Origin: Clostridiales bacterium PH28_bin88
Lineage (GTDB): Bacteria; Bacillota; PH28-bin88
Assembly (NCBI GenBank): GCA_000987045.1
Contig: LAKY01000008.1
Coordinates: forward strand, 44,443 to 108,442
Direction of reading: 5' to 3'
Length of the DNA stretch: 64,000 nt
Below are positions 1-64,000 of this stretch, one piece after another (the first letter of the stretch is position 1; each line of letters begins with the position of its first letter). The translations under genes and the position numbers were made by a program. The notes beneath the pieces are model-generated. The model did no database searches. It saw nothing but the letters and a program-made list of their open reading frames with translations, and was not told the DNA's origin.

Positions 1-28
1 CGCCCATGGCGTCCACCAGTTTCTGATT

Positions 29-3000
29 GTTTCAATCCACACCCCCGTGCGGGGGTGAACATGACCGGCCTTGTAATGCCAGACCTGGAGAGGCAGTTTC
101 AATCCACACCCCCGTGCGGGGGTGAACCGAAGCCCACCGGACGGCAATCCTCGGCACCATCGTTTCAATCCACACCCCCGTGCGGGGGTGAACCATAGCG
201 AATACTATATACTGTAAATATCATAGAGTTTCAATCCACACCCCCGTGCGGGGGTGAACATCACTGTGCGGCCCAGGCCGCCCACTAGCATATGTTTCAA
301 TCCACACCCCCGTGCGGGGGTGAACTGCTACCGGTTACAATGTATGGGTCTTCGATGGTGTTTCAATCCACACCCCCGTGCGGGGGTGAACGCGATCAGC
401 CGGAAGGTGGAAGTATTTTCGTCTTGGTTTCAATCCACACCCCCGTGCGGGGGTGAACACAACTGTATCCGTCAGAGCGGCAAGCCTTTATGGGTTTCAA
501 TCCACACCCCCGTGCGGGGGTGAACGCCCATATAGCACCAAGCCAGTATTTTTTGCCATCGTTTCAATCCACACCCCCGTGCGGGGGTGAACCATCTCCA
601 CCAAACTTTTTTGATTGTCTATGGTGAGTTTCAATCCACACCCCCGTGCGGGGGTGAACGGTAACCTTCGGTACGTAGATCAATACCAAATACGGTTTCA
701 ATCCACACCCCCGTGCGGGGGTGAACGCATTCCTCTACGTCGTAATGGTTAAGATCAGTGTTTCAATCCACACCCCCGTGCGGGGGTGAACAAAGTACTA
801 CAACGGTCCTACCTTGGTCGGCATGGTTTCAATCCACACCCCCGTGCGGGGGTGAACCATTATGTGAAGCATCAGTTTCAATTAAATAATAGTTTCAATC
901 CACACCCCCGTGCGGGGGTGAACCTAGGTCCCGGTACTGAGCATACATGCCCCCGGTACTGAGCATACATGCCAGACTGTTTCAATCCACACCCCCGTGC
1001 GGGGGTGAACCTATATGGACGTGCGCACTCCCGGCAAGGCCTACGCTACAGGTTTCAATCCACACCCCCGTGCGGGGGTGAACAGTTTTTGCACGATGAG
1101 GATGTACAAGCCATACCGCGTTTCAATCCACACCCCCGTGCGGGGGTGAACGATAAGCTATGGCGGGTGCTTTGGCGCTTCTGGAGTTTCAATCCACACC
1201 CCCGTGCGGGGGTGAACCCGCCGAGATGATTGCCGCCGCCCGGGAGATCGTTGTTTCAATCCACACCCCCGTGCGGGGGTGAACCCTGTGCGCCAAGAGC
1301 AGCAGATAAAACCTTTAAGTTTCAATCCACACCCCCGTGCGGGGGTGAACCTAAGTCGTTAAGCTATACTGATTTGATTAGTGGTGTTTCAATCCACACC
1401 CCCGTGCGGGGGTGAACAAAATTTTCCAAAGGAGGTTGCATAATTCCATGAGTTTCAATCCACACCCCCGTGCGGGGGTGAACTTGGTACTTCAGAAAGG
1501 GAATGAACGTCATTAGAGTTTCAATCCACACCCCCGTGCGGGGGTGAACTGGAACAACCAGCCGAATACCCCTTGATCCTTAAGTTTCAATCCACACCCC
1601 CGTGCGGGGGTGAACGAGCCCGCTATAGAGGTTTTAAAGTTTTGAAGAGTTTCAATCCACACCCCCGTGCGGGGGTGAACCATTGGCCGTATCCGGGCAC
1701 CGGGGTTTTTCTCTGTTTCAATCCACACCCCCGTGCGGGGGTGAACATAACATCAATGAAGTAAGAAAATTAATAAAGAGTTTCAATCCACACCCCCGTG
1801 CGGGGGTGAACGGTTGGACTATCATTAACTACGATATACTCAATAGTTTCAATCCACACCCCCGTGCGGGGGTGAACCTGTAGTTTTAGTAATGATGATG
1901 ATGGCGTGATAGTTTCAATCCACACCCCCGTGCGGGGGTGAACGCGTACTGCAAAGCATTTTGAAATGTATCAGTGACAGTTTCAATCCACACCCCCGTG
2001 CGGGGGTGAACGTGTGCTTCGAGTTTTTTGTGCAGTTCCACGGGGAGTTTCAATCCACACCCCCGTGCGGGGGTGAACTCCCACGGCAGATCATTTACAA
2101 AATCGAAGAAATCGGTTTCAATCCACACCCCCGTGCGGGGGTGAACGCGCGGTACTGCTGCATGGTCCAACCGGCATTTTCGTTTCAATCCACACCCCCG
2201 TGCGGGGGTGAACGTGTGCGCGTGCGGGGGGAACCTAGCGGGTTGGTGTTTCAATCCACACCCCCGTGCGGGGGTGAACACGACCTAGCTAATTTTTTTG
2301 GGGTGGATGAGGCGTTTCAATCCACACCCCCGTGCGGGGGTGAACCTCCAGGGCCTCCTGAATTATTTCAGTTTTCGTCTGTTTCAATCCACACCCCCGT
2401 GCGGGGGTGAACCTCAAAAACAACTGGGGCTGGGTAGATCGCACCGGTTTCAATCCACACCCCCGTGCGGGGGTGAACCTGGCCCAAGGTGATGCCTGTG
2501 TGATATGCGGATGGTTTCAATCCACACCCCCGTGCGGGGGTGAACCCACCTTTTGAAACCGCCACAATATGATGCGTTAGTTTCAATCCACACCCCCGTG
2601 CGGGGGTGAACCGGGCTGGAGTACCGATGTGGTTTGCCATGTGCAAGTTTCAATCCACACCCCCGTGCGGGGGTGAACCTAGTTCTTCGATGTCCCTTTC
2701 ATCAATATCAAAGTTTCAATCCACACCCCCGTGCGGGGGTGAACGATGGTTCATTATCTTCTGCTGGCATTGAGATTGTGTTTCAATCCACACCCCCGTG
2801 CGGGGGTGAACGAAACCAAAATTAATCAATTGTTTTCCTACAATCTGTTTCAATCCACACCCCCGTGCGGGGGTGAACGTGAAGTGGGCCGACTGTTTTT
2901 GTTGTGTTTATCAGTTTCAATCCACACCCCCGTGCGGGGGTGAACAGGAAGGAATTGACGACGCTGAGGATGAAGTTGGGGTTTCAATCCACACCCCCGT

Positions 3001-6000
3001 GCGGGGGTGAACGGGGAAGCAGCCCGGAAAATGCGCTAGCAAACGCAGTTTCAATCCACACCCCCGTGCGGGGGTGAACACTACACTCGCTACATGGATG
3101 ACGTGGTCATTTTAGTTTCAATCCACACCCCCGTGCGGGGGTGAACGCGAAACGCTGAATTCAAAATCTCGCCATTAGAGTTTCAATCCACACCCCCGTG
3201 CGGGGGTGAACCTTACCTCCGACCGAAACTACGCATTAAATATGGCTGTTTCAATCCACACCCCCGTGCGGGGGTGAACCCTATCTATGCCGCCGATTTC
3301 GAACTGGCGAAAGTTTCAATCCACACCCCCGTGCGGGGGTGAACGAGAAAGCACGACAACGGTACGAGCAAAATTCGGGTTTCAATCCACACCCCCGTGC
3401 GGGGGTGAACCCAGCTTAACCGGGGTATTCGCGACCATATTCTGGTTTCAATCCACACCCCCGTGCGGGGGTGAACATGACGGTTTCGCGCTCTTCGCTA
3501 GTCATAGTAGTTTCAATCCACACCCCCGTGCGGGGGTGAACGTAGGAGACTGGAAATGGCCGAAAAAGCCGTCTAGTTTCAATCCACACCCCCGTGCGGG
3601 GGTGAACGGGACTGTGTTTGGCGTTAGGGACAAGTCGAGAGTTTCAATCCACACCCCCGTGCGGGGGTGAACATACTAAGTTTCGCGACACAATAAAAAA
3701 AGCGAGTTTCAATCCACACCCCCGTGCGGGGGTGAACATTATGAGAGGTTCAACCGGGACTGTTCATACGGTTTCAATCCACACCCCCGTGCGGGGGTGA
3801 ACCCCAGATCGTCACCAACCGGCTGATGGAAGTTAGAGTTTCAATCCACACCCCCGTGCGGGGGTGAACCAGATGCCTGTGACTGGGTGGATGGAGCAGA
3901 AGGTTTCAATCCACACCCCCGTGCGGGGGTGAACAGAGCCAGGACCGGTGGGAGGAACGGTTAAAAGGGTTTCAATCCACACCCCCGTGCGGGGGTGAAC
4001 CTCAAGACCACAACTATGATCACATTCTTCACCGAGTTTCAATCCACACCCCCGTGCGGGGGTGAACATTATCCGGGCAACTTTGGAGTGATTGCAAGGC
4101 AGTTTCAATCCACACCCCCGTGCGGGGGTGAACTGCGCGGCATAAGACTCTAGTAGTTCGTTCAACCTGTTTCAATCCACACCCCCGTGCGGGGGTGAAC
4201 TCTGGTCAGCCACCTGCCACCACGACGGCCACCAGTTTCAATCCACACCCCCGTGCGGGGGTGAACATTTGCTCGGCCTTCCTCTATTAGCCATCCACAC
4301 TGTTTCAATCCACACCCCCGTGCGGGGGTGAACTTCATCTTCCCCCGGGCACTCCCGCGCCCAGTCAGTTTCAATCCACACCCCCGTGCGGGGGTGAACG
4401 CGCGGGGGACAAAAATTAGTAGATGTGATGCTGGTTTCAATCCACACCCCCGTGCGGGGGTGAACTTTAGTTTAGTAGTAGAAATTTCTTTGACGTTAAT
4501 GTTTCAATCCACACCCCCGTGCGGGGGTGAACAGAATCATGTCTTCGCGCGTCAAACACTTGAAGGTTTCAATCCACACCCCCGTGCGGGGGTGAACAAG
4601 AGGCAAAGAAATAGCCGACACAAACGTGGCTGTTTCAATCCACACCCCCGTGCGGGGGTGAACAGTTTACATGTTTTGACTGGGACGGCAAAAATATCGT
4701 TTCAATCCACACCCCCGTGCGGGGGTGAACAGGCAAGGCCAGCCGAAAAGCCTGGTTCGCACCCTGTTTCAATCCACACCCCCGTGCGGGGGTGAACGAT
4801 CCCTATTGGTCCAAGCAGCTGGACTCCATGATGTTTCAATCCACACCCCCGTGCGGGGGTGAACTTGAGAGCGCGGCAGTCACCCCTGCAACCGTTGTGT
4901 TTCAATCCACACCCCCGTGCGGGGGTGAACGCATTCGACGTGCCATACCCCAACTTGCTTCAGAGTTTCAATCCACACCCCCGTGCGGGGGTGAACCGCA
5001 ATCTGCGACAGGGTATCACCTTTCTTGATGTTTCAATCCACACCCCCGTGCGGGGGTGAACCCAGGCGCCTACGCTGACCGGCAAATTTACTCTCCTGTT
5101 TCAATCCACACCCCCGTGCGGGGGTGAACTCGTGGTCCAAGTAAAGAGTGGGAAAGTTAATAGGTTTCAATCCACACCCCCGTGCGGGGGTGAACCTTAT
5201 GGATGCCGTGAAGCCGCTTATCCAGTGGTTGTTTCAATCCACACCCCCGTGCGGGGGTGAACATCTGTTCGGGATCAATTATCTGGCCACAAGTTGGTTT
5301 CAATCCACACCCCCGTGCGGGGGTGAACTGACTGATGTTGGCAAAAACCTGTCCCTTAAGCTGTTTCAATCCACACCCCCGTGCGGGGGTGAACGTACAT
5401 GAGTCGGGGCGATATCGTGGTGGATATGGTTTCAATCCACACCCCCGTGCGGGGGTGAACCACTTGTCTGATACCCTCCTGTTCCGTGATATGGGTTTCA
5501 ATCCACACCCCCGTGCGGGGGTGAACATAAGCCGCGGGCAACCACCGAGGGGGTTATCGTGTTTCAATCCACACCCCCGTGCGGGGGTGAACACAGCCTG
5601 TAGCACTCTCTTTCCCTTTGGGTCAGTTTCAATCCACACCCCCGTGCGGGGGTGAACCTCACCTTTTGCACGTCATTACGATGAATATCAAGTTTCAATC
5701 CACACCCCCGTGCGGGGGTGAACGCCAGGCTGGCGAGGCCATTGCCAGGGGTATCTTGTTTCAATCCACACCCCCGTGCGGGGGTGAACAGAAGTGACTA
5801 AAGAGGCCGTGGAAGAAAATGTGGTTTCAATCCACACCCCCGTGCGGGGGTGAACACCTGTTTTCAACGTATGTACCATGGGCTACGAGGTTTCAATCCA
5901 CACCCCCGTGCGGGGGTGAACGAGTTATTTTGAATGCCCCGGAAGGAATTGAAGTCGTTTCAATCCACACCCCCGTGCGGGGGTGAACTTGCTCGCGAAC

Positions 6001-6453
6001 AGTTGAAGGCCCGCATCGAAGAGTTTCAATCCACACCCCCGTGCGGGGGTGAACGGATCTGCTCCTCCAGCCCGGCCAACTCCGTCGTCGTTTCAATCCA
6101 CACCCCCGTGCGGGGGTGAACTTAGCTGGCTCGGCCACTGGGAAATAATCATTCGCGTTTCAATCCACACCCCCGTGCGGGGGTGAACGTCAACGTAGTA
6201 GTAATACCCTGTCGCGTTTTTGTTTCAATCCACACCCCCGTGCGGGGGTGAACGCCGGACACCGGTGACTTCCTGGACTTCCAAGGGGTTTCAATCCACA
6301 CCCCCGTGCGGGGGTGAACGCAGGCTAAGGTGGTGGCCACCGCAGTCCAAGAGGGTTTCAATCCACACCCCCGTGCGGGGGTGAACTTTGCTAGTATAGA
6401 GGGAGTATTGCCTGCGTTCTGGTTTCAATCCACACCCCCGTGCGGGGGTGAAC
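29..6453 (-). CRISPR. Type I-C CRISPR array, 97 repeats in the window
   Basis: I count 97 copies of a 32-bp repeat, the first at 29-60 and the last at 6422-6453, and saw no variant among them. On the plus strand each begins GTTTCAATCC and ends GGGGGTGAAC around a CACCCCC/GGGGGTG palindrome. Read on the minus strand the repeat ends GGATTGAAAC, the usual 3' end of type I-C repeats, so the array is transcribed leftward from a leader beside cas2. The 96 complete spacers are 33-36 nt except two neighbours of 55 nt (924-978) and 41 nt (1011-1051). The repeat at the left edge is undegenerate and preceded by 28 nt that could be part of a further spacer, so the array probably continues outside the window. 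Open frames reading through it are artefacts of the regular spacing. Confidence 0.99.
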
Positions 6454-6629
6454 ATCAGCCTGCGTTTTGTCCTGGTTTAGTGGCTTTCGTTACCAAGTTT
6501 CGCGTACCTCAAAAATAGCCCTCGGTTTTCCTGAACGGTGAAGTAAAAAGTAAACCCTAAAGCAGAAGGCGCGTGGTTCGCGGACCTTTTGACTTATTCT
6601 GTTTGGTGACGGTACGCGCCGACCCAGCT
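6454..6629 (-). promoter_or_regulatory. CRISPR leader between cas2 and the array
   Basis: The 176 bp between the leader-end repeat and the cas2 stop have no gene. With the array read leftward, this is the expected leader position, where transcription starts and new spacers enter. The sequence holds A/T-rich runs near 6541-6560 and two similar minus-strand motifs, GTCCGCGAACC near 6575-6585 and GTACGCGAAAC near 6497-6507, which could be protein-binding repeats. The promoter itself is not clear enough to place. Confidence 0.7.
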
Positions 6630-6920
6630 TCACAGGATAAGGGGCTCTTCCTGGGTATAATGGAGTTCCAGCCCGTAGTGTTCTACCCTCCTTTTCCAGT
6701 TCTTACCCAGATAATATACTCGGAGGGAATCTTTATCTGGATCGATAATATCCAGTAACCTGCCTTTAAGTATGACTAGTTGTGCCGGATCAATAAGGCA
6801 TTCAAAAACCGAATTCTGTACCCGCTGTCCATAGTTTTCGCAGGCTTTGGCAACTCTTCTCAACCTTTTTTGCCCACCGACATTCACTGTGTTGACGTCA
6901 TAAGTAATAAGTACCATCAT
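6630..6920 (-). CDS. cas2: CRISPR-associated endonuclease Cas2
   Basis: This 96-residue protein has the normal Cas2 length. It opens with MMVLITYDV, the first ferredoxin-fold strand carrying the conserved Asp (ITYDV), and contains the typical QNSVFEC segment. In the Cas1-Cas2 complex, a Cas2 dimer bridges two Cas1 dimers and acts as the ruler for spacer integration. It is the last cas gene, 15 bp after cas1, and directly precedes the leader. Either of the first two Met codons could be the start. Confidence 0.97.
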   Translation of the reverse strand: MMVLITYDVNTVNVGGQKRLRRVAKACENYGQRVQNSVFECLIDPAQLVILKGRLLDIIDPDKDSLRVYYLGKNWKRRVEHYGLELHYTQEEPLIL

Positions 6921-6935
6921 AATAAATTTGTACCC

Positions 6936-7961
6936 CTACTTCCAGTAAAATGGTGGATAGAAATCCAAGTCGCCACGGAGGTGGCGGGCCAGCAACTGGG
7001 CTTGCAGGTGAGGGATCAGGCCGATCGGAACTTTTTCATCAAGGTAAGGATGGATAATCTCTTCCTTTTTACGCTTCTGCCAGGCTGTAATGACAGTTTT
7101 TCGAGTATCTTCGTTAATATTTATGCCGGTGGGCGTAATGTCGAAGTCATCCCCCTGTACTTGTTTAAGGTTAATCATGGCTACGACCATCCGGTCGCAT
7201 AAAGGGGCCCGGAGTTCTTCCATGAGATCAAGAGCCAGGCTGGGTCTGCCGGGTCGCAAGGCGTGGAGGTACCCCACGGCCGGGTCAAGACCAACTCCCT
7301 CCAGGGCTGAGCGTACATCGTTGGCCAGAAGCATATAAAGGAACGAGAGCAGCGCATTGGTTCGATCAACGGGCGGTCTTTTGGTGCGTTTTTTTAAGTT
7401 GAACTCTTCCCTGTTGACTTTAATCATGCGGTCGAAGGCAGCGAAGTAGCGGTTTGCGATAATACCCTCTGCTCCACGGAGTTGATCTAGATTTTCGGCC
7501 GTTTTCACCTGAGAAGCCAGACAGGCAATATCTGCTGCTGCTTGTTGCAGTCTTTCGGTATCCTCCGGATCCTTGCTTTCCCTGGCGCTTCTCAAGAGTA
7601 CGTTCCGGCCGTTGGCAATTTTGGCGGCGACAAAATTCTTGGCCAGGGGCAGGCCCAGTGCACTTTTTGTGGCGAAATACTGGGCAGTCCTTAAGAGCAC
7701 ATTACCGCGGACGGGACCCTCAATGCGACCGTAAAATCTGCCCTGTTCACTGAAGAAGGCCAATCCGATGCCTCTCTCGCCACAAAAGGCGATCAGGGGA
7801 GTAGACACAGTTGTTTTGCTAAAACAAAGCACGGATTCCAGGTTATGGATCGGCACCCGCACTTTTTCGTTTCCTCCCACATGAATGCAAATGGTCTCGC
7901 CCTGCTTGGACAGATAGGAGTCTTCAGTCAGCACATACAAGATGTTTAAAAGACGTTTCAC
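6936..7961 (-). CDS. cas1: CRISPR-associated integrase Cas1 (type I-C)
   Basis: The 341-residue protein is the spacer integrase. The metal-binding residues are visible: Glu in GAEGIIANRYF, His in GYLHALRPGRPS, and the acidic LALDLMEELRAP segment. The N-terminal beta domain precedes the helical catalytic domain as in the type I-C subfamily. Its ATG overlaps the cas4 stop (4-bp overlap), so cas4, cas1 and cas2 form a translationally coupled adaptation module. Confidence 0.97.
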   Translation of the reverse strand: MKRLLNILYVLTEDSYLSKQGETICIHVGGNEKVRVPIHNLESVLCFSKTTVSTPLIAFCGERGIGLAFFSEQGRFYGRIEGPVRGNVLLRTAQYFATKSALGLPLAKNFVAAKIANGRNVLLRSARESKDPEDTERLQQAAADIACLASQVKTAENLDQLRGAEGIIANRYFAAFDRMIKVNREEFNLKKRTKRPPVDRTNALLSFLYMLLANDVRSALEGVGLDPAVGYLHALRPGRPSLALDLMEELRAPLCDRMVVAMINLKQVQGDDFDITPTGININEDTRKTVITAWQKRKKEEIIHPYLDEKVPIGLIPHLQAQLLARHLRGDLDFYPPFYWK

Positions 7962-8626
7962 GACTCATCACCCTTTTCGACTGCAGCCCACAGTTCTTTG
8001 ATATAGCGTTCAGCCGAGGTCTTAGCCCTGGGCAAGCAATCTTCTTGAAGTGAACACTCACGGCACTTCCGGCTTTTTGCTACTGGTGGAGTGACGCCAG
8101 TTCGCAACATTTCATGCAGACTTTCCGCTCCTCTTCTTACCAATTCCCTGAGTTCGGGAGTAAAGGCAACCTCTTTCCGCCGGTGATCTTTTGCATAGTA
8201 GATGAAACCCCTTTTAACCACACATCCAAGCATCTCCTCCAAACAGACGGCCTGAGCACATAGCTGCACTTCGTACTCCAGTTCGTCCCGTACCCGGCCG
8301 TGTTTATATTCCACGGGCACTGTCTCCCAAAGACCCTCCATGCCTTTTACAGGAAAACCTCCGGCGGCCGCATAAAGTTCGATGCTGTCAGCGACACCGA
8401 ACAGGCCCAGGCGTAAGGAGTGAAGGGGAAGGCCCCTCAACCGCACCAGATCCGGGCGCGTTTCCCTGTTGCCCTGATGGACGTGTTGGTGGATGATGGA
8501 GCCTTCCGCTGTATGAACGTTATCGGACCACTGCTGCTCGATGAGCAACAATCCCGCCCGCCTGGGGCAATAATAGTACTGGGACAGGGAGGAAATCGGT
8601 ATCAGGTTATCTTCGGTATAGGTCAT
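7958..8626 (-). CDS. cas4: CRISPR-associated exonuclease Cas4
   Basis: This RecB-family nuclease trims prespacers and helps select PAM-adjacent DNA for Cas1-Cas2. An N-terminal YYCPRR motif and a C-terminal C-x2-C-x5-C group ([11 protein letters not shown]) would hold the Fe-S cluster. PVEYKHGR carries the nuclease Glu-x-Lys. I place the start at 8626, where ATG overlaps the cas7 TGA as ATGA and a GAGGT lies just upstream; an in-frame ATG at 8641 would add five residues and lie inside cas7. Confidence 0.95.
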
Positions 8627-9630
8627 TGAACCTCGACCCAATCAAGGCCTTCCGCAGAGTTAGCCGGGATCACCTGAACACCGCCGGAGTAAGGCTTAGC
8701 GAAAAAGATTTCCACGCCGGCGGGAAGCTTGCTCACGTTTACCCGCAAAAAGTAATCCCGGTAATCCCGGGGCGCTTCTACCCCGTCTTTCTTTTGTACC
8801 CGGACCAGGTCAAAGAGCTGGTGAGCAGGTACGCAGCCCAGTTGGGCCTGGCTTTCTCTTTGTGTCTCATCCGAATCCGTACCGACGTGCTTGAATATGA
8901 TCAGGGGCGGAACGGTGGACATCTGCCCTTTGCTGGATGAACGATCGTGTTCGTACATATTTAACAGGGCTTCCCATAAAAGTTTCAGGTCATCATCACA
9001 GAATTCGGTTTCCCGGGCCAGGTTGGCGCTGATGAAACCACGTCCCTCGTACAGTCCATACGGGATCAGTTGCTTGCGGCCCATGGTGCGGAGCGAATCT
9101 TCAGGCTGATTATTTTCCCATTCTTCGTAGTCCGCAAAGGTGGCAATCTCTTTTTTCAGGTTTTCAGCTACAGCCATGCGCGTAATGGAAATGTCCAGGG
9201 GCAGCACCGGATCGAGAGAGCGCAGGAACGTCAACTGTACCGGTCCCCTGACCTGTCCGGCGTTGGGCCCGGTAGAGAGCACGCCGCCGAAGGTACGAAC
9301 GTCGTAAAAGTTCCGGCACAACCACCGGCGGGCGGCATCCACCTTGCTCTTGGTCTTTTCCATTTTGCTATTACCGGTCTCCTCGTGGGCTTTGGCAATG
9401 TACTTGTTGATGTTGGTGGACTGTTGGATGACAATACCGTAATTTTCTTCTTCCGGTTTAGCATACTGAATATAGTTGCGGATGCGGCGCTTGACAGCCA
9501 CATCGCTGATCAACCCCCGCATATCCTGGGGATCGATACGGGGCGAGTTGCCCATGTCGGGATCGCCGTTGGGGTTGCCGTTTTTGCACTCGACAAAATA
9601 CATGAACTCGTAACGGTTGGTGATGGACAT
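8623..9630 (-). CDS. cas7c: Type I-C Cascade backbone protein Cas7 (Csd2)
   Basis: The 335-residue protein opens with [18 protein letters not shown] followed by [13 protein letters not shown], the hallmark N-terminus of Csd2/Csh2-type Cas7. Several copies polymerise along the crRNA to form the Cascade backbone. It lies between cas8c and cas4, and a GGAGG ribosome site sits just upstream near 9641. It is slightly longer than many Csd2 proteins; the C-terminal stretch after about residue 290 shows nothing distinctive. Confidence 0.96.
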
Positions 9631-9648
9631 AACACACTTCCTCCTTTA

Positions 9649-11391
9649 TTATTTGTCCTTGTGGCCGGCGTATCCGGCAAACATGGCGGCTTTTTGCTGG
9701 TAATACCCGAGGGCGAATAGCGTTTGACCTTCCAGGGTGAGAGTACCGGGCAGGTCATCACCCACTTGGGCCGCGATTTCCGCCAGCAGCTTTTCATACC
9801 AGACGGCCAGCCCCTTTTCCAGTTTGTCCAGGTGGTGCTGGGCACCCCGGACCAGCCGGCCCAGCACCAAGGCCGGGGTGGTGCTGGCGGCGGCGTAGTA
9901 CCGTTGTACCACTCCGGCGCCCACATCGCCTAATGCACTCTGCTGAATGGCCGCCAGTACCGCCATGAGACGACCGGCATGATAAGCCGGCGCCGGGTGA
10001 TTGGGGTTAAGATGGGTTTTCATTGCCTTACCTCCTTCACTGGATTTGTTCCTGATCAACCATGCCTTGAGCAAGGCACAGGCCACCCGGTCAAGGTTAT
10101 CTAAAGTTTTGCCATCATCGGTGCTGTAAAGTGTAGACCGGATGTAAGCCAGGGCTTTGCTGGCCACCACATCGGGAAAGGGCAGGTTACCGAGAATGCT
10201 GCGCCAAACTCTGGGCATGAGGGGCGGCAGTTCCCGGTCAATCCGCTCCATGGTCTTCCGAATACCTTCATTTTTCCGGTAGGATACCATCCGGATGAGG
10301 GCTGCCGTTAGTTTGAAGTCCTGGGCCCTGCCCTTGCCATCGGGTGAAGTGATCTCCAGATCGGCAAACCACTTTCTCAGGTTGTCGGCCAGCCCGTGGA
10401 AGTCCCCCTCCAGCCAGTCCCGGACCATGATGCGACCGCCGGTAGCCGAAACTTGCAGGATAAAGTAGCGGTTATGTAAAAGGTCCGGGCGCTTGCCTTC
10501 TTCCACTGCCTTGAGAAGTCGTTCTACCTTCTCCCGGGCGCCGGCTTCTTCTGCCTCGGGGTTTTCCAGGACGGCAAAATCCAGCAGGTTGTCTTCCTCG
10601 GGAACCGGTTCCTTGAACCAGGCGAGAAACATGGTCCCGGCCAGCGGCGGCGGCGCCTTGGCAATCAAGGCTTCAAGGGCGCTACGGTACATGGCCGCTG
10701 ATTCTTCCGAACAGGCGGCGTTGAGGGATTGTTCCAGCCCATAGGAAGTAAAGGATTCTTTGTCAAATCCTACTAGCACGGTCCCGGTGGACTGGCCACC
10801 AACACGTGTCATACCGGAAATCTTAAAGTGTGTCAGCCGCGGTTTGGCTTGTTCCCCGCTCAACAGGCAGACCATGCTGTTCCCTGTCTCATCCCCCGGC
10901 TTGAGCGACCGGCGGAACTGCTGCCACCAGCCGTGCCACGTGTTTAGTTCAACGGGATAAACATTGCCCACGCGAAAAGTCACCGCATCAGTCTTTCTGG
11001 CCTTGGCCGCTTTCAGGACCTCATTGATTTGCTGCTTGATCTCGCTATTGTTCAAGAGATCGACAATTTTTCCCATGATTGGTTCCTGCGCCGCCGCCTG
11101 CCGCAGCAGTTCGATGAAGTAACTGTGTTTGAGTAGTTCTTTTCCACTGGCGTCAAAAGCGGTGACCACGCCTAGCGCATCCAGGAGAAAGTGGCTGCGC
11201 TTCACACCTCCGGCGATAAGCTCATTTTGCTGTAAATCCGGAGCCAGGACGAATTCCCGTCTTTCCTCCACAAGATCCACGAAGCGCCCGTCTTCAGTCA
11301 AGACGATAATCCAGCGGGCCGTCTTGGGCTTGAAGCCGGGAAGACAATGCACATTATATTTAACCGCGTAGTTTGCCAGTTCATGGAGCAT
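9649..11391 (-). CDS. cas8c: Type I-C Cascade large subunit Cas8c (Csd1)
   Basis: The 580-residue protein begins MLHELANYAV, the usual Csd1 start, and lies between cas5c and cas7c as in type I-C operons. Cas8c recognises the PAM and, with its C-terminal helical part and an internally encoded Cas11c-like small subunit in studied systems, holds the non-target strand. A GGAGGT site precedes the start. An internal Cas11c start was not resolved: an ATG (MKTHLNPNHPAPAYHAG) at about 10022, preceded by GGAGG, is a good candidate. Confidence 0.95.
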   Translation of the reverse strand: MLHELANYAVKYNVHCLPGFKPKTARWIIVLTEDGRFVDLVEERREFVLAPDLQQNELIAGGVKRSHFLLDALGVVTAFDASGKELLKHSYFIELLRQAAAQEPIMGKIVDLLNNSEIKQQINEVLKAAKARKTDAVTFRVGNVYPVELNTWHGWWQQFRRSLKPGDETGNSMVCLLSGEQAKPRLTHFKISGMTRVGGQSTGTVLVGFDKESFTSYGLEQSLNAACSEESAAMYRSALEALIAKAPPPLAGTMFLAWFKEPVPEEDNLLDFAVLENPEAEEAGAREKVERLLKAVEEGKRPDLLHNRYFILQVSATGGRIMVRDWLEGDFHGLADNLRKWFADLEITSPDGKGRAQDFKLTAALIRMVSYRKNEGIRKTMERIDRELPPLMPRVWRSILGNLPFPDVVASKALAYIRSTLYSTDDGKTLDNLDRVACALLKAWLIRNKSSEGGKAMKTHLNPNHPAPAYHAGRLMAVLAAIQQSALGDVGAGVVQRYYAAASTTPALVLGRLVRGAQHHLDKLEKGLAVWYEKLLAEIAAQVGDDLPGTLTLEGQTLFALGYYQQKAAMFAGYAGHKDK

Positions 11392-11403
11392 GCGATCACC
11401 TCC

Positions 11404-12108
11404 TTACACTGGTTTTTTCACCATTTCACTTTCCCAGGGCGGGACTTCCAGGACGCCGTCCACCAGTTGGGCTTTGAACAAACTGATTAAAGGAGCAGCG
11501 GTATCGATGACTACTTCGTCGAGATTGAAGACGTCATAGAGCATCCAGCCGATGTCGATGTTTTCTGCCGCGGGTCTGGCTTCCCCCCCGGCCAGGGCGA
11601 AATAGGCGGCGAATTCCCGGCAGCCCAGGTAAGGCTGGTAAAAACACTTGCCCTTGCTGATGCGCCTTTGGGCCTGTTCTTCCAGGGCTTTTAGTCTTCC
11701 TTCAAAACCGGGCCGGGGCTGGATGTGAGCGTGTATCCGGTAGTGGACGTCTTTTAGGGCGATGGTTTGCCTCTGGGTACGGCCTTTGGCATCGGTACCA
11801 GAGAGTTCTCTGGTGGCATCAACAACAATGGGTTCGAATTCCCCGCCATTACGGGCAGCAGCCAGGGCAGCCCTTTCGCTGATCTTGTCCTTCACTTCAT
11901 TTCGCCGCAGGGCGATAAACTGGATGGGCTTCAGCACCTCAATCTTTTCCACTCGCCAGGAAAACTCCAGGGGTTTGGCATGGATGGCATCCAGAATGCC
12001 CCTGGCGGCGGAAGGGGTCATCACCGGGTAACTCAGTCTTTCCACTTTTGCTTCAGGTCTGGTGAAGCAGGCAAAATCCCCCCATACTTCTACTACAAAT
12101 GTGTGCAA
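11404..12108 (-). CDS. cas5c: Type I-C pre-crRNA endonuclease Cas5c (Cas5d)
   Basis: Type I-C systems lack Cas6, and Cas5c cleaves the pre-crRNA and caps the 5' handle. The VEVWGD and ACFTRPEAKVERLSYPV segments near the N-terminus are characteristic of the family. I favour a TTG start at 12108 because AAAGGAGGG lies seven bases upstream and the protein then begins (M)HTFVVEVWGD. An upstream GTG at 12129 overlaps the cas3 stop and would add seven residues. The gene is followed 13 bp later by cas8c. Confidence 0.95.
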   Translation of the reverse strand: MHTFVVEVWGDFACFTRPEAKVERLSYPVMTPSAARGILDAIHAKPLEFSWRVEKIEVLKPIQFIALRRNEVKDKISERAALAAARNGGEFEPIVVDATRELSGTDAKGRTQRQTIALKDVHYRIHAHIQPRPGFEGRLKALEEQAQRRISKGKCFYQPYLGCREFAAYFALAGGEARPAAENIDIGWMLYDVFNLDEVVIDTAAPLISLFKAQLVDGVLEVPPWESEMVKKPV

Positions 12109-12125
12109 CTCTCTCTTCCCTCCTT

Positions 12126-14369
12126 TCACGCGAAATAGGTTCCGCCGGTTTCCTTGAGATCCAGGCCGGTTTCCGGGGAATAGGCCTCAGGCTTGAGCAA
12201 AAGGTACCACCCCGTGGTTTTATCATGACGGTCACGGACAGGCTCCAGTAAACCCCAGATATCGCTGTGACGGTTGGCCCGGTGACCCACCCCCAAGAGC
12301 CGGGCACGTTTAAGCCAGTCCCTGCTGAAACCGCCATTTCTGGCCAGCTCGCAAAGTTCCTGGTAGGTTTGCAGTTCCGGTTCATAGGGCACCAGGATGT
12401 TGACGGAGTTATCGGGTATCCACCGGTAGTGCCGGGCGATGCTGTCAAAGTTAAAAGCCTGGATGGCCTCAGCCAGTTCCTTGTCTTCAAAGTGAGCCAA
12501 ATCATTATGAAAGTAGCGCCGGTAATACTCCTTGATGGTTTCCGGATCACCGATGTCCAAGTATTTTTCCATCAGCATCATCTGTACTTCCACTGCCGCC
12601 TTCTGGTAGGCCCGGTCCGGGTATTGTTCATCTTCACGGGGCGGCCGGAATACGGTTACCTCACCGAAGGGAAGGCCCCCTTCCCGGTTGCATCGCCCGG
12701 CGGCCTGGCAGATGGCTTCCAGGGGAGCCAATGCCCGCCAGACAGCAGGGAAATCCAGGTCTACCCCCGCCTCCACGCACTGGGTGGAGATCAGGCGGCA
12801 GGCTCGGGGTTCCCGTTCTGCATCCCGCCGCAAGCGCTCTTTTACATCTGCGATCACGGCCACCCGGTGGGCGGGACACATATCCGTGGAAAGATGGTAG
12901 ACGTCCTCAGGACCACTATGGTCTTTGACCTGCTGGTAGAGCTTTTTGGCCTGTTTCCTGGTATTTACTATGGCCAGCACCTGGCGTCTGGAAGCCAGTT
13001 CTCCCGCTACTTGATCCCAGGGCAGATGACCCTGCCACCGGACTTCGACTTTCCGGGTACGCTGGAACAGGTTCAATCCGGGAGGGATCAGTTCCCGGGG
13101 CTGCCAGCCGTTAGCAGCATACCTTTTTACTTCTGAATCGAAAGTTTCAAAGGCAGGCTGCGTCGCGGTAGAAAAGACGACGGAACAGCCAAAACGTTGA
13201 ACAAGCTGCGCCATGGCCGCCAGAGTATATACCGTCAGACCGGGTGGCATGGATTGGGCTTCGTCGAAGAGAATAATCGAGTTGCTGATATTGTGGAGGC
13301 GACGGCAGGGGCTGGAACGGTGAGCAAAGAGTCCTTCGAAAAAGCGGACAGTAGTTGTAACGATGATGGGGGCATCCCAGTTTTCCGCCAGGAGGCGCTG
13401 CTCTTCGGGCAGCTCCGATAGACTGTGGTCCTCCAGTACCAGGGGCTTGTCTCCAAGTGAATTAAAGACACGCTGGTAAACGCGGGCGTTCTGTTCAATG
13501 ATATTCAGGTAAGGCATGACAATGATGACGCGGCGAAGATTGTGCTGAGCTGCGTGTCTTAAGGCGAAGGCCAGCATGGACAGGGTTTTACCGGCGCCGG
13601 TAGGCGCAGTCAGGGTGTACACCCCGCGGGGCTTTTCCCCGCCCATGAGGCAGGCTTGAAACAGGTCGTCCCGTAAAGAGCGCATCTCCTGGTGAGCAGA
13701 AGATGTTTTTCTTACATGCTCCATGTGTTCCAGGAGCGCCGATAGCAGCATGTCAGGTTCCAGTTTCTCCCCCGGAGGCCGGTATATGTACTCCGCTCCC
13801 TCGCTCGCGAAATGGGCTTCAGTGGCAAGAAAGTCCGCATCCACCAGGGCCGAAAAAAGCATCCGGACATAGAGCATAGCGGCAATGCGGCGGTTGTTAC
13901 GATAATCATCAGGATAGTCACTGCTGATTTCAGCGGGAGGTTTGAGCCTATCTTCCTTCAGGTAAGCTAAAAGGGCATTCACGTCACGGGATGAAAAAGT
14001 CTTGCCTGATGAAGAGATGGGCTCCTTCATCGAAACCGCAACATTCAATTCCCTGGGGTACCCGCTCTGCAAGCCATCATGGTGTCCCTGTACAGCCACG
14101 GCTGCCGCCAGGCCTTGATTTCCATATTTTTTGAGAAGAGCCAAAGCTCCGGGCGTGGCATGGTCTATGTTGATGGCCTCTCTGTCCAGAACCTGCCGGA
14201 ATAGATCTGTGTATTTCCCGAGATCATGCAGTAACCCCGCCGCTTCCCCTTCTTCTCCCCGACCCCAGGCGGAGACAAACCGGCGGGCCAGAACGGCCGT
14301 TTCGCGAAGGTGGTCGGCTACCGTTTCTTTTCTTCCGCCTTTATTCTGTGAATGAGCGTAAAAAACCAA
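12126..14369 (-). CDS. cas3: CRISPR-associated helicase-nuclease Cas3
   Basis: The 747-residue effector is recruited to R-loops by Cascade and degrades target DNA. The HD nuclease domain comes first (His20 and HDLGK at 48-52), then the superfamily 2 helicase with Walker A APTGAGKT near 260, a DEAQ box in ILFDEAQSMP, motif V STQCVEAGVDLDF and motif VI AAGRCNREG. It starts with TTG at 14369, eight bases after AGGAGG. It is the first gene of the cas operon; the A/T-rich DNA at 14371-14450 is the likely promoter region. Confidence 0.97.
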   Translation of the reverse strand: MVFYAHSQNKGGRKETVADHLRETAVLARRFVSAWGRGEEGEAAGLLHDLGKYTDLFRQVLDREAINIDHATPGALALLKKYGNQGLAAAVAVQGHHDGLQSGYPRELNVAVSMKEPISSSGKTFSSRDVNALLAYLKEDRLKPPAEISSDYPDDYRNNRRIAAMLYVRMLFSALVDADFLATEAHFASEGAEYIYRPPGEKLEPDMLLSALLEHMEHVRKTSSAHQEMRSLRDDLFQACLMGGEKPRGVYTLTAPTGAGKTLSMLAFALRHAAQHNLRRVIIVMPYLNIIEQNARVYQRVFNSLGDKPLVLEDHSLSELPEEQRLLAENWDAPIIVTTTVRFFEGLFAHRSSPCRRLHNISNSIILFDEAQSMPPGLTVYTLAAMAQLVQRFGCSVVFSTATQPAFETFDSEVKRYAANGWQPRELIPPGLNLFQRTRKVEVRWQGHLPWDQVAGELASRRQVLAIVNTRKQAKKLYQQVKDHSGPEDVYHLSTDMCPAHRVAVIADVKERLRRDAEREPRACRLISTQCVEAGVDLDFPAVWRALAPLEAICQAAGRCNREGGLPFGEVTVFRPPREDEQYPDRAYQKAAVEVQMMLMEKYLDIGDPETIKEYYRRYFHNDLAHFEDKELAEAIQAFNFDSIARHYRWIPDNSVNILVPYEPELQTYQELCELARNGGFSRDWLKRARLLGVGHRANRHSDIWGLLEPVRDRHDKTTGWYLLLKPEAYSPETGLDLKETGGTYFA

Positions 14370-14485
14370 ATCATTTTCCTCCTTTACCCGTCAGAAACAA
14401 AGCAAATCGTTATTATTATTGATGATATTTTATAAATTTCCTGTTTTTCCTTCAATTGTTGTGCGTTTTCCTACTGGTTGGATTG

Positions 14486-14776
14486 TTAACGGTCTTCACC
14501 AGGACCTTCGGAGCCAGATTTCGCGTTTACGGATCCCAGGGCGAAAGCGACGCTCAACAGGATGCAGCCCGCTGCCCAGGCCCAGAAGGGGCCACCCCAT
14601 ATAGACTGGCCCAGGAAGGCCAGGAACAGGGCAAAAACAACAAAGATAGTCAGACCCAGCGTAACCATGAACAAACTTACAGCAAATTCCAAGAGGTAGA
14701 AAAGCAGTGTGCCCGTGACAGTAAGGAATGCGATGAAAAGCTTGACCAAGTCCAGGCAAAACCTCAAGAAAATCAT
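14486..14776 (-). CDS. Small integral membrane protein of unknown function
   Basis: This 96-residue protein is dominated by hydrophobic stretches at about 8-30, 33-60 and 65-82, so two or three membrane helices are likely, with a short charged tail (SGSEGPGEDR). A good ribosome site (GGAAGGGG, seven bases before ATG) supports translation. I recognise no family. It lies upstream of the cas operon on the same strand, but the gap of over 100 bp and the A/T-rich cas promoter region argue against a shared role. Confidence 0.6.
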   Translation of the reverse strand: MIFLRFCLDLVKLFIAFLTVTGTLLFYLLEFAVSLFMVTLGLTIFVVFALFLAFLGQSIWGGPFWAWAAGCILLSVAFALGSVNAKSGSEGPGEDR

Positions 14777-14963
14777 GGGTTAACCCCTTCCGTGCCATTT
14801 ATGGTAGCGCTGGGGCACCCGTTCTGTTCGCTCCATGACGCTGATGTCGATTGTCGTGGCCACCGTCCAATCAATGTCAATCCTGTTCGCAGAAGCCTTT
14901 GCCTGCCTTCCAGCCTATTGCCCGGGCCGTGGGGAGAGTCAAGACGCGGGTGGCCAATACCTT

Positions 14964-15012
14964 CCATATACGAATTATATCACCGCCACCCCGTCAAAAA
15001 CGGTCGGGAACG
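14964..15012 (-). repeat. Dispersed promoter-like element, copy A
   Basis: On the minus strand the order is TTCCCGACCG, TTGACGGGGTG, then TATAATTC and an ATG-GAAG start-like motif. A closely similar block lies at 27563-27616 (copy B). TTGACG and TATAAT are only 12 bp apart, too close for a normal sigma-A promoter. The layout also recalls the real tRNA promoter at 42074-42103 (TTGACGGGGT...TATAAT). What it does is unknown. Confidence 0.5.
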
Positions 15013-15133
15013 TATGTTCTTTCGCAGTGTTACAACACATAATTCGAATTGATAAATAACCACCCTTGCTTTGCAATGGCGGATTTATAAAATCCCCACT
15101 ATTACAGTGCAACAGGGGGTCAATTTGACTCCA

Positions 15134-15167
15134 AGAGGTTGGGTATTTTGCCCAACCTCTTTCTTTT
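15134..15167 (+). terminator. Rho-independent terminator, plus-oriented
   Basis: Perfect 10-bp arms (AGAGGTTGGG and CCCAACCTCT) around a 7-nt loop are followed on the plus strand by TTCTTTT. No plus-strand gene lies upstream, so it may be a relic of a lost gene or may act weakly on leftward transcripts. Confidence 0.6.
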
Positions 15168-15534
15168 ACCTCTTACTTCCCGGAGAAGTTAAAACAGCTT
15201 CAATTGCCTGTATTTCTCCTCGCCTTCTCCCGGCTTTTCTTTAACCTGATCAGCCCATGTCTTTTTTTCCAGGCACTCCGGCGGAATCTCCAGGAGGAAG
15301 GGTGAAGGTATAGACGGCTCCTGCGTGCCAAAAAGAGTTCTCCGCCTGTCCGAAACGAGAATAAGGTAGTCCTACAGTAGAAACCTACAGGGCACTGATG
15401 GGTTCGACCTCCCATGAACGCATCCCGGCCCGCTGGATCGAGGAAAATGATCACCAGCCGAGCGCGGAGGTCCTGGCGGAAGAACGCCGCTTTGTCCCAT
15501 CGCGGTCGAGCGTTTGTAGATCGACTGCTGTCCT

Positions 15535-15876
15535 TCAGGAAACGCCATATTCCGCCAGCCTCTCCTGGTACGCGCTGTAAACAGCCTGGAGATTCCGGGG
15601 GACTGAGGGAGACGATGGTGAAATCCCACGGCTCTTGAGCAGGTATATTTCCCGCTGAATCTTCAGCACCTGCCGGGTTCCGCCCGGCACAGCATCCTGG
15701 ACGATGCCACCCTCCTTAAGTAGATCTCCCCCGGAGGCTCTGACGGTTTTGGGGCCATTGGTTGTGGTCCGGGCCGCATTTGTTAAGGGCTCGCAGGCCA
15801 CCACCGCGTTGGTGCCGGGGCTCAATTCCTCCGCTACTTCCATGGAAGACGGCGAAAAATTATCTCCGCTCCTCAC
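15535..15876 (-). CDS. Hypothetical protein coupled to EndoQ
   Basis: This 113-residue frame starts at an ATG overlapping the EndoQ stop by four bases, an arrangement that suggests translational coupling. The protein is hydrophilic, with a predicted helical segment KEGGIVQDAVPGGTRQVLKIQREIY split by glycines, and ends AYQERLAEYGVS. I recognise no domain. It might be the N-terminal part of a longer gene that has decayed downstream, because the DNA at 15200-15534 keeps coding-like texture. Confidence 0.4.
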   Translation of the reverse strand: MRSGDNFSPSSMEVAEELSPGTNAVVACEPLTNAARTTTNGPKTVRASGGDLLKEGGIVQDAVPGGTRQVLKIQREIYLLKSRGISPSSPSVPRNLQAVYSAYQERLAEYGVS

Positions 15877-17189
15877 GGTCTCCCCAAACAGGGCGGTTTG
15901 CTGTAACCCCCCTCTCGTTCTTCCGGCCAGAGCAATATTATCCGGCCATACTCCCCGTCGAAACCCGGCTGGACCTCCACCTCCCCGGCCCGCATGCGGC
16001 GGATGGCTTCAGCCACCAGCGTCCCGCCCACCCGGGCAATGCCTTCCACGGGAGCTTCCCGCAGCACCACCAGTTCCGGCCCCAGGCAGCGGATCAGAGT
16101 GAAATAGAGCTGGGTAACCTTTTTAGAGGCGGGCCCTGTGCCGAGGGCTGAAGCAATTACCTCGGGAAGGGGAACAATGCTGGCGAAAGGACGGCTGCCC
16201 GCCGGGAAAAACCCCTCCTGCCGGTCCGCCAACTCCTCCACGCGGTGGAGGACGCCCACGGTTACCCGCCGCCCGCACACTGGGCAAACCCCGTCGGCGG
16301 CCCGGGTCTGGGCCGGCTGCCACCGCACCTGGCACCCCCGGTGTCCGTCATAGTGATACTTGCCCTCCTCGGGGAAAAACTCCAGGGTTCCCTCAAAAAG
16401 AGCTGTGTCACGTTCCCGCAAGGCACGGCGGATACCCGGGTAGGACAACTCCGTATCAAAGAGGTTGGCTTCCCGGGCCAGGTTCCGGGGTGAATGGGCG
16501 TCTGAATTGGAAACAAGGTTAAACCGGTCCAGGGCCGCCAGGCGCCAGTTCAAAGCCGGATCGGAGGATAGGCCCGTCTCTACGGCGAAGATGTGATCCG
16601 TCAGGTCTTCATAGCATTCTTCGATGCTGTCAAACCCCGAATTGGCTCCCAGGACGGAGAAATGCGGGGTCCAGATATGGGCCGGGATCAGGAGGGCCTC
16701 AGGAGACACCTCGAGGGTCATCTCCAGAAGCTGGCGGCTGTCAAGACCGAGGATGGGCCGGCCATCGGAGCGGATATTACCGATTCTCTCCAGGCGATGG
16801 CTGAGTTCGTCAGCCGCCTGCAGGCTTGGTAAGAGAATGAGATGGTGGACTTTCCGGACTCTTTCGCCTTTCTTATATATGGTACTGATCTCACCCGAGA
16901 CCATGAAGCGAACCAGCGGACTACCCGTAGCGTCCAGCAGGACATTGGGGAGGGCTTCAGAAAGATCGTCCAACTGTAAAAACTCCTCTTTAAGACGGTA
17001 GAGTCCCTCCTCCGCTGGCTCCAACTTGTCTTTAAGCTCGTCCCGCCAGGCCGGATGGGTAAAATCACCAGCACCCACCAGGGTGACACCCTTGTAGGCC
17101 GCCCAGCGATAGAGGTTCTCCGGGTTACATTCTTGACTGGTGGCCCGGGAATAACGAGAGTGGATATGCAGATCTGCTACAAACTTCAC
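15873..17189 (-). CDS. endoQ: Endonuclease Q (PHP-domain DNA repair nuclease)
   Basis: The 438-residue protein begins MKFVADLHIHSRYSRATS, the PHP-domain metal motif (DLHIHS), and continues with GAGDFTHP, PAHIWTPHFS and SNSDAHSP, further PHP metal ligands. A zinc-binding CPVCGRRVTVGV segment lies near residue 312. This is the TIGR00375/EndoQ architecture. EndoQ cuts 5' of uracil, hypoxanthine and abasic sites and is typical of thermophiles and spore formers. Older annotations sometimes call it UvrD-like. Confidence 0.9.
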   Translation of the reverse strand: MKFVADLHIHSRYSRATSQECNPENLYRWAAYKGVTLVGAGDFTHPAWRDELKDKLEPAEEGLYRLKEEFLQLDDLSEALPNVLLDATGSPLVRFMVSGEISTIYKKGERVRKVHHLILLPSLQAADELSHRLERIGNIRSDGRPILGLDSRQLLEMTLEVSPEALLIPAHIWTPHFSVLGANSGFDSIEECYEDLTDHIFAVETGLSSDPALNWRLAALDRFNLVSNSDAHSPRNLAREANLFDTELSYPGIRRALRERDTALFEGTLEFFPEEGKYHYDGHRGCQVRWQPAQTRAADGVCPVCGRRVTVGVLHRVEELADRQEGFFPAGSRPFASIVPLPEVIASALGTGPASKKVTQLYFTLIRCLGPELVVLREAPVEGIARVGGTLVAEAIRRMRAGEVEVQPGFDGEYGRIILLWPEEREGGYSKPPCLGRP

Positions 17190-17310
17190 AATGCTTCACC
17201 CGCCCCTTGCTTCCTTGATAAAGGGAAAACTGTCTGGCATTCCGCTGCCAGGGTTTAGTGGTTCGCGATGCGGTTTGCGCAATCCTTCTTTATATGAGCA
17301 TAAAAGCAAG

Positions 17311-17341
17311 AACGAGAAAACCGTTGGATGGTCTTCTCGTT
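17311..17341 (-). terminator. Likely terminator downstream of tupC
   Basis: AACGAGAA and TTCTCGTT form 8-bp arms closing an imperfect stem across CCGTTGGATGG. Read on the minus strand the hairpin is followed by CTTGCTTTT. It lies about 85 bp after the tupC stop and before the EndoQ gene, where leftward transcription of the tup operon should end. Confidence 0.55.
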
Positions 17342-17360
17342 TAATCAAATTTTAATCAAA

Positions 17361-17386
17361 TACTGGAGCCCATAACCGGGATTGAA
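17361..17386 (-). repeat. tRNA-Thr 3'-end fragment
   Basis: These 26 bases are identical to 41698-41723, the 3' end of the intact tRNA-Thr gene plus three bases beyond it, covering the encoded CCA, the 3' acceptor strand and part of the T-arm. After 17386 the match breaks down (ACGGAAACCTCC against CCGGTGACCTCC). It is not a functional tRNA. See the finding on a possible integration scar with 27643-27670. Confidence 0.75.
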
Positions 17387-17424
17387 ACGGAAACCTCCTT
17401 AAAAGTTAATTCCCCGAAAGCCTT

Positions 17425-18201
17425 TTAGTTTCTCATTGCATTAACGGTTCTCAGTTCCATGCCTGCGAAATCTAGACGGCGGAAAAAGGCTTGGAGGAAA
17501 GGGGTGTTCGGGTTTGTCGATAAGTCGCGGAGTGTACCCTCCACCTGCACCCGCCCGTTTTCCATCGCTAACAGCCTGTCGGTATAAGAGGGTATCTCTG
17601 TCACGTCATGGGTGATGAACAATGTGGTCACCCGGGTTGAGCGGATCACTTCTTCCAGTTGATCCATCAGGGCTACCTTGGTTGGCGCATCCAGGGAGGT
17701 GAAGGGTTCATCCAGAAACAGTACCTCCGGCTCCAGGATAAACGCCCTGGCCAGGCTGACCCGCTGGGCCTCTCCCCCGGATAGGCTTCTAGCGTTCTGG
17801 TGGGCCAGGCGGCCAATACCAAACCGCTCCAGCCAGGCCGGTACTTTCGCTCTTATTTCCGCGCGGGGTACTTTCCGCAGCCTGAGACCCAGCGCCACAT
17901 TGTCAAACACACTTCCACTCACCAGCAAGGGGTCCTGGAATACCATGGCTATTTGACGCCGAATATCGATACTGTTCCTCCCTGGCCCGGCCTGCTGTCC
18001 ATGGAAAAACACCTTCCCGCCGGTGGGCTTCTCCAGGAAGGCCAGTACCTGAAAAAGAGTGCTTTTGCCAGCGCCGTTGGGACCAATCAGGCTGACTACC
18101 TCTTGCCGGTGAATGGAGAGGTGGGGTATATCCAAAATGGACCGATTGCCCTTAACCAGGGTTAAGTTTTCTGCCCGTATGACCGGCTCCACTAGCTCCA
18201 C
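17425..18201 (-). CDS. tupC: Tungstate ABC transporter ATP-binding protein
   Basis: This 258-residue ABC ATPase has Walker A GPNGAGKS near 40, the signature LSGGEAQRVSLARA, Walker B EVLFLDEP and the H-loop TLFITHDV. It is the last gene of tupABC, and its start overlaps the tupB stop by 10 bp. It powers uptake of tungstate delivered by TupA. It lacks the C-terminal oxyanion-binding (TOBE/Mop) domain of many ModC proteins, in line with TupC. Assignment to tungstate rests on the TupA neighbour. Confidence 0.9.
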   Translation of the reverse strand: MELVEPVIRAENLTLVKGNRSILDIPHLSIHRQEVVSLIGPNGAGKSTLFQVLAFLEKPTGGKVFFHGQQAGPGRNSIDIRRQIAMVFQDPLLVSGSVFDNVALGLRLRKVPRAEIRAKVPAWLERFGIGRLAHQNARSLSGGEAQRVSLARAFILEPEVLFLDEPFTSLDAPTKVALMDQLEEVIRSTRVTTLFITHDVTEIPSYTDRLLAMENGRVQVEGTLRDLSTNPNTPFLQAFFRRLDFAGMELRTVNAMRN

Positions 18202-18890
18202 CTCCTGTGTTGCTGGAAGTGGGTTAACCCCAGGACAACGGCATAAGCCAGCCCCAAAAGGATCACGCTAAGGGCAATCGCCATTCCGAAATGTCCCTTG
18301 GCCACTTCCATTACAATGGCGGTGGTGAGAACCCGGGTTTGACCCATCACGTTCCCCCCCACCATCATAGATGCGCCTACTTCAGAGATCACCCCGCCAA
18401 ACCCGGCAATCACCGCCGCCAGGATGGCCAGCCTGGCCTCCCGCACGAGCAGCCACCAGAACTGCCGGCGCGAAGCCCCCAGGGCAAGTATTTGCAGGCC
18501 CAGCTTGGGGTTTATCTGCTGGATGCCGGCCATGGTGAAGCCGGTGACCAGCGGCACGGCGATCACCGACTGGGCAATTACCATGGCTGCCGGGGTATAC
18601 ATCAGGTGTAAAAAACCCAGCGGCCCGTACCTCCATAGCAGGATACTCACCCACAGGCCTACCACCGTGGGAGGCAGGCCCATGCCAGTGTTCACCAGGC
18701 TGATGGCAGCCCGCCGGCCGCGAAAACCCGACAATGCCAGAAACAGACCCAGGGGTACACCAATGATCACGCTTACCAGGGTGGCGGAGCCAGATACCTT
18801 TAGCGTGAGCAGGGTAACCCGGAGCATTTCCGGGTCACCTGAAACCAATAACTTCCAGGCCGTGACCAGTCCTTCCCAAACCAGTTCCAA
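18192..18890 (-). CDS. tupB: Tungstate ABC transporter permease
   Basis: The 232-residue protein has about five or six membrane helices and the ABC permease EAA-like loop (LALGASRRQFWWLLVREARL) before a GGVISEVG segment typical of TupB. It forms the membrane channel of the importer, between tupA (18-bp gap) and tupC (overlap). Confidence 0.9.
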   Translation of the reverse strand: MELVWEGLVTAWKLLVSGDPEMLRVTLLTLKVSGSATLVSVIIGVPLGLFLALSGFRGRRAAISLVNTGMGLPPTVVGLWVSILLWRYGPLGFLHLMYTPAAMVIAQSVIAVPLVTGFTMAGIQQINPKLGLQILALGASRRQFWWLLVREARLAILAAVIAGFGGVISEVGASMMVGGNVMGQTRVLTTAIVMEVAKGHFGMAIALSVILLGLAYAVVLGLTHFQQHRRWS

Positions 18891-18908
18891 TTCTGTTCAC
18901 CCTTTGCT

Positions 18909-19817
18909 TTATTTACCCAGGTCTTCTTCCTTTTTGCCGGCATCAGGGAAGAAGAGGGACTGGCCGTACTTGTCCACGCCAAACTTACCGATCACTTCCT
19001 GGGTTTCGGGAGCAATGAAGAAATCGACAAAGGCCTTGCCGCCTTCTGCGTTAACCTTATCATACTTCTGGGGATTTACCTGCATCACGTGATAGATGTT
19101 CAACAGGTTGGCTTCCCCCTCCAGCAGGATTTCCAGGGCCAGGTTTTTTTTCAGTGCCAAATAGGTAGCCCTGTCGGTGAGGGTGTAGCCCTCTTTTTCC
19201 GAAGCGATGTTCAGGGTCTGGCCCATCCCTGAACCGGACTCCTGGTACCACTTGCCGCCCGGCTCTACCCCGGCCTTTTTCCAGATGTCCTGTTCCTTCT
19301 TATGGGTACCCGAATCATCTCCCCGGGAAACAAAGATGGCCTGGGCCTGGACAATTTTACCGAAGGCCTCAGCGGCTGTCTTTACACCCTTAATTCCCGC
19401 AGGATCCTTTGCCGGGCCGACTACTATAAAGTCGTTATGCATCACCAACTGCCGGTTGACAGCAACTCCAGATTGTACCCGCTCCATTTCAGCAGAAGGA
19501 GCGTGAACCAGCATAACATCGGCCTCTCCTGTATCTCCCATGGCCAGGGCTTGACCTGTACCCACTGCAATCGGTTTTACCTTATAGCCTGTTTTTTGCT
19601 CGAAGAGAGGGATCAGAACGTCCAAGAGACCGCTGTCCTGGGTGCTGGTAGTGGTCGCCAGGATAATGTCCTTATTCTGTACCTGCGCCGCTGGAGTCTG
19701 GGCGGCATCTCCCTGCTTGTTGGTCGTGCCGGACTTGTTTGATGTACAACCCGCAAGTATCGTTAACACCACAGTCACTAACAGAAATAACACTACTCTT
19801 CTTTTAGCCGTTTTCAT
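18909..19817 (-). CDS. tupA: Tungstate-binding lipoprotein TupA
   Basis: The protein starts with a lipoprotein signal (MKTAKRRVVLFLLV, then LAGC at the lipobox), so it should be anchored outside the membrane. The segment ILATTTSTQDSGLLDVL is the TupA oxyanion-binding signature that separates it from ModA, and VGTGQALAMGDTGEADV follows. I choose the ATG at 19817 because GGAGGTT lies six bases upstream; an ATG at 19841 would precede the signal peptide by eight residues. The operon suits an organism with bis-MGD enzymes such as those at 52581-60879. Confidence 0.93.
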   Translation of the reverse strand: MKTAKRRVVLFLLVTVVLTILAGCTSNKSGTTNKQGDAAQTPAAQVQNKDIILATTTSTQDSGLLDVLIPLFEQKTGYKVKPIAVGTGQALAMGDTGEADVMLVHAPSAEMERVQSGVAVNRQLVMHNDFIVVGPAKDPAGIKGVKTAAEAFGKIVQAQAIFVSRGDDSGTHKKEQDIWKKAGVEPGGKWYQESGSGMGQTLNIASEKEGYTLTDRATYLALKKNLALEILLEGEANLLNIYHVMQVNPQKYDKVNAEGGKAFVDFFIAPETQEVIGKFGVDKYGQSLFFPDAGKKEEDLGK

Positions 19818-19903
19818 TTCTAACCTCCGATGTAATTGCATCCACCAAGGTGCTTATGATCAGGTTACAGGAAATACTTTACTAAGAAACCCTTACCCTC
19901 TGA

Positions 19904-19969
19904 CGTTATGTTGCTTGAAGCACAATGATACGCAAAAAATACCTATGATATGTTAGCACAGGCATAACG
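19904..19969. promoter_or_regulatory. Possible operator for the ModE-like regulator
   Basis: An inverted pair CGTTATG (19904-19910) and CATAACG (19963-19969) lies between tupA and the ModE-like gene, 52 bp apart. ModE-type regulators bind inverted repeats with TAT/ATA halves, so this is a reasonable but unproven control site for tup. Confidence 0.3.
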
Positions 19970-19986
19970 CTGCCGAAAATTTTTGC

Positions 19987-20319
19987 TTATCCCCCAAACA
20001 CTTGGCGAAAACTGTCATGGATTGCCCCATCGACCTTTTGCCGGAAAATCCGGTACTTTTCAAGGATTTCTCTTGCCTCCCCCGTCAACCGCGCTCCTCC
20101 CCCGCTCTCACCTCCTACCTTGGTGTCCAGCAACCTGATCCCCATGCGCTCTTCGGTCTCCTTGATGTGGCCCCAAGCCTGCCTGTAGGACATCTTCAAC
20201 CTGGCAGCCGCCTGGTTGATAGACCCCAGTTCATCAATGGCCTCCAACAGTAAGGCCATCCCATCCCCAAATACCGGTTTTGCGTCTTCCAGCCAGATTT
20301 TATACCGTACTTTGATCAT
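19987..20319 (-). CDS. ModE-family winged-helix regulator (no Mop domain)
   Basis: About 110 residues match the N-terminal DNA-binding domain of ModE: MIKVRYKIWLEDAKPVFG, then IDELGSINQAAARLKMSYRQAWGHIK (helix-turn-helix) and a GGESGGGARLT wing. The C-terminal di-Mop oxyanion-binding domain is absent, as in many Firmicute and archaeal ModE-like proteins. I start at 20319 (GGAAGTG upstream); a start at 20373 adds an unlikely MLTLCFQIHNHH tail. It sits immediately upstream of tupABC and probably controls it. Confidence 0.85.
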   Translation of the reverse strand: MIKVRYKIWLEDAKPVFGDGMALLLEAIDELGSINQAAARLKMSYRQAWGHIKETEERMGIRLLDTKVGGESGGGARLTGEAREILEKYRIFRQKVDGAIHDSFRQVFGG

Positions 20320-20376
20320 TTTTTTCACTTCCGTATCATGGTGGTTGTGTATCTGGAAGCACAACGTTAGCATGGT

Positions 20377-20705
20377 TTATTCTCCATTTATTCTTAGAAT
20401 CCTTCCACAAATACAAAAAAAATTAGAGCCAGTGGGAAGCCTGTCCATCATCGCCAGGCTGTGAATGATATTGATCGCTTTTTCTGATAGCGGAACCTTC
20501 TGTTTGACCAATTCCTCGACACATAAGTACGCCTCTTTGTGCCCCACTGCCTCCAGATGGTCTTTCAGAGGTTTTTTATCGATAGTAATTCCCTCATTTA
20601 ATATCAGGGCCGTCTCCTGCAATAGGTAAAGCTCACCAGGAATTCATCTCTTAACCTTCGTAGTTCACCTTCGGTTAGAGGCCTGTATGTATTTAGCTCA
20701 CTCAA
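20377..20705 (-). pseudogene. Fic-family protein remnant
   Basis: The minus strand encodes SELNTYRPLTEGELRRLRDE and FLVSFTY in one frame, then LQETALILNEGITIDKK through EELVKQKVPLSEKAINIIHS in another. This is the N-terminal part of a Fic AMPylase. The inhibitory-helix region expected between FTY and LQET (HSNAIEGNT-like) is missing and the frame shifts there. The catalytic Fic core (HPFxxGNGR) is absent altogether. It is a dead 5' fragment between the ModE-like gene and the next operon. Confidence 0.75.
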
Positions 20706-20768
20706 GTTTGCTCAAACAAGGGTTGATTTTTGTACTGAATATGTCATTCCATGTCTTGCACCACACCT

Positions 20769-21176
20769 TCAATGCATCAACAACTTATTTTCTGATAATA
20801 ACTCATACCCTTCTTGCATTTTATCATCCAGCATTTCAAGGTTTGGGATTTCCGGATACCATCTTTCCCATAATACCTTAGCTCCCAACCATGACCAATC
20901 TTCATCATAGTTTTTAAGCTTCAGTTTCCAATCCTTTTCCAGCCACTTTGATAGGCTGTCCGCAGAAATATGCTCTCTGCATAATTTACGCATGATCTCC
21001 CTGTTGATTCTCATGCCGATGGAATTCAGTTTGTTAAGAATTTCTTCGTCTGTCATTTTACGCACATCCATCATTAAAACTTTTCCTTTTGCCCTCAATG
21101 CATTCAACCTGGCTTCGTCACCGGCAAGTTGTTGTTCTATTATTCGGTTTAACGCCCAAACAGATAGTTCCATCAT
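20769..21176 (-). CDS. Hypothetical protein, partner of the pRiA4b-ORF3-like gene
   Basis: This 135-residue, mostly helical and charged protein follows the 558-residue gene after 69 bp on the same strand and has an AAGGAAG ribosome site. It contains KMTDEEILNKLNSIGMRI and a Trp-rich segment (DEDWSWLGAKVLWERWYP). I recognise no domain. Base composition is more A/T-rich than the neighbouring defence and catabolic genes, matching its partner, so the pair probably moves together. Confidence 0.65.
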   Translation of the reverse strand: MMELSVWALNRIIEQQLAGDEARLNALRAKGKVLMMDVRKMTDEEILNKLNSIGMRINREIMRKLCREHISADSLSKWLEKDWKLKLKNYDEDWSWLGAKVLWERWYPEIPNLEMLDDKMQEGYELLSENKLLMH

Positions 21177-21245
21177 CTTTTCTTCCTTTCAAAATATTAT
21201 ATGAAACCGAACAAAACCTGATCATACGGAAGTTCTCATCTTGCA

Positions 21246-22922
21246 TTAGCTACTTATCCTTGGGTATTTTACGCCTTTTTCCGGCTCCTTGATATCTGCC
21301 AGTTCCACTTCAAACTTAAGCTCATCACCGTAATCATACAAATACATGAACTTCTGCTTGATAGCCAGATCCAGATTACCTATTTTTGCATTTTCGGCAG
21401 ACCTTCCTTCAGCCTGTGGATGGCAATACTCCGTCTTTGAATCCCATGCCTTGTTACTCATGAAAAATGAATAAAGATGCCCCCAATCCAGTTCAAAAGC
21501 AGAAGAAATTGATTCATGCAAATCGTCCAGTGTCTGTGTCCCCTTTATTTCAATCTGCTTCCCAGTACGTTTGCTACGGTATTTCGTGACCTTAAAAACA
21601 AATATCATTTTATCGGTTTCCCGGTTTAGAACACTTATATCTACATTTCTGCCATTATGCGTTTTTATCCTGTCTTCCGGCCTACCGGCTCTCGTTCCGT
21701 GTAAAAGAAACGCAAGATCATCGATATCAAAATCATTTTCATCCTCTTCGTCCTCATCATAATAATTCCTACTGTCTTCAATTATTTCGAACATTTTGTC
21801 ATCATCAAAGTCCTCGCCCAGCGCCTGTTTTCTCACGGGCTTTCTTCCCTCTCCGAGCAGTGCTTCACCCAGGGAAGTCAAATCATAAGAAGCTGCCCCG
21901 GAAAACAGCTTGGTACGGGCTAGCCGGAAGTTATCGACATGTTCCAGGATATTAAAGACTTCCGCCTCCATGATATATTCATCCTCATAAGCAGGCTGAA
22001 TCAACTGAAGGTAATATCCGAACGGGGTCAGGAAATACATATCGTAGTATAACAGCGCATGCATTGCTTTTACCATCTTCATTGCATCTTCATCCGATAT
22101 CTGGAATTCTTCATTGAAAACCACATCATAGAAAATCGATTCCATACGTTCTTCATCCAAACCAAGCTTTTTGAATACAGGAGTGAATAAATCTTCGAGA
22201 TCGACAGGCTTCATCAGTAAATTCTCAACCGTATTCACGGAAAACATATCCTTGATTTCAGGAAATACTTCAACCATGGTCCTGGAAAAATGTTTTACGA
22301 CTGCGTCGACAATTAGCCTAAGCTTTTGTATCCCATCCAGGCGTAAAAACTCGCCTACCTTTGGAGAAGTTCTTCCAAGAATCTTACCATCATCCTGCTG
22401 CATACTTTCAAGAAGTCCTGCTTCCAGTGCTGTGAGACTGATGATGTTGAAATAATGCCTGTCGTCCAGGAGAACTTTGTTCCTTATCCTGCCATGCTCC
22501 TCTGGAGGAAGTATTCCAGGCTCCTCCAACGGAATTCCCTCCTTCGCCGTCTCTAAAAATGTTTCCATGTCCTTTATGAAATGATGATTGTCCGTTTGAA
22601 AGCATGTAACGTCTAAATGAATGTACTTTATCTTTTTACCCTTGTATTCCGGCTTCAGAGTGGGAAGCACCACGATTCCTTTCCCGAATTCCCTCTCAAT
22701 AAGCATATTGGTCATATTTGCAGGAGATGCAAAGATATCGGGAACCATCGGAGTATAATAGTATTTTCGGAACATCTGCTGGATGCACTGGGATAAAAGT
22801 TCCTTCTCTTGTGCTTTAATATTTCCATAAATGCCCATAAATTGCTCTATAAAGTTTTCCACCGCCGCCACTGTACTTTTTTGTTTCATGAAAAAATCCG
22901 TTACCTTCTCCATACAGTCCAT
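21246..22922 (-). CDS. Large protein with C-terminal pRiA4b ORF-3-like domain
   Basis: The last 130 or so of 558 residues (from VFKVTKYRSKRTGKQIEI, through LHESISSAFELDWGHLYSFF and KFMYLYDYGDELKFEVEL) match the plasmid pRiA4b ORF-3 family. The first 400 residues are helical without a recognised domain. A strongly acidic linker (DEDEEDENDFDIDD) lies around 395-410. The function of pRiA4b ORF-3 proteins is poorly known; they are common on plasmids and in variable regions. A GAAGGG ribosome site precedes ATG 22922. Confidence 0.8.
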   Translation of the reverse strand: MDCMEKVTDFFMKQKSTVAAVENFIEQFMGIYGNIKAQEKELLSQCIQQMFRKYYYTPMVPDIFASPANMTNMLIEREFGKGIVVLPTLKPEYKGKKIKYIHLDVTCFQTDNHHFIKDMETFLETAKEGIPLEEPGILPPEEHGRIRNKVLLDDRHYFNIISLTALEAGLLESMQQDDGKILGRTSPKVGEFLRLDGIQKLRLIVDAVVKHFSRTMVEVFPEIKDMFSVNTVENLLMKPVDLEDLFTPVFKKLGLDEERMESIFYDVVFNEEFQISDEDAMKMVKAMHALLYYDMYFLTPFGYYLQLIQPAYEDEYIMEAEVFNILEHVDNFRLARTKLFSGAASYDLTSLGEALLGEGRKPVRKQALGEDFDDDKMFEIIEDSRNYYDEDEEDENDFDIDDLAFLLHGTRAGRPEDRIKTHNGRNVDISVLNRETDKMIFVFKVTKYRSKRTGKQIEIKGTQTLDDLHESISSAFELDWGHLYSFFMSNKAWDSKTEYCHPQAEGRSAENAKIGNLDLAIKQKFMYLYDYGDELKFEVELADIKEPEKGVKYPRISS

Positions 22923-23293
22923 AAAACACCCTTCCTATCTGAATGTGGTTATCTAATTTTTATATAGTATACCACAAAACAGGTACTATGATTATTATGC
23001 TTTTCAATCTCCAGTGCTGACGCATGCCCAGAAAATTAAGAGACATTGACCTGTATAAGGTAGAAAATTAGGCGCCGATAGGATGGCTTAGCCGATTTTC
23101 ACCGGTTAGATGCCCGAACAGGAGCGAAAAAACTTGTGAAATAGGTAAAAAAGGGCACACCAGTATCGTTTAATCCTCGCGCCCGCTATTAACCCCGTTG
23201 GGAAATACCAGGTTGGCTTTCCAGGTACTCCTCCATAACCCGTCCCTCCGATTCTTTCACCAGGAAATGGGGGTTTTGAAAATACAACCGGGT
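22923..23293. other. Intergenic region, no gene seen
   Basis: The part next to 22922 is A/T-rich and contains TATACT/TATAAA on the minus strand near 22955-22975, a likely promoter for the pRiA4b-like gene. The rest has no coding frame, and I could not identify an insertion-sequence end. Confidence 0.4.
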
Positions 23294-23539
23294 TTATAGA
23301 TGCCTTCCCCCCATAAACCGGCCGGGCAGGGTCACTTTGGCCTTAAACACCAACAGCACCCCTTCCACGCTAATGCCAACCAGGCGGAAAGGGATCAGCG
23401 CCAGCCAGACCACGGGGTACAAGATCAGGGTTAGTATTGCTAAAGGCCAACAGACCAGCAAGGCAGGACCATACGGCATGCCAGTAATCACAAAACCACT
23501 CTGTCCTGCTTCCACTGTGATTCGAGTCATATAAAACAA
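23294..23539 (-). CDS. Small hydrophobic protein of unknown function
   Basis: The 81-residue frame encodes two hydrophobic segments (about 22-40 and 42-68) suggestive of a membrane hairpin. There is no clear ribosome site, and the 5' end lies inside a 17-bp inverted repeat (23537-23590), so the start is uncertain and the frame may be a truncated gene. Confidence 0.4.
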   Translation of the reverse strand: MFYMTRITVEAGQSGFVITGMPYGPALLVCWPLAILTLILYPVVWLALIPFRLVGISVEGVLLVFKAKVTLPGRFMGGRHL

Positions 23540-23771
23540 GAAAGGCGACTTTCATCGCCTTCGGCGGTTTATCGAAAGTCGCCTTTCTTGTCTGCTAGGG
23601 GCTGCCGCCCCCTGCGTGAGACTTGGCGGCTTTGCCGCCTTAGTCGAACGGCGTGCCCCTTGCGGGTGTTCGGCAGCCTTCGGCCTGAGCACCCCGCAAG
23701 AGCAGGGGGCACACCCCCCTACAACCCCCCAGGTATAGGAAATTATCCACAGGACCATAATTTCCTATACC
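23537..23771. repeat. Hairpin-rich block with several perfect inverted repeats
   Basis: Three kinds of palindrome follow one another. The first has 17-bp perfect arms at 23537-23553 and 23574-23590. The second group is G/C-rich hairpins: GGGGC-TGCC-GCCCC, GGCGGC-TTT-GCCGCC and a long-range GTGCCCC/GGGGGCAC plus TTGCGGG/CCCGCAA structure at about 23653-23712. The third has 15-bp perfect arms at 23732-23746 and 23757-23771. The block lies directly after the stop of a coiled-coil membrane protein. It contains no transposase and no clear T-tract, so it is more than a terminator. Confidence 0.75.
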
Positions 23772-23791
23772 TCAAGTATAAAGGGTTTATC

Positions 23792-24106
23792 TTAGTTGAG
23801 GAGCAAGGGTAGCAGGACTGCGGCAAAACCAACAATCAGGGCAATAAAAATTCCGATAGCCCAGCGCGTTATTGAATGTGTTTCTTGATGAACCCTTTCT
23901 ATTCTATCTTGAAGATTATCTTGAAGATTGTCAATTTTCGTCTCTAGTTTACTTATGTCTGCTTTAACTTCTTGACGCAAGTTTGCTTCCATGGCATCCA
24001 GACGTTGCAAAAGGTAACCTAGGAAGTCAAAACCCCGTGGATACTTCGGGAAATCGTCGTCAGAACCGACAGCGGTTTCCCTTCTTGTTTCTTCCGGCAT
24101 GGCCAT
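23792..24106 (-). CDS. Coiled-coil protein with C-terminal membrane anchor
   Basis: The 104-residue protein has a central coiled coil (about 33-75, with LETKIDNLQDNLQDRIERV) and one C-terminal membrane helix (about 82-103). It resembles the DUF1640/CCDC90-like small proteins of many Firmicutes and archaea, whose function is unknown. A second coiled-coil gene lies at 24540-24869, and the hairpin block follows its stop. Confidence 0.65.
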   Translation of the reverse strand: MAMPEETRRETAVGSDDDFPKYPRGFDFLGYLLQRLDAMEANLRQEVKADISKLETKIDNLQDNLQDRIERVHQETHSITRWAIGIFIALIVGFAAVLLPLLLN

Positions 24107-24539
24107 GCCACCCCCTCCTCCAATCTCATATTACCACAGTTTGGACATTTTCGAAAGGGTAGTGCCCTTTTTCGTTACCAAATAGATAATCCCAACATCT
24201 TGCCAATAATCCCAACTTTCGCATGCCAACAACAACTAATTGCCAAGAGATACCTATAAAAGTTTTTGATAACAGCGATGAGGTGAACGGCCATGAATTT
24301 GCAGGCTATCCTGGCGGACATTCCTGGTGCTTTGGGGGAGAGGAGGTGGTGGCCATTTATCATGCATTTTCAAGCCGTTTAAGCCAACCCAGCCATTAAG
24401 GGCTTTGAGCACTCTATCCATTCTTTAACCTTAAGGCGATGGCTGGGCCTTAGATAGCTCCAGCTCTTATCATAGGCCCAGGCGAGCCGGCTTTCTACCA
24501 TCTATTCAGCCGGTCTTCGTGTCCTGGTACAGCAAGGGA
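24107..24539. other. Intergenic region with inverted repeat and a tiny frame
   Basis: An inverted pair CCCAGCCAT (24388-24396) and ATGGCTGGG (24439-24447) could form a hairpin. On the plus strand a 29-codon frame (24293-24382, MNLQAILADIPGALGERRWW start) follows a GAGGTG ribosome site. It may be a micro-protein or the 5' stub of a lost gene. Nothing else is seen. Confidence 0.35.
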
Positions 24540-24869
24540 TCACTTAGCTTTGCGTTTGTTTGATTTAGTCTTATCAAGAATTTGAATCCTTACGTCATGG
24601 CCGGCGATCTTTTCCTCGATGCGTTCCAGGCGAGCAGTATGGTCGGTAATTGTTTCTGAAAGCAATTTATAACCGTCCAGGAGCGCGGATAGCTTTTCTC
24701 CATGGTCATGCTCTATCCGAGCCACAGACTGGCGTATGGTTTCAATCTCCTTTTGGAATGACTTCTGGCCATGCTCAAGTGATTGTTGGCCATTTTCCAC
24801 ATTACCAAGGCGGTTATTAAGTGCTTGTAGTTGCTGCAGTACCAGTTCCTGAAATTTCTCGTTATCCAC
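24540..24869 (-). CDS. Coiled-coil protein of unknown function
   Basis: The 109-residue, highly charged protein is almost wholly helical, with heptad patterns from LQQLQALNNRLGNVENGQQS to the end and a basic tail (KSNKRKAK). It has no membrane helix. A decayed copy of its 5' half lies just upstream (24950-25090), which points to a local tandem duplication. Confidence 0.6.
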   Translation of the reverse strand: MDNEKFQELVLQQLQALNNRLGNVENGQQSLEHGQKSFQKEIETIRQSVARIEHDHGEKLSALLDGYKLLSETITDHTARLERIEEKIAGHDVRIQILDKTKSNKRKAK

Positions 24870-24949
24870 GTGTATTCCCCTCCTTTACTTCCCTGGGTTT
24901 CTTAAGAAATATTTCTGCGTCAAATGCTAATCTCCTGCACCGTCGGTAA

Positions 24950-25090
24950 CCACTTAAGAATGTGGTGGCCTTGCTCAAGCGACCGTTGCCCTTCTTGTAG
25001 GGATTGTTGGCCATTTTCAACCTTGCCAAGGCGGTTATCAATACTTGTCACTTGAGTGGTAAGTCCAGTACCAATTCCTGGCATGAGTGA
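24950..25090 (-). pseudogene. Decayed copy of the coiled-coil gene
   Basis: On the minus strand this segment encodes SIDNRLGKVENGQQSLQEGQ and then RSLEQGH, closely matching LNNRLGNVENGQQSLEHGQ of the intact neighbour. A stop codon precedes the conserved part and no start is usable. The rest of 24870-25290 has no other gene. Confidence 0.6.
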
Positions 25091-25290
25091 CAGGTTGTGG
25101 TATTTCTAAACGGCGAGGATAGTATGGTATAATGTAATGCGAGAGGATGGTTTGTTAAGAAAGAGCAAGATTAGGAATCTTTTTAGCGTGAATAAAAGCC
25201 TGGAGTGATTGAAGGCAGATATGGCAGTGCTCCTCACCCCGACCCCTTGGGTGGATGAGATGAATGAATACTTCGTGGGAGATGGTATCC

Positions 25291-25506
25291 ATGGCTACCC
25301 CAAAGGAAGAGCTAAGCAAAATCTTGGAAGAGCTGACCGAAAATGAAGCGGCGGAACTGGTAAGGATCTCTAAACGGCTGCGGGCGAATAAGAAGCAAAG
25401 CAACGTACCGTGGCCGGGAACCAGTCTGCTGCGCCTCGCGGGCTCGTTTGAGGGACCGGAGGATCTATCTGATCGGCACGACTATTACCTGACCGAGGAA
25501 CATTAA
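25291..25506 (+). CDS. Putative antitoxin of a VapBC-type pair
   Basis: The 71-residue plus-strand protein (MATPKEELSKILEELTENEA start) is helical at the N-terminus and acidic at the C-terminus, ending DRHDYYLTEEH, as in antitoxins encoded before PIN toxins. GGGAGATGG precedes the ATG at 25291. An in-frame ATG at 25264 would add nine residues. It ends two bases before the start of the toxin frame. Confidence 0.65.
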   Translation: MATPKEELSKILEELTENEAAELVRISKRLRANKKQSNVPWPGTSLLRLAGSFEGPEDLSDRHDYYLTEEH

Positions 25507-25507
25507 C

Positions 25508-25899
25508 ATGCGGGCACTAATTGATACCAGCGCTATTATCGCTGTCCTCAACAAGAGAGACAAAAACCATCCGGTCGCATTACACTTATTCAACAGGGGC
25601 AAGCGAAAGGTCTAATGTTCTCCCTAACCAATTTCTTGGTGGGAGAGGTATATGCGACTTTACTGACCAGGGTAGGGGCTTATGCCGCCAGAAAGTGGCT
25701 GGTGGAAAACGATATTCCGATTATCAGGGTCACCAGTGGTGATGAAGCGAGGGCGCGGGAAATACTTTTCAAGTATACCGACAAAAGTTTTTCGTATGTT
25801 GATGCTACCAGCTTTGCGGTAATGGAGCGCTTACAATTCGACATCGCCTTTTCTTTCGATGAACACTTCAAGCAATACGGTCTTCCTTTGCTGGGATGA
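25508..25899 (+). pseudogene. VapC-like PIN toxin with frameshift
   Basis: The frame starts MRALIDTSAIIAVLNKRDKN, the usual VapC start with its first catalytic Asp, but runs into a stop after 35 codons. A second frame then gives KGLMFSLTNFLVGEVYATLL, SYVDATSFAVM and FSFDEHFKQYG, with the remaining PIN acidic residues. One base appears to be missing near 25591 (TTATTCAACAG where TTATTCCAACAG would keep the frame). All four PIN acidic positions survive across the two frames, so inactivation may be recent, or a sequencing error. Confidence 0.75.
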
Positions 25900-25924
25900 A
25901 CCACTGAACAAAATGAGTAACAGC

Positions 25925-25951
25925 GCCTGTCGTGTGACAGGCTTTTTGTTT
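25925..25951 (+). terminator. Terminator after the VapBC remnant
   Basis: Perfect 7-bp arms GCCTGTC and GACAGGC around GTGT are followed by TTTTTGTTT on the plus strand, 26 bp after the toxin stop. Confidence 0.85.
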
Positions 25952-26090
25952 CAGTAAACATGATTATTGGGAGGTTAGAGAAGAATGAACAATGTATCTA
26001 CTTGTGACTAGAAGATCAGTCCGGGAGCGCAAGGTTCAACCCAGTGGCCATTAAAATAGGCTCATAGGATTGGTTAGTCAGACCCCAGCC

Positions 26091-26123
26091 CCCTTCACCC
26101 ACACGGTGAAGGGCTTTTTTATT
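26091..26123 (+). terminator. Rho-independent terminator, plus-oriented
   Basis: CCCTTCACC and GGTGAAGGG pair around a 5-nt loop and are followed by CTTTTTTATT. No intact plus-strand gene precedes it closely; it just precedes the CpaB-CpaE remnant. Confidence 0.8.
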
Positions 26124-26144
26124 GCCCAAAAACGTTAACTGGAG

Positions 26145-27009
26145 GTGCTGAAAAAAAGGGCGCAACCGCTACCTGCGCCTGGCCGTCTCCCTGGTGGCGG
26201 CCCTGGCGGTAAGTATTCTCCTGGTGGCCTCCACGGGCGAAAAGCCAACGGTGTACCGGCCCGTGGTGATGGTGACCACGGACACCGAGCCCAATACCCC
26301 CCTCACCGTCCAAAACCTGGCGGTGAAAAACATCCCCGCCGAGGCGGTACCGGCGGGAGCCCTGGCTAGTACGGGGAGGCGCGTGGCCTGCGCGGACCTT
26401 GATTTGCTCACCCCGGACCTCCCCGGCGGGGGCTACGGCCTGGACCAGGTGAGCGAAGACGTGTTACGGGGGGACTTCCATGCGGCCAAGACCGCCCTGG
26501 CCCTGCCGCGCCTGAAACCTGCGGGGGTCTACCTCCTGGCCGGCCCGTCCCATCCCCTGCGGGCGGAAACCATGGATCGGGTCGAGTTCGTAAGCCTGGT
26601 GTCCGCCCTGTCGGAGGTCTACGGCGCGGTGGTGCTGGACACCAGCCGCTTCCTGTCCCTGGAGGCCACCCTGGCCGCCCTGGACGTGGCGGACCTGGTG
26701 GTGGTACCCGTGGCGCCGGTGGAAAACCAGGTCCGGCACCTGGGCCGCTATCTTCTCCTCTTGGAGCGCGACCTGGTCCTGGCACCGGCAAAGGTACGGG
26801 TGGTCGTCAACCACCTCAGCGGGAGGCCGGCCCTCCCCGCCGGCACCATTGCGCAGGCCCTGGGGCGACCGGTGGCCGGCGAGGTGCCCTACAGCCGGGA
26901 GTGGGCCGGCTGGACAGGGGAGGAACTGCCGCCACTGGCCGGACGTGAGGGCATCCTTTTGGACCTGGTTAGAGTATCGGCTAGAGATGTGCCGGGAAAG
27001 GGGGAATGA
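26145..27009 (+). pseudogene. CpaB (SAF) - CpaE/TadZ-like ATPase deletion fusion
   Basis: The 5' part encodes a membrane helix (RYLRLAVSLVAALAVSILLV) and a SAF-type segment (LTVQNLAVKNIPAEAVPAGA), as in CpaB. From about codon 70 it turns into a MinD/CpaE-like ATPase from the DLDLLTPDLPG switch onward, including AGVYLLAGPSHPLRAE, GAVVLDTSR, ADLVVVPVAPVENQV and VRVVVNHLSGRP. The Walker A end of the ATPase and most of CpaB are missing, so an in-frame deletion joined two neighbouring genes. The N-terminal frame also needs six rather than seven A residues at 26151-26157. It is G/C-rich compared with the preceding DNA. Confidence 0.7.
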
Positions 27010-27165
27010 GTGGTCGTCACGGTCTTCCTCATCCTGGTGGGGGTCTACGTCGTGGTGCTGGCGACGCTACTCCGCGTCCAGCCGGAGCTGATGCGCTTCC
27101 TGGTGCTGGACCCGCGGGGCAGGACGGCCGTCAGCCTGATGGCCGGCATCTATTTCCGAAAGGAA
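27010..27165 (+). pseudogene. Truncated membrane protein of the same lost cluster
   Basis: A GTG start right after the fusion gene opens VVVTVFLILVGVYVVVLATL, one membrane helix, then LRVQPELMRFLVLDPRGRT. Near 27165 the plus-strand frame stops making sense because the DNA becomes the 3' end of an oppositely oriented vWA fragment. It is the 5' stub of a Tad/secretion-type membrane protein cut by the deletion. Confidence 0.55.
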
Positions 27166-27325
27166 CTTCTACACGGCCCAGTCGGCGGCCTCCCATTTCG
27201 GCCCCTGCATGGAGCCCGAGTGATCCACCAGCAGGTACCTGGTTCTCCTCCAAACTGTCGGTGATGACCTCCAACCTCCCTACCCCGCCGGGCAGGGAGT
27301 TTTCGTAAACCGCGGGATTAAGCAT
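27165..27325 (-). pseudogene. vWA-domain protein 5' fragment
   Basis: On the minus strand, ATG 27325 follows GGAGGG. It encodes MLNPAVYENSLPGGVGRLEV and then, after a one-base frame change near 27240, RYLLVDHSGSMQGPKWEAAD. That contains the DxSGS MIDAS metal motif of von Willebrand A domains. The gene is cut off at about 27165 where it meets the opposing stub. The 5' end and ribosome site are intact. Confidence 0.65.
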
Positions 27326-27403
27326 GACTGGCCCTCCTCGCATGTTCTTGTTTTCCCAACCGACCGTATGTTCTCACAACGGCTTCACCACCTGGTGACT
27401 GCA

Positions 27404-27565
27404 TTACTTAAACAACCGTCCCAACAGTTTTCCGGTGACCCTGCCGGCAACTCGCCGGCCGATCCTTTTGGTGACAGCTTTCGGCCCTTGGCTACTGATA
27501 CAGCTTCTTCGCCCGCCCATGCGTTCTACCCCCATTACTCTGTCACTAATGTAATTGCTTCCCAT
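27404..27565 (-). CDS. Possible leaderless micro-protein
   Basis: A 53-codon frame opens MGSNYISDRVMGVERMGG and ends with a basic amphipathic helix (VTKRIGRRVAGRVTGKLL then GRLFK). TATAATTC of element B ends 8 bp before the ATG, so a transcript would be leaderless. I recognise no family. It lies upstream of the vWA fragment on the same strand. Confidence 0.3.
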   Translation of the reverse strand: MGSNYISDRVMGVERMGGRRSCISSQGPKAVTKRIGRRVAGRVTGKLLGRLFK

Positions 27566-27616
27566 ACATGAATTATACTACGGGCACCCCGTCATTATCG
27601 GTCGGGAATATTCGTT
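27563..27616 (-). repeat. Dispersed promoter-like element, copy B
   Basis: The minus strand reads TTCCCGACCG, ATGACGGGGTGCCCG, TATAATTC and ATG-GGAAG, parallel to copy A at 14964-15012. The shared blocks are CACCCCGTCA, CGGTCGGGAA and GAATTATA on the plus strand. As in copy A, the -35-like and -10-like hexamers are only 12 bp apart. Confidence 0.5.
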
Positions 27617-27642
27617 CGGGCATGAAAATGCCATTTTCATGA

Positions 27643-27670
27643 AACCGGGATTGAACCGGTGACCTCCGCC
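27643..27670 (-). repeat. tRNA-Thr internal fragment
   Basis: These 28 bases are identical to 41711-41738 of the intact tRNA-Thr gene, from the T-arm to the anticodon stem. No further tRNA sequence follows on either side. It overlaps the fragment at 17361-17386 in a 13-bp core, AACCGGGATTGAA. Confidence 0.75.
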
Positions 27671-28051
27671 ACTTCGTCCAGTTTGCGCCTCATCCCAGTT
27701 GTAAGCAAGGTTCGCGGCCTTCCACGATGATTTTCTACTTGCCTTTTCCGTGTGGTTCGATATGAGCTAGGATGAAAAGCTCCCCTCGAAAACAATCAAA
27801 ATGCATTAAAACTATGCTAAATGGTGCAAAAAACGTTCAAAACGTGGCAAATTAGTACGATTTTGTACGCTACTAGACGCAACAAGGAGTATATAGAAGC
27901 CTTCTCAAGGTAATAATAACAATAAGCCATATATCACGTTTGTGTTTGCTAGTTGTCATCAGTTATGCTTATATTAGAGAATAAAGGCACCACTCATGAT
28001 CGAAGACCAAGGATTATTCCTTGGTGGTTAGTAGACTTGAGGGTGCCGTTA
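27671..28051. other. A/T-rich intergenic region with a terminator-like structure
   Basis: No gene is seen. Near the right end, GGCACC (27986-27991) and GGTGCC pair across a smaller CCAAGGATTATTCCTTGG hairpin. On the minus strand the structure ends GGTGCCTTTATT, consistent with termination of the DUF3800 transcript. Confidence 0.45.
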
Positions 28052-28816
28052 TTATTTCCCTCTAGGGCGAAAATAGAAAATATTGAATAACCGGTCTGAA
28101 GGATAGGTTGTAAATGCAAGAGATTTTCGGCCTAGCTTGCTAGCTATATAGTTTGCTAAAAAAGTTTTACCTTCGCTGGCCTCAGGTTTCATTTGCATCT
28201 CATGCCAATGATAGCCTACTGCACCCATCAGGATATCTGCCAACTGAATTAACCGGCGTTCTTTTGCAGGACGGCTCTGGATACTGGCAACTGGTCCTGT
28301 TGGCAAGGTATACCCACTTTCTCTGATAACCCAGTGATTGAGAGCGTTTTTTAAATCTGTTAACCTGGCAAACTCTTGTACGGGGTTGATTTTTTTTGCC
28401 ACATCTCTATAGGCAAGCCTAATGTGATATTTTTCTTTCCAATCGAGTTTTCGGAAGATCAGCTGGAAGTATAACTTGTAAAAACCTTCTTCAGGATCCC
28501 CGTGGTTAATGATTTTATGATCTATGTCATATGCCGGATCCACCACTATAGCGCAGAAGAACATGTGGCCCCTTTGGTTGTAAGAAAAGTAAAGGTCTAT
28601 TAGTTCTGTATAGAACGGCATGTACTTTGACGTGGGTTTCGTGGGAACATTGCCCCATTTCATATGTGCTGGCAATACTCCAACGGCTTCTCTACAAATA
28701 TGGTGAAAGTCATTAACAAAATTCCATCCTTGATCCGCTTTGATCCAGATGCCGCCAAGCACTCGATATTTATATTGCGTTATTCTGCTCTCGTCGCAAT
28801 AAATCTTAGTGCTCAT
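28052..28816 (-). CDS. DUF3800 domain protein
   Basis: The 254-residue protein opens MSTKIYCDESRITQYKYRVL, the DUF3800 pattern with the acidic YCDES motif of an RNase-H-like fold, and has RLIQLADILMGAVGYHW (conserved QLADxxxG) near the C-terminus. DUF3800 proteins are frequent in defence islands and on mobile elements; the biochemical role is unproven. It follows the helicase gene by 171 bp on the same strand, so it may be an accessory or an unrelated passenger. Confidence 0.85.
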   Translation of the reverse strand: MSTKIYCDESRITQYKYRVLGGIWIKADQGWNFVNDFHHICREAVGVLPAHMKWGNVPTKPTSKYMPFYTELIDLYFSYNQRGHMFFCAIVVDPAYDIDHKIINHGDPEEGFYKLYFQLIFRKLDWKEKYHIRLAYRDVAKKINPVQEFARLTDLKNALNHWVIRESGYTLPTGPVASIQSRPAKERRLIQLADILMGAVGYHWHEMQMKPEASEGKTFLANYIASKLGRKSLAFTTYPSDRLFNIFYFRPRGK

Positions 28817-28987
28817 GCAATTGTTTTGACCTCCTGGCTTGGTCTGCTTTTGTACCTCCCCCTACTTCCTTGCCTTTACCTTAGACTTGACCTCCACCAC
28901 TTCCCTCATTATACGCACTGTGCAACCCCGTTTACAAACCGCAATTGGTAAAATCCCATAGATGAAAAACACTAAAGTGCGGGGCTG

Positions 28988-31900
28988 CTAATGCACCTGC
29001 CGCCGTCTGGTTTCCGCTTCGCGCTGCAGGCGCGCTAAAACCGTATCGGCACGGAGCTCGCTCTTTTTTGCCTTCATGCTGTCCGCCAGGCGGCTGGCGG
29101 CGTCCATAGCGGCCCGGGCCAAAACCCGGGGCGCTGACAAGCTGGCTGTGTCGCCCACAGTGGGCACCTGGCACTCGAACAGCAAGTCCCCGGTGACGGG
29201 CCTGAGGGCGTCCGCCGGGAGGTCGGGCACATAAATCTCCTTACTCCGGTCAAACAGGGATTCCACCTCCCGGAGGGCTGGCCAGAAAAGCGCCCCGGCC
29301 CCGGCAGAACGCGCCCTTACTTCAAGGAGATTCCGGATTACCAGAAAGTTAAGCATCTCCTGCGCCCGGGCGGCGCGGATATTTTCGCGTTCGATGCGGT
29401 CTGCCGCGAGGTAAGGTTCGAATTCCACCCTGGCTATCCGTGCTAGTTCTTGTCGTAGCGGCTCGATTTCCGCCTCCGCAAGGGACTCTTCTTCCACGAG
29501 GTGGAGTTCCTTCAGGTCATTCCACCCCCGGACCAACCGGACCTCGCGCATGCCGCCTGCCCCACGGCAGGCCGCCGCATAACCTACCACCTCAACACCA
29601 TCCATGCCGGCAACAGGGACGACGATCCGCCGCACGCACGGGGGAAGCTCGAAACCGCTGAAGTGTGCCAAAACGGCCTCGAAAAACGGGTCACCATACG
29701 AGGCAAAATGCACGCGAACACCACCATCCGCCAGACCTTCCTCATAAAGCTCGCGCGAAACGGTAAGTACTGCTCCATCCAGGACACCATCGATGCCGGA
29801 CACGGTCAGCGTTGGCTTCCCGGGCTCTGCCGACGCGACACACCCGAGGTTGCGCAGGTACCGCGACCCGCTCAAGGCCTCCCATATCGCCGGCAGGTCT
29901 ACCGGCGCAGGATGCCGGTCCACCTCCCGGGCCATCCGCATGTAGATCTCGTAAAGCCCCCTGGGGTCTATTTCCATGCTCTCTGTCTGCCTGCGTTTCT
30001 GCTCGATCTTTTCCCGGGCGCGTGTCTCCAGCGCTTCGGGGGTGAGCGTTCCTTCGGCCAGTTGCCGGAAGTCCTCCGGTTCTACCGGAAGAAGAGAGAT
30101 CTGCTGGGTACCCACCACCAGGTTTGCTTCGTCTAGGCGGGAAAGCAGGCGCCCGTACACGATCTCCTCGGCACTGTCGACATAGCAGAGATTAAGCACA
30201 TAGATGTTTTCGTGTTTCTGTCCAATACGGTCAATACGCCCGATCCGCTGTTCAACTTTCATTGGGTTCCAGCCGAGGTCAAAATTAATGAGCAGGTCAG
30301 CGGTCTGCAGGTTCAAGCCTTCTGCCGCTGCGTCGGTGCACACCAGCACGTCGATCTCACCCCGCAGGAACCGCTCCTTTACCTCTTCGCGGTCTACGGG
30401 TATCATCCGGGCGGTACCCGGGTCGAAGTATTCGGCGCCCTGCCCTGAATAGGTGCCGATGCGCATCCACAGGTCGGCCTGGCGCAGCCGGGAAACCAGA
30501 TCCTTTAAGGTATCGTAGAAACGGGTAAAGATAACCGTCTGGCGGATGCCCCTGGTTTGGCGGTCCCGGCGCTGGTCCAGCGTATTCAACAACACCTGCA
30601 TCTTCGACGGGAGTTCGGTCAGGTCGGCCATGCTTTCGATCATGCCCTTCAGGCGGCCCCGCTCCCATTCCAGGTCAGCCGTGGTCCGGTTCTTGAGCAG
30701 GGATTCGGCGGCCACCAGGTCGTCTTCGTCCTCACCTTCATAGACCGATTCTTGCAGCGAGGAGACTCCTGCTTCATCCGCCTCCAGGACGAGCTGGTGC
30801 CGGAGCGTGGCTTCGACCTTGTACAGGCGGCGCTGCAGCGTCTCGCGCAGCGCGTAGAGGCTGGACGCGAACCGAAGCCGCAGGAAACTCAGCAGGAAAC
30901 TCACCATTTGCTGCGCCTGGTGGTCTCCATGGCTACGGGTTTGCTTGGTCAGACAATCGCAGTATTGCTCCAGTTCCTCATAGATACGCCGCTCCAGTGG
31001 CGTGAAGACAATGCGGTGCAAGGGGTAGATATGGCGCCGGGCGAGGTTTTGCTGCAACTGCCCGTGCTCGCGGTAGATTTCCAGCAGCCGCCGGGTATGC
31101 CGAAGCATCACCCGTGACAGCGGGGACACACTGAAAAACAAGCGGACCATCAGTTCGCGGTCTCTGCCCCTGGGTATCCACCCGTGCTCCAGCCACTGGC
31201 GAAAGGCTGTCCGGATGCGCCCGTCGAGCACGCTCTCCTCAATAAAGCTCCAGAGCATGGGGTCCTGCACTTGAACTGACTGCACAGCGCGTCGTAAAAA
31301 TTTCCATTCCTGCTCTCCTAGTTCTTCCCTGTGAACCAGCTTGCCAAGAATTTCATAATATTGCGATGTCAATGTTGGATCAAACTGGAACGCACCCACG
31401 CGGTTGGTCAGCGACAGCAGGTCACACACTTCCACCGGGTGGATCTGCATGGGTGTAGCGGTGGCCAGCCACAGGCTGCGCGCTTTTTTACGCAGGTAAT
31501 CATGGACGGAGGTGTAGAGATTTCCAAAATCCGGGTGCGCCCCGGAGCCATCCGCGGGATTCCGCCGCCGGACAGCATGGGCTTCATCCACCAGCGCGAT
31601 GTCGAAGGGCTTTGCGCCGGACAGTGCCTCCGCCCGCTCTCGGCGGGCGAGCAGCCCGGTGGACATGATCACCAGATCCGGCTCGTAAATGGAGGTCGCC
31701 GGACGATTTTCTTCGAAGGGAAAGATATACTCAAGAACGGTCTCCGGAGTGGTGCGCGCCAAACCGAAGGAAAGCAACATCTTGGAAGCCATTTGGCGGT
31801 GCCACTGCCTGGTGAGGCTCGCCGGGGCGGCAATCAGGATACGCTTTGCCAGGCCCGACAGGTACAAGGAGCGAAAGGCGAGCCCCGCCTCGATGGTCTT

Positions 31901-32896
31901 CCCGAGGCCCACCTCGTCGCACAACAGGTAGGAGTATGGCCAGGTTTCCACCAGCCTGCGTACAACGATGGCCTGGTGCGGCCACGGTGTGACGGGCGCG
32001 GTCTCCAGTCCCACGAACCGGCCACCCGGCATTCTGGGGGCGTCGCGTAAGATGGCGAAACGCAACCGTTCCAGGGCCGAAGGCGGTTCCGCTACCCTGG
32101 GTGCGGCACTGGCGCCGTCCACCTCCACCGGAAAGTCGATTCCCTCAGCCAACCGGATCAGGCGGCGCCTGACCGCCTCCGGCAGGGTCATCACCGGCAT
32201 GTGGGGGACCCGGCCCATCCACAGGTTTTCAAAGGCTTCTGCGGCTTCGTCCACCCGCCGGCGGTCCGTCTCTCCCCACCAGTCGCAGTGGATATCTACA
32301 TTCTCGGCGTTCAGGATCAGCGCCGTTTTGGATTCGTTGAGCGTCCCTGCCCCGTAGAGCCGGTGGCCAAATTCATCGTGCAAGACAAACCACTTTTCGT
32401 GCACATAGCCATCATCCAAGGCATCCAAAAGGAGAGGCTCGCCGGTCTCCCGGTGGACCCGGAAGGCCACCCGTACCTCAAGGTAGCCGACTGCCACCAT
32501 CCACGCGAGGAGCGTGACGCCGTTTCGCACCCCCTCAGGCCAGGAATCTGGCCGGTCCAGCTCACCATTCAACCTCGCCGCCAGCCGATCCTGGTCCCCG
32601 GCCAGGATGGCCCGCACGTCCCCAGGTTCCAGGTCTGCGCCGACGATCAGACGCATCTTCCCCTGCCGGCTGACAAAGGTTGAAAATCCCATTGAGGCGG
32701 CAGCCAGGGAGGACGAGCGGAAGTACCCTGCCACCCGGTCGTACCGCACCGCCAGGCGGAGAGCGGGCACATAGAAATCATGCAGCATGTCGACGGGACG
32801 GCCGTCGATCATGGTAGCAGATGTCTTGTAGGACAGGAGCCAGCGGCGGGACCGCAGGCCCTTGTCTTCTGAAGAAGCTCCCATTAGTTCCGTCAT
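28988..32896 (-). CDS. PLD-domain SNF2/DEAH helicase of a defence operon
   Basis: The 1302-residue protein starts with a phospholipase-D-like nuclease domain (VHEKWFVLHDE with HxK, then GAGTLNESKTAL, about 163-195). A SNF2-type superfamily 2 helicase follows: Walker A DEVGLGKTIEAG near 330, DEAH box ALVDEAHAVRR near 435, LATATPMQ, and motif VI VEQRIGRIDRIGQKH near 887. The C-terminal 300 residues are less distinctive. It lies 33 bp after the DUF1156 methyltransferase. The pairing suggests it attacks DNA that lacks the methyltransferase's mark. Confidence 0.9.
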   Translation of the reverse strand: MTELMGASSEDKGLRSRRWLLSYKTSATMIDGRPVDMLHDFYVPALRLAVRYDRVAGYFRSSSLAAASMGFSTFVSRQGKMRLIVGADLEPGDVRAILAGDQDRLAARLNGELDRPDSWPEGVRNGVTLLAWMVAVGYLEVRVAFRVHRETGEPLLLDALDDGYVHEKWFVLHDEFGHRLYGAGTLNESKTALILNAENVDIHCDWWGETDRRRVDEAAEAFENLWMGRVPHMPVMTLPEAVRRRLIRLAEGIDFPVEVDGASAAPRVAEPPSALERLRFAILRDAPRMPGGRFVGLETAPVTPWPHQAIVVRRLVETWPYSYLLCDEVGLGKTIEAGLAFRSLYLSGLAKRILIAAPASLTRQWHRQMASKMLLSFGLARTTPETVLEYIFPFEENRPATSIYEPDLVIMSTGLLARRERAEALSGAKPFDIALVDEAHAVRRRNPADGSGAHPDFGNLYTSVHDYLRKKARSLWLATATPMQIHPVEVCDLLSLTNRVGAFQFDPTLTSQYYEILGKLVHREELGEQEWKFLRRAVQSVQVQDPMLWSFIEESVLDGRIRTAFRQWLEHGWIPRGRDRELMVRLFFSVSPLSRVMLRHTRRLLEIYREHGQLQQNLARRHIYPLHRIVFTPLERRIYEELEQYCDCLTKQTRSHGDHQAQQMVSFLLSFLRLRFASSLYALRETLQRRLYKVEATLRHQLVLEADEAGVSSLQESVYEGEDEDDLVAAESLLKNRTTADLEWERGRLKGMIESMADLTELPSKMQVLLNTLDQRRDRQTRGIRQTVIFTRFYDTLKDLVSRLRQADLWMRIGTYSGQGAEYFDPGTARMIPVDREEVKERFLRGEIDVLVCTDAAAEGLNLQTADLLINFDLGWNPMKVEQRIGRIDRIGQKHENIYVLNLCYVDSAEEIVYGRLLSRLDEANLVVGTQQISLLPVEPEDFRQLAEGTLTPEALETRAREKIEQKRRQTESMEIDPRGLYEIYMRMAREVDRHPAPVDLPAIWEALSGSRYLRNLGCVASAEPGKPTLTVSGIDGVLDGAVLTVSRELYEEGLADGGVRVHFASYGDPFFEAVLAHFSGFELPPCVRRIVVPVAGMDGVEVVGYAAACRGAGGMREVRLVRGWNDLKELHLVEEESLAEAEIEPLRQELARIARVEFEPYLAADRIERENIRAARAQEMLNFLVIRNLLEVRARSAGAGALFWPALREVESLFDRSKEIYVPDLPADALRPVTGDLLFECQVPTVGDTASLSAPRVLARAAMDAASRLADSMKAKKSELRADTVLARLQREAETRRRQVH

Positions 32897-32929
32897 GCTA
32901 TCCCCTCACGAACACTAGCTACTTTGGGC

Positions 32930-35900
32930 TCACTTGAGGCCGAACAGGATCGCCCCGGCCTCCTGGCGCAACTTTTCGTCGGCCATCTCCGCGGCCCAGA
33001 CAGAGAGCAGATCGAGGATCACCTGTTCCCGCGCTTGCGCGTGCTGCGCCAGGTAAGCGCGGGCAACAGGCGCATCGCCCTCCCGGTAAGCAAGGATCAG
33101 ACCATGCAGGATGTCCCATTCGGTCTGTGGATTCTCTACGCGTTTCTTGTTGCGCTCCTCCGGCAGGGCCAGGCGCAGCTTGGACCCACGGCGGACAAGC
33201 GGCGCGTGGTAGCCGGTGTCCCCGGCGCTGGAGCGCCCGGTGCGCCCGCCCCGGCTTTCGTCGTTAATGCCGATCATCCGGCCGTTTACCGTGTACCCGG
33301 CTGCCCTGCCCTCCAGGCTGATACTGAGTGAGCGGGAGAGGTTCAACGCCTCATCGTAAGGGAACTCGGCCAGCCCGAAAATGCCGAAGAGCGTCAGGGC
33401 CATGGCGGCTTCAGGATTGAGGTCGTCCACCTGCAGGCGCCCCTGCGTCAGGCGGGCGACCTGGTGTTGAGCCACCACAGCGCTGGCCTCGTTCATGGCG
33501 CGGATGGGGCTGACCGGATCGTCGCCGTCCAGCACCGGCCAGTGTTCCGAGAGCACCCGCAGCGCCCGGCCGTAACTGGCTACCATTTCGTCCACTGCAT
33601 TTAATTGGAGCGGCTCGAACTCTTTCAGGCCCTCGCGTACCGCCTCGCGCACCCGCTGGGCCACACCTGTGCCACCGAAACCGGTCCAGGTCGCCGGTGT
33701 ACTATCTTTAACTTCCCGCTTACGACAGGTCAGGAAGATTGAACTGGCAGCAGCGGCCATATCCTTCTGGTGCATTGACGCGGCCGACTCGGACTCTACA
33801 GGCATGGAAGACGTGATCGTCCAACCGTTCTCGATCAAGGAGCGTGTCAGCGCTTCCCAAGCTTCCTGGGTTTTATGGGTAAACATGATGGTCATGATGC
33901 CATCGTCTTTAAGGACACGGCGGCACTCGGCGAAAATTTCGCCCATCAGGCGCTCGTACTCCTTAGCTGCTCTGGCAGCAGAGCCGTCCCTGGCCGGGTT
34001 AGCCACCGCCTCGTCGTTTTTATCAGTAAGCCGCCGCCTGAACAAGTCAGGGTAGAGGTCATGGAGAGTACGGCGCTGCCACACGTAGAAGTAGTCGGCC
34101 AGCTCCGCGTACTGCACGTTGTTGTAATAGGGAGGATCTATACAAACCAGGTCGACCAAACGGTCGGGTAAATCCAAGTGGGCGGCCGTGCCGCAGCGGA
34201 TGTTCACAGGGGGAGCAGCACCCTGGAGCTTTTTCTGTAGCGGCGCCATCAATTCCGCCATCCCTGCGTACGCGTCCGATACCTGTGAAAGACCCCAGGC
34301 CGCACCTGAATTAGGGCCTGTGAAAATCATCTCGCCAAATGTCCATTTCAGTGAAAAGTCATGACGTCCAAAGGTTCCTTTCACAATACCCCTTGTATAT
34401 TCCCAGCGAGTTTGCTTGCTGTTATAATCCAGTCCTTTATCTATCACAAACTGGAGATACGTCACCACGGCGCGGCCGCGTTCCTCACCGAGCTCCCGGA
34501 GGATGTCGGGCTTGAGGCGGTTGATCTCCTCTACCAGGATGAGGTGCCCCAGGAGTTGGCGCGGGGTGAACATATCGCACCAGCGAGTCATGCCGTGGAT
34601 AACCGGACGCATGTCGTTGCCCTCTGGGAAGCTTTCGGTCGGGATGAACCCCTGCCGTTCCCACTCAGGCCAACGCTGTTGGAGGCGCTGCTCAGCCTCA
34701 GCCAGGGCCTGGAGGTCGCGGTGGTTGGGCGGCCGGAAGAAGCGCACCTTGTCGGTCTTGATCTCCCCGGCCCGTTCACCGCTTTTGTACCGTTCGGGTC
34801 TGCCGTGCCTGTCCAGCTTGGGCTGATAACGCACGGCCGCCACGCAGTAAAGCCGGTCCTGCCACCGGCCGTGGGGCGATTCGCCCCGGGCCTGAGCCTT
34901 GATCTCGTCGGCGGGAATGGCCTGGCGGCAGTGGACACACGTGCCGACGCCGCCGCTGACCGTGGCAAAATCTGGGTCTTCGCCGTTCGGGCCCCGGCTG
35001 CCCTTGACGCGATAAGTCTCAAACCGCACCTTTCCGCCTTTCGATCGGCCGTCAGTGACGATCCGCACGCCCCACTTGTCACCTTCTTTTGACAGCCAGC
35101 AGGTGTTTAGAAGCGGCGCCTCCCCGCCGCAATGCGGGCAGGTCACCTGGCGAGCGTACAAGTAGGTGGTCGTATCTTCGCGGTCGTACTCTGCAATCAG
35201 GTCCGGACACTTTCTCAGATGCGCCTCCAGAACCCGTCTCTCGTCCTGCGGTAAAGGGAAAACTCGGGGGAATACAGCATCTAGCTTGTTGTCCAAGACG
35301 TCAATCAGCTGCTGCCCCCATTTCTCGATATCGTCCTTTAACTCCAGGCCATAACGGGCAGGATAGTCGAGGGTAGCGTACAGAATCACGGCCGCAACCG
35401 GATTCAGCTCATTTGCAATCACTCGGTGCCCAAGTCGCAACGCTTCGAAGGGAATTGAACCCCCACCGGCCGTGGGATCAAGCACCGTAATTTCACGGGA
35501 TCGCCATTCCGGTTGGTGTATGTAGGCGCGTGAATACCCGTAAAGGTTCGGAACACGGACACCCACGCTTGACGCAATCTCCATCAAGCCTTTGAACCAG
35601 ACAGGATCAGCAGCTACGCGTTCAACATATAAGATCTCGCCTTCGCTGGGTAGCGGCTCAGGAAGCGGTTTACTCAGCTCTCTCCATTTTTGGATGACGG
35701 GATGGTCCTCGAGAGGAGGAGTCTTTACGGTAATCTCTTTAATCAACTTCCCGTGCTCTTTCCTAGTGTCCTGCTCCCGTTGAAGCGCCCTCGCAACCAC
35801 GGAGTCTACTTCTAATATTTCCCGTCCCGAAGCATCCTGGCCGATACGATCAAGTAGCTTGTCTTCCAAGATCCACGGTTCCCCGTTGACCAGTGCCTGC

Positions 35901-36142
35901 ACCTTTTCAATGCCCAGTTGGCGGAGGAACCAGTCCGGATCGGTTCCGGCGGGCAGGAGCGAGCCGAGGATGGCGGCGCGGCTCGGCGTTAGCGGCCGCC
36001 GCGCCCACCAGACGTGAAGGAAATAGAGAGGAGGGAGGGCGGAACTCGCACCTCGCTCCCGCTGGGTCTCGGCACCGACCTGGTGGCAGGGAAAGCCCGC
36101 TTCGATCAGGCGGACGTCAGTCCTGATTTTGCTGTCCTGCAT
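32930..36142 (-). CDS. DUF1156 DNA methyltransferase
   Basis: The 1070-residue protein begins with a DUF1156 domain (RLIEAGFPCHQVGAETQRER, then LHVWWARRPLTPSRAA). It holds an N6-adenine/N4-cytosine methyltransferase core with SAM motif DPTAGGGSIPFEALRLG near 226 and catalytic motif IV DPPYYNNVQYAE near 671. A zinc-ribbon-like insertion has CPHCGG and CVHCRQ pairs at about 335-420. The order (FGG-like motif before DPPY) suggests a gamma or beta class. It probably modifies host DNA in the defence operon, between the DUF7680 and helicase genes. Confidence 0.9.
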   Translation of the reverse strand: MQDSKIRTDVRLIEAGFPCHQVGAETQRERGASSALPPLYFLHVWWARRPLTPSRAAILGSLLPAGTDPDWFLRQLGIEKVQALVNGEPWILEDKLLDRIGQDASGREILEVDSVVARALQREQDTRKEHGKLIKEITVKTPPLEDHPVIQKWRELSKPLPEPLPSEGEILYVERVAADPVWFKGLMEIASSVGVRVPNLYGYSRAYIHQPEWRSREITVLDPTAGGGSIPFEALRLGHRVIANELNPVAAVILYATLDYPARYGLELKDDIEKWGQQLIDVLDNKLDAVFPRVFPLPQDERRVLEAHLRKCPDLIAEYDREDTTTYLYARQVTCPHCGGEAPLLNTCWLSKEGDKWGVRIVTDGRSKGGKVRFETYRVKGSRGPNGEDPDFATVSGGVGTCVHCRQAIPADEIKAQARGESPHGRWQDRLYCVAAVRYQPKLDRHGRPERYKSGERAGEIKTDKVRFFRPPNHRDLQALAEAEQRLQQRWPEWERQGFIPTESFPEGNDMRPVIHGMTRWCDMFTPRQLLGHLILVEEINRLKPDILRELGEERGRAVVTYLQFVIDKGLDYNSKQTRWEYTRGIVKGTFGRHDFSLKWTFGEMIFTGPNSGAAWGLSQVSDAYAGMAELMAPLQKKLQGAAPPVNIRCGTAAHLDLPDRLVDLVCIDPPYYNNVQYAELADYFYVWQRRTLHDLYPDLFRRRLTDKNDEAVANPARDGSAARAAKEYERLMGEIFAECRRVLKDDGIMTIMFTHKTQEAWEALTRSLIENGWTITSSMPVESESAASMHQKDMAAAASSIFLTCRKREVKDSTPATWTGFGGTGVAQRVREAVREGLKEFEPLQLNAVDEMVASYGRALRVLSEHWPVLDGDDPVSPIRAMNEASAVVAQHQVARLTQGRLQVDDLNPEAAMALTLFGIFGLAEFPYDEALNLSRSLSISLEGRAAGYTVNGRMIGINDESRGGRTGRSSAGDTGYHAPLVRRGSKLRLALPEERNKKRVENPQTEWDILHGLILAYREGDAPVARAYLAQHAQAREQVILDLLSVWAAEMADEKLRQEAGAILFGLK

Positions 36143-36155
36143 AATATAATCGCCC

Positions 36156-36767
36156 CTATCTACGCAACTTCTCCAGCATGTGCAGGATCGCCGGGTCCCC
36201 GGGCTGGCCGCCCAGCATGATGCGCATGCCGGCTAAAGCCCAGCGGTTGGCCGCCTCCCCGTACTGGGTTACCCGCGTCAGCCAGTACGCGGCTTCTTCG
36301 CGGCTGAAACGCGCCACGCGCCAGGCGATCAACTCAACCCGGTCCATTTCCTTTACTCTTTCCTGCAGTTTGAATATGAGTGACAGTTTTACGCCCGCCT
36401 CCTCGTCCATGGGCAGGTTTCCCCTGAAAGCAATGCGCCCATTACCGAGGAACCGCTGCAGGTCCAGCGGGATCCCGGCGTCATCGCATACGCTGCCGGT
36501 AATTGTGCGGATTACGGGCAAACAGCGGCGCAGGGACTGGCCATACAGCAGCCCCCGGTCTCTAAGAACTGTCTTCCCCACAGCCTTACCGTTTTTCTGC
36601 TGGTCCTCCTCGGGCGAAGACCGTTCCTTGACCACAAAGACCGGTACAGGTTTGTCCTTGTATTCGGTAACCCGCAGGACCCAAGAAGCCCGCTCCAAAA
36701 GAGGCCGGATGCGTTGCTGGAAATCTCGCTCTAGATCCCAATCGGTGGTAGCCTTCTGGTTTGTCAT
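36156..36767 (-). CDS. DUF7680-like protein of the defence operon
   Basis: This roughly 204-residue protein (MTNQKATTDWDLERDFQQRI start) matches what I know as the DUF7680 family that accompanies DUF499 and DUF1156 genes; the family name is from memory. Its middle is mixed alpha/beta, and it ends with a helical region containing ARFSREEAAYWLTRVTQYG. I pick the ATG at 36767 preceded by GAGGG over that at 36782. It is 13 bp before the methyltransferase and 28 bp after the ATPase gene. Its role is unknown. Confidence 0.75.
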   Translation of the reverse strand: MTNQKATTDWDLERDFQQRIRPLLERASWVLRVTEYKDKPVPVFVVKERSSPEEDQQKNGKAVGKTVLRDRGLLYGQSLRRCLPVIRTITGSVCDDAGIPLDLQRFLGNGRIAFRGNLPMDEEAGVKLSLIFKLQERVKEMDRVELIAWRVARFSREEAAYWLTRVTQYGEAANRWALAGMRIMLGGQPGDPAILHMLEKLRR

Positions 36768-36795
36768 TTGCATCCCTCGCATTATACGCTACATA

Positions 36796-39700
36796 TTATT
36801 TGTTTCTGAGTTCCTGGATGAACGGGCAGTCGTCAGCGGGATCAAGTATTTCGAGGAAAGCCTCCGTATGCTCTTCTTGCGATGCAACGCCATCCAATAC
36901 CTCGAATAGCTCACCCAGCGCCTTCATGGATCCCGGGGTAACACTGGTGAGCTGGATGCGGATGCTGCCACCCTCCGGGAGCTTGAGGTCCACCAGGTCC
37001 ATGCTGTCAATGGTGGACTTGGCGCCCCGGTTATAGATGCCCCCCAACCGCCGCAGCAGCGGGAGCAGCTTCTCAGCCCCTTCTTTGCCCCCGAGGGTAA
37101 GTCCGCGGCGACCGGCGGTGACCCACCCCAGCTCGGCCGCCTTGGCCGGCGAGACCAGTACATCGCCAGACTGGGGGGTGTAAAGGGCGGCGCCGGCCCC
37201 ATGGATGAGATCAGGTTTTTCCTGCTGGTCCGGCGTACCATGGTAGGCAAACAGGCGGCCATTCTTGACAAGCGTCACTACGGCTTCCTGGAAATCCTTG
37301 GGCGGAATCTCTCCGTATTGCTCGGCCAGGTTGTCCGATACCTCGCGCACCGTAGCAACCCCACTCCGGCCAATCACATAGATGAGGCCGTCACGCACCT
37401 TAACCGGATCGACCGTATGGGTTTTGGTCCAACCGCGCTGGTTCGCACCCTGCACGGTAACCAGGCTGTATCCCGTCCCGGACAGGTTGACCCCCATGGG
37501 GATGTCGTTCTCCCGGTGGTAGAACTCTCCCGGTTTCACGCTATCCACAGCACCCATGCGGAAGGCGCACCATACACCTTTCTGGACCCCGGCTCTGATA
37601 ATTTGCTCCAAAATTCCGGGCGTCTCCAGCACCGGCCAACTGCGTACGCAGGAGAAGTGCTGGCGTAGTTTTTCCAGGGTGACGGTGTCGCCGTGCTCAA
37701 AGAAGAGTTTGCTCAAGTTCAAAAGGTCCGCCTGGGTAGTGTTGTTGCTGGTAAGAAGCTTGCCGTCCTTGAGCAAGGTCTCACGGATTTGCTCGATAAA
37801 GGGCAGCCCGCCCTCGCCACCGGCTGTCTTGATCTCCTTCCGGACGATATGCCCCGCTGTGGAAGGGTAATACAGGCCCGTATAGATGCTTGAAACGGCG
37901 GTAAGCAATGCCTGCTCGCGCTCAGTTTTACGTTTGCGGAAATCCGCGTCCTCCAGCCGGCGGGGATTGACACCGTAGCTCTGTGGCTTTTCAATCAAGA
38001 CGCGCATGGCCTCAACCTGACGGGCGATACTCTCGATGCGCTGCCGGGCGTCTTGCGCCTGGCCCTGGAGGAGCTTCTCCAATTCGTTCGTTCCTTTTAC
38101 AGTGGCGGTTTCGGGAACAAGTAGAAAGATGATGTTCTGTTGCTCCCTGGGCTTATTCACACCCCTGGTGGTCACCACGGCCTCTACATCGACGCTTTCG
38201 GCGGTCAGTGAAACAACTCCCAGCACAGGCCTCCCCTTGCCGTCGGGTAAATGCTCCGGTAAGGAAACATCGTGTTCTATGTGGAAAAGGTCAGTTTTTC
38301 CGGTTACCACCTTGCGTGCCGTTGCCTCGAGCAGGCTGTTGACCTGGTCTGACTTTAAAGTCCTGCGGATCCTGGCGAGGACGCTGTTAATAGTCGGCTC
38401 TTCGCTGGCAAAGTATTTGCCCTGCTCGTACCGGAGGTAAAAGGCGCTTTCATTGATCTCCTCAATGGCCGTGCGCACCTGTGGCGGCGTGAGACCGGGA
38501 AAAGACACACAAAACAGCGCTTCCGGCTCGGTAAGGCCGAAGATTTTGGAATCCAGGCCCTCCTCGCGGCCCACCAGGCTGTGCAGAAAGATAGTCTTCC
38601 AGGTATACTCGTAAAGAGGATGGCCCTCCGGGTGCGGGTTCTTCTGGTCGGCAAGTTCCGCGTTGCTGCGGCCGCCCTCGAGGGCGCCGGTATCGACGCT
38701 GCCTACATCGGCGTTAAGGACGAGTAGCAGGTCTGAACTGCCTGTGCGGCCAAGGATCTCATTGACCACACGATCCGAGCGCAGGTCCAGGTGACAGTCG
38801 TGGATCATGGGCATGTCCTGCTGTTTCAGCCACAGGCTGCGCACAGCCAGGGCCAGCACCCGGAGTACGCCGCGCGTGCCCTGGAAGTTCTCAGCGTTAG
38901 CAAGCTTCTTATTAAGGAAGTCCACCAGAGTCGGGTGAAACGGGTAGTTGGCGATCATCCGGCCCTTGAAATCCTCGCTGGCAGCCTCGTCCGGCAGCAT
39001 GTTGGCGTTCCGGCGGTACATCTGCATGTATTCCTCAGCGGCGGCTCTGGCAGCATCGCGGTTTACGGATAAGAACAGCCGCTTGGCAAGTACGGATGAG
39101 ATCTCGGCGGCGTGTACCGGCGTAATCTGGACGGCGTCACGGGCCACCACGCTGGCCACGCCCCTTACGGCTTTTTCGCCAATCCCCAGAGCGTCGTCTT
39201 CGCTCACCTCTTCGCCTCGCACCTGGGCAATGAGTTTCGCCAAAAGCTCCGTTTGTCTGGCAAAGGCATCCGTTGCGCTGGCCAGTGTGAGGATGACCGC
39301 AATCCCAGGATGGTTACGGGCATAACCGTGCAGCCCCATGAGAAAGGCAGCGAGCTGGCTCGCCCCATCGGGCCGAGCCGCTTCAAGCCGCGCCGCGTAT
39401 TGCGCCAGCTCATCCAGCATGATGATGGCCTTTCGCCCTCCCAGCACCCTTTCAAAATACGTTTTGCCGGGCGCGGCATAGGAGTTGGCCTCGTCTTCCA
39501 CTTCACGGTAAAGGCTCTCTCCACCGATTTGATAGGCAATCTCACCCCAGAGGGTATAGGGCACCAGCGCATTACCTTTAGGCTTATGCACCGGAATCTC
39601 GTCGCCCGCCACGCCGACGACAGCGACTGAACCGGGCTCCGAGAGAAGCTTCGGGTCAAGAATGTTTTGTACGATGTCACGCAGTTCCGTACCTCTATAG

Positions 39701-40014
39701 GCGATGTGGGTACAGGCGATCAGCGTGTGGGTCTTACCGCCTCCAAAAGCTGTTTCCAACCGGTGGATAGCTGGGACTGTCATGTCACCCGCGACCCGGC
39801 CAAAAACTTCCGACAGAGTCAACCGGAGACCCTGAGTCGGGTAGGTGGCTTCACGGAAAAAGAGTTCCGCGTTGGTGTAAATGCTGTCGATGACACCCCG
39901 ACCGGTATGGTAATATTCGATGATCGGGCTGAGCGACGCCGTGAAGACCTCAGGGTTAAAAGTACCTGCCAGGATCTCGGGTCGCGGCTGGCATGTGTCT
40001 CGTACCGATTTCAC
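36796..40014 (-). CDS. DUF499 AAA-like ATPase of the defence operon
   Basis: The 1072-residue protein is a DUF499 ATPase: PEVFTASLSPIIEYYHTGRG, then ETAFGGGKTHTLIA (Walker A near 90) and AIIMLDELAQYAARLE (Walker B near 195). The C-terminal half includes helical and winged-helix-like stretches ending in a DUF499-type tail. It follows the AbrB-like gene by 17 bp. In comparable systems the ATPase is thought to couple recognition to the helicase and methyltransferase, which is inference here. Confidence 0.88.
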   Translation of the reverse strand: MKSVRDTCQPRPEILAGTFNPEVFTASLSPIIEYYHTGRGVIDSIYTNAELFFREATYPTQGLRLTLSEVFGRVAGDMTVPAIHRLETAFGGGKTHTLIACTHIAYRGTELRDIVQNILDPKLLSEPGSVAVVGVAGDEIPVHKPKGNALVPYTLWGEIAYQIGGESLYREVEDEANSYAAPGKTYFERVLGGRKAIIMLDELAQYAARLEAARPDGASQLAAFLMGLHGYARNHPGIAVILTLASATDAFARQTELLAKLIAQVRGEEVSEDDALGIGEKAVRGVASVVARDAVQITPVHAAEISSVLAKRLFLSVNRDAARAAAEEYMQMYRRNANMLPDEAASEDFKGRMIANYPFHPTLVDFLNKKLANAENFQGTRGVLRVLALAVRSLWLKQQDMPMIHDCHLDLRSDRVVNEILGRTGSSDLLLVLNADVGSVDTGALEGGRSNAELADQKNPHPEGHPLYEYTWKTIFLHSLVGREEGLDSKIFGLTEPEALFCVSFPGLTPPQVRTAIEEINESAFYLRYEQGKYFASEEPTINSVLARIRRTLKSDQVNSLLEATARKVVTGKTDLFHIEHDVSLPEHLPDGKGRPVLGVVSLTAESVDVEAVVTTRGVNKPREQQNIIFLLVPETATVKGTNELEKLLQGQAQDARQRIESIARQVEAMRVLIEKPQSYGVNPRRLEDADFRKRKTEREQALLTAVSSIYTGLYYPSTAGHIVRKEIKTAGGEGGLPFIEQIRETLLKDGKLLTSNNTTQADLLNLSKLFFEHGDTVTLEKLRQHFSCVRSWPVLETPGILEQIIRAGVQKGVWCAFRMGAVDSVKPGEFYHRENDIPMGVNLSGTGYSLVTVQGANQRGWTKTHTVDPVKVRDGLIYVIGRSGVATVREVSDNLAEQYGEIPPKDFQEAVVTLVKNGRLFAYHGTPDQQEKPDLIHGAGAALYTPQSGDVLVSPAKAAELGWVTAGRRGLTLGGKEGAEKLLPLLRRLGGIYNRGAKSTIDSMDLVDLKLPEGGSIRIQLTSVTPGSMKALGELFEVLDGVASQEEHTEAFLEILDPADDCPFIQELRNK

Positions 40015-40031
40015 AGTTCATCCTCCTGTTC

Positions 40032-40259
40032 TCATCCCCTAGCCAAAGACGTGGGAACTGTGCCTATTTCCCGGTCTGGGCTCTGGTCGTTTTTCTTGCC
40101 CGCGGCAACAATTATTGCCTTCTCCAAAACAACCCTGCCACCCGGCTCCAATTTAAGCAAAACCCGGTCACCCTCGTCTAATTCAAGAGCAGCCCGAATT
40201 TCCTTTGGCAATGTCATCTGACCTTTTGGTCCTACTTTAGGCGTATAAAGTTTGGCCAA
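40032..40259 (-). CDS. AbrB/SpoVT-like regulator heading the defence operon
   Basis: About 75 residues with the swapped-hairpin AbrB/MazE DNA-binding pattern: YTPKVGPKGQMTLPKEIRAA, then LDEGDRVLLKLEPGGRVVLE. The start is probably TTG at 40259 (AGGTG six bases upstream), though GTG 40268 is possible. It lies 17 bp before the ATPase gene. An AATTGG/CCAATT repeat cluster upstream could be its operator, which would make it the operon's autorepressor. Confidence 0.8.
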   Translation of the reverse strand: MAKLYTPKVGPKGQMTLPKEIRAALELDEGDRVLLKLEPGGRVVLEKAIIVAAGKKNDQSPDREIGTVPTSLARG

Positions 40260-40268
40260 ATAAATCAC

Positions 40269-40658
40269 CTACCAGGAAAATTGGATTATGGATATTCTAC
40301 CCAATTCTTGCCCAATTCGCCAAGACTCAACCAAATTCCTGCTGAAATAATGTAAAAGCCCGAAGATTAGCGGCCATTCCTTCCTCAGTCATTCTGATAG
40401 CTCAGGTACCTGTTCCGCGAGTGTGCCGGTCGATCCAATCACCGGAATGGCTACTTCCCCAAATCAAATAAAGAAAGACAGGATCTCTAGTCCTGCCTCA
40501 AAATGTATATCTCTTCACTTCCTCCACGGAATCTGAGTTTTTCAAGGCTTCCCGACACGACGCGTGTTACCGCATCCTGGGCATACAGTTTATTCCATAG
40601 TATAAGTGATCAACGGTGATCAATTTACCCCTATGTCCCACACGGGCATGGGGGCTTT
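40269..40658. other. Intergenic control region of the defence operon
   Basis: No gene is seen. AATTGG at 40279-40284 and CCAATT at 40301-40306 and 40312-40317 form inverted and direct repeats just upstream of the AbrB-like start, a plausible operator. An imperfect hairpin with CCCC/GGGG arms and a CTTTTT tail lies at 40628-40660 on the plus strand. Confidence 0.4.
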
Positions 40659-41000
40659 TTACATCCTGTATTCGGTGGTTTCCGGCTGGGTCAAGATGTC
40701 TCGCAAGAAGCTGGCTGGGGAAAGTTTATGCAAATCAATTTCTTCGGGTGTATAGCCCCTGGCCTCTACCGGCTCCATAATCCTGGCTGCCGCCCGGCCA
40801 AGGATTTCCGCCCGTTCCCGCAGATTCAGACCGGCAAAATCATTCGAAATGATCAACAAGTCAATGTCACTGTCATCACTGGCCGTACCTTTAGCCTGGG
40901 AACCAAAGAGCAATGCCCTCTGTACACGTATCCCGAACTGGCCGAGAACGTTAAGGTACGAAGCTATTACTTCTTTAAGTTCTCGTTGTTTCTTAGCCAT
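40659..41000 (-). CDS. MNT-type nucleotidyltransferase antitoxin
   Basis: This 113-residue minimal nucleotidyltransferase shows LLFGSQAKGTASDDSDIDLL, the GS-x-DxD active site. In HEPN/MNT pairs such as HepT/MntA, the MNT protein AMPylates and silences the HEPN ribonuclease. Its start lies inside the HEPN gene (34-bp overlap), typical of these pairs. Confidence 0.85.
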   Translation of the reverse strand: MAKKQRELKEVIASYLNVLGQFGIRVQRALLFGSQAKGTASDDSDIDLLIISNDFAGLNLRERAEILGRAAARIMEPVEARGYTPEEIDLHKLSPASFLRDILTQPETTEYRM

Positions 41001-41359
41001 TCTATCACCTGCTCCGCACGTTTGAGATACTGATTCGCCACCAACCTGGGATAGGCAGCTATCAGGTTGTTAAGGTCTTCCGGGTATCTGATAGTCCCGG
41101 CAACAGAGTTTAACTCTCCGATGAACAGCCTCATTTCTTCTGGTGGTTCTACACCCGCCAAATCAACAAGACGAATGAGGTTATGGATTTTTGGAGGAGA
41201 CTGGCCCATTATCTCGCTTACCAATGCTTTCAGCGTCTTCTCTACCGCCAGGTGCGCGAAGTAAATTGTGTAGACGTACCGCTTTACGCGAAACATGCTA
41301 CGGGCAGTCGCGAGATCGTAATCGGCAGATGCTAGCCAGTTCTCGGTTTCTGGATTCAC
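40967..41359 (-). CDS. HEPN-domain protein of a HEPN/MNT pair
   Basis: The 130-residue helical protein (NWLASADYDLATARSMF, then YFAHLAVEKTLKAL) belongs to the PF05168-type HEPN family. A canonical RNase R-x4-6-H motif is not visible; the closest Arg-His pair is R-x8-H. It may therefore be a non-canonical toxin or a substrate-binding HEPN. It is the first gene of the pair, next to the defence operon but separated from it by about 390 bp. Confidence 0.8.
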   Translation of the reverse strand: MNPETENWLASADYDLATARSMFRVKRYVYTIYFAHLAVEKTLKALVSEIMGQSPPKIHNLIRLVDLAGVEPPEEMRLFIGELNSVAGTIRYPEDLNNLIAAYPRLVANQYLKRAEQVIEWLRNNENLKK

Positions 41360-41700
41360 GTTAATCGTAACTCCTTACCCATATTCTTACACCCATATTG
41401 ATTGCTTAATCGGGACAGTAACCGAATTTCACGCTTATGCCTCGATGACGGTCAACCTGCCCTACTCTACCAAAATTCTAACATGCGCCAGGGGAATGGG
41501 GCAATATTTTTCAAACACTTAAGGGATTGGCAATAGAGACCGCCCCAAACGGGATGCTCTTTTAAAGGAAAAGGCTGCCCACAAAATGGACAACCTGTTA
41601 CGAAAAAAGGATCTTAATTTTTTGTCTAACCTACTGCATTACCGTTGCATTACTTTCCGATCAAAAAAGGTCTCGCGATCCCGCGAGGCCTTGATTTTAC
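41360..41700. other. Intergenic region between HEPN gene and tRNA cluster
   Basis: No gene is seen. The tRNA terminator lies at 41663-41692. An A/T-rich stretch at 41360-41410 may hold the HEPN/MNT promoter. Confidence 0.4.
41663..41692 (-). terminator. Terminator of the tRNA cluster
   Basis: On the minus strand GGCCTCGCG and CGCGAGACC pair with one mismatch around GGAT and are followed by TTTTTTG, 9 bp after the tRNA-Thr 3' end. Confidence 0.85.
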
Positions 41701-41776
41701 TGGAGCCCATAACCGGGATTGAACCGGTGACCTCCGCCTTACCAAGGCGACGCTCTACCTACTGAGCTATATGGGC
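41701..41776 (-). tRNA. tRNA-Thr (GGT)
   Basis: A full cloverleaf of 76 nt: acceptor GCCCATA/TATGGGC, D-stem GCTC/GAGC, anticodon loop TTGGTAA with GGT at 34-36, T-loop TTCAATC and encoded CCA. Fragments of the same gene recur at 17361 and 27643. Confidence 0.96.
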
Positions 41777-41777
41777 A

Positions 41778-41853
<76 letters not shown>

Positions 41854-41952
41854 TCAGGATGCAAGATGCATGACGCAGGATTTTTTGTCGGAATTCGCCG
41901 GGCGAATTCCTTCAACTTCTTGCCTCTTGCTTCTTGCCTCTTATTTCTTGAA

Positions 41953-42037
<85 letters not shown>

Positions 42038-42073
42038 ACGATATATGCGCCAGCCTCCCGACTGACAAAAGCT

Positions 42074-42103
42074 ATTATAACATTACCCGGTAGACCCCGT
42101 CAA
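42074..42103 (-). promoter_or_regulatory. Sigma-A promoter of the tRNA cluster
   Basis: On the minus strand TTGACG (42103-42098) is 18 bp from TATAAT (42079-42074), about 37 bp before tRNA-Tyr. Confidence 0.85.
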
Positions 42104-42199
42104 GGGGCTGATGAAGACTAACTTCAGGTAAATACCGGCATAATTCGATAATCATCAGAGGAAGGAAGGTTCAGGCAAGGGACTTCCCGGCGGCAGAGT

Positions 42200-42223
42200 A
42201 GAGGGCCGGAAGTCCGGCCCTCT
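42200..42223. terminator. Hairpin after sigH
   Basis: Perfect arms AGAGGGCCGGA and TCCGGCCCTCT lie 10 bp after the sigH stop. There is no strong T-tract on either strand, so it may act as a weak terminator or an RNA-stabilising hairpin. Confidence 0.6.
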
Positions 42224-42232
42224 AATAACCTC

Positions 42233-42880
42233 TTAGCATCCGTCCCGCTTTTCCAGGTAGCGCTCCAGCTTCCGCTTGACCCGCTGCAGTGCGTTGTCGA
42301 TGGACTTTACGTGACGCTTCAGGTCCACCGCAATCTCCTGATAGGACTTGCCTTCCAGGTATGACATCAGGACCTGCCATTCCAGGGAACTCAGGATTTC
42401 TCCCATCTTTTCCTCGATATCATCAAATTCTTCCCGGCTGATAATCAACTCTTCCGGGTCTGTCACCTTGGAGCCGGAAATCACGTCCAGCAAGGTACGG
42501 TCCGAATCCTCGTCATAAATCGGTTTATTTAATGATACATATGAGTTCAACGGTATATGCTTTTGCCGGGTAGCGGTCTTGATGGCCGTAATGATCTGGC
42601 GAGTTATACAAAGCTCGGCAAATGCCCGGAACGAAGACAGTTTATCGCCCCGAAAATCCCTGATGGCTTTGTAAAGGCCGATCATCCCTTCCTGGATGAT
42701 ATCCTCCCGGTCAGCGCCGATTAAGAAATATGACCGGGCTTTCGCCCGCACAAAGTTTTTATACTTGTTAATTAAATACTCCTGGGCAATATCGTCGCCT
42801 TCCTGTGCCAGTTCTACGATATCTTCGTCGACCATTACCTCGTAGACATCGCAAGTTTCCCGCTGGACGTTGATGCTCAT
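42233..42880 (-). CDS. sigH: RNA polymerase sigma factor SigH (Spo0H)
   Basis: The 215-residue sigma-70 factor has region 2 (YFLIGADREDIIQEGMIGLY), a TATRQKHIPLNSYVSLNKP linker typical of SigH, and a region 4 helix-turn-helix (GKSYQEIAVDLKRHVKSIDN). SigH directs early sporulation and competence genes. Its place beside yacP and rlmB is the common Firmicute order. It ends 195 bp upstream of the tRNA-Tyr gene. Confidence 0.95.
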   Translation of the reverse strand: MSINVQRETCDVYEVMVDEDIVELAQEGDDIAQEYLINKYKNFVRAKARSYFLIGADREDIIQEGMIGLYKAIRDFRGDKLSSFRAFAELCITRQIITAIKTATRQKHIPLNSYVSLNKPIYDEDSDRTLLDVISGSKVTDPEELIISREEFDDIEEKMGEILSSLEWQVLMSYLEGKSYQEIAVDLKRHVKSIDNALQRVKRKLERYLEKRDGC

Positions 42881-43045
42881 GACATCGCCTCCACATCTGT
42901 GATTTAAAAACTCGGCCTGATGCGATTATGCTTAACGCTACGGGCGTCGCACACGATAATATTCTATGGAGGCAAACCCTGCAATAGACCTGTTTGTCCA
43001 GTTCACAAGAGTAATTATACAGGAAAAAGAACTATCAATCAAGGG

Positions 43046-43555
43046 TTACTTCCCTCTCCGCCAGTGCTCCAAAGTTTCCCGCATCCTTTCTGTCAGGTGC
43101 ATGTCCAGCGGCCGTCGCTCACGCCCTCGCTTCCCGGCATTCTCTTTGGCCTCGGCGGTAACAAGTTGCACCATCCGGTACAGTTCCCTGGCTGATAACC
43201 TTAGCGCTCCCTTCCCCATTACCACCCGCTGTTCGGCCCAATCCGAGGTGGCCACCGACACCACCGCCTCCGGAGGCAACTGGCCTACCAGGCGCTCGAT
43301 AACCGAATCCGCGGTTTCACCTTCCCGGGAGAAGATTACCTCTACACCACCGACATGTTCCCGGCTCCCTGCACTACCTTTAACCAGGTGCGCATCAAAG
43401 ACTACCACCACCCGGTTGCCCCTGAGGGCCTGGAAGTTGCCCATGATCTCCACCAACTTGTCCCTGGCGTGTTCGAGGCTCTGTTCCTGTAACGCGGCCA
43501 GCTCCGGCCAGCCGTTCATGATGTTATAACCGTCCACGATGAGGTAGTCTTCCAC
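43046..43555 (-). CDS. yacP: NYN-domain ribosome-dependent mRNA nuclease YacP/Rae1
   Basis: The 169-residue protein begins MEDYLIVDGYNIMNGWPEL (NYN domain with the first catalytic Asp) and contains VVVVFDAHLVKGSAG and ETADSVIERL with further acidic residues. In Bacillus subtilis the homologue Rae1 cuts mRNA in the ribosomal A site. It sits between rlmB and sigH as expected. Confidence 0.92.
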   Translation of the reverse strand: MEDYLIVDGYNIMNGWPELAALQEQSLEHARDKLVEIMGNFQALRGNRVVVVFDAHLVKGSAGSREHVGGVEVIFSREGETADSVIERLVGQLPPEAVVSVATSDWAEQRVVMGKGALRLSARELYRMVQLVTAEAKENAGKRGRERRPLDMHLTERMRETLEHWRRGK

Positions 43556-43682
43556 GATGCACCACCTTTATCAGGAAGCTAGAAGCAAGAAGCATGAAGC
43601 AGGAAACTTTAGGAAGGAATTGGCGAAGCCAATTCCAACAGGCAATCTTGCATCCTGCGTCTTGCCTCCGGCTTCTTGGCTA

Positions 43683-44432
43683 TTACCGCGCTTGCAGGCG
43701 TTGGCGTACTACCTCGTAAAGCATCACCGACGCCGCCACGGCCGCGTTTAGCGAGTTGATCTGTCCTTGCATGGGCAGGCGTACACAGTAATCGCACGTT
43801 TCTTTCACCAGCCGGCCCAGACCCTTCCCCTCACTGCCTATCACCAGCGCCAGGGAGCCTGTCAGATCCCTGTGCAAGTACAGGTCTTCCGCTTCCATGG
43901 CTGCGCCGACCACCCAGCACCCCTCTTTTTTTAAGTATTCCATGGTCTGTACCAGGTTGGCCACCCGGGCAACCGGCACGTACTCCACCGCGCCGGCGGA
44001 CGCCTTGGCCACCGCCCCGGTAAGGGGTACGCTGTGTCGTTTGGTGATGACCACCCCGTGGGCTCCGGCGGCATCCGCGGTACGCAGGATGGCCCCCAGG
44101 TTATGGGGGTCCTCCAGTTCATCCAGCAGTACCAGCAAGGGTTCCTCTCCCCGCTGCCGGGCAATCGCCAGAATGTCATCCACCTCTACGTATTCCTTGG
44201 CAGCAGCCAGGGCAATTACCCCCTGGTGGCCGCGGGTGTGGGCGAGGGCATCCAATTTATTCCTGTCTACCTGTTGGACGGGAATACCCCGGGCCCGCGC
44301 CAGGCTGTAAAGTTCTGAAAGCCCGCGGGGATTCACACCGGACCCGATCAGGATCTTGTTGATGGGTCGCCCGGACTTCAGGGCCTCCACCACCGGGTTT
44401 CGGCCTTCGATGGTATCGCTGGGAACTGTCAA
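43683..44432 (-). CDS. rlmB: 23S rRNA 2'-O-methyltransferase RlmB
   Basis: A 249-residue SPOUT/TrmH-family enzyme: a short substrate-binding domain (IEGRNPVVEALKSGRPINKI) and the knotted SAM domain with LDELEDPHNLGAILRTADAA, ALVIGSEGKGL and SLNAAVAASVMLYE. It methylates G2251 of 23S rRNA (E. coli numbering). Its start overlaps the mrnC stop by four bases. Confidence 0.94.
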   Translation of the reverse strand: MTVPSDTIEGRNPVVEALKSGRPINKILIGSGVNPRGLSELYSLARARGIPVQQVDRNKLDALAHTRGHQGVIALAAAKEYVEVDDILAIARQRGEEPLLVLLDELEDPHNLGAILRTADAAGAHGVVITKRHSVPLTGAVAKASAGAVEYVPVARVANLVQTMEYLKKEGCWVVGAAMEAEDLYLHRDLTGSLALVIGSEGKGLGRLVKETCDYCVRLPMQGQINSLNAAVAASVMLYEVVRQRLQAR

Positions 44433-44842
44433 CCTCTTTCATCTCCATTCTGCTCCAGCAACCGGAAGAGCATGCTAAAGATGTGATCCAACCTCTCCCG
44501 CTCCCCTTTCAGGTAGAGATAGCCGATAAGAGTCTCCAGACCTGTGCTGTACCTGTACTCCACCACATCAGCGTTTCTGGGCACATGCCCCGGCTTGGCG
44601 TTACGACCCCGCCGGAGGACCCCCCGTTCCTCCTCGGAAAGCATTTCCGCCAGGTGGCGTACCATTTGGGCCTGGGTACTGGCCCGTACACAGGCCACCG
44701 CTTCATGGTGCAACTCGTGCATCCGGGTAACACCTTTAGACACCAAGTGGAGACGGGTATACAGCTCGTATACCGCATCTCCCACATAAGCCAGTACCAG
44801 GGGAGGAAGTTGTTCAGGGGATGAGGGCAGGTTGATATTCAT
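44429..44842 (-). CDS. mrnC: Mini-ribonuclease III
   Basis: The protein has one RNase III catalytic domain and no dsRNA-binding domain: [20 protein letters not shown] carries the first acidic cluster and [20 protein letters not shown] the second. It matures 23S rRNA. I choose ATG 44842, which overlaps the cysS TGA as ATGA; an in-frame ATG at 44854 would add four residues. Confidence 0.93.
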
Positions 44843-46290
44843 TGCCGCTTCCACCGTACACCGTGGGGTGTGTCCTCAAGGGCAATCCCCAGGGCCTTCA
44901 GCCGCTCTCGGATCCCGTCCGCGACGGCCCAATCCTTCTTCTTGCGGGCTTCCTGGCGCATCTCGATAATCAAGCTCATCAGTTGTTCCACCAGATTGTA
45001 CTCATCTCCGCCCCCCATCGCCTCCCCGGCGCCCAGCACCCCCAGCACATCACCGCCCAGCCGTTGAAACAGGCTGCGGGCTTCCTGGAGTACCCGGCTT
45101 GAGTCCTCAGTCAGGGCAAAACCGTCCCCATAAATAAAGCTGTTAACATCCCTGCTGAGATCAAAAAGGGCGGCAATGGCGAGAGAGGTATTGAAGTCAT
45201 CATCCATTGCTTCCTCAAAGGCTGTCTGCGCTTTATGAAGGCTTGCCGCCAGTTCATTGCCGGTATTATTTATCGATCCTGAAGGAGTTACCGGCCGGGA
45301 TAACGCCTCCTCCAACAGCCGTAAGGTCTTTTTCAAACGCTCCAAACCCTTCCCTGCGGCCTCCAGCTTCCCGTCGTCGAAATCCAGGGGGCTGCGGTAG
45401 TGGGTGGACAAAAGGTAGAACCTCACCACATCAGGCGGGAACTTGGCCAGGATGTCCCTTAAGAGAAAGAAATTCCCCAGAGACTTGGACATCTTCTCCT
45501 GGTTCACGGTGATAAAACCGTTGTGCATCCAGTAACGGGCGAAGGGCCGGCCGGTCGCGGCCTCCGCCTGGGCAATCTCGTTTTCGTGATGGGGGAACAC
45601 CAGGTCGAGCCCACCCCCATGGATATCAAAACCGGTGCCCAGGTACTTGAGAGACATCGCCGAGCACTCGATATGCCAGCCCGGCCTCCCACCGCCCCAG
45701 GGACTGTCCCAGGCAGGTTCCCCAGGTTTAGGCGCCTTCCACAGGGCGAAGTCCAGGGGGTCTTTTTTGCGGGTGTCCACCTCCACCCGCGCGCCAACCA
45801 TCAGCTCATCCAGGGAGCGTCCGGAGAGTTTCCCGTATTCAGGGAAACTCCGCACATCAAAATAGACGTCTCCGCCCACTGCATAGGCGTGCCCCTTTGC
45901 CACCAGGGTAGTGATCATTTCGATGATCTCCGGCAGGTGGCTGCTCACCTGGGGATGCACGTCCGCCCGCCGGACCCGCAGGGCGTCTGCGTCCCGGTAG
46001 TACTCCTGGATGTACCTTTGAGCCAGCCGGAGGGCGTCCTCTCCTTCCTCCTGTGCCCGCTTGATAATCTTGTCGTCGATGTCGGTAAAGTTCTGCACGT
46101 AGGTAACCTCAAACCCCCGGTACTCGAAGTACCGGCGGACAGAATCAAACACCACCAGCGGGCGGGCGTTGCCCAGGTGGATGTAGTTGTAGGTGGTGGG
46201 ACCGCAAACGTACATCTTTACTTTACCCGGTTCACCGGGAATAAACTCTTCCTTTTTCTTGCTCAAAGTGTTGTACAGGCTGATGGTCAT
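44839..46290 (-). CDS. cysS: Cysteinyl-tRNA synthetase
   Basis: A 483-residue class I synthetase with [18 protein letters not shown] (HIGH-type motif HLGN), zinc ligands including the IECSAMS Cys, and the KMSKS loop ([13 protein letters not shown]). Its start overlaps the end of cysE by 59 bp, so the two are translated from one mRNA under the cysteine T-box upstream. Confidence 0.96.
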
Positions 46291-46945
46291 GCTGCACCTC
46301 CAGTTCCATGATCCGCTGTTCCATCCGTTCGATCTTCCGCTGCAGGCAGAGGATCATCTCCGCTACCGGGTCCGGCAGCTGGTCATGCCGGAGGTCGATG
46401 TCCGTTAACGACTGGTCGGCTATGTTGCGGCCGTTGCGCACCACCACTTTCCCCGGTACGCCTACCACGGTGCAGTTTGCGGGTACGTTTCGCAGCACCA
46501 CCGACCCTGCCCCGATCTTGACGTTATCCCCGATGGTGATCGACCCCAACACCTTCGCCCCGGTACTGATTACCACGTTATTGCCGATAGTGGGATGGCG
46601 TTTGCCCTTTTCCTTTCCGGTGCCCCCCAGGGTAACCCCCTGGTAGAGGGTCACGTTATCGCCGATCTCCGCGGTTTCGCCGATGACCACGCCCATACCG
46701 TGGTCAATAAACAGTCCCTCACCGATCCTGGCCCCCGGGTGGATCTCGATGCCCGTCAGCCACCTGGCCCCTTGAGAGATCACCCTGGCCAGGACAAACC
46801 ATTTCCGGCGGTAAAAGAAGTGGGCCACCCTGTGCAGGAGCACGGCATGAAACCCCGGGTAACACAGGAGGACCTCCAGCACGGTCTTGGCCGCCGGATC
46901 TCGTTCAAAGATCACCTGGATATCTTTTTTGATTCTTTTCAGCAC
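46232..46945 (-). CDS. cysE: Serine O-acetyltransferase
   Basis: A 237-residue enzyme catalysing the first step of cysteine synthesis. The left-handed beta-helix hexapeptide repeats run from about residue 65 ([19 protein letters not shown], then [20 protein letters not shown]). A C-terminal extension ([20 protein letters not shown]) replaces the shorter ends of many relatives and overlaps cysS. It is the first gene after the T-box leader. Confidence 0.95.
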
Positions 46946-46978
46946 GTTGACCCCCTCCTGGACAATCAGCTAGACGTT

Positions 46979-47280
46979 AAAAAACCCTTCGCCCTGTAGT
47001 GTTTTTCTACAGAGACGAAAGGTTTCGCGGTCCCACTCTGTTTGAGCACAAATCTTGTGCTCCTCTCGGTAAGCACCCCGGCAGGGTACTCAGGGCTTTA
47101 ACGGCGCCACCGTTGAAGCTTACTACGAAAACTTCAGCCTCACCACTCCCGGATGCACTTCAGCACTGCTCCTCCGGGACCGCTTGCAGCCGGTGGCGGC
47201 CCCTCTCTGACGGCGATGACAGCGCCTACTCTTTCCGTTCACTGTGTTCTTTATTGCGGTATGACTTTTTAAGGTTCTTG
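46979..47280 (-). promoter_or_regulatory. Cysteine T-box riboswitch upstream of cysE-cysS
   Basis: On the minus strand the T-box consensus appears as GAGTGGGACCGCG (47038-47026). A terminator follows at 47022-46979, with CCTTTCGTC/GGCGAAGGG arms, inner CTGTAG/CTACAG pairing and a T6 run. Upstream about 200 nt fold into the stem I region. A TGC triplet at 47157-47155 is a candidate specifier codon for Cys, matching the downstream genes. Uncharged tRNA-Cys would favour the antiterminator and read-through into cysE. Confidence 0.85.
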
Positions 47281-47286
47281 ATTGCC

Positions 47287-47315
47287 ATTATAACCTTGCT
47301 CCCGGGGAGTGTCAA
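47287..47315 (-). promoter_or_regulatory. Perfect sigma-A promoter of the cysE operon
   Basis: The minus strand has consensus TTGACA (47315-47310), a 17-bp spacer and consensus TATAAT (47292-47287). Transcription would start near 47280, at the 5' end of the T-box leader. Confidence 0.92.
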
Positions 47316-47650
47316 GAAAGTTAGTTTTCGGTCAGCGCTGGTGCATGCCCCTGAAACCAAAAAGAATGTACCGGCATCAAGTCGAGAAATTGAGAAACAG
47401 ACGCATCTAGAGGTGTCGAGGATATTTTTCTTGGCTGATTGAGGAGAAAAGTGCCACTATTTTGCTTGAACTAGGAAGAGAACGGAAAGGGGTTGTCAGT
47501 GCACCTACTCGGGTATGACCGGCATACTGCTGCGTCCTTCTTGGGATAGTCAGGATGATTGTCACAAGTTCAATATGAAGTTTTTCGTAGTTCACTTCAG
47601 AGTTCTGAGCATAAATCCATGGCATAGTTGAGGCCGGTCCTTTCAGTATT
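47316..47650. other. Intergenic region after the catabolic cluster
   Basis: This stretch separates the end of the CoA-transferase operon from the cysE promoter. A 72-codon minus frame (MPWIYAQNSEVNYEKLHIEL start) has no ribosome site and no family signature. I see no clear terminator. Confidence 0.4.
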
Positions 47651-48307
47651 TCACAACGCCACTTCTCTTACATCTGGAGCAACCACTAACGTAGCCTCGG
47701 TCTTCTTCACCACTTCCTCCACTGTCACCCCCCGCATCAACTCTTTCAGCAGCAGCCCATCCCGGGTAACCTCGATAACCGCCAGGTCGGTGACGATGAG
47801 GTCCACCTCCTGCCTGGCCGTGAGCGGCAGGCGGCAGCGTTTGAGGATCTTGGGGCTGCCGTCTTTGGCGACATGCTCCATGGCCACGATCACCCGCCTG
47901 GCCCCCACCACCAGGTCCATGGCGCCCCCCATCCCGGGCACCATCTTCCCGGGGATCATCCAGTTGGCCAGGTTTCCTTCGGCATCCACTTCCAGCGCCC
48001 CCAGCACGGTGGCGTCCACGTGGCCGCCCCGGATGATGGCAAAGGAGGTGGCGCTGTCAAAACAGCTGCCCCCGGGCAGGATGGTTACCGGCATCCCCCC
48101 GGCGTTCACCACGTCTTTGTCTACCTGGTCTTCCGCCGGGGCCGGTCCCAGACCCAGGAATCCGTTTTCCGACTGCAGCATGATCTGGACGCCTTCGGGC
48201 AGGTGATTGGCCACCTGGGTGGGCAGGCCAATCCCCAGGTTGACCACGTCTCCGTTTTTGAACTCCCGGGCTACCCGGCGCACAATGTCATCGCGGCTTC
48301 CCGCCAT
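47651..48307 (-). CDS. 3-oxoacid CoA-transferase subunit B
   Basis: The 218-residue beta subunit has [15 protein letters not shown] and the catalytic Glu in [10 protein letters not shown], which forms the glutamyl-CoA intermediate. [19 protein letters not shown] is also family-typical. With subunit A it would move CoA between acyl-CoA and acetoacetate. In this cluster it would activate acetoacetate to acetoacetyl-CoA before thiolysis. Its start lies within the subunit A gene (37-bp overlap). Confidence 0.93.
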
Positions 48308-48963
48308 GCTTCGTCACCCCCCAGCACCATATGATGGACGAATACGCCGGGAGTCATGAACTCGTCCGGGTCCAGCTCCCCGGTTTCCACCACCTGCTCC
48401 ACCTCGGCGATCACCAGGTCTGCCGCCATGGCCATCAGGGGATTGAAGTTCCTGCTGGACCTGCGGTACACCAGGTTTCCCATTTTATCGGCCTTGTAGG
48501 CCTTAAGCAGGGCCACGTCCGCCCTCAGGGGCAGTTCCAGGAGGTACTCCCGCCCACCGATGGTTATTACCTGTTTCCCTTCCGCCACCACCGTACCCAC
48601 GCCGGTGGGGGTGAGAAAGCCGCCCAGCCCCGCCCCGCCGCAGCGGATGCGCTCGGCCAGGGTACCCTGGGGGATGAGGGTAACCTCCGTCTCCCCGCCG
48701 GTCATCTGCCGCCCTGTCTCGGGGTTGGTGCCGATGTGGGAGGCCAGCAGCTTCTTGATGCGCTTGTTCACGATCAGTTTACCGATGCCCTTCCCCGGGA
48801 AACCGGTGTCGTTGCAGATAACGGTAAGCTCCTTGGCACCTGTGGCTACCAGGGCGTCCATCAGGGTCTCCGGGGTACCGGCGGTCATGAACCCGCCGAT
48901 CATCAACGTCATGCCGTCCCTGACGCTGGCCACCGCCTGCTGAATTGTAATCACCTTGTCCAA
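48271..48963 (-). CDS. 3-oxoacid CoA-transferase subunit A
   Basis: The 230-residue alpha subunit begins [20 protein letters not shown] and has [29 protein letters not shown] and [20 protein letters not shown], all typical of AtoD/CtfA/ScoA. It forms the transferase with the next gene. Substrate specificity cannot be read from sequence; acetoacetate is suggested by the neighbouring thiolase and BKACE-type lyase. Confidence 0.93.
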
Positions 48964-48986
48964 AAAAAGCTCCCTCCAACTGACGC

Positions 48987-49061
48987 CTATTCTTCAACAA
49001 TGGCCACCAATCGCACCATGCCGCCATCTCGCAACGGAACGGGAAGGCAGCAACGGTGCAT
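48987..49061 (-). CDS. 24-residue frame resembling a cyclase C-terminus
   Basis: A minus-strand ATG at 49061 follows an ideal AGGAGGT site by six bases and opens [14 protein letters not shown], ending RLVAIVEE and stop. The last residues resemble the C-terminus of cyclase-family proteins such as the neighbour (VVRVLAIVD). It is either a remnant fortuitously placed behind a good ribosome site or a real micro-protein. Confidence 0.4.
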
Positions 49062-49104
49062 ATTTTACCTCCTGGTGTAAATTCCAGTTTAAAAGTTGCT
49101 AACT

Positions 49105-49887
49105 TTATTTCCCCGTCTCAAAACGAAACTTCTGGTCAGGATCTACTATCGCGAGAACACGGACAACACAACCATCGCCGCCTTTCCAACGCCAGGGGAA
49201 AGCCATGAAAAAGCACCTCTTGCCGGTAACCTCATCCAACTGGCCGCCGACATTTTCGATGCCAGGGATACCACCTTTGACCATTAGATTCTTATGACCA
49301 TCTTCCCAATTGGGAAAATCCACTTTTGGATCACGGCCGTACTCTTTTTTCCACTCTTCAATTAGGTGGGGCTGTGACGGACCAAGGCCATGGTCAACCA
49401 ACTTGGTTGCAATGGGATGGTCGTTAGCCTGGCAGCCGTAGCCGACTAATTTTACTTTTTTATCAACCAACCACTGGGCACCAGCACCGTTAATACCGCA
49501 TCCATACGCGAAGTATTCGTCGGTATCCGCCCATTTGTGATGGAAACCAGTGTTGATCATCACGATGTCACCTTCTTGGATTTTGGGACGAGCATTTTCA
49601 AGATCCTCGGGGGTGATAATGCCCCATTTCCCCTTGGGGATAGATACGCAGACACCTGTACCGCAAAGCCGCCACAGGGGATAACCAATAATATCAGGCG
49701 TGTTCTCTGTAACGTGCAGGGGCGCATCCATATGGGTGCCGCGGTGCATAATACCCTCCCAGTTCACTTCATAAATACCGTCCTTGGCATGGAATTTATT
49801 AATAGTCACATTAACACCGGGGTGCGAGGGCCATTCCGGCATAAATTGTTCGTAAGTATGGGTTAAATCATATATTTGAAGGCTCAT
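49105..49887 (-). CDS. Cyclase-family metal-dependent hydrolase
   Basis: The 260-residue protein belongs to PF04199 (kynurenine-formamidase/cyclase family), with the metal motif HRGTHMDAPLH at about 48-58 and GDIVMINTGFHHKW. Some members open cyclic diketones, including the dihydrophloroglucinol cyclohydrolase of clostridial phloroglucinol degradation. In this cluster a ring-opening role is attractive but inferred. It is 24 bp after a paralogue. Confidence 0.88.
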   Translation of the reverse strand: MSLQIYDLTHTYEQFMPEWPSHPGVNVTINKFHAKDGIYEVNWEGIMHRGTHMDAPLHVTENTPDIIGYPLWRLCGTGVCVSIPKGKWGIITPEDLENARPKIQEGDIVMINTGFHHKWADTDEYFAYGCGINGAGAQWLVDKKVKLVGYGCQANDHPIATKLVDHGLGPSQPHLIEEWKKEYGRDPKVDFPNWEDGHKNLMVKGGIPGIENVGGQLDEVTGKRCFFMAFPWRWKGGDGCVVRVLAIVDPDQKFRFETGK

Positions 49888-49911
49888 ATTCTTACTCCTT
49901 TCTCATGTAGA

Positions 49912-50718
49912 TTATTCTTTTCCGGAATCTATGCGACAATTACCAGTGGGATCAATCATGGCGACGAGCCGAACAGGACAGGCGTCTCCTTTTCTGAATT
50001 TCCATGGGGTAGCAATGAAGGTAGCACGTTTTCCTAACAACAGGTCTACATCGCCGCCGACTTGTTCGATGGTGGGGATTCCAGCAGCCAAAAGTGTTTT
50101 ATGGGCAATGTTCCACTCACCATGTTCTTTTTTGGGATCCAAACCTGTTGCTTTTTGATATTCACCAGCCAAACGTTTCATGGTCGGTCCGCCCCGGTGA
50201 GGTCCTAAAGAGGTCGCTAATGGGTGATCTATCTGCGGTGTATCAACAGCAACCATCTTACACTCCCTGTTTACCAGCCATTGGGCGGCATCTTTGGATA
50301 ATCCAGGAGATTGCCCAAAATACTCTAGAGAATCGGAATATCTATGATGCCATCCAGTGACGATAACGACGATATCTCCTGGTTGAACTTCAGGTGTAGC
50401 CGCTTCCAGGTCTTTGGCAGTAATCACTTCATAACTACCTTTAGGGATACAGAGCACGACACCGTTGCCAAAAAAACGATCTACTGGAATTTGAGATAGG
50501 TCTGCTCCACGCTGGATCATGTGCAAAGGCGCGTTCATATGTGTGCCAGTATGCATTACTGTATTGGTTTTCCATGCCAATACGCCGTGTTGCGCGTGTT
50601 TGACGCTGCGATACATTTTTACGTCATCTTGCCCTGGGTAGGATGGTACGCCATGGCCCCATACATGACTAAGTTCTAGCAATTGCAGTCCTGAATAGGG
50701 GTCAGTAACAAATGACAT
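49912..50718 (-). CDS. Cyclase-family protein with Asp-to-Asn metal motif
   Basis: The 268-residue paralogue of the next gene shares DIVVIVTGWHHRY and LVAMIDPTGN. Its metal motif reads HTGTHMNAPLH, with Asn at the position normally held by the metal-binding Asp (HxGTHxDxPxH). It may bind metal differently, act on another substrate or be a non-catalytic partner. It follows the thiolase gene by 143 bp. Confidence 0.85.
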   Translation of the reverse strand: MSFVTDPYSGLQLLELSHVWGHGVPSYPGQDDVKMYRSVKHAQHGVLAWKTNTVMHTGTHMNAPLHMIQRGADLSQIPVDRFFGNGVVLCIPKGSYEVITAKDLEAATPEVQPGDIVVIVTGWHHRYSDSLEYFGQSPGLSKDAAQWLVNRECKMVAVDTPQIDHPLATSLGPHRGGPTMKRLAGEYQKATGLDPKKEHGEWNIAHKTLLAAGIPTIEQVGGDVDLLLGKRATFIATPWKFRKGDACPVRLVAMIDPTGNCRIDSGKE

Positions 50719-50861
50719 AATGGTCTATTCCTCCTTGTTTTTGGTTCATTGATGTAGATCGCGGTTGCGTTTCGGCCGTGCCTGTTCATCTGACGGTCGG
50801 TTTCGAGGTTGATGCCGATGTTCCTGGGTGCCGACACTCATGAACTCGCCGATTCCGGTAT

Positions 50862-52055
50862 TTATTCCACTAGTTCAATAACATCTGCAATACCCAGTCC
50901 ACCGGCTATACAGATCGTAGCCACGCCGTATTTGACGCTGCGGCGACGCATCTCGTGTAACAACGTGACAAGAATGCGGGCACCTGAGCATCCCAGTGGG
51001 TGCCCCAGAGCGATAGCACCCCCGTTGACGTTAACGATCTGCCTTTCCAACCCCAAATCTTTAATGACCGCTAACGATTGGGCTGCAAATGCCTCGTTCA
51101 ATTCAATTAGCCCAATTTCCGAGAGTTCAAGCCCTGCTCTCTGCAACGCCAGCGGTAAGGCGCGGGCTGGTCCAATACCCATAATATCGGGACGCACACC
51201 TACCGCCGCCTGGCTACTAACTATGGCCATCGGTTTTATGCCCAGTTCCCGCGCCTTTTCCTCTGACATTACAACAAGAGCAGCAGCTCCATCATTCCTG
51301 CCGGAAGAGTTGCCCGCAGTCACCGTACCGCCCTTTTTAAAGACAGCCGGCAATTTTGCAAGCTGTTCCAGAGATGTCTCACGGGGATGCTCGTCAACCT
51401 TGATTTCAAGGGGAGTTCCCTTCTTCTGAGGTACTAAGACAGGAACGATTTCTTCGTTAAACCGGCCCGACTTGATAGCGGCAAGAGCCTTTTCTTGGCT
51501 CATCAATGCAAACTCGTCTTGTTCCGCCCTGCTAATTTTGTACATCTCCGCTAGGTTCTCCGCAGTCTCGCCCATGGTAAAACTACCGAATAGTTCTTCC
51601 GGTTGTGACTTCGGCTGGCTTTCTGTATTTGAATCGAGCAGTAATCCGTTACCTGCACGGTAGCCGAAGCGGGCATTTCTCAGGTAATACGGAGCATTAC
51701 TCATGCTCTCGGTCCCTCCAGCGACTACTACGTCCGCTAGGCCGCACCATATCGCTTGTACGGCATTATTAACCGCCTGTAGTCCCGAGCCGCACTGGCG
51801 ATGTACGGTATAGGCCGGCACCTCAACGGGAAAACCTGCTTTCAGGGCGGCGACCCGGGCGATGTTGGGCGCATCCGCGCTCTGTTTTGTCTGTCCCATT
51901 ATTACTTCATCCACATCCCGGTTATCGATCCCCGCCCGTCCTACTGCAGCACGAATCACAACTGCGGCAAGATCTTCCGGCAAGACTTCCTGAAGAGTGC
52001 CACCAATCCGACCTATCGCAGTGCGCACTCCACTAACAATAACTGCTTTTTTCAT
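50862..52055 (-). CDS. Acetyl-CoA C-acyltransferase (thiolase)
   Basis: A 397-residue thiolase: nucleophilic Cys in VHRQCGSGLQAVNNAVQA, GGTESMSNAPY, NVNGGAIALGHPLGCSGAR with the catalytic His and second Cys, and C-terminal CIAGGLGIADV. It would cleave acetoacetyl-CoA to two acetyl-CoA as the last catabolic step. Confidence 0.94.
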   Translation of the reverse strand: MKKAVIVSGVRTAIGRIGGTLQEVLPEDLAAVVIRAAVGRAGIDNRDVDEVIMGQTKQSADAPNIARVAALKAGFPVEVPAYTVHRQCGSGLQAVNNAVQAIWCGLADVVVAGGTESMSNAPYYLRNARFGYRAGNGLLLDSNTESQPKSQPEELFGSFTMGETAENLAEMYKISRAEQDEFALMSQEKALAAIKSGRFNEEIVPVLVPQKKGTPLEIKVDEHPRETSLEQLAKLPAVFKKGGTVTAGNSSGRNDGAAALVVMSEEKARELGIKPMAIVSSQAAVGVRPDIMGIGPARALPLALQRAGLELSEIGLIELNEAFAAQSLAVIKDLGLERQIVNVNGGAIALGHPLGCSGARILVTLLHEMRRRSVKYGVATICIAGGLGIADVIELVE

Positions 52056-52091
52056 TTTGGGGCCTCCAAGTGTAAAGGATTTGTGTTATTC

Positions 52092-52580
52092 CTATGCGCT
52101 CCCTCTGACGTTGACTTGCGACCTGTCATCCTGCCATGTATTCTTAGTATAAGTCTCTTTGACTAAAAGAGTTGCCGCAAATCCGACCAGAGACACCAGG
52201 AAACATGCGTATATGGCCACGCGGTAGGCGTCTAATGAATAGAATGGCGTTCCCTGCACCAATTCCCCCTGCCACCGCAGGTCCAGAAGGAAACCCAACA
52301 AAGGTTGCATCAATGCGGTTGCCAGCATGCCCCCGGTATTTGCGGTGGAGCTAGCGATAGCCACAAGAGCATGGTGGTTAACCTCCTTGGCACAGGCCCA
52401 GTTGAGCACGGATCCCGCTGCGCATATTCCTAACAAAAAACATAGGACATACAGCACGGTTAAAGGTGGTTTGCCTCGATCCCAAAGGATAATCGCAGCC
52501 CAAAGGGCCGCACAGCAGGAGGCACAAACAACAAACGGCACCTTGCGACTTTGCAGCCTGTCAGAGATAAGCGTAGAATG
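52092..52580 (-). pseudogene. MFS transporter C-terminal remnant
   Basis: The remnant encodes only the second half of a major-facilitator protein: the central-loop motif LISDRLQSRKVPFVV, then about four or five membrane helices ending at ETYTKNTWQDD. Reading upstream, the same frame runs straight into the TAA that ends the 52581 oxidoreductase gene, so the 5' half was lost in a deletion ending at that stop codon. It may once have imported the aromatic substrate. Confidence 0.75.
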
Positions 52581-54824
52581 TTAGCTGGTCCCCTCATCAA
52601 TCTTCCGCACGCGACACAAAATGGTCTTGTAAGCCCCACCGCCAAAACCGGCCTGACCCTGGGTACCAGTGGGAATGAGTTGGTTGCAGTTGTATTCCCA
52701 AATACCATAAAGGTGCGGTTCTTTCCCTTCAGTTTCCGGTAACCACCAACCGTGGGGTACCATCACTACTTTTGGGTGTATGGTGGGAGTAACCCGGGCC
52801 TTGCGCTTTATCCGGCCTCTCCTGTTCTCAACGTACACCCATTCTCCGTCCTCAATGCCCAGTTCAGCTGCAGTTTTCGTGTTGATCTCCACAATCGGGA
52901 ACGGGTCAATCTCACGTAGCCACGGGATCATGCGGTGTTCCGAATGGAAATACACTGGTGACCTGCGGCCTGTCGCCATGATCAGGGGAAACTCCCTCAA
53001 GAGTGCTGGCGTCCTCACTTCGCTTTCCGGCGGTTCTTCGTAGTACGGCAATGGGTCCAGCCTCCACTCTTCGAAACGCTTGGAAGCGAATTCAACTTTT
53101 CCTGTGGGGGTATTAAAGCCGGGTTGTCCGTCAGCACGCAGCAACCCTTTATCATACCGGTAATAGGGCTTTGAGGCATGCCCCTCCGGTGGCATTTCCC
53201 AACTACCTTTGGCCGCCAGTGTGTCGAAATCCGTGCCTGCCGCCTTCAGCCTGTCATCAATCAATCCCTTGACGGTTCGCCATTTGAGGTTAGGATTAAA
53301 GCGCCTCGCCAGTTCCAGGTTAATCTCCCAATCGGAACGGCAATCGCCCACCTTGACCGCAGGCACAATCACACTGAGCGGGGCCCACCAGGAACGAAAG
53401 CTCTCTTTTTCAGCAAAAGTTGCCGCCGGTAGAACAATGTCTGCCAAAGCCTGGATGGTCGGGTTCATGAAAGTATCGACCGCGACGATAAAGTCAAGCT
53501 TTTTTAGAGCCTCATAGTGTTTTCGCGTATCGGCCGCCTGTCCGCCAAGAATGTTGGTAGTCTGTATCCAAGCCGCCAAAATTGGGTAGGGTTCTCCTGT
53601 GAGCACCTGATCGATAGTCATGTCGGGATGGCCCCAACCCCGGAAATTGCGTACCATGGGGTATTTGTCAGCACCAATCCTTTTTTCCGTGAGTTTCTTC
53701 ACGAATTCCTCCCCATATAGGCCAGTAAGTTCATGGGTAGAAAATGGATAGGTGGTAACACCGTGGGAGGGTTTGGCGATAACGTTACCGCCCGGGACAT
53801 CCAGGTTGCCGGTAAGGCACCATAAGTGGGAAATTGCCTGGGCAACGTGTGTTCCTTCAGGACACTGGTCTACGGGGAGACCCCAGTGTACCGCCGCAGG
53901 CTTGCTTCGAGCATACAGGCGCGCAGCTTCAACAATTAAATTGCTGGGAATCCACGTAATAGAAGCAACTCGTTCCGGAGGAAATTCCTTTACCCTCTCT
54001 TTGAGTTCGTCAAAACCACAGGTCCATTTCTCGACAAATTCTTTATCGTAAAGGCCTTCATTGATAATGACGTTGGCCATACCCAGAGCAAGAGCACCAT
54101 CCGTACCCGGCCTGATCTGCAGGTGGTAGTCAGCCCGCGAGGCAAACCAGGTAACTCTCGGATCGACCACTATTAACTTGGACCCCCGCTTCATGCACTC
54201 TACCACCCAGTGGCCGTGAAAAGCGTCCGGGCAGCCGGACATCGGGTTCTGTCCCCAGATAATAACACATTCCGGATTCTTCCATTCAGGTGCGTTATAG
54301 CGCTCTTCAAAGAACTGGCCGCAATCCATCACCGCATAATCGCCGTGGGTAACAAACATCGCCGCCAGCCTGGGCGTATAACACGAGTGGGCCGCCAGCC
54401 CTAACTGCACCCAGTTGGGACTGCCAAAAGAGTACGCCAGAAAGGAGATGGGGCCTCCCACATCTCGTCCGGTTCCCTGGCAAAAGATAACGGATTCCGG
54501 CCCGTATTGCTCCCTGATCGCCTTGAATTTTGTTTCTATAGTGTCTAAAGCCTCGTCCCAGGAAATGCGGATCCACTTGCCTTCCCCTCTCGCTCCGCCA
54601 CGCTTCATGGGATAAGTTAGACGGTCGGGATGATAAACATATTGCGTCAGTGCCAGTAACCGCGGGCAGGCTCGCCCCTGGTTCCAGGGATGGTCCTCAT
54701 CACCCTCAACTTTTACCAACCTGTCTCCCTGAACATAAAGTTTGGCCCCGCACCCCCCGTGGCAACCTGGTCCGGGCGACCAGACAGTAGTACGGACTAC
54801 CCTGTCGTACTCCATGTTCTTCAC
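52581..54824 (-). CDS. Mo/W-bis-MGD oxidoreductase catalytic subunit, paralogue 1
   Basis: The 747-residue protein is a DMSO-reductase-family catalytic subunit. The N-terminal cluster region reads GPGCHGGCGAKLYV followed by GRACPR, giving Cys-x3-Cys and a distant Cys but no first Cys of the usual four. HSCYTPRLAAMF supplies a probable Cys ligand to Mo or W, and WGQNPMSGCPDAFHGH contacts the cofactor. It is highly similar throughout to the gene at 58609-60879. No Tat signal is visible, so it is probably cytoplasmic. The substrate is unknown; an arene (de)hydroxylation is plausible from context. Confidence 0.88.
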   Translation of the reverse strand: MKNMEYDRVVRTTVWSPGPGCHGGCGAKLYVQGDRLVKVEGDEDHPWNQGRACPRLLALTQYVYHPDRLTYPMKRGGARGEGKWIRISWDEALDTIETKFKAIREQYGPESVIFCQGTGRDVGGPISFLAYSFGSPNWVQLGLAAHSCYTPRLAAMFVTHGDYAVMDCGQFFEERYNAPEWKNPECVIIWGQNPMSGCPDAFHGHWVVECMKRGSKLIVVDPRVTWFASRADYHLQIRPGTDGALALGMANVIINEGLYDKEFVEKWTCGFDELKERVKEFPPERVASITWIPSNLIVEAARLYARSKPAAVHWGLPVDQCPEGTHVAQAISHLWCLTGNLDVPGGNVIAKPSHGVTTYPFSTHELTGLYGEEFVKKLTEKRIGADKYPMVRNFRGWGHPDMTIDQVLTGEPYPILAAWIQTTNILGGQAADTRKHYEALKKLDFIVAVDTFMNPTIQALADIVLPAATFAEKESFRSWWAPLSVIVPAVKVGDCRSDWEINLELARRFNPNLKWRTVKGLIDDRLKAAGTDFDTLAAKGSWEMPPEGHASKPYYRYDKGLLRADGQPGFNTPTGKVEFASKRFEEWRLDPLPYYEEPPESEVRTPALLREFPLIMATGRRSPVYFHSEHRMIPWLREIDPFPIVEINTKTAAELGIEDGEWVYVENRRGRIKRKARVTPTIHPKVVMVPHGWWLPETEGKEPHLYGIWEYNCNQLIPTGTQGQAGFGGGAYKTILCRVRKIDEGTS

Positions 54825-54861
54825 TCCTTTTCATTTGTTTTTACGCGGGATGACACGGCTT

Positions 54862-55704
54862 TCAGGCAAGAGCGGGTAAAAGTTTTATCACCCCCAGGTA
54901 AATGTCCCGCTGGGTTCGTACTTTGTTGGTCCATTCGCTGTAACCGGGAGCGTATAGCGTTATGGTGTAGATAACGTTATCCAAAAGCCCGTCAAGCTCA
55001 AAGTCCCCGAAATTATTGGTTATCGTGTGCATGATCTGTCCGGCTTGCCCTTCCAGGGTTACGCTAACGTTTTCAGCACACTCCCCCGTATCGTCAAAAA
55101 GCACTGTCCCCGCAATGAATTTCTTAGGCAAGCCAATGTAGTGGACACCACCCTGTAGATTAAACTCCGGCCGGTAGGTTTCGCACCTGCCAGAACAGGC
55201 CAGCTGGCCAGCAGTGCTAGCAGGGTCTTCCAGGTCTCCAAACACGAGTGCGCCGGTTGGGCAGGCCTCAACACACCGCGGTTCCCTCCACCCTTGATCC
55301 AGCAGATGAGCACACATGGTGCACTTTTGGGGTAGGTTTTTTTCCTCGTTCCAGTAGATTACCCTGTATGGGCAAGCAGCGGCTATCTGTTTCTGGCCTT
55401 TCGCCTTTTCAGGGTCAATAATTACGATCCCATCTTCTCGGCGGTACACTGCCCCGCTTTCGGCAACACTAGCACATACCGGCGCGCCGCAGTGCATACA
55501 GGTCAAAGGCAGATAATCCACCTTAACTTTGGGGTACTTGCCCCGCTCAAACTCTAATAGTCGCATCCAAAAGTGCCCTTCCATGGGTTGAGCAAGGCTA
55601 TAAGGAGGGAAGTCGTTACCACAGTGCTCATCCCTGCAAGCAAGGAAGCAATTGTAGCAACCGCTGCACTTTTCCAGGTCGATAATAATCCCGTATCTCG
55701 CCAA
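54862..55704 (-). CDS. Transhydroxylase-like FeS small subunit
   Basis: The first 190 residues carry ferredoxin-type clusters: CSGCYNCFLACRDEHC, CMHCGAPVC and CTMCAHLL then CVEACPTGAL. The last 90 (from FIAGTVLFDDTGECAENVSV) look like a transthyretin/Ig-like carboxypeptidase-regulatory domain, the arrangement of the pyrogallol-phloroglucinol transhydroxylase small subunit. I place the start at TTG 55704, seven bases after GGGAGGG, two bases after the large-subunit stop and giving the ARYGIIID start seen in the paralogous FeS subunit. A GTG at 55719 is the alternative. Confidence 0.88.
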   Translation of the reverse strand: MARYGIIIDLEKCSGCYNCFLACRDEHCGNDFPPYSLAQPMEGHFWMRLLEFERGKYPKVKVDYLPLTCMHCGAPVCASVAESGAVYRREDGIVIIDPEKAKGQKQIAAACPYRVIYWNEEKNLPQKCTMCAHLLDQGWREPRCVEACPTGALVFGDLEDPASTAGQLACSGRCETYRPEFNLQGGVHYIGLPKKFIAGTVLFDDTGECAENVSVTLEGQAGQIMHTITNNFGDFELDGLLDNVIYTITLYAPGYSEWTNKVRTQRDIYLGVIKLLPALA

Positions 55705-55706
55705 CT

Positions 55707-58223
55707 CTAACCCTCCCACCTAGCTATTTCCACCAGACAACTGTTAGCCGCCATGCCAGGAGCATGCTTGGAAATCATGCGTCCCGGCAGCAAAAGGTTA
55801 ATACATCCACCCCTGTCAGGGCTGTATGCCTTACCTGGTTCTAAGGGGTCATACCGGCCCGACGAGGTATAGCAGTGGACTACACCAGGCGTGACACGTT
55901 CGGTTACATGAGCTATACCCAGTACAGTGCCCCTGTCATTGTAAACTTTGACAATATCTCCTTCCTTAATGCCCCTTTCCTCCGCCTGACCCGGGTGGAG
56001 CCGGACAACAATCCAGGCGTTACCGTTCTTTTTAATGCGGTGCCCGGGAATATCTGCCAGCCAGGGGCAATGCGCGTCGTAGTGGGTATGATAGGAGAAC
56101 CGTGGATGCGGCGAAATCAGGTGGAGAGGGTACTTCTTATAAAGCTCAGACCTGTGCCCTTCCCAGCTAGGGATATAACGAGCCAAAGGGGCGCGCTCCT
56201 TATCGTCCGGAAAATGCCTGGACAGACTTTGGGAAACAAATTCAATCTTGCCGGAATAGGAACCCAAGCCGCTTGTCCTAGGCGCCATACGGTCCGGCGT
56301 GTCCCGCTCCCTGCCTTCATAGAACCATCTCAGGGCGGGGGTGGGGTTGTAATCTTCAGGAACCGGCACTATGAAGTAACCCTTTTCCTTGAACTCTTCG
56401 AAGGAAATGTACTCGGGCAAATCTGATCTGTCAAAGAACTTCTTAATCCAGTCTTCCTCCGTGTTTCCTTCGGTAAATGCATCTTTAAACCCGAGCCTGT
56501 CCGCCAGTTCTGTGAAAATGGCGTAATCCGACTTCGATTCGTACAGCGGCTCGATGCATTTCTTCTGGTAGACGATTACCCTGTAGTTGTTGCCGTTAGA
56601 GGCGTGGTATGAGTACCCGCCGGCGTTGGCCAGTTCCCCGATGTCATTGCGTTCGAAGTTGGTGCAGGCGGGCAGGATGATGTCCGCAAACCTTGTTTCC
56701 GGATCCATCCAGATGTTCTGGTTGACTACCGTTTCCAGCTTGGGACTCTGGTAGGCTTGCACCCACTTGTTGGTATCCGTCATGGTACCGATGAAAGATC
56801 CGCCGTAACGGTAGAACAGCTTGACCTCAGAATGGCCTTCCATGGGGTAGGTGTACGGGATAAACTGCTGTTCAATTGACTTACCGCAGAAACCCTCACC
56901 CACCCAGCTCACTGGTGGGTTGAGGATAGCATCCGGGAAGGAAAGCCTGTAAAGCCGTTGCTTAACAGGGTTAACTGCCGTCTTCTTGGCAACACTGCCG
57001 GGTGTCCCGTCGCCGGTAATTTTACCTTCCGGATCGGCATACCCCGGGAAGAAAAATTCACCATTAAAGGGTGCACCCAGTTGCCCGCCCCAAATGTTTA
57101 CGCCGGGCTTGCCCATACCTTGCATAGCCTGCAGGTAAATCATTAACCGGGCCCATTCGTGGCCGTACGCCGTGCGGCAGGCCCCGCCGAACCCGCCGCG
57201 CACACCAGTGCCGAGCATGACCTTCTTTCTGGCCCATTCCCTGGCCAGCGCCCTGGTTACGGCAGCGGAAACGCCGGATTCAGCTTCCGCCCACTGCGGG
57301 GTTTTGGGAACGCCGTCCTCCTCACCCAGGACATACGCCTTGAATTGCTCGAAACCGTGGGTCCGCCCCGCTACATACTCCTGGTCGTAAGTACCTTCGG
57401 TCAACCACACGTAGGCAATCGCCAGGGCGAGCGCCGCGTCGGTGCCGGGCCTGGGCGCAATCCACTTGTCCGCGTAGCGTACCGCGGTATAGTTGCAGAA
57501 CGGGTCGATGAACACCTGTTTCTTGCCCAGCTGCTTCATCCACACCCGCCAGATAGCGGCTTCTTGAGCACAGTACCCACCCCTGACAGTATCTGGGTCG
57601 TTAGACCACCACACAAACATGTCGCTATGATTAAGGGCGTCCTCTAGCAGATCATACTGTTCCAGGCATCCAAGCCTCCAAGGGAAGCCATAAGTATGAA
57701 TGGCGCCCCAGTGCCACCCTTCCCAGCTGTCGGGGTTGTCGAATATTTGGGTATAACCCAGCAGGTTGAAGAACCTGCCGAAAGTACTCATCTTGTAACC
57801 CACCAGGCCCCAGCAGTGATGGGAGGACGTAAGGGCCGTGACGGCTTCCGGGCCGTAGTTGTTGCGCACCCGCTTTATTTCGCCGGCCACGATGTCCAGA
57901 GCCTCGTCCCAACTGATGCGACGGTAGCCGGATTTACCACGGTTTTGAGGGTTGCGTTCGCCCTCGGGGTTGAAGTCAACCCTGATCATCGGGTACTTGA
58001 TGCGGTCTTCGGAATAGATACGCGTTTTTTCAGCCAGCACAAACGGAGCCACCGTGGTTTTCCGGGGTGGGGAAAATTTTCTTCCCCCGGCATGAATAGT
58101 CCAGGGCTTCGCATCCCCCTCGTCCAGTACAATTGGTCTGACCCGTACAATCTTGCCGTCCTTCACGTGGACAAATACAGCACCGCCTACAGTACAGTTC
58201 GTGAATATCTCTTCCCTGCCCAT
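55707..58223 (-). CDS. Pyrogallol-phloroglucinol transhydroxylase-like large subunit
   Basis: This 838-residue bis-MGD protein lacks any N-terminal FeS cysteine cluster, as in the transhydroxylase large subunit of Pelobacter acidigallici and the related resorcinol hydroxylase. It has TSSHHCWGLVGYKMSTFGRF, SWEGWHWGAIHTYGFPWRLG, WWSNDPDTVRGGY and YGHEWARL. The neighbouring small subunit with a C-terminal Ig-like domain strengthens the call. The family moves a hydroxyl between trihydroxybenzenes or hydroxylates resorcinol, so the exact substrate (pyrogallol, resorcinol, hydroxyhydroquinone) is open. Confidence 0.87.
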   Translation of the reverse strand: MGREEIFTNCTVGGAVFVHVKDGKIVRVRPIVLDEGDAKPWTIHAGGRKFSPPRKTTVAPFVLAEKTRIYSEDRIKYPMIRVDFNPEGERNPQNRGKSGYRRISWDEALDIVAGEIKRVRNNYGPEAVTALTSSHHCWGLVGYKMSTFGRFFNLLGYTQIFDNPDSWEGWHWGAIHTYGFPWRLGCLEQYDLLEDALNHSDMFVWWSNDPDTVRGGYCAQEAAIWRVWMKQLGKKQVFIDPFCNYTAVRYADKWIAPRPGTDAALALAIAYVWLTEGTYDQEYVAGRTHGFEQFKAYVLGEEDGVPKTPQWAEAESGVSAAVTRALAREWARKKVMLGTGVRGGFGGACRTAYGHEWARLMIYLQAMQGMGKPGVNIWGGQLGAPFNGEFFFPGYADPEGKITGDGTPGSVAKKTAVNPVKQRLYRLSFPDAILNPPVSWVGEGFCGKSIEQQFIPYTYPMEGHSEVKLFYRYGGSFIGTMTDTNKWVQAYQSPKLETVVNQNIWMDPETRFADIILPACTNFERNDIGELANAGGYSYHASNGNNYRVIVYQKKCIEPLYESKSDYAIFTELADRLGFKDAFTEGNTEEDWIKKFFDRSDLPEYISFEEFKEKGYFIVPVPEDYNPTPALRWFYEGRERDTPDRMAPRTSGLGSYSGKIEFVSQSLSRHFPDDKERAPLARYIPSWEGHRSELYKKYPLHLISPHPRFSYHTHYDAHCPWLADIPGHRIKKNGNAWIVVRLHPGQAEERGIKEGDIVKVYNDRGTVLGIAHVTERVTPGVVHCYTSSGRYDPLEPGKAYSPDRGGCINLLLPGRMISKHAPGMAANSCLVEIARWEG

Positions 58224-58277
58224 CAGACCTACAGGCCCCCTTTTTGCGCATTCTCGTCCTTCCGCTTTTTTTGGTTT

Positions 58278-58607
58278 TTAACGGGGTGCAAACAGGACGG
58301 TTTTGGGTTTGTCCTCCATATACGTGGCAAGTTCCTCGATGGTGCCATATTTCATGCAGTTGGCCTGGCAGTGTTTAACGCATGCCGGTTGGAGGCCGTC
58401 TTTCGTCCGCTGGGCGCAAAGATTGCAAAGGTCCGTTGGAAAAGGAATATAGTCGATGGCTATCTTATTGAAGGTTTCCAGCACGATCTCGTTTACTTTA
58501 ATGCCCCACCTGCCCACGGGAAAGTTCCGCTCCTGTTTACAGGCCACCTCGCAAGTATGACAACCCGTGCAAAACTCGTAGTCAACGAGCAAACCGTAAC
58601 GCGCCAT
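58278..58607 (-). CDS. FeS electron-transfer subunit for the 58609 enzyme
   Basis: About 109 residues starting MARYGLLVDYEFCTGC, with two [4Fe-4S] motifs: CTGCHTCEVACK and CNLCAQRT...ACVKHCQANC. ATG 58607 starts one base after the catalytic-subunit stop with AAGGAG upstream. It is shorter than the 54862 subunit and lacks the third cluster and Ig-like domain. It should wire the upstream Mo/W enzyme to a redox partner. Confidence 0.88.
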   Translation of the reverse strand: MARYGLLVDYEFCTGCHTCEVACKQERNFPVGRWGIKVNEIVLETFNKIAIDYIPFPTDLCNLCAQRTKDGLQPACVKHCQANCMKYGTIEELATYMEDKPKTVLFAPR

Positions 58608-58608
58608 C

Positions 58609-60879
58609 CTATTTCTCTCCTTCCTTTCGTAACCGGCAAAGGATTGTCTTGTAGGCTCCCCCGCCAAACCCTGACTTGCTCTGTGTTCCGGTGGGAATCA
58701 ACTGGTTACAGTTGTAGTCCCAGATACCGTACAGGTTGGGTTCCCGGCCGTCCGTCTCGGGCAGCCACCACCCGTGGGGCACCATCACAACTTTCGGGTG
58801 AATGGTTGGCGTGACTTTCGCCTTGCGCTTGATCCTGCCGCGCCGGTTCTCTACCCACACCCATTCTCCGTCCTCGATGCCCAGTTGCCTGGCCACCTGC
58901 GGGTTAATTTCCACAATCGGATCCGGGTCAATCTCACGCAACCAGGGGATCATCCGGTGCTCCGCGTGGAAGTACACCGGCGACCTGCGCCCCGTGGCCA
59001 TTACCAGTGGGTATTCCTTAAAAAGGTCGGGCGTACGCAGTTCACTCTCAGGGGGTTCTTCATAATACGGCAATGGGTCGAGGCCCCACTCGTCGTATTT
59101 GGAACAGTGGAACTCGATCTTGCCTGTCGGCGTGTTGAAGCCAGGCTTCCGGTCATGCCGTAGCAGCCCCTTCTCATGCCGGTAGTAAGGCTTCCAGGGG
59201 GTTTCATCCGGAGCATATTCCCAGCTTCCTTGAGCCGCCAGTTCATCGTAGGTCTTGCCTGAGGGTTTAAGCCGTTCGTCGATCAGGTCTTTTACCGTCT
59301 CCCAGGGAACTGCCTTCGGGTTGAAGCGTTTAGCCAGTTCAAAGTTGATCTCCCAGTCGGATTTGCACTCACCCACTTTAATAGCAGTTACAATTACACT
59401 AAGAGGCGCCCACCACGACCGCCAGCTTTGCTTTTCTGCAAAACTGGCAACAGGCAACACAATATCAGCCAATGCCTGGCTAGTCGGGTTAAGGAAGGTA
59501 TCCGCAACCACGATGAAGTCAAGCTTTTTCAAGGCTTCATAATGCTTCCTGGTATCTGCCGCTTGCCCACCCAGGATATTAGTGGTCTGGATCCATGCCG
59601 CTTTTACAGGATACGGGTCGCCCGTTAAAATCTGGTCGATAGCCATATCCGGCTGGGCCCAACCGCGGAAGTTTTTCACCATCGGGTAGGTGCTTGCGCC
59701 AATACGCTTTTCCGAAAGTTTCTTGACGAATTCTTCACCGTACAGGTCAGTCAGGTCCTTGGTATTCCAAGGATAGGTAATTACGCCATGGGATGTCTTG
59801 GCAAATACGTTGCCGCCTGGGTTATCAACGTTGCCTGTAAGGCACCACAGGTAGATAATCGCCTGAGCCACAGTGGTACCCTCAGGACACTGGTCGATAG
59901 GCAGTCCCCAGTGAATTGCCGCGGGTTTAGCGGTAGCATATAAACGAGCTGCTTTGACTATTTCTTCTTCAGGAATCCAGGTAATGGCGGAAACCCTTTC
60001 GGGAGTATAGCTCTGTACACGTTCTTTCAATTCCTCGAAGCCATATGTCCATTTCTCAACAAATTCCTTGTCGTATAAACCTTCGTTGATAATCACATGC
60101 ATCATGGCCAGCGCCAACGCTCCGTCGGTTCCCGGCCTGATCTGCAGGTGTTGTTTCGCTCGAGAAGCAAACCAGGTTACCCGCGGGTCGATCACGATTA
60201 ACTTGGATCCTCTCTTCATACACTCTACAATCCAATGACCTTGAAAAGCATCGGGACAACCGGACATGGGGTTCTGGCCCCAGACAATGATCACCTTGGG
60301 CGGCTCCCACCGGGGATCATCATACCTTTTCTCAAAAAACTGGCTGCAATCCGCCACCGCCACATCACCTAGGGTGGCGTTCATCGCGCCTAGCCGGGGC
60401 GTGTAGCAGGACTGGCCGGCCAAACCCAACTGGGACCAATTGGGGCTGCCGAAGGCGTAAGCCAGGAAGGAGATAGGGCCACCTATATCCCGGCCGGTCC
60501 CCTGGCAAAAGATGACTGCCTCGGCCCCGTATTCCCGCTTCACCTCATTGAACTTCTCCTCAATTGTATCGTAGGCCTCGTCCCATGAGATGCGTGTCCA
60601 CTTGCCTTCGCCACGTGCACCGGTACGCTTCATTGGGAAAGTCAGCCTATCAGGGTGATATATATACTGGGTAACCGCGAGCAATCGCGGGCACACCCGC
60701 CCCTGGTTCCAGGGATGGTCCTCATCTCCTTCTACTTTCACCAGCCTTTCGTTCTCTACGAAAAGCTTTGCGCCGCACCCCCCGTGACAACCTGGGCCGG
60801 GTGACCATACAGTGGTACGCACAACTTTTTGATTGGAATTCCTGTCGCTGCTGCTCAATGCCCTACCCTCCCCTGACAA
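58609..60879 (-). CDS. Mo/W-bis-MGD oxidoreductase catalytic subunit, paralogue 2
   Basis: The 756-residue protein is a close paralogue of the 52581 gene (same GPGCHGGCGAK cluster region missing the first Cys, same GQSCYTPRLGAM metal-ligand segment and the same ending QSKSGFGGGAYKTILCRLRK). It is followed by a dedicated FeS subunit, unlike paralogue 1, and preceded by the SDR gene after 3 bp. Function might be reductive dehydroxylation or hydroxylation of a polyphenol; this is inference. Confidence 0.88.
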   Translation of the reverse strand: MSGEGRALSSSDRNSNQKVVRTTVWSPGPGCHGGCGAKLFVENERLVKVEGDEDHPWNQGRVCPRLLAVTQYIYHPDRLTFPMKRTGARGEGKWTRISWDEAYDTIEEKFNEVKREYGAEAVIFCQGTGRDIGGPISFLAYAFGSPNWSQLGLAGQSCYTPRLGAMNATLGDVAVADCSQFFEKRYDDPRWEPPKVIIVWGQNPMSGCPDAFQGHWIVECMKRGSKLIVIDPRVTWFASRAKQHLQIRPGTDGALALAMMHVIINEGLYDKEFVEKWTYGFEELKERVQSYTPERVSAITWIPEEEIVKAARLYATAKPAAIHWGLPIDQCPEGTTVAQAIIYLWCLTGNVDNPGGNVFAKTSHGVITYPWNTKDLTDLYGEEFVKKLSEKRIGASTYPMVKNFRGWAQPDMAIDQILTGDPYPVKAAWIQTTNILGGQAADTRKHYEALKKLDFIVVADTFLNPTSQALADIVLPVASFAEKQSWRSWWAPLSVIVTAIKVGECKSDWEINFELAKRFNPKAVPWETVKDLIDERLKPSGKTYDELAAQGSWEYAPDETPWKPYYRHEKGLLRHDRKPGFNTPTGKIEFHCSKYDEWGLDPLPYYEEPPESELRTPDLFKEYPLVMATGRRSPVYFHAEHRMIPWLREIDPDPIVEINPQVARQLGIEDGEWVWVENRRGRIKRKAKVTPTIHPKVVMVPHGWWLPETDGREPNLYGIWDYNCNQLIPTGTQSKSGFGGGAYKTILCRLRKEGEK

Positions 60880-60882
60880 GAT

Positions 60883-61653
60883 TTAGCCGATGGCAGTCAA
60901 ACCGCCGTCAACATATACGATCTGGCCAGTTAGAAAGTCAGAAGCGGGGCTGGCAAGGAAAACAGCGGCGCCAACCATGTCCTCCGGCACTCCAAGGCGG
61001 CCAAGGGGAATGTTTCGCAGATATTTTTCCGTGCGCCCCGGTTCCTGCATCTGTTTCTCAGTTAACTTGGTAGCTACCAACGCCGGTCCGATGGCGTTGA
61101 CATTTACGTTAAAGGGAGCCCATTCCGCGGCGAGGCACCGGGTAATCATGTCTACAGCACCCTTGGTACCACAATAAGCACTATTGCCGCCGCTGTTAGC
61201 CCGGATTCCCCTGACAGACGAAACATTAATCACCTTACCCCTACGATTCTGAGTCATTACCTTGCCAAAATGCTTACATGCGATCATGGTTCCCGTCACG
61301 TTTACATCGAAGAGGCGTTTCCACTCCTCCATGGGAAAGTCCAGCGCCTGTGCCTTTGTGTTGTAACCCTGAGAATTTACCAGAATATCCACCGTACCGA
61401 ATTTATCCAGTACTTTCCCGACCAGTTGGATTACACTATCTTCTTGGGTGACATCAACCGAAAAGGCAGCGGTTTCGACGCCGGCTTCTGTGGCGATAGA
61501 CCTGGCCTCCTCTTTGATTTGTTCCAGTTTGCGACTCGCTACCACCACCCTGGCGCCCTGTTTTGCCAGCCCAAGGGCAATAGCTCCGCCAATACCACCT
61601 GCACCGCCAATGACTACGGCCACTTTACCGGTTAGGTCAAACAGACCTGTCAT
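60883..61653 (-). CDS. Short-chain dehydrogenase/reductase, candidate phloroglucinol reductase
   Basis: A 256-residue classical SDR with cofactor motif VIGGAGGIGGAIALGL, VNSQGYN (NNAG-like), catalytic Ser in NVSSVRGIR, YCGTK (Tyr-x3-Lys) and C-terminal GQIVYVDGGLTAIG. Position between a trihydroxybenzene transhydroxylase-type cluster and a BKACE lyase makes phloroglucinol reductase the natural guess; a 3-hydroxyacid dehydrogenase is an alternative. Confidence 0.85.
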   Translation of the reverse strand: MTGLFDLTGKVAVVIGGAGGIGGAIALGLAKQGARVVVASRKLEQIKEEARSIATEAGVETAAFSVDVTQEDSVIQLVGKVLDKFGTVDILVNSQGYNTKAQALDFPMEEWKRLFDVNVTGTMIACKHFGKVMTQNRRGKVINVSSVRGIRANSGGNSAYCGTKGAVDMITRCLAAEWAPFNVNVNAIGPALVATKLTEKQMQEPGRTEKYLRNIPLGRLGVPEDMVGAAVFLASPASDFLTGQIVYVDGGLTAIG

Positions 61654-61670
61654 CTTGTGCTACACCTCCG

Positions 61671-62531
61671 TTAGTCCTGTAACGGTTTCAAGCCGAGGAT
61701 CTGCCTTGCTTCCTCCGGTGTGCAGGGCTCTTTGCCCAATTCCCGGGCAATCCTTACGGTTCGCGCCACCAGTTGGGCATTGCTCTTTACGAGTTCGCCC
61801 TTGGCATAGTAAATATTATCCTCCATGCCCACGCGGACGCACGTACCCGAAATCATACCCAGGGTGGTCAGGGGCGCCTGCGCGCTACCAATAGCGCAAA
61901 CATTTACGTAAGCGTCGGCAGGTATAAAGTCGAGCAAAGAATTCAAATACTTAGGCGTCGCTGGTACGGCACCCTGGTACATCATCCCCAGCACCAGATT
62001 TACGTAATAAGGCTTCTCCACCAGTCCCTTCTCAATCAGGTTCTCGACTTCACGGAACATGGCGTGGCTGTATACTTCCATCTCCGGTTTAATGCCCATT
62101 TCCTTCATTTTGATCGCCCAGGTCTCGATGTCTTTCCGTGAATTGCACCAGGGCACCCCCTCGTAAGGGCCGGAAATACGCATCATCGTGCCCATATTAA
62201 GCGACGCGATTTCCGGACCCGCCTTGAGGCACTCGATACGTTCTTCTAAAGAAAGATTTGGGCCGCCACCGGTGGTGTAGTTCAAGACAATATCGCAGCG
62301 GGCTCTTATTTTGTCGTGGATCTCCTGGAACACCTCCCGGCTGCCAGTAGGTGTCCCCTGAGGATCTCTGGCGTGGATATGGCAGATGGCAGCACCCTCG
62401 TTATAACACTCGTAGGCAGTCTGCGCGATTTCGTCCGGCTGTTCAGGGAGATTGGGGTTTTGTGCCTTTCTGGTGATTGCTCCTGTGGTGGCGACTGTAA
62501 TAATGACTTTATTTGCAGGTAACTTAAGCAT
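61671..62531 (-). CDS. BKACE-family (DUF849) beta-keto acid cleavage enzyme
   Basis: A 286-residue PF05853 TIM-barrel protein with the zinc motif AICHIHARD and NYTTGGG, GSAQAPLTTL and RVGMEDNIYY segments. BKACE enzymes condense a beta-keto acid with acetyl-CoA to yield acetoacetate and a new CoA ester. In clostridial phloroglucinol catabolism a member (triacetate acetoacetate-lyase) cleaves 3,5-dioxohexanoate, which would fit the CoA-transferase and thiolase here. Confidence 0.9.
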   Translation of the reverse strand: MLKLPANKVIITVATTGAITRKAQNPNLPEQPDEIAQTAYECYNEGAAICHIHARDPQGTPTGSREVFQEIHDKIRARCDIVLNYTTGGGPNLSLEERIECLKAGPEIASLNMGTMMRISGPYEGVPWCNSRKDIETWAIKMKEMGIKPEMEVYSHAMFREVENLIEKGLVEKPYYVNLVLGMMYQGAVPATPKYLNSLLDFIPADAYVNVCAIGSAQAPLTTLGMISGTCVRVGMEDNIYYAKGELVKSNAQLVARTVRIARELGKEPCTPEEARQILGLKPLQD

Positions 62532-62551
62532 TTAATGCCCCTCCTGGATCA

Positions 62552-63502
62552 TTACTTTAATATAAAGTCAATACCTTTAAATACTTTCATCAGATTCATA
62601 TCCCGCTCTTTCAATATTTCTTCCAGACTCCTGCCGCTATAGTCGTAAAAACCCTTACCCGTTTTTACTCCCAGGTGACCTTTCTCTACCCTGTCAAAAA
62701 GGCTACGAGGCCGGTTTTCCATGGGCGGTTCGATAAACTGGTCGTTCTCGAGGTTCTTCGCGCTGAGGTCAAGGCCCGTAAAGTCATAACGCTGTACCAC
62801 GCCCAGTACCATCATGCGAGGAGCGATACTTGCCTTCACGGCCAGATCCAGTTGCTCCGGAGTAATGTATCCGTTATCCAGCAGGAAAAATATCTCCCTG
62901 CCAAGAATACGTTGAATGCGGTTGATAACAAAGCCAGGGACAAACTTTTCCATCAATACGGGAGTTTTCCCTATGGTTTTAAGGAAATCCATGGTCAACT
63001 GAACCGTTGCATCCGATGTCTCTGGCCCCCGGACCACTTCGACCAGAGGGATTATATGCGGTGGTGCGAACCAGTGAGCAATTATTGTTTGCTGCAGCCT
63101 GGCGGGAACCATTAGCTCATAGATGTTGAGGTAGGAGGTATTACTTGCAATAATGGTATCCGGAGCACAGATCTTGTCCAGTTCAGCGTACAACTGCCGC
63201 TTGATATCCCTGTTTTCTACCACAGTCTCCACCACGTATTGCGCACCCTGCGCGGCCTCGGTGACAGAGTCGGTAAATTTAATCCGCTGCATAATCGAGT
63301 CAACCTGGTCTGCTGGCAGCAAACCTGCTTCCACCATGGTTCCAAGGTTCGTTCTGATTATCGAATACGCCTTGTCAAGGGTTTCCCGGCGCCTGGAATA
63401 GAGCTTTACTCCGTAGCCGCAGGTCGCGTATGACTGGGCCAACCCAGGTCCCATGGTACCGGCACCGAGAATAGCAACTTCCCTGATGTCCTCCAATTTC
63501 AT
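62552..63502 (-). CDS. 3-hydroxyacid (3-hydroxyacyl-CoA-like) dehydrogenase
   Basis: The protein has an N-terminal NAD-binding site (VAILGAGTMGPGLAQSYATC) and the catalytic stretch AHWFAPPHIIPLVEVVRGP. The PPxxxPLVE pattern resembles carnitine and gulonate dehydrogenases that act on free hydroxyacids rather than CoA esters. Oxidation of 3-hydroxy-5-oxohexanoate to triacetate is therefore possible. I choose ATG 63502 (AAGGTGG upstream, after the cupin stop) over 63535. Confidence 0.88.
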   Translation of the reverse strand: MKLEDIREVAILGAGTMGPGLAQSYATCGYGVKLYSRRRETLDKAYSIIRTNLGTMVEAGLLPADQVDSIMQRIKFTDSVTEAAQGAQYVVETVVENRDIKRQLYAELDKICAPDTIIASNTSYLNIYELMVPARLQQTIIAHWFAPPHIIPLVEVVRGPETSDATVQLTMDFLKTIGKTPVLMEKFVPGFVINRIQRILGREIFFLLDNGYITPEQLDLAVKASIAPRMMVLGVVQRYDFTGLDLSAKNLENDQFIEPPMENRPRSLFDRVEKGHLGVKTGKGFYDYSGRSLEEILKERDMNLMKVFKGIDFILK

Positions 63503-63515
63503 CTGCTCAACCACC

Positions 63516-63851
63516 TTACCACACGTCAACCACAATTACCAATGTGGTTGCGGGCTGTACGCCATTCGTCTCAATAGAACGTTCTTCACCGGGAGCGATA
63601 TAAATCATGTCGCCTGCTTCCAGGAAGTGCTCCTCGTTCTTCCCTCTTACTGTTATCGAACCTGATAAAACATAATAGACACGTTCCTTGTCAGAAGAAG
63701 ACATCTCTCCTCCACCGTTGGGCAGGAAGTGGGAAATTGAAATCGTAAGGCGGGCTGTACCATCTTGGGGACAGATCTTCTTCATGCCCCACATATTAAA
63801 GTGTTTTTTCGCATCATAGGATGTGCCTGCGCTCGCTTTTACTGTTTTCAC
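63516..63851 (-). CDS. Small cupin protein
   Basis: A 111-residue single-domain cupin: HFLPNGGGEMSSSDKERVYY (first motif), then VLSGSITVRGK and EAGDMIYIAPGEERSIET (second motif). It lacks a full set of motif-1 His residues, so metal binding is doubtful. It precedes the dehydrogenase by 13 bp and is the first complete gene of the cluster in the window; a sensor or isomerase role is possible. Confidence 0.8.
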   Translation of the reverse strand: MKTVKASAGTSYDAKKHFNMWGMKKICPQDGTARLTISISHFLPNGGGEMSSSDKERVYYVLSGSITVRGKNEEHFLEAGDMIYIAPGEERSIETNGVQPATTLVIVVDVW

Positions 63852-63923
63852 GTGAATTTACTCCCTTTAATCCAATCTTTTCTAGGCCGGGGACTAGATG
63901 TTACACCGTCCCGGGCCCAACTT

Positions 63924-64000
63924 CTATTCTTCAATAATAGCTACAATACGAAACTTCCTTGCCGTTTTTCATGTCCTTCTTCTTTTTGCCAGTTGTTAAT
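63924..64000 (-). pseudogene. Possible cyclase C-terminal remnant at window edge
   Basis: The minus strand encodes TTGKKKKDMKNGKE in one frame and RKFRIVAIIEE-stop in another, one base apart. The end resembles the cyclase-family C-terminus and the 24-residue frame at 48987. The gene begins outside the window, so a frameshift or a different 3' gene cannot be told apart. No promoter was identified in 63852-63923. Confidence 0.3.

Follow-up and report, generated by a model that had tools for sequence, protein, structure and literature searches.

The window that we analyzed, a stretch of 64,000 nucleotides from Clostridiales bacterium PH28_bin88 (contig LAKY01000008.1, positions 44,443 to 108,442), carries near its left end a CRISPR array of 97 identical 32-nt repeats and 96 complete spacers (positions 29-6453, minus strand), which runs on leftward for ~1.75 kb past the window, to position 42691 of the contig (our C45). 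Together, the window and this left extension hold 116 distinct readable spacers. On its right, beyond a presumed leader (6454-6629, minus strand) that was assigned from its position alone, the array is adjoined by a cas3-cas5-cas8c-cas7-cas4-cas1-cas2 operon, whose seven genes all lie on the minus strand and, by their Pfam matches, stand in the type I-C order: cas2 (6630-6920; PF09827, E = 1.5e-27), cas1 (6936-7961; PF01867, E = 2.6e-100), cas4 (7958-8641; PF01930, E = 2.7e-19), cas7 (8623-9630; PF05107, E = 3.7e-87), cas8c or Csd1 (9649-11391; PF09709, E = 3.5e-100), cas5d (11404-12129; PF09704, E = 1.4e-23), and cas3 with its HD and helicase domains (12126-14369; PF22590, PF00270, and PF01966). 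Type I-C arrays typically have a 32-nt repeat with a ATTGAAAC ending and spacers of about 34-35 nt. Here, the 32-nt repeat ends in GGATTGAAAC in the minus orientation and 94 of the 96 complete spacers in the window measure 33-36 nt, which, together with the complete set of cas genes, confirms the type I-C assignment of the original prediction. Repeat orientation and cas gene order suggest that the array is transcribed leftward from the cas side. Two further signs that are usual for orientation add no support, as the presumed leader shows no marked A+T richness (54% over 6454-6600) and the far-end repeats are intact, with no degenerate copies in the left extension.

Positions 3080-3114 correspond to exactly one 35-nt spacer, the 46th of the 96 complete spacers from the left and the 51st from the cas side. 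It is flanked by two identical repeats, on the left at 3048-3079 (GTTTCAATCCACACCCCCGTGCGGGGGTGAAC on the plus strand) and on the right at 3115-3146, the latter marking the presumed PAM side of the protospacer; like the array, all three elements were assigned to the minus strand, for the spacer based on repeat orientation and cas order. Read on the plus strand, frame 3 of the spacer is open and yields YTRYMDDVVIL, exactly as had been predicted, while frame 1 reads TTLATWMTWSF. The peptide contains YMDD, the form of the catalytic motif of reverse transcriptases (RTs) that is associated with diversity-generating retroelements (DGRs). Across all six frames, [YF]xDD occurred in this spacer alone among the 96, and it was absent from the 22 usable intervals read farther left in the flanking locus L039, a few of which are common to the window.

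The occurrence of YTRYMDDVVIL in this spacer is not a matter of chance. We scored spacers against a profile built from 43 distinct 11-residue DGR-type RT active sites, whose members themselves score at about 31-39 bits. The spacer peptide reached 36.3 bits, within the range of the members, and the runner-up among the 96 spacers reached 0.85 bits. Among 384,000 shuffled spacers, scored wherever the peptide contained DD, the best attained 11.6 bits, so that none came up to the score of the spacer, and a loose RT regular expression matched 10 of the 384,000. The loci behind the profile (the best 80 of 561) were fetched by the patterns [YW][TIA]RYMDD or SQ[LD]FAN[ILV]Y, and because many were thus picked by the spacer's own peptide, the profile is partly circular, as is the third-position bias described below. 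Given the size of the score gap, this circularity is unimportant for the question of chance, while it still matters for separating RT classes.

A motif that is not random in sequence could nonetheless be a coincidence in origin, if the protospacer belonged to an unrelated gene or was read in a different frame. Such an origin would be consistent with the lack of a protospacer in the collections searched, and any famous motif may be noticed when many spacers are scanned. Moreover, the motif or a near match also occurs outside recognizable RTs: one of the three genome contigs that matched TRYMDDVV (L035) encodes it in a 286-aa ORF without RT motif 4, which by our reading looks like a methyltransferase, and in contigs L153 and L154, a 371-aa ORF that lacks SQ contains YTRYMDEPAIL. 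The shuffling result argues against coincidence, as does the finding that RYMDDVVIL (with a CGN arginine) occurred in 23 IMG/VR contigs and lay inside an RT ORF in 23 of 23. The refuting case named in the original prediction, a perfect protospacer in non-RT DNA or in a different frame, did not turn up in the collections searched. We consider a coincidental motif very improbable, and the target of the spacer is very probably an RT gene. As an aside, L153 and L154 are filed under enteric phages in the phage collection, and their YTRYMDEPAIL closely resembles the spacer peptide.

The RTs nearest to this motif were mostly of the DGR type. According to the available text of two surveys, the motif 4 signature (I/V/L)GxxxSQ marks DGR RTs, in which the variable residue of YxDD is most often M (53%), followed by V (33%) (PMC3521204), and the DGR clade combines SQ with Y(V/M)DD in 57 of its 62 members (PMC4244168). 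The suggestion that YMDD is typical of DGR RTs accords with the survey, where M is the commonest residue at this position (PMC3521204). The spacer shows the DGR form of motif 5, YMDD, in its frame, while motif 4 falls outside its 35 nt. In the matching RTs, motif 4 read [ILV]GxxxSQ in 22 of the 23 viral RTs with RYMDDVVIL, the exception (L015) being a GxxxSH variant, IGGGLSH. The longer TRYMDDVV was found in three viral and three genome contigs and belonged to an SQ-type RT in all three of the former and two of the latter. Overall, 27 of the 28 RTs retrieved by the spacer's own peptide contained GxxxSQ. Using a script that seeks pairs of repeats in which one copy has A at the differing positions, we detected adenine-biased pairs of the kind that TR/VR should form in 20 of 31 YMDD RT loci and in 72 of the best 80 of 561 homology-selected loci, compared with 0 of 32 control loci, which were mostly shorter (median 3,621 bases), and 0 of 7 chunks of the window. 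Some of these loci are not independent, since they represent the same contigs (L014/L090, L036/L082, and L013/L086) or share an identical motif window (L011, L019, and L023; likewise L016 and L026). The SQ motifs and adenine-biased repeats near this motif indicate that its neighborhood in sequence space consists of true DGRs.

The nucleotide sequence of the spacer behaved similarly. Its initial AC, preceding the first full codon, implies a codon NAC (Tyr, His, Asn, or Asp), and such a residue was present in 66 of 96 DGR windows. In the ten closest windows, the mismatches numbered 7, 7, and 53 at codon positions 1, 2, and 3, an excess at third positions (53 of 67) such as coding relatives should show, although the loci were largely chosen by peptide.

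Could the spacer instead derive from another class of RT with YMDD, such as a group II intron, retron, Abi/DRT, or unclassified RT? The motif alone is not proof of class, and 11 of the 31 YMDD loci were without adenine-biased repeats, to which may be added the IGGGLSH of L015. Furthermore, three phage RTs that we examined matched no NCBIfam DGR model; their matches were to models for group II, Drt3a, and retron RTs, with scores well short of the cut-offs. Yet RTs of the group II intron type combine YADD with QGxxxSP, whereas the spacer encodes YMDD, and on a profile of 19 distinct group II sites it scored 18.1 bits versus 36.3 bits on the DGR profile. RTs of the host and its relatives were of this other kind, with QGxxxSP in 30 of 30 parsed loci (of 31), 29 with YADD and 1 with FADD. 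The motif tabulation left L051 of these 31 loci and L072 of the 80 DGR loci unparsed, and two host loci, L003 (a truncated FADD ORF) and L004 (a C-terminal piece), stood outside it. With these data and the 27 of 28 GxxxSQ motifs at hand, another RT class appears improbable, and the spacer probably targets a DGR RT whose phage or prophage has not been sampled.

The same host RTs bear on the notion of self-targeting, in which the spacer would be directed at an RT element of the host itself or one resident in it. The host genome does contain RT genes, with four matches to PF00078. These belong to the group II type and have YADD or FADD, and the spacer was single-copy in the window as well as in the host genome, which at up to three mismatches matched it at the spacer itself alone, in an assembly of 99 contigs where a resident element may have been missed. 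We rejected self-targeting on these two grounds and regard it as extremely unlikely.

The protospacer itself was not found in the collections searched. An exact search with the whole spacer gave 0 matches in IMG/VR, each of two 20-nt parts of the spacer gave none, and patterns of synonymous codons gave 0 matches in IMG/VR and 0 in genome contigs, where the pattern covered all of the spacer but two bases at its start and one at its end. Likewise, 149 relatives at up to three mismatches and 299 genomes of the phylum, searched with a degenerate pattern, contained no protospacer apart from the array itself. The original prediction had proposed comparing the spacer with phage and plasmid sequences by BLAST. 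At E values up to 10, blastn returned 22 phage records, and of the 20 listed matches, six were DGR RTs by annotation or inspection: three came from records of one phage, FP_Mushu, two from phages of Vibrio and Aeromonas, and one from a fecal contig that shares the motif. The other 14 were not, or did not look like, RTs and comprised 11 Acinetobacter phage records, two of which were inspected, and three others (H16, H19, and H20); five plasmid matches carried no RT annotation, one of these records being unannotated altogether. Many of the blastn matches were thus non-RT, which counts against the DGR reading, and none was the protospacer.

Among the relatives, the nearest RT windows shared 29 of 35 bases (L022) and 28 of 35 (L014, L033, and L036) with the spacer. 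The RT of Faecalibacterium phage FP_Mushu (NC_047913.1), reached via nucleotide search alone, has YTRYMDDVVVI and 27 of 35 bases in common with it, and this phage, whose DGR is described in the available text of PMC11792537, has an Avd gene adjoining the RT and adenine-biased repeats. It differs from the spacer at 8 of 35 bases and continues with GCG instead of GAA as the next codon, and is hence not the protospacer. DGR-type RTs were also found in two Clostridia MAGs, Butyricicoccus sp. (L033) and Candidatus Fimivivens faecavium (L034), and in the IMG/VR contig L036. Their motif 4 reads LGNVSSQ or LGNVTSQ, and L033 and L036 encode YTRYMDDVVII, which agrees with the spacer in 10 of 11 residues. 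All three differ from it by at least seven mismatches and have GCG, GCG, and GTA, respectively, rather than GAA on the PAM side; in L034 and L036, no repeat pair was found within the stretch examined. An active site with YMDD is also shared with Brt, the RT of the Bordetella phage BPP-1 DGR, a likeness that we draw from its published description, in which a YMDD-to-SMAA mutant serves as the RT-deficient control (PMC3240598, PMC12875486). We considered whether a spacer at the catalytic site might protect broadly against many DGR phages, and dropped this idea because even the closest RT has 6 mismatches to the 35 bases. Six mismatches in 35 are more than type I systems usually tolerate.

The main result against a DGR source is the absence of the expected PAM from related DGR windows. 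As the available text of PMC11640852 gives TTC as the type I-C PAM, GAA would be expected after position 3114 on the coding strand, that is, a Glu codon following VVIL. GAA was found beside the site in 0 of 96 distinct sampled DGR windows, and GRR in 9 of 96. A looser PAM, YYC, is known for Bacillus halodurans, and GRR would fit it. A targeted scan for RYMDD followed by hydrophobic codons and GAA picked out one IMG/VR contig, L156, which encodes a DGR-type RT (IGNLTSQ, IIRYMDDIIILE) with 24 of 35 bases in common with the spacer. Hence, a PAM-compatible DGR RT does exist, though it is rare in this sample. Other spacers of the array matched the fetched loci over 15-17 nt at most, so that no PAM could be derived from them.

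Overall, we suggest, with a probability of roughly 0.83, that the spacer is a normal type I-C memory cut from the DGR RT gene of a phage or prophage absent from the collections searched. Cas1, Cas2, and Cas4 would have captured a 35-bp fragment that by chance covered the RT motif 5 codons; transcription from the cas side would then yield a minus-strand guide RNA antisense to the RT coding sequence and its message, which could direct Cascade (Cas5, Cas7, and Cas8c) and Cas3 to the phage DNA. As the spacer spells the catalytic site of a DGR-type RT, the ancestors of this strain probably met such a phage. The original prediction is thus partly supported: its RT reading and its leaning towards DGRs hold up well at the protein level, and the proposed encounter with an RT-bearing phage or element is probable, though the collections searched contained no protospacer; judging from the sequence, an RT-bearing phage is the likely source, and a prophage or other element may have supplied the gene. 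We lean towards a DGR phage of this poorly sampled bacterial lineage, present in none of these collections, with an RT whose active site, YTRYMDDVVIL, was unmatched in full by the codon patterns run on IMG/VR and the genome contigs.

The event itself is ordinary CRISPR biology, with an ordinary spacer whose target is unusually legible. Few spacers lacking a protospacer can be assigned a target, and this one can be because it covers the most recognizable stretch of the RT gene. Earlier studies connected phages, some of them DGR phages, with hosts through spacers (PMC8144416, PMC11792537, PMC8008677), and in the available text of two of these studies a chromosomal spacer likewise points to a DGR-bearing phage, the links resting there on spacer-protospacer identity over whole phage genomes and here on the encoded RT motif (PMC8144416, PMC11792537). 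Spacers matching DGR phages were thus already known, and the mechanism is unchanged. The available text of a survey of viral genes matched by spacers does not mention reverse transcriptase (PMC6401485), and a limited search of partly accessible literature brought up no spacer at an RT catalytic site, a kind of spacer that would be expected to occur. If our reading is correct, this lineage is connected with a DGR phage that has a probably hypermutated variable protein, and the memory of the host would be stored in the RT gene, a part of the phage that the DGR itself is not expected to mutate.

Finally, some observations concern the remainder of the array and its surroundings. Compared with phages by blastn, the array gave weak matches (41-43 bits), and one unannotated fecal contig matched it in seven pieces, which we take to be a candidate further CRISPR array. 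Left of the window, in the fetched flanking locus L039, runs of N lie inside spacers near 11289, 11509, and 12318, each flanked on both sides by the same partial spacer sequence, which makes the array length on this side uncertain. About 4 kb left of the array, again outside the window on C45, L039 holds a lone variant repeat with a GTGCGAGGGTAAAC end (L039:6657-6688). Within the window, the 55-nt spacer at 924-978 is a tandem duplication that contains CCCGGTACTGAGCATACATGCC twice, compared with the usual length of 33-36 nt, and is possibly an oddity of acquisition or assembly. The spacer at 2214-2247 contains CGTGCGGGGGGAAC, almost the entire second half of the repeat of this array, and looks like a piece acquired from a CRISPR array.

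Follow-up and report, generated by a model that had tools for sequence, protein, structure and literature searches.

A BREX-related, probable phage-defence operon centred on a DUF499 ATPase carries DUF7680 in the gene slot of DUF3780

Introduction

To which type of system does an operon belong that combines an ATPase, a DNA methyltransferase and a helicase with a small DUF7680 protein, and what is DUF7680 likely to contribute? The operon lies at 28988-40268 on the minus strand of the 64,000-nucleotide stretch of DNA analysed here (the window). The initial annotation had described it as a helicase-methylase-ATPase defence operon of Hma type.

Architecture of the operon and its surroundings

The operon is made up of five co-directional, tightly packed and intact genes. 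Their products are an AbrB-like protein, a DUF499 ATPase, DUF7680, a DUF1156 methyltransferase and an HKD(PLD)-SNF2 helicase, and the gaps from the AbrB-like gene to the helicase gene measure 17, 13, 13 and 33 bp. The features of the region are as follows.

27643-27670, minus: 28-bp exact copy of the anticodon-stem/T-arm part of tRNA-Thr (blastn, window against itself)
28052-28816, minus: DUF3800 protein, 254 aa (PF12686 4e-9; PADLOC PDC-M04A 6e-37)
28988-32896, minus: HKD(PLD)-SNF2 helicase, 1302 aa (Pfam SNF2 and Helicase_C)
32930-36142, minus: DUF1156 DNA methyltransferase, predicted N6-adenine, 1070 aa (Pfam DUF1156 9e-14, N6_N4_Mtase 4e-9)
36156-36782, minus: DUF7680 slot protein, 208 aa (PF24728 1e-38)
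36796-40014, minus: DUF499 AAA+ ATPase (BrxC/ORC-Cdc6 like), 1072 aa, GTG start (Pfam DUF499 2e-30)
40032-40268, minus: AbrB/MazE-type DNA-binding head gene, 78 aa (PF04014 6e-12; TIGR01439 7e-13)
40659-41000, minus: MNT (PF01909/PF18765)
40967-41359, minus: HEPN (PF05168 6e-19)
41701-41776, minus: tRNA-Thr, start of the interval holding the operon (ARAGORN)

The Walker, DPPY, DEAH and HxK/GxxN motifs of the operon proteins are all intact. The ATPase has its Walker A motif (GGGKTH) at residue 91, its Walker B motif (AIIMLDEL) at residue 196 and a DUF7744 domain at its C-terminus (Pfam 4e-42). The methyltransferase has DPTAGGG at residue 222 and DPPY at residue 669, and the helicase has HEK at residue 166, GTLNES, Walker A (DEVGLGKT) at 327, DEAH at 437 and QRIGRIDRIGQ at 883. 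The five-gene operon of the initial annotation is thereby borne out in its ORFs, strand, small gaps and Pfam families. Chance does not account for these genes, because they include ORFs of more than 1000 aa, match their families strongly and recur in the same order in dozens of loci.

The AbrB-like head gene is present as annotated, ending 17 bp ahead of the DUF499 gene, but it is not conserved, as the nearest relatives of the operon lack it. Among the loci examined, its sole close homologue heads an Hma-order BREX-related (BR) operon (L111). We therefore rejected AbrB as a conserved head gene, having seen it only in these two loci. Small RHH/HTH-like ORFs upstream of other loci had no Pfam matches or sub-threshold ones. 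Judged by sequence, the AbrB-like protein is probably an accessory regulator and not a conserved part.

The HEPN/MNT pair and the DUF3800 gene, which sits 171 bp downstream of the helicase gene, adjoin the operon with the positions and Pfam families given earlier. Neither had a sequence match in any relative locus examined, so we treat them as neighbours and reject them as system parts. By its families, the HEPN/MNT pair is a separate, type VII toxin-antitoxin-like neighbour. DUF3800 is an accessory neighbour whose membership in the system is uncertain. The 28-bp tRNA-Thr copy possibly marks the far border of an inserted interval. A second island copy on another contig (C57) was considered and rejected, since that contig has only a 50-bp tRNA-Thr fragment.

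Relationship to Hma and the HKD nuclease

PADLOC models of both the Hma and the DUF3780-type sets match the operon, far below the scores of true members: on the large-protein models true members reach 660-1750 bits, and the window proteins reach 130-225 bits on either set. On HmaA, HmaB and HmaC the window proteins score 168, 221 and 225 bits, compared with 1752, 1189 and 1112 bits for a true Hma locus (L113). On these yardstick scores the operon falls between Hma on one side and the DUF3780 systems ("Type-2 BREX-related") on the other, while in gene order, gene slot and N-terminal HKD nuclease it resembles the DUF3780 type and not Hma.

Hma (Type-1 BR) shares with the window a DUF499 ATPase, a DUF1156-type methyltransferase and an SNF2 helicase (PMC8565338, PMC12839542). 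However, Hma-order loci run helicase-methylase-ATPase and have neither slot gene nor HKD, whereas the window has the reverse order, ATPase-DUF7680-methylase-helicase, with HKD present. The Type-1 helicase has a TUDOR N-terminus and a C-terminal PD-(D/E)XK nuclease (PMC8565338, PMC12839542). In the window helicase, HKD stands where TUDOR would be, and Pfam gave no match to a nuclease in the C-terminal 420 residues. One could still regard the operon as an Hma system plus an extra gene, as the PADLOC HmaB and HmaC models score 221 and 225 bits on it compared with 131 and 130 bits for the DUF3780-type DUF1156 and DUF499 models. We hold this to be very improbable given the differences in order and content and the methyltransferase tree, which sets the Hma-order loci on a separate starred branch; the yardstick scores have already largely refuted it. 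Of the initial annotation, the composition and the defence assignment thus stand, and the Hma type does not.

The PLD/HKD domain of the window helicase has no Pfam match. PADLOC PLD_Helicase matches the protein from residue 38, and the motif HxK...G[ST]xN[EA][ST] is present in it and conserved in 35/35 aligned helicases, with the position of the HKD aspartate not strict. The proposed PLD-helicase fusion is confirmed by these matches but is not new (PMC7641849, PMC12839542). HKD is found in all 35 helicases whose loci contain DUF7680 or DUF3780, and in none of the 15 whose loci contain neither. This gives a rule, that the slot protein is present exactly when the helicase has HKD, which predicts a testable functional dependence.

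DUF7680 as a candidate relative of DUF3780

DUF7680 and DUF3780 occupy exactly the same gene slot. The AlphaFold2 model of DUF7680 (pLDDT 85.5, pTM 0.83) has four strands, then five helices; separate models of the two proteins share the element order bbb-a-b-aaaa, and the DUF3780 fold is described as a four-stranded sheet plus five helices (PMC12839542). Deep profiles built from 29 DUF7680 and 20 DUF3780 sequences aligned over 145 columns (P 0.001). Their core-column score was 24.1, whereas 400 column shuffles averaged 12.7 and peaked at 23.3, and the reversed profile gave 14.8. The hhalign probability was 14-21% with a modest E-value, and 0.4% for shallow profiles (12 DUF7680 against 8 DUF3780 sequences), so that the match was obtained only with deeper, more diverse sequence sets. 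Independently predicted secondary structures agree in 84% of 76 columns and 75% of 174 columns, against means of 51% and 43% in a shifted-register control. The conserved residues of DUF7680 are EE-A-x-Y-W (E162, E163, Y166 and W167 in the window protein) and R-x-x-L, and the EE-x-x-[YW]-W helix matches between the two families.

A Foldseek search with the DUF7680 model returned no relatives from BFVD or PDB. The PDB sequence search gave a weak match of DUF7680 to Synaptonemal complex protein 3, which was taken as chance, RapA for the helicase, and no match for DUF499 or the methyltransferase. A 2026 survey considered DUF3780, whose role is a guess, to be without definitive homologues; the name DUF7680 is absent from the survey's main text, and no paper on DUF7680 was found in the literature searched.

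From profiles and predicted structures, DUF7680 appears to be a long-missed relative of DUF3780. The low absolute hhalign probability and an N-terminal part that differs strongly from lineage to lineage would also fit a divergent Type-2 BR system in which an unrelated DUF7680 displaced DUF3780 (non-orthologous replacement). We find this unlikely, as the profile match is colinear, full-length and above all shuffles, and as predicted fold, secondary structure register and the shared helix all agree. The link to DUF3780 would join two orphan families and provides mutable conserved positions, EE-x-x-[YW]-W and R-x-x-L.

Distribution and phylogeny

Besides the window, another 12 loci of the phylum show the order DUF499, DUF7680, methyltransferase, helicase, within contig limits, and the same order surrounds DUF3780 in 8 loci; one genome (G132) has a locus of each kind. 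Of the five-gene order, the four core genes are conserved and the AbrB head gene is not. Loci of the DUF7680 type are spread over Clostridia-like Firmicutes, rhizobia, cyanobacteria, Rhodococcus and haloarchaea. DUF7680 is thus no peculiarity of this operon but a conserved subunit of a wide lineage, which the surveys consulted leave without a name. Cultured relatives that have the four-gene operon include Moorella thermoacetica DSM 21394 and Desulfofundulus thermosubterraneus. The gene in the slot goes under "hypothetical protein" in annotations, among them that of the tractable laboratory strain Picosynechococcus sp. PCC 7002. This broad lineage of likely defence systems gets only weak matches from the PADLOC and NCBIfam models now in use. 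In a tree rooted on BrxC, a single clade of DUF7680 and DUF3780 is not rejected (p-AU 0.56), and the DUF499 tree does not resolve the DUF7680 systems as one clade.

More tentatively, at somewhat below even chances, DUF7680 and DUF3780 may form one ancient family of obligatory licensing subunits. It would define an HKD-helicase DUF499 superclass across bacteria and archaea, apart from the slot-less branch of Hma/Type-1 and Type-3, with DUF7680 lineages older and more diverse and unnamed in the published three-type scheme.

Proposed mechanism

The sequence evidence points to a probable phage-defence operon. Our preferred reading, held with moderate confidence, is a DUF499-centred, BREX-related, RM-like phage-defence system with an HKD-helicase and a DUF7680 lineage paralleling DUF3780, in which we infer a reader or coupling role for DUF7680. 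The methyltransferase would mark host DNA. The DUF499 ATPase would assemble on DNA and, at an unmethylated site, recruit and license the HKD-SNF2 helicase, which would translocate along the DNA and cut. DUF7680 would be an obligatory, stoichiometric small subunit that serves as reader or licensing factor and links the ATPase/methylase complex with the helicase, and the AbrB-like protein is proposed as an accessory, promoter-binding regulator. An RM-like mechanism has been put forward in the literature, which also states that antiphage activity was measured for a Type-1 relative (PMC12839542).

According to the literature, fusions of DUF3780 to modified-base readers (ASCH/PUA, RAMA) occur in some cases, and EVE domain proteins are associated with such operons in archaea. 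These reports would suit a modification-dependent (type IV-like) system that attacks modified phage DNA, with DUF7680 reading modified bases and the methylase kept for signalling or housekeeping. This seems a rather remote prospect, since every complete locus checked, that of Moorella thermoacetica (L029) included, has an intact methyltransferase, and DUF7680 has no fused reader domain in the loci examined. For the preferred RM-like reading, the relative BREX gives reason for care: it blocks phage replication and does not simply degrade unmodified DNA. Classical restriction may therefore be the wrong picture for the window system.

Comparison with known systems

Type-3 BR and BREX have a BrxC-like ATPase, an N6-methyltransferase and an SNF2 helicase in common with the window. 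Type-3 BR adds PglZ and iSTAND genes, neither of which lies at the window locus, and Pfam gave no PglZ match among the operon proteins. A weak PglZ match marks one other locus (L128). The BrxC of BREX is of DUF6079 type, which is absent from the window locus, whereas the window ATPase is DUF499; the BrxC matches of the assembly are found elsewhere, on contigs C44 and C81.

Type-2 BR (PMC12839542) was represented by the NCBIfam "anti-phage-associated" DUF3780/DUF499/DUF1156 and PLD-helicase families (NF042961-NF042964). The window methyltransferase and helicase score 211-300 bits against cut-offs of 1000-1100, and DUF499 scores 178 against 1200. Below these cut-offs, the core proteins also fall outside the DUF3780-system branches of the methyltransferase and DUF499 trees. 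The window helicase extends about 300 residues further at its C-terminus: motif VI is followed by 420 residues, compared with about 115 in DUF3780 systems. A standalone DUF3780 is found in the core locus of 98% of described Type-2 BR taxa (PMC12839542), whereas DUF3780 (PF12635) has no match in the window's assembly and DUF7680, which has no family-level match to it, fills the slot. In both, the order is ATPase, slot gene, methyltransferase, helicase, and the slot protein is a small alpha+beta protein of about 200 aa. Of the features that characterise Type-2 BR, the window operon has DUF499, the DUF1156 N6-methyltransferase and the SNF2 helicase in one operon, an HKD endoDNase that replaces TUDOR at the N-terminus of the helicase and, by prediction only, a DUF3780 fold in its slot protein.

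Organization of the operon

The five genes placed by the initial annotation at 28988-40268 are all present there, on the minus strand and intact. As that annotation also proposed, they are likely to form a single transcription unit, because the intergenic gaps measure 17, 13, 13 and 33 bp. Promoter-like sites (12 versus 6.4 expected) and terminator-like sites (19 versus 14.9 expected) carry no weight. Pfam matches along the operon are AbrB/MazE; DUF499 with DUF7744; DUF7680; DUF1156 with N6_N4_Mtase; and SNF2 with Helicase_C, while the helicase N-terminus matches the PADLOC model PLD_Helicase. Intact catalytic motifs comprise Walker A and Walker B in the DUF499 ATPase, DPPY and DPTAGGG in the methyltransferase (MTase), HxK and GTLNES in the HKD domain, and DEVGLGKT, DEAH and QRIGRIDRIGQ in the helicase.

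Relatives and gene order

Of 300 genomes belonging to the phylum in the tool's definition (relatives with names are Moorella, Desulfofundulus and other Clostridia), 44 contain DUF499, 13 DUF7680 and 13 DUF3780. Mapping of fetched 20-kb regions revealed two main arrangements: DUF499 > slot gene > MTase > helicase, in which the slot is filled by DUF7680 or DUF3780, and the Hma order, which has no slot gene and runs helicase > MTase > DUF499. The two slot families never occur together at a mapped locus, and one genome (G132) carries one locus of each type. Conservation of the gene order holds for the four genes from DUF499 to the helicase but not for the AbrB-like gene, which the nearest DUF7680 relatives lack. 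The AbrB-like protein may regulate the operon; in an Hma-order locus (L111), a homologue precedes the first gene by about 25 bp.

DUF7680-like proteins, annotated as "hypothetical protein", occupy the same slot or lie close to it on plasmids of rhizobia, cyanobacteria, Rhodococcus and haloarchaea; on one Leptolyngbya plasmid, five genes separate slot gene and MTase. A contig from a viral collection (L062) also holds a DUF7680-type locus.

Toxin-antitoxin genes lodge repeatedly within or next to these operons: in loci of cyanobacterial plasmids (L054, L057, L108), VapC-like genes separate MTase from helicase, and in some loci of Firmicutes (L034, L051, L039), PIN or ParE toxins immediately precede DUF499. 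The slot-less BREX-related operon L121 has a DUF3800 gene (10976-11776) between MTase and DUF499, and the DUF3800 beside the operon studied here may therefore be a recurrent guest. In locus L124, a SMODS (CD-NTase-like) gene (4574-5506) lies between helicase and MTase of a DUF499 operon, a possible BREX-related/CBASS-like composite.

Relationship of DUF7680 and DUF3780

A profile comparison of 12 DUF7680 with 8 DUF3780 sequences gave no match. With more diverse sets (29 versus 20), hhalign aligned the families colinearly over 145 columns (score 29.8, P 0.001, probability 21%). The core columns scored 24.1, compared with 14.8 for the reversed profile and a mean of 12.7 (sd 2.3, maximum 23.3) for 400 column shuffles. 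AlphaFold2 models (DUF7680: pLDDT 85.5, pTM 0.83; DUF3780: pLDDT 75.2, pTM 0.71) predict the following elements:

DUF7680: strands 34-39, 48-55, 72-80; helix 81-95; strand 121-125
DUF7680, subsequent helices: 127-139, 146-157, 161-172, 176-191, 198-207
DUF3780: strands 30-35, 42-48, 60-67; helix 68-88; strand 99-104
DUF3780, subsequent helices: 105-119, 123-135, 138-149, 161-171

Predicted secondary structures were compared at positions paired in a sequence alignment made without structure. Of 76 such positions 84% agree, and of 174 positions 75%, versus register-shift means of 51% and 43% (maxima 67% and 57%). We consider homology of the two families likely, though not proven. According to the 2026 survey (PMC12839542), DUF3780 consists of five helices and a four-stranded sheet, and a definitive homologue of it could not be found; no paper on DUF7680 turned up in the library we searched.

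In the tree of MTases, the DUF7680 systems are set apart by a starred branch (97) and the DUF3780 systems by another (100); Hma-order and other loci share a third, except L128, a long unplaced branch. In the DUF499 tree, DUF3780 systems form one clade (100) and DUF7680 systems require two changes. Rooting with BrxC recovers the slot-less loci as a clade (99) and rejects neither a single DUF7680 + DUF3780 clade (p-AU 0.56) nor DUF7680-system monophyly (p-AU 0.28), values compatible with a single origin of the slot-gene/HKD systems.

Proposed mechanism

An HKD HMM, built from the slot-gene loci themselves, matches 35/35 helicases of slot-gene loci (23 DUF7680, 12 DUF3780) and 0/15 helicases of slot-less loci. 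Independently of this HMM, PADLOC HmaA aligns the helicase of the Hma-order locus L113 from residue 1, and PLD_Helicase aligns its core only. Mainly on account of the co-occurrence of slot gene and HKD domain, we think that the slot protein functionally partners the HKD helicase.

Following the literature model of BREX-related systems, the MTase would mark host sites, the DUF499 ATPase would assemble and scan, and the HKD-SNF2 helicase would cut foreign DNA. To this we add DUF7680 as a putative coupling or reader subunit, a role suggested by its position between the ATPase and MTase genes (13-bp gap on each side), its conserved pair of C-terminal helices and its tie to the HKD helicase.

Genomic setting

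The operon adjoins a tRNA-Thr gene, and partial copies of this gene flank the defence interval as well as an adjacent one that carries a tungstate-type ABC transporter:

41701-41776: tRNA-Thr
27643-27670: 28-bp exact copy of its anticodon-stem/T-arm part
17361-17398: copy of its 3' end

These copies suggest an integration hot spot; the exact element ends are unsure because the boundary copies repeat different parts of the tRNA. No integrase was identified. Most of the operon has a higher GC content (0.58-0.63) than its flanks, and the up to 86% identity of the MTase to a genome of another family is consistent with horizontal transfer. A further tRNA-Thr fragment (50 bp, 98%) lies on another contig of the assembly (G000:C57:36534-36573).

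Elsewhere in the window (1-6453 and 7958-14369), CRISPR repeats in units of about 66 bp form a long array beside a cas3/cas7 operon, in which Pfam identifies Cas3 and Cas7 and which has the appearance of type I-C; more repeats occur in the adjoining 20 kb (L131). BrxC (DUF6079) matches are found on contigs C44, C81 and C55, full length on two of the three. With 4.98 Mb and 6% contamination, the assembly may be a mixture of strains.

Comparison with Hma and DUF3780-type systems

Scored with PADLOC, the operon reaches 168/221/225 bits for HmaA/B/C and 204/131/130 bits for PLD_Helicase/DUF1156_MTase/DUF499. As yardsticks, the true Hma-order locus L113 scores 1752/1189/1112 bits on the former models, and the true DUF3780 locus L044 819/952/663 bits on the latter, with 166 for the DUF3780 model. 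The operon's proteins also fall far short of the NCBIfam equivalog cut-offs of the DUF3780-type set, of which L044 passes 2/4 and narrowly misses a third. The earlier designation "Hma-like" survives as kinship but not as membership: scores so far below both yardsticks on their own models argue, at the level of sequence, that the operon is neither Hma nor DUF3780-type, yet akin to both.
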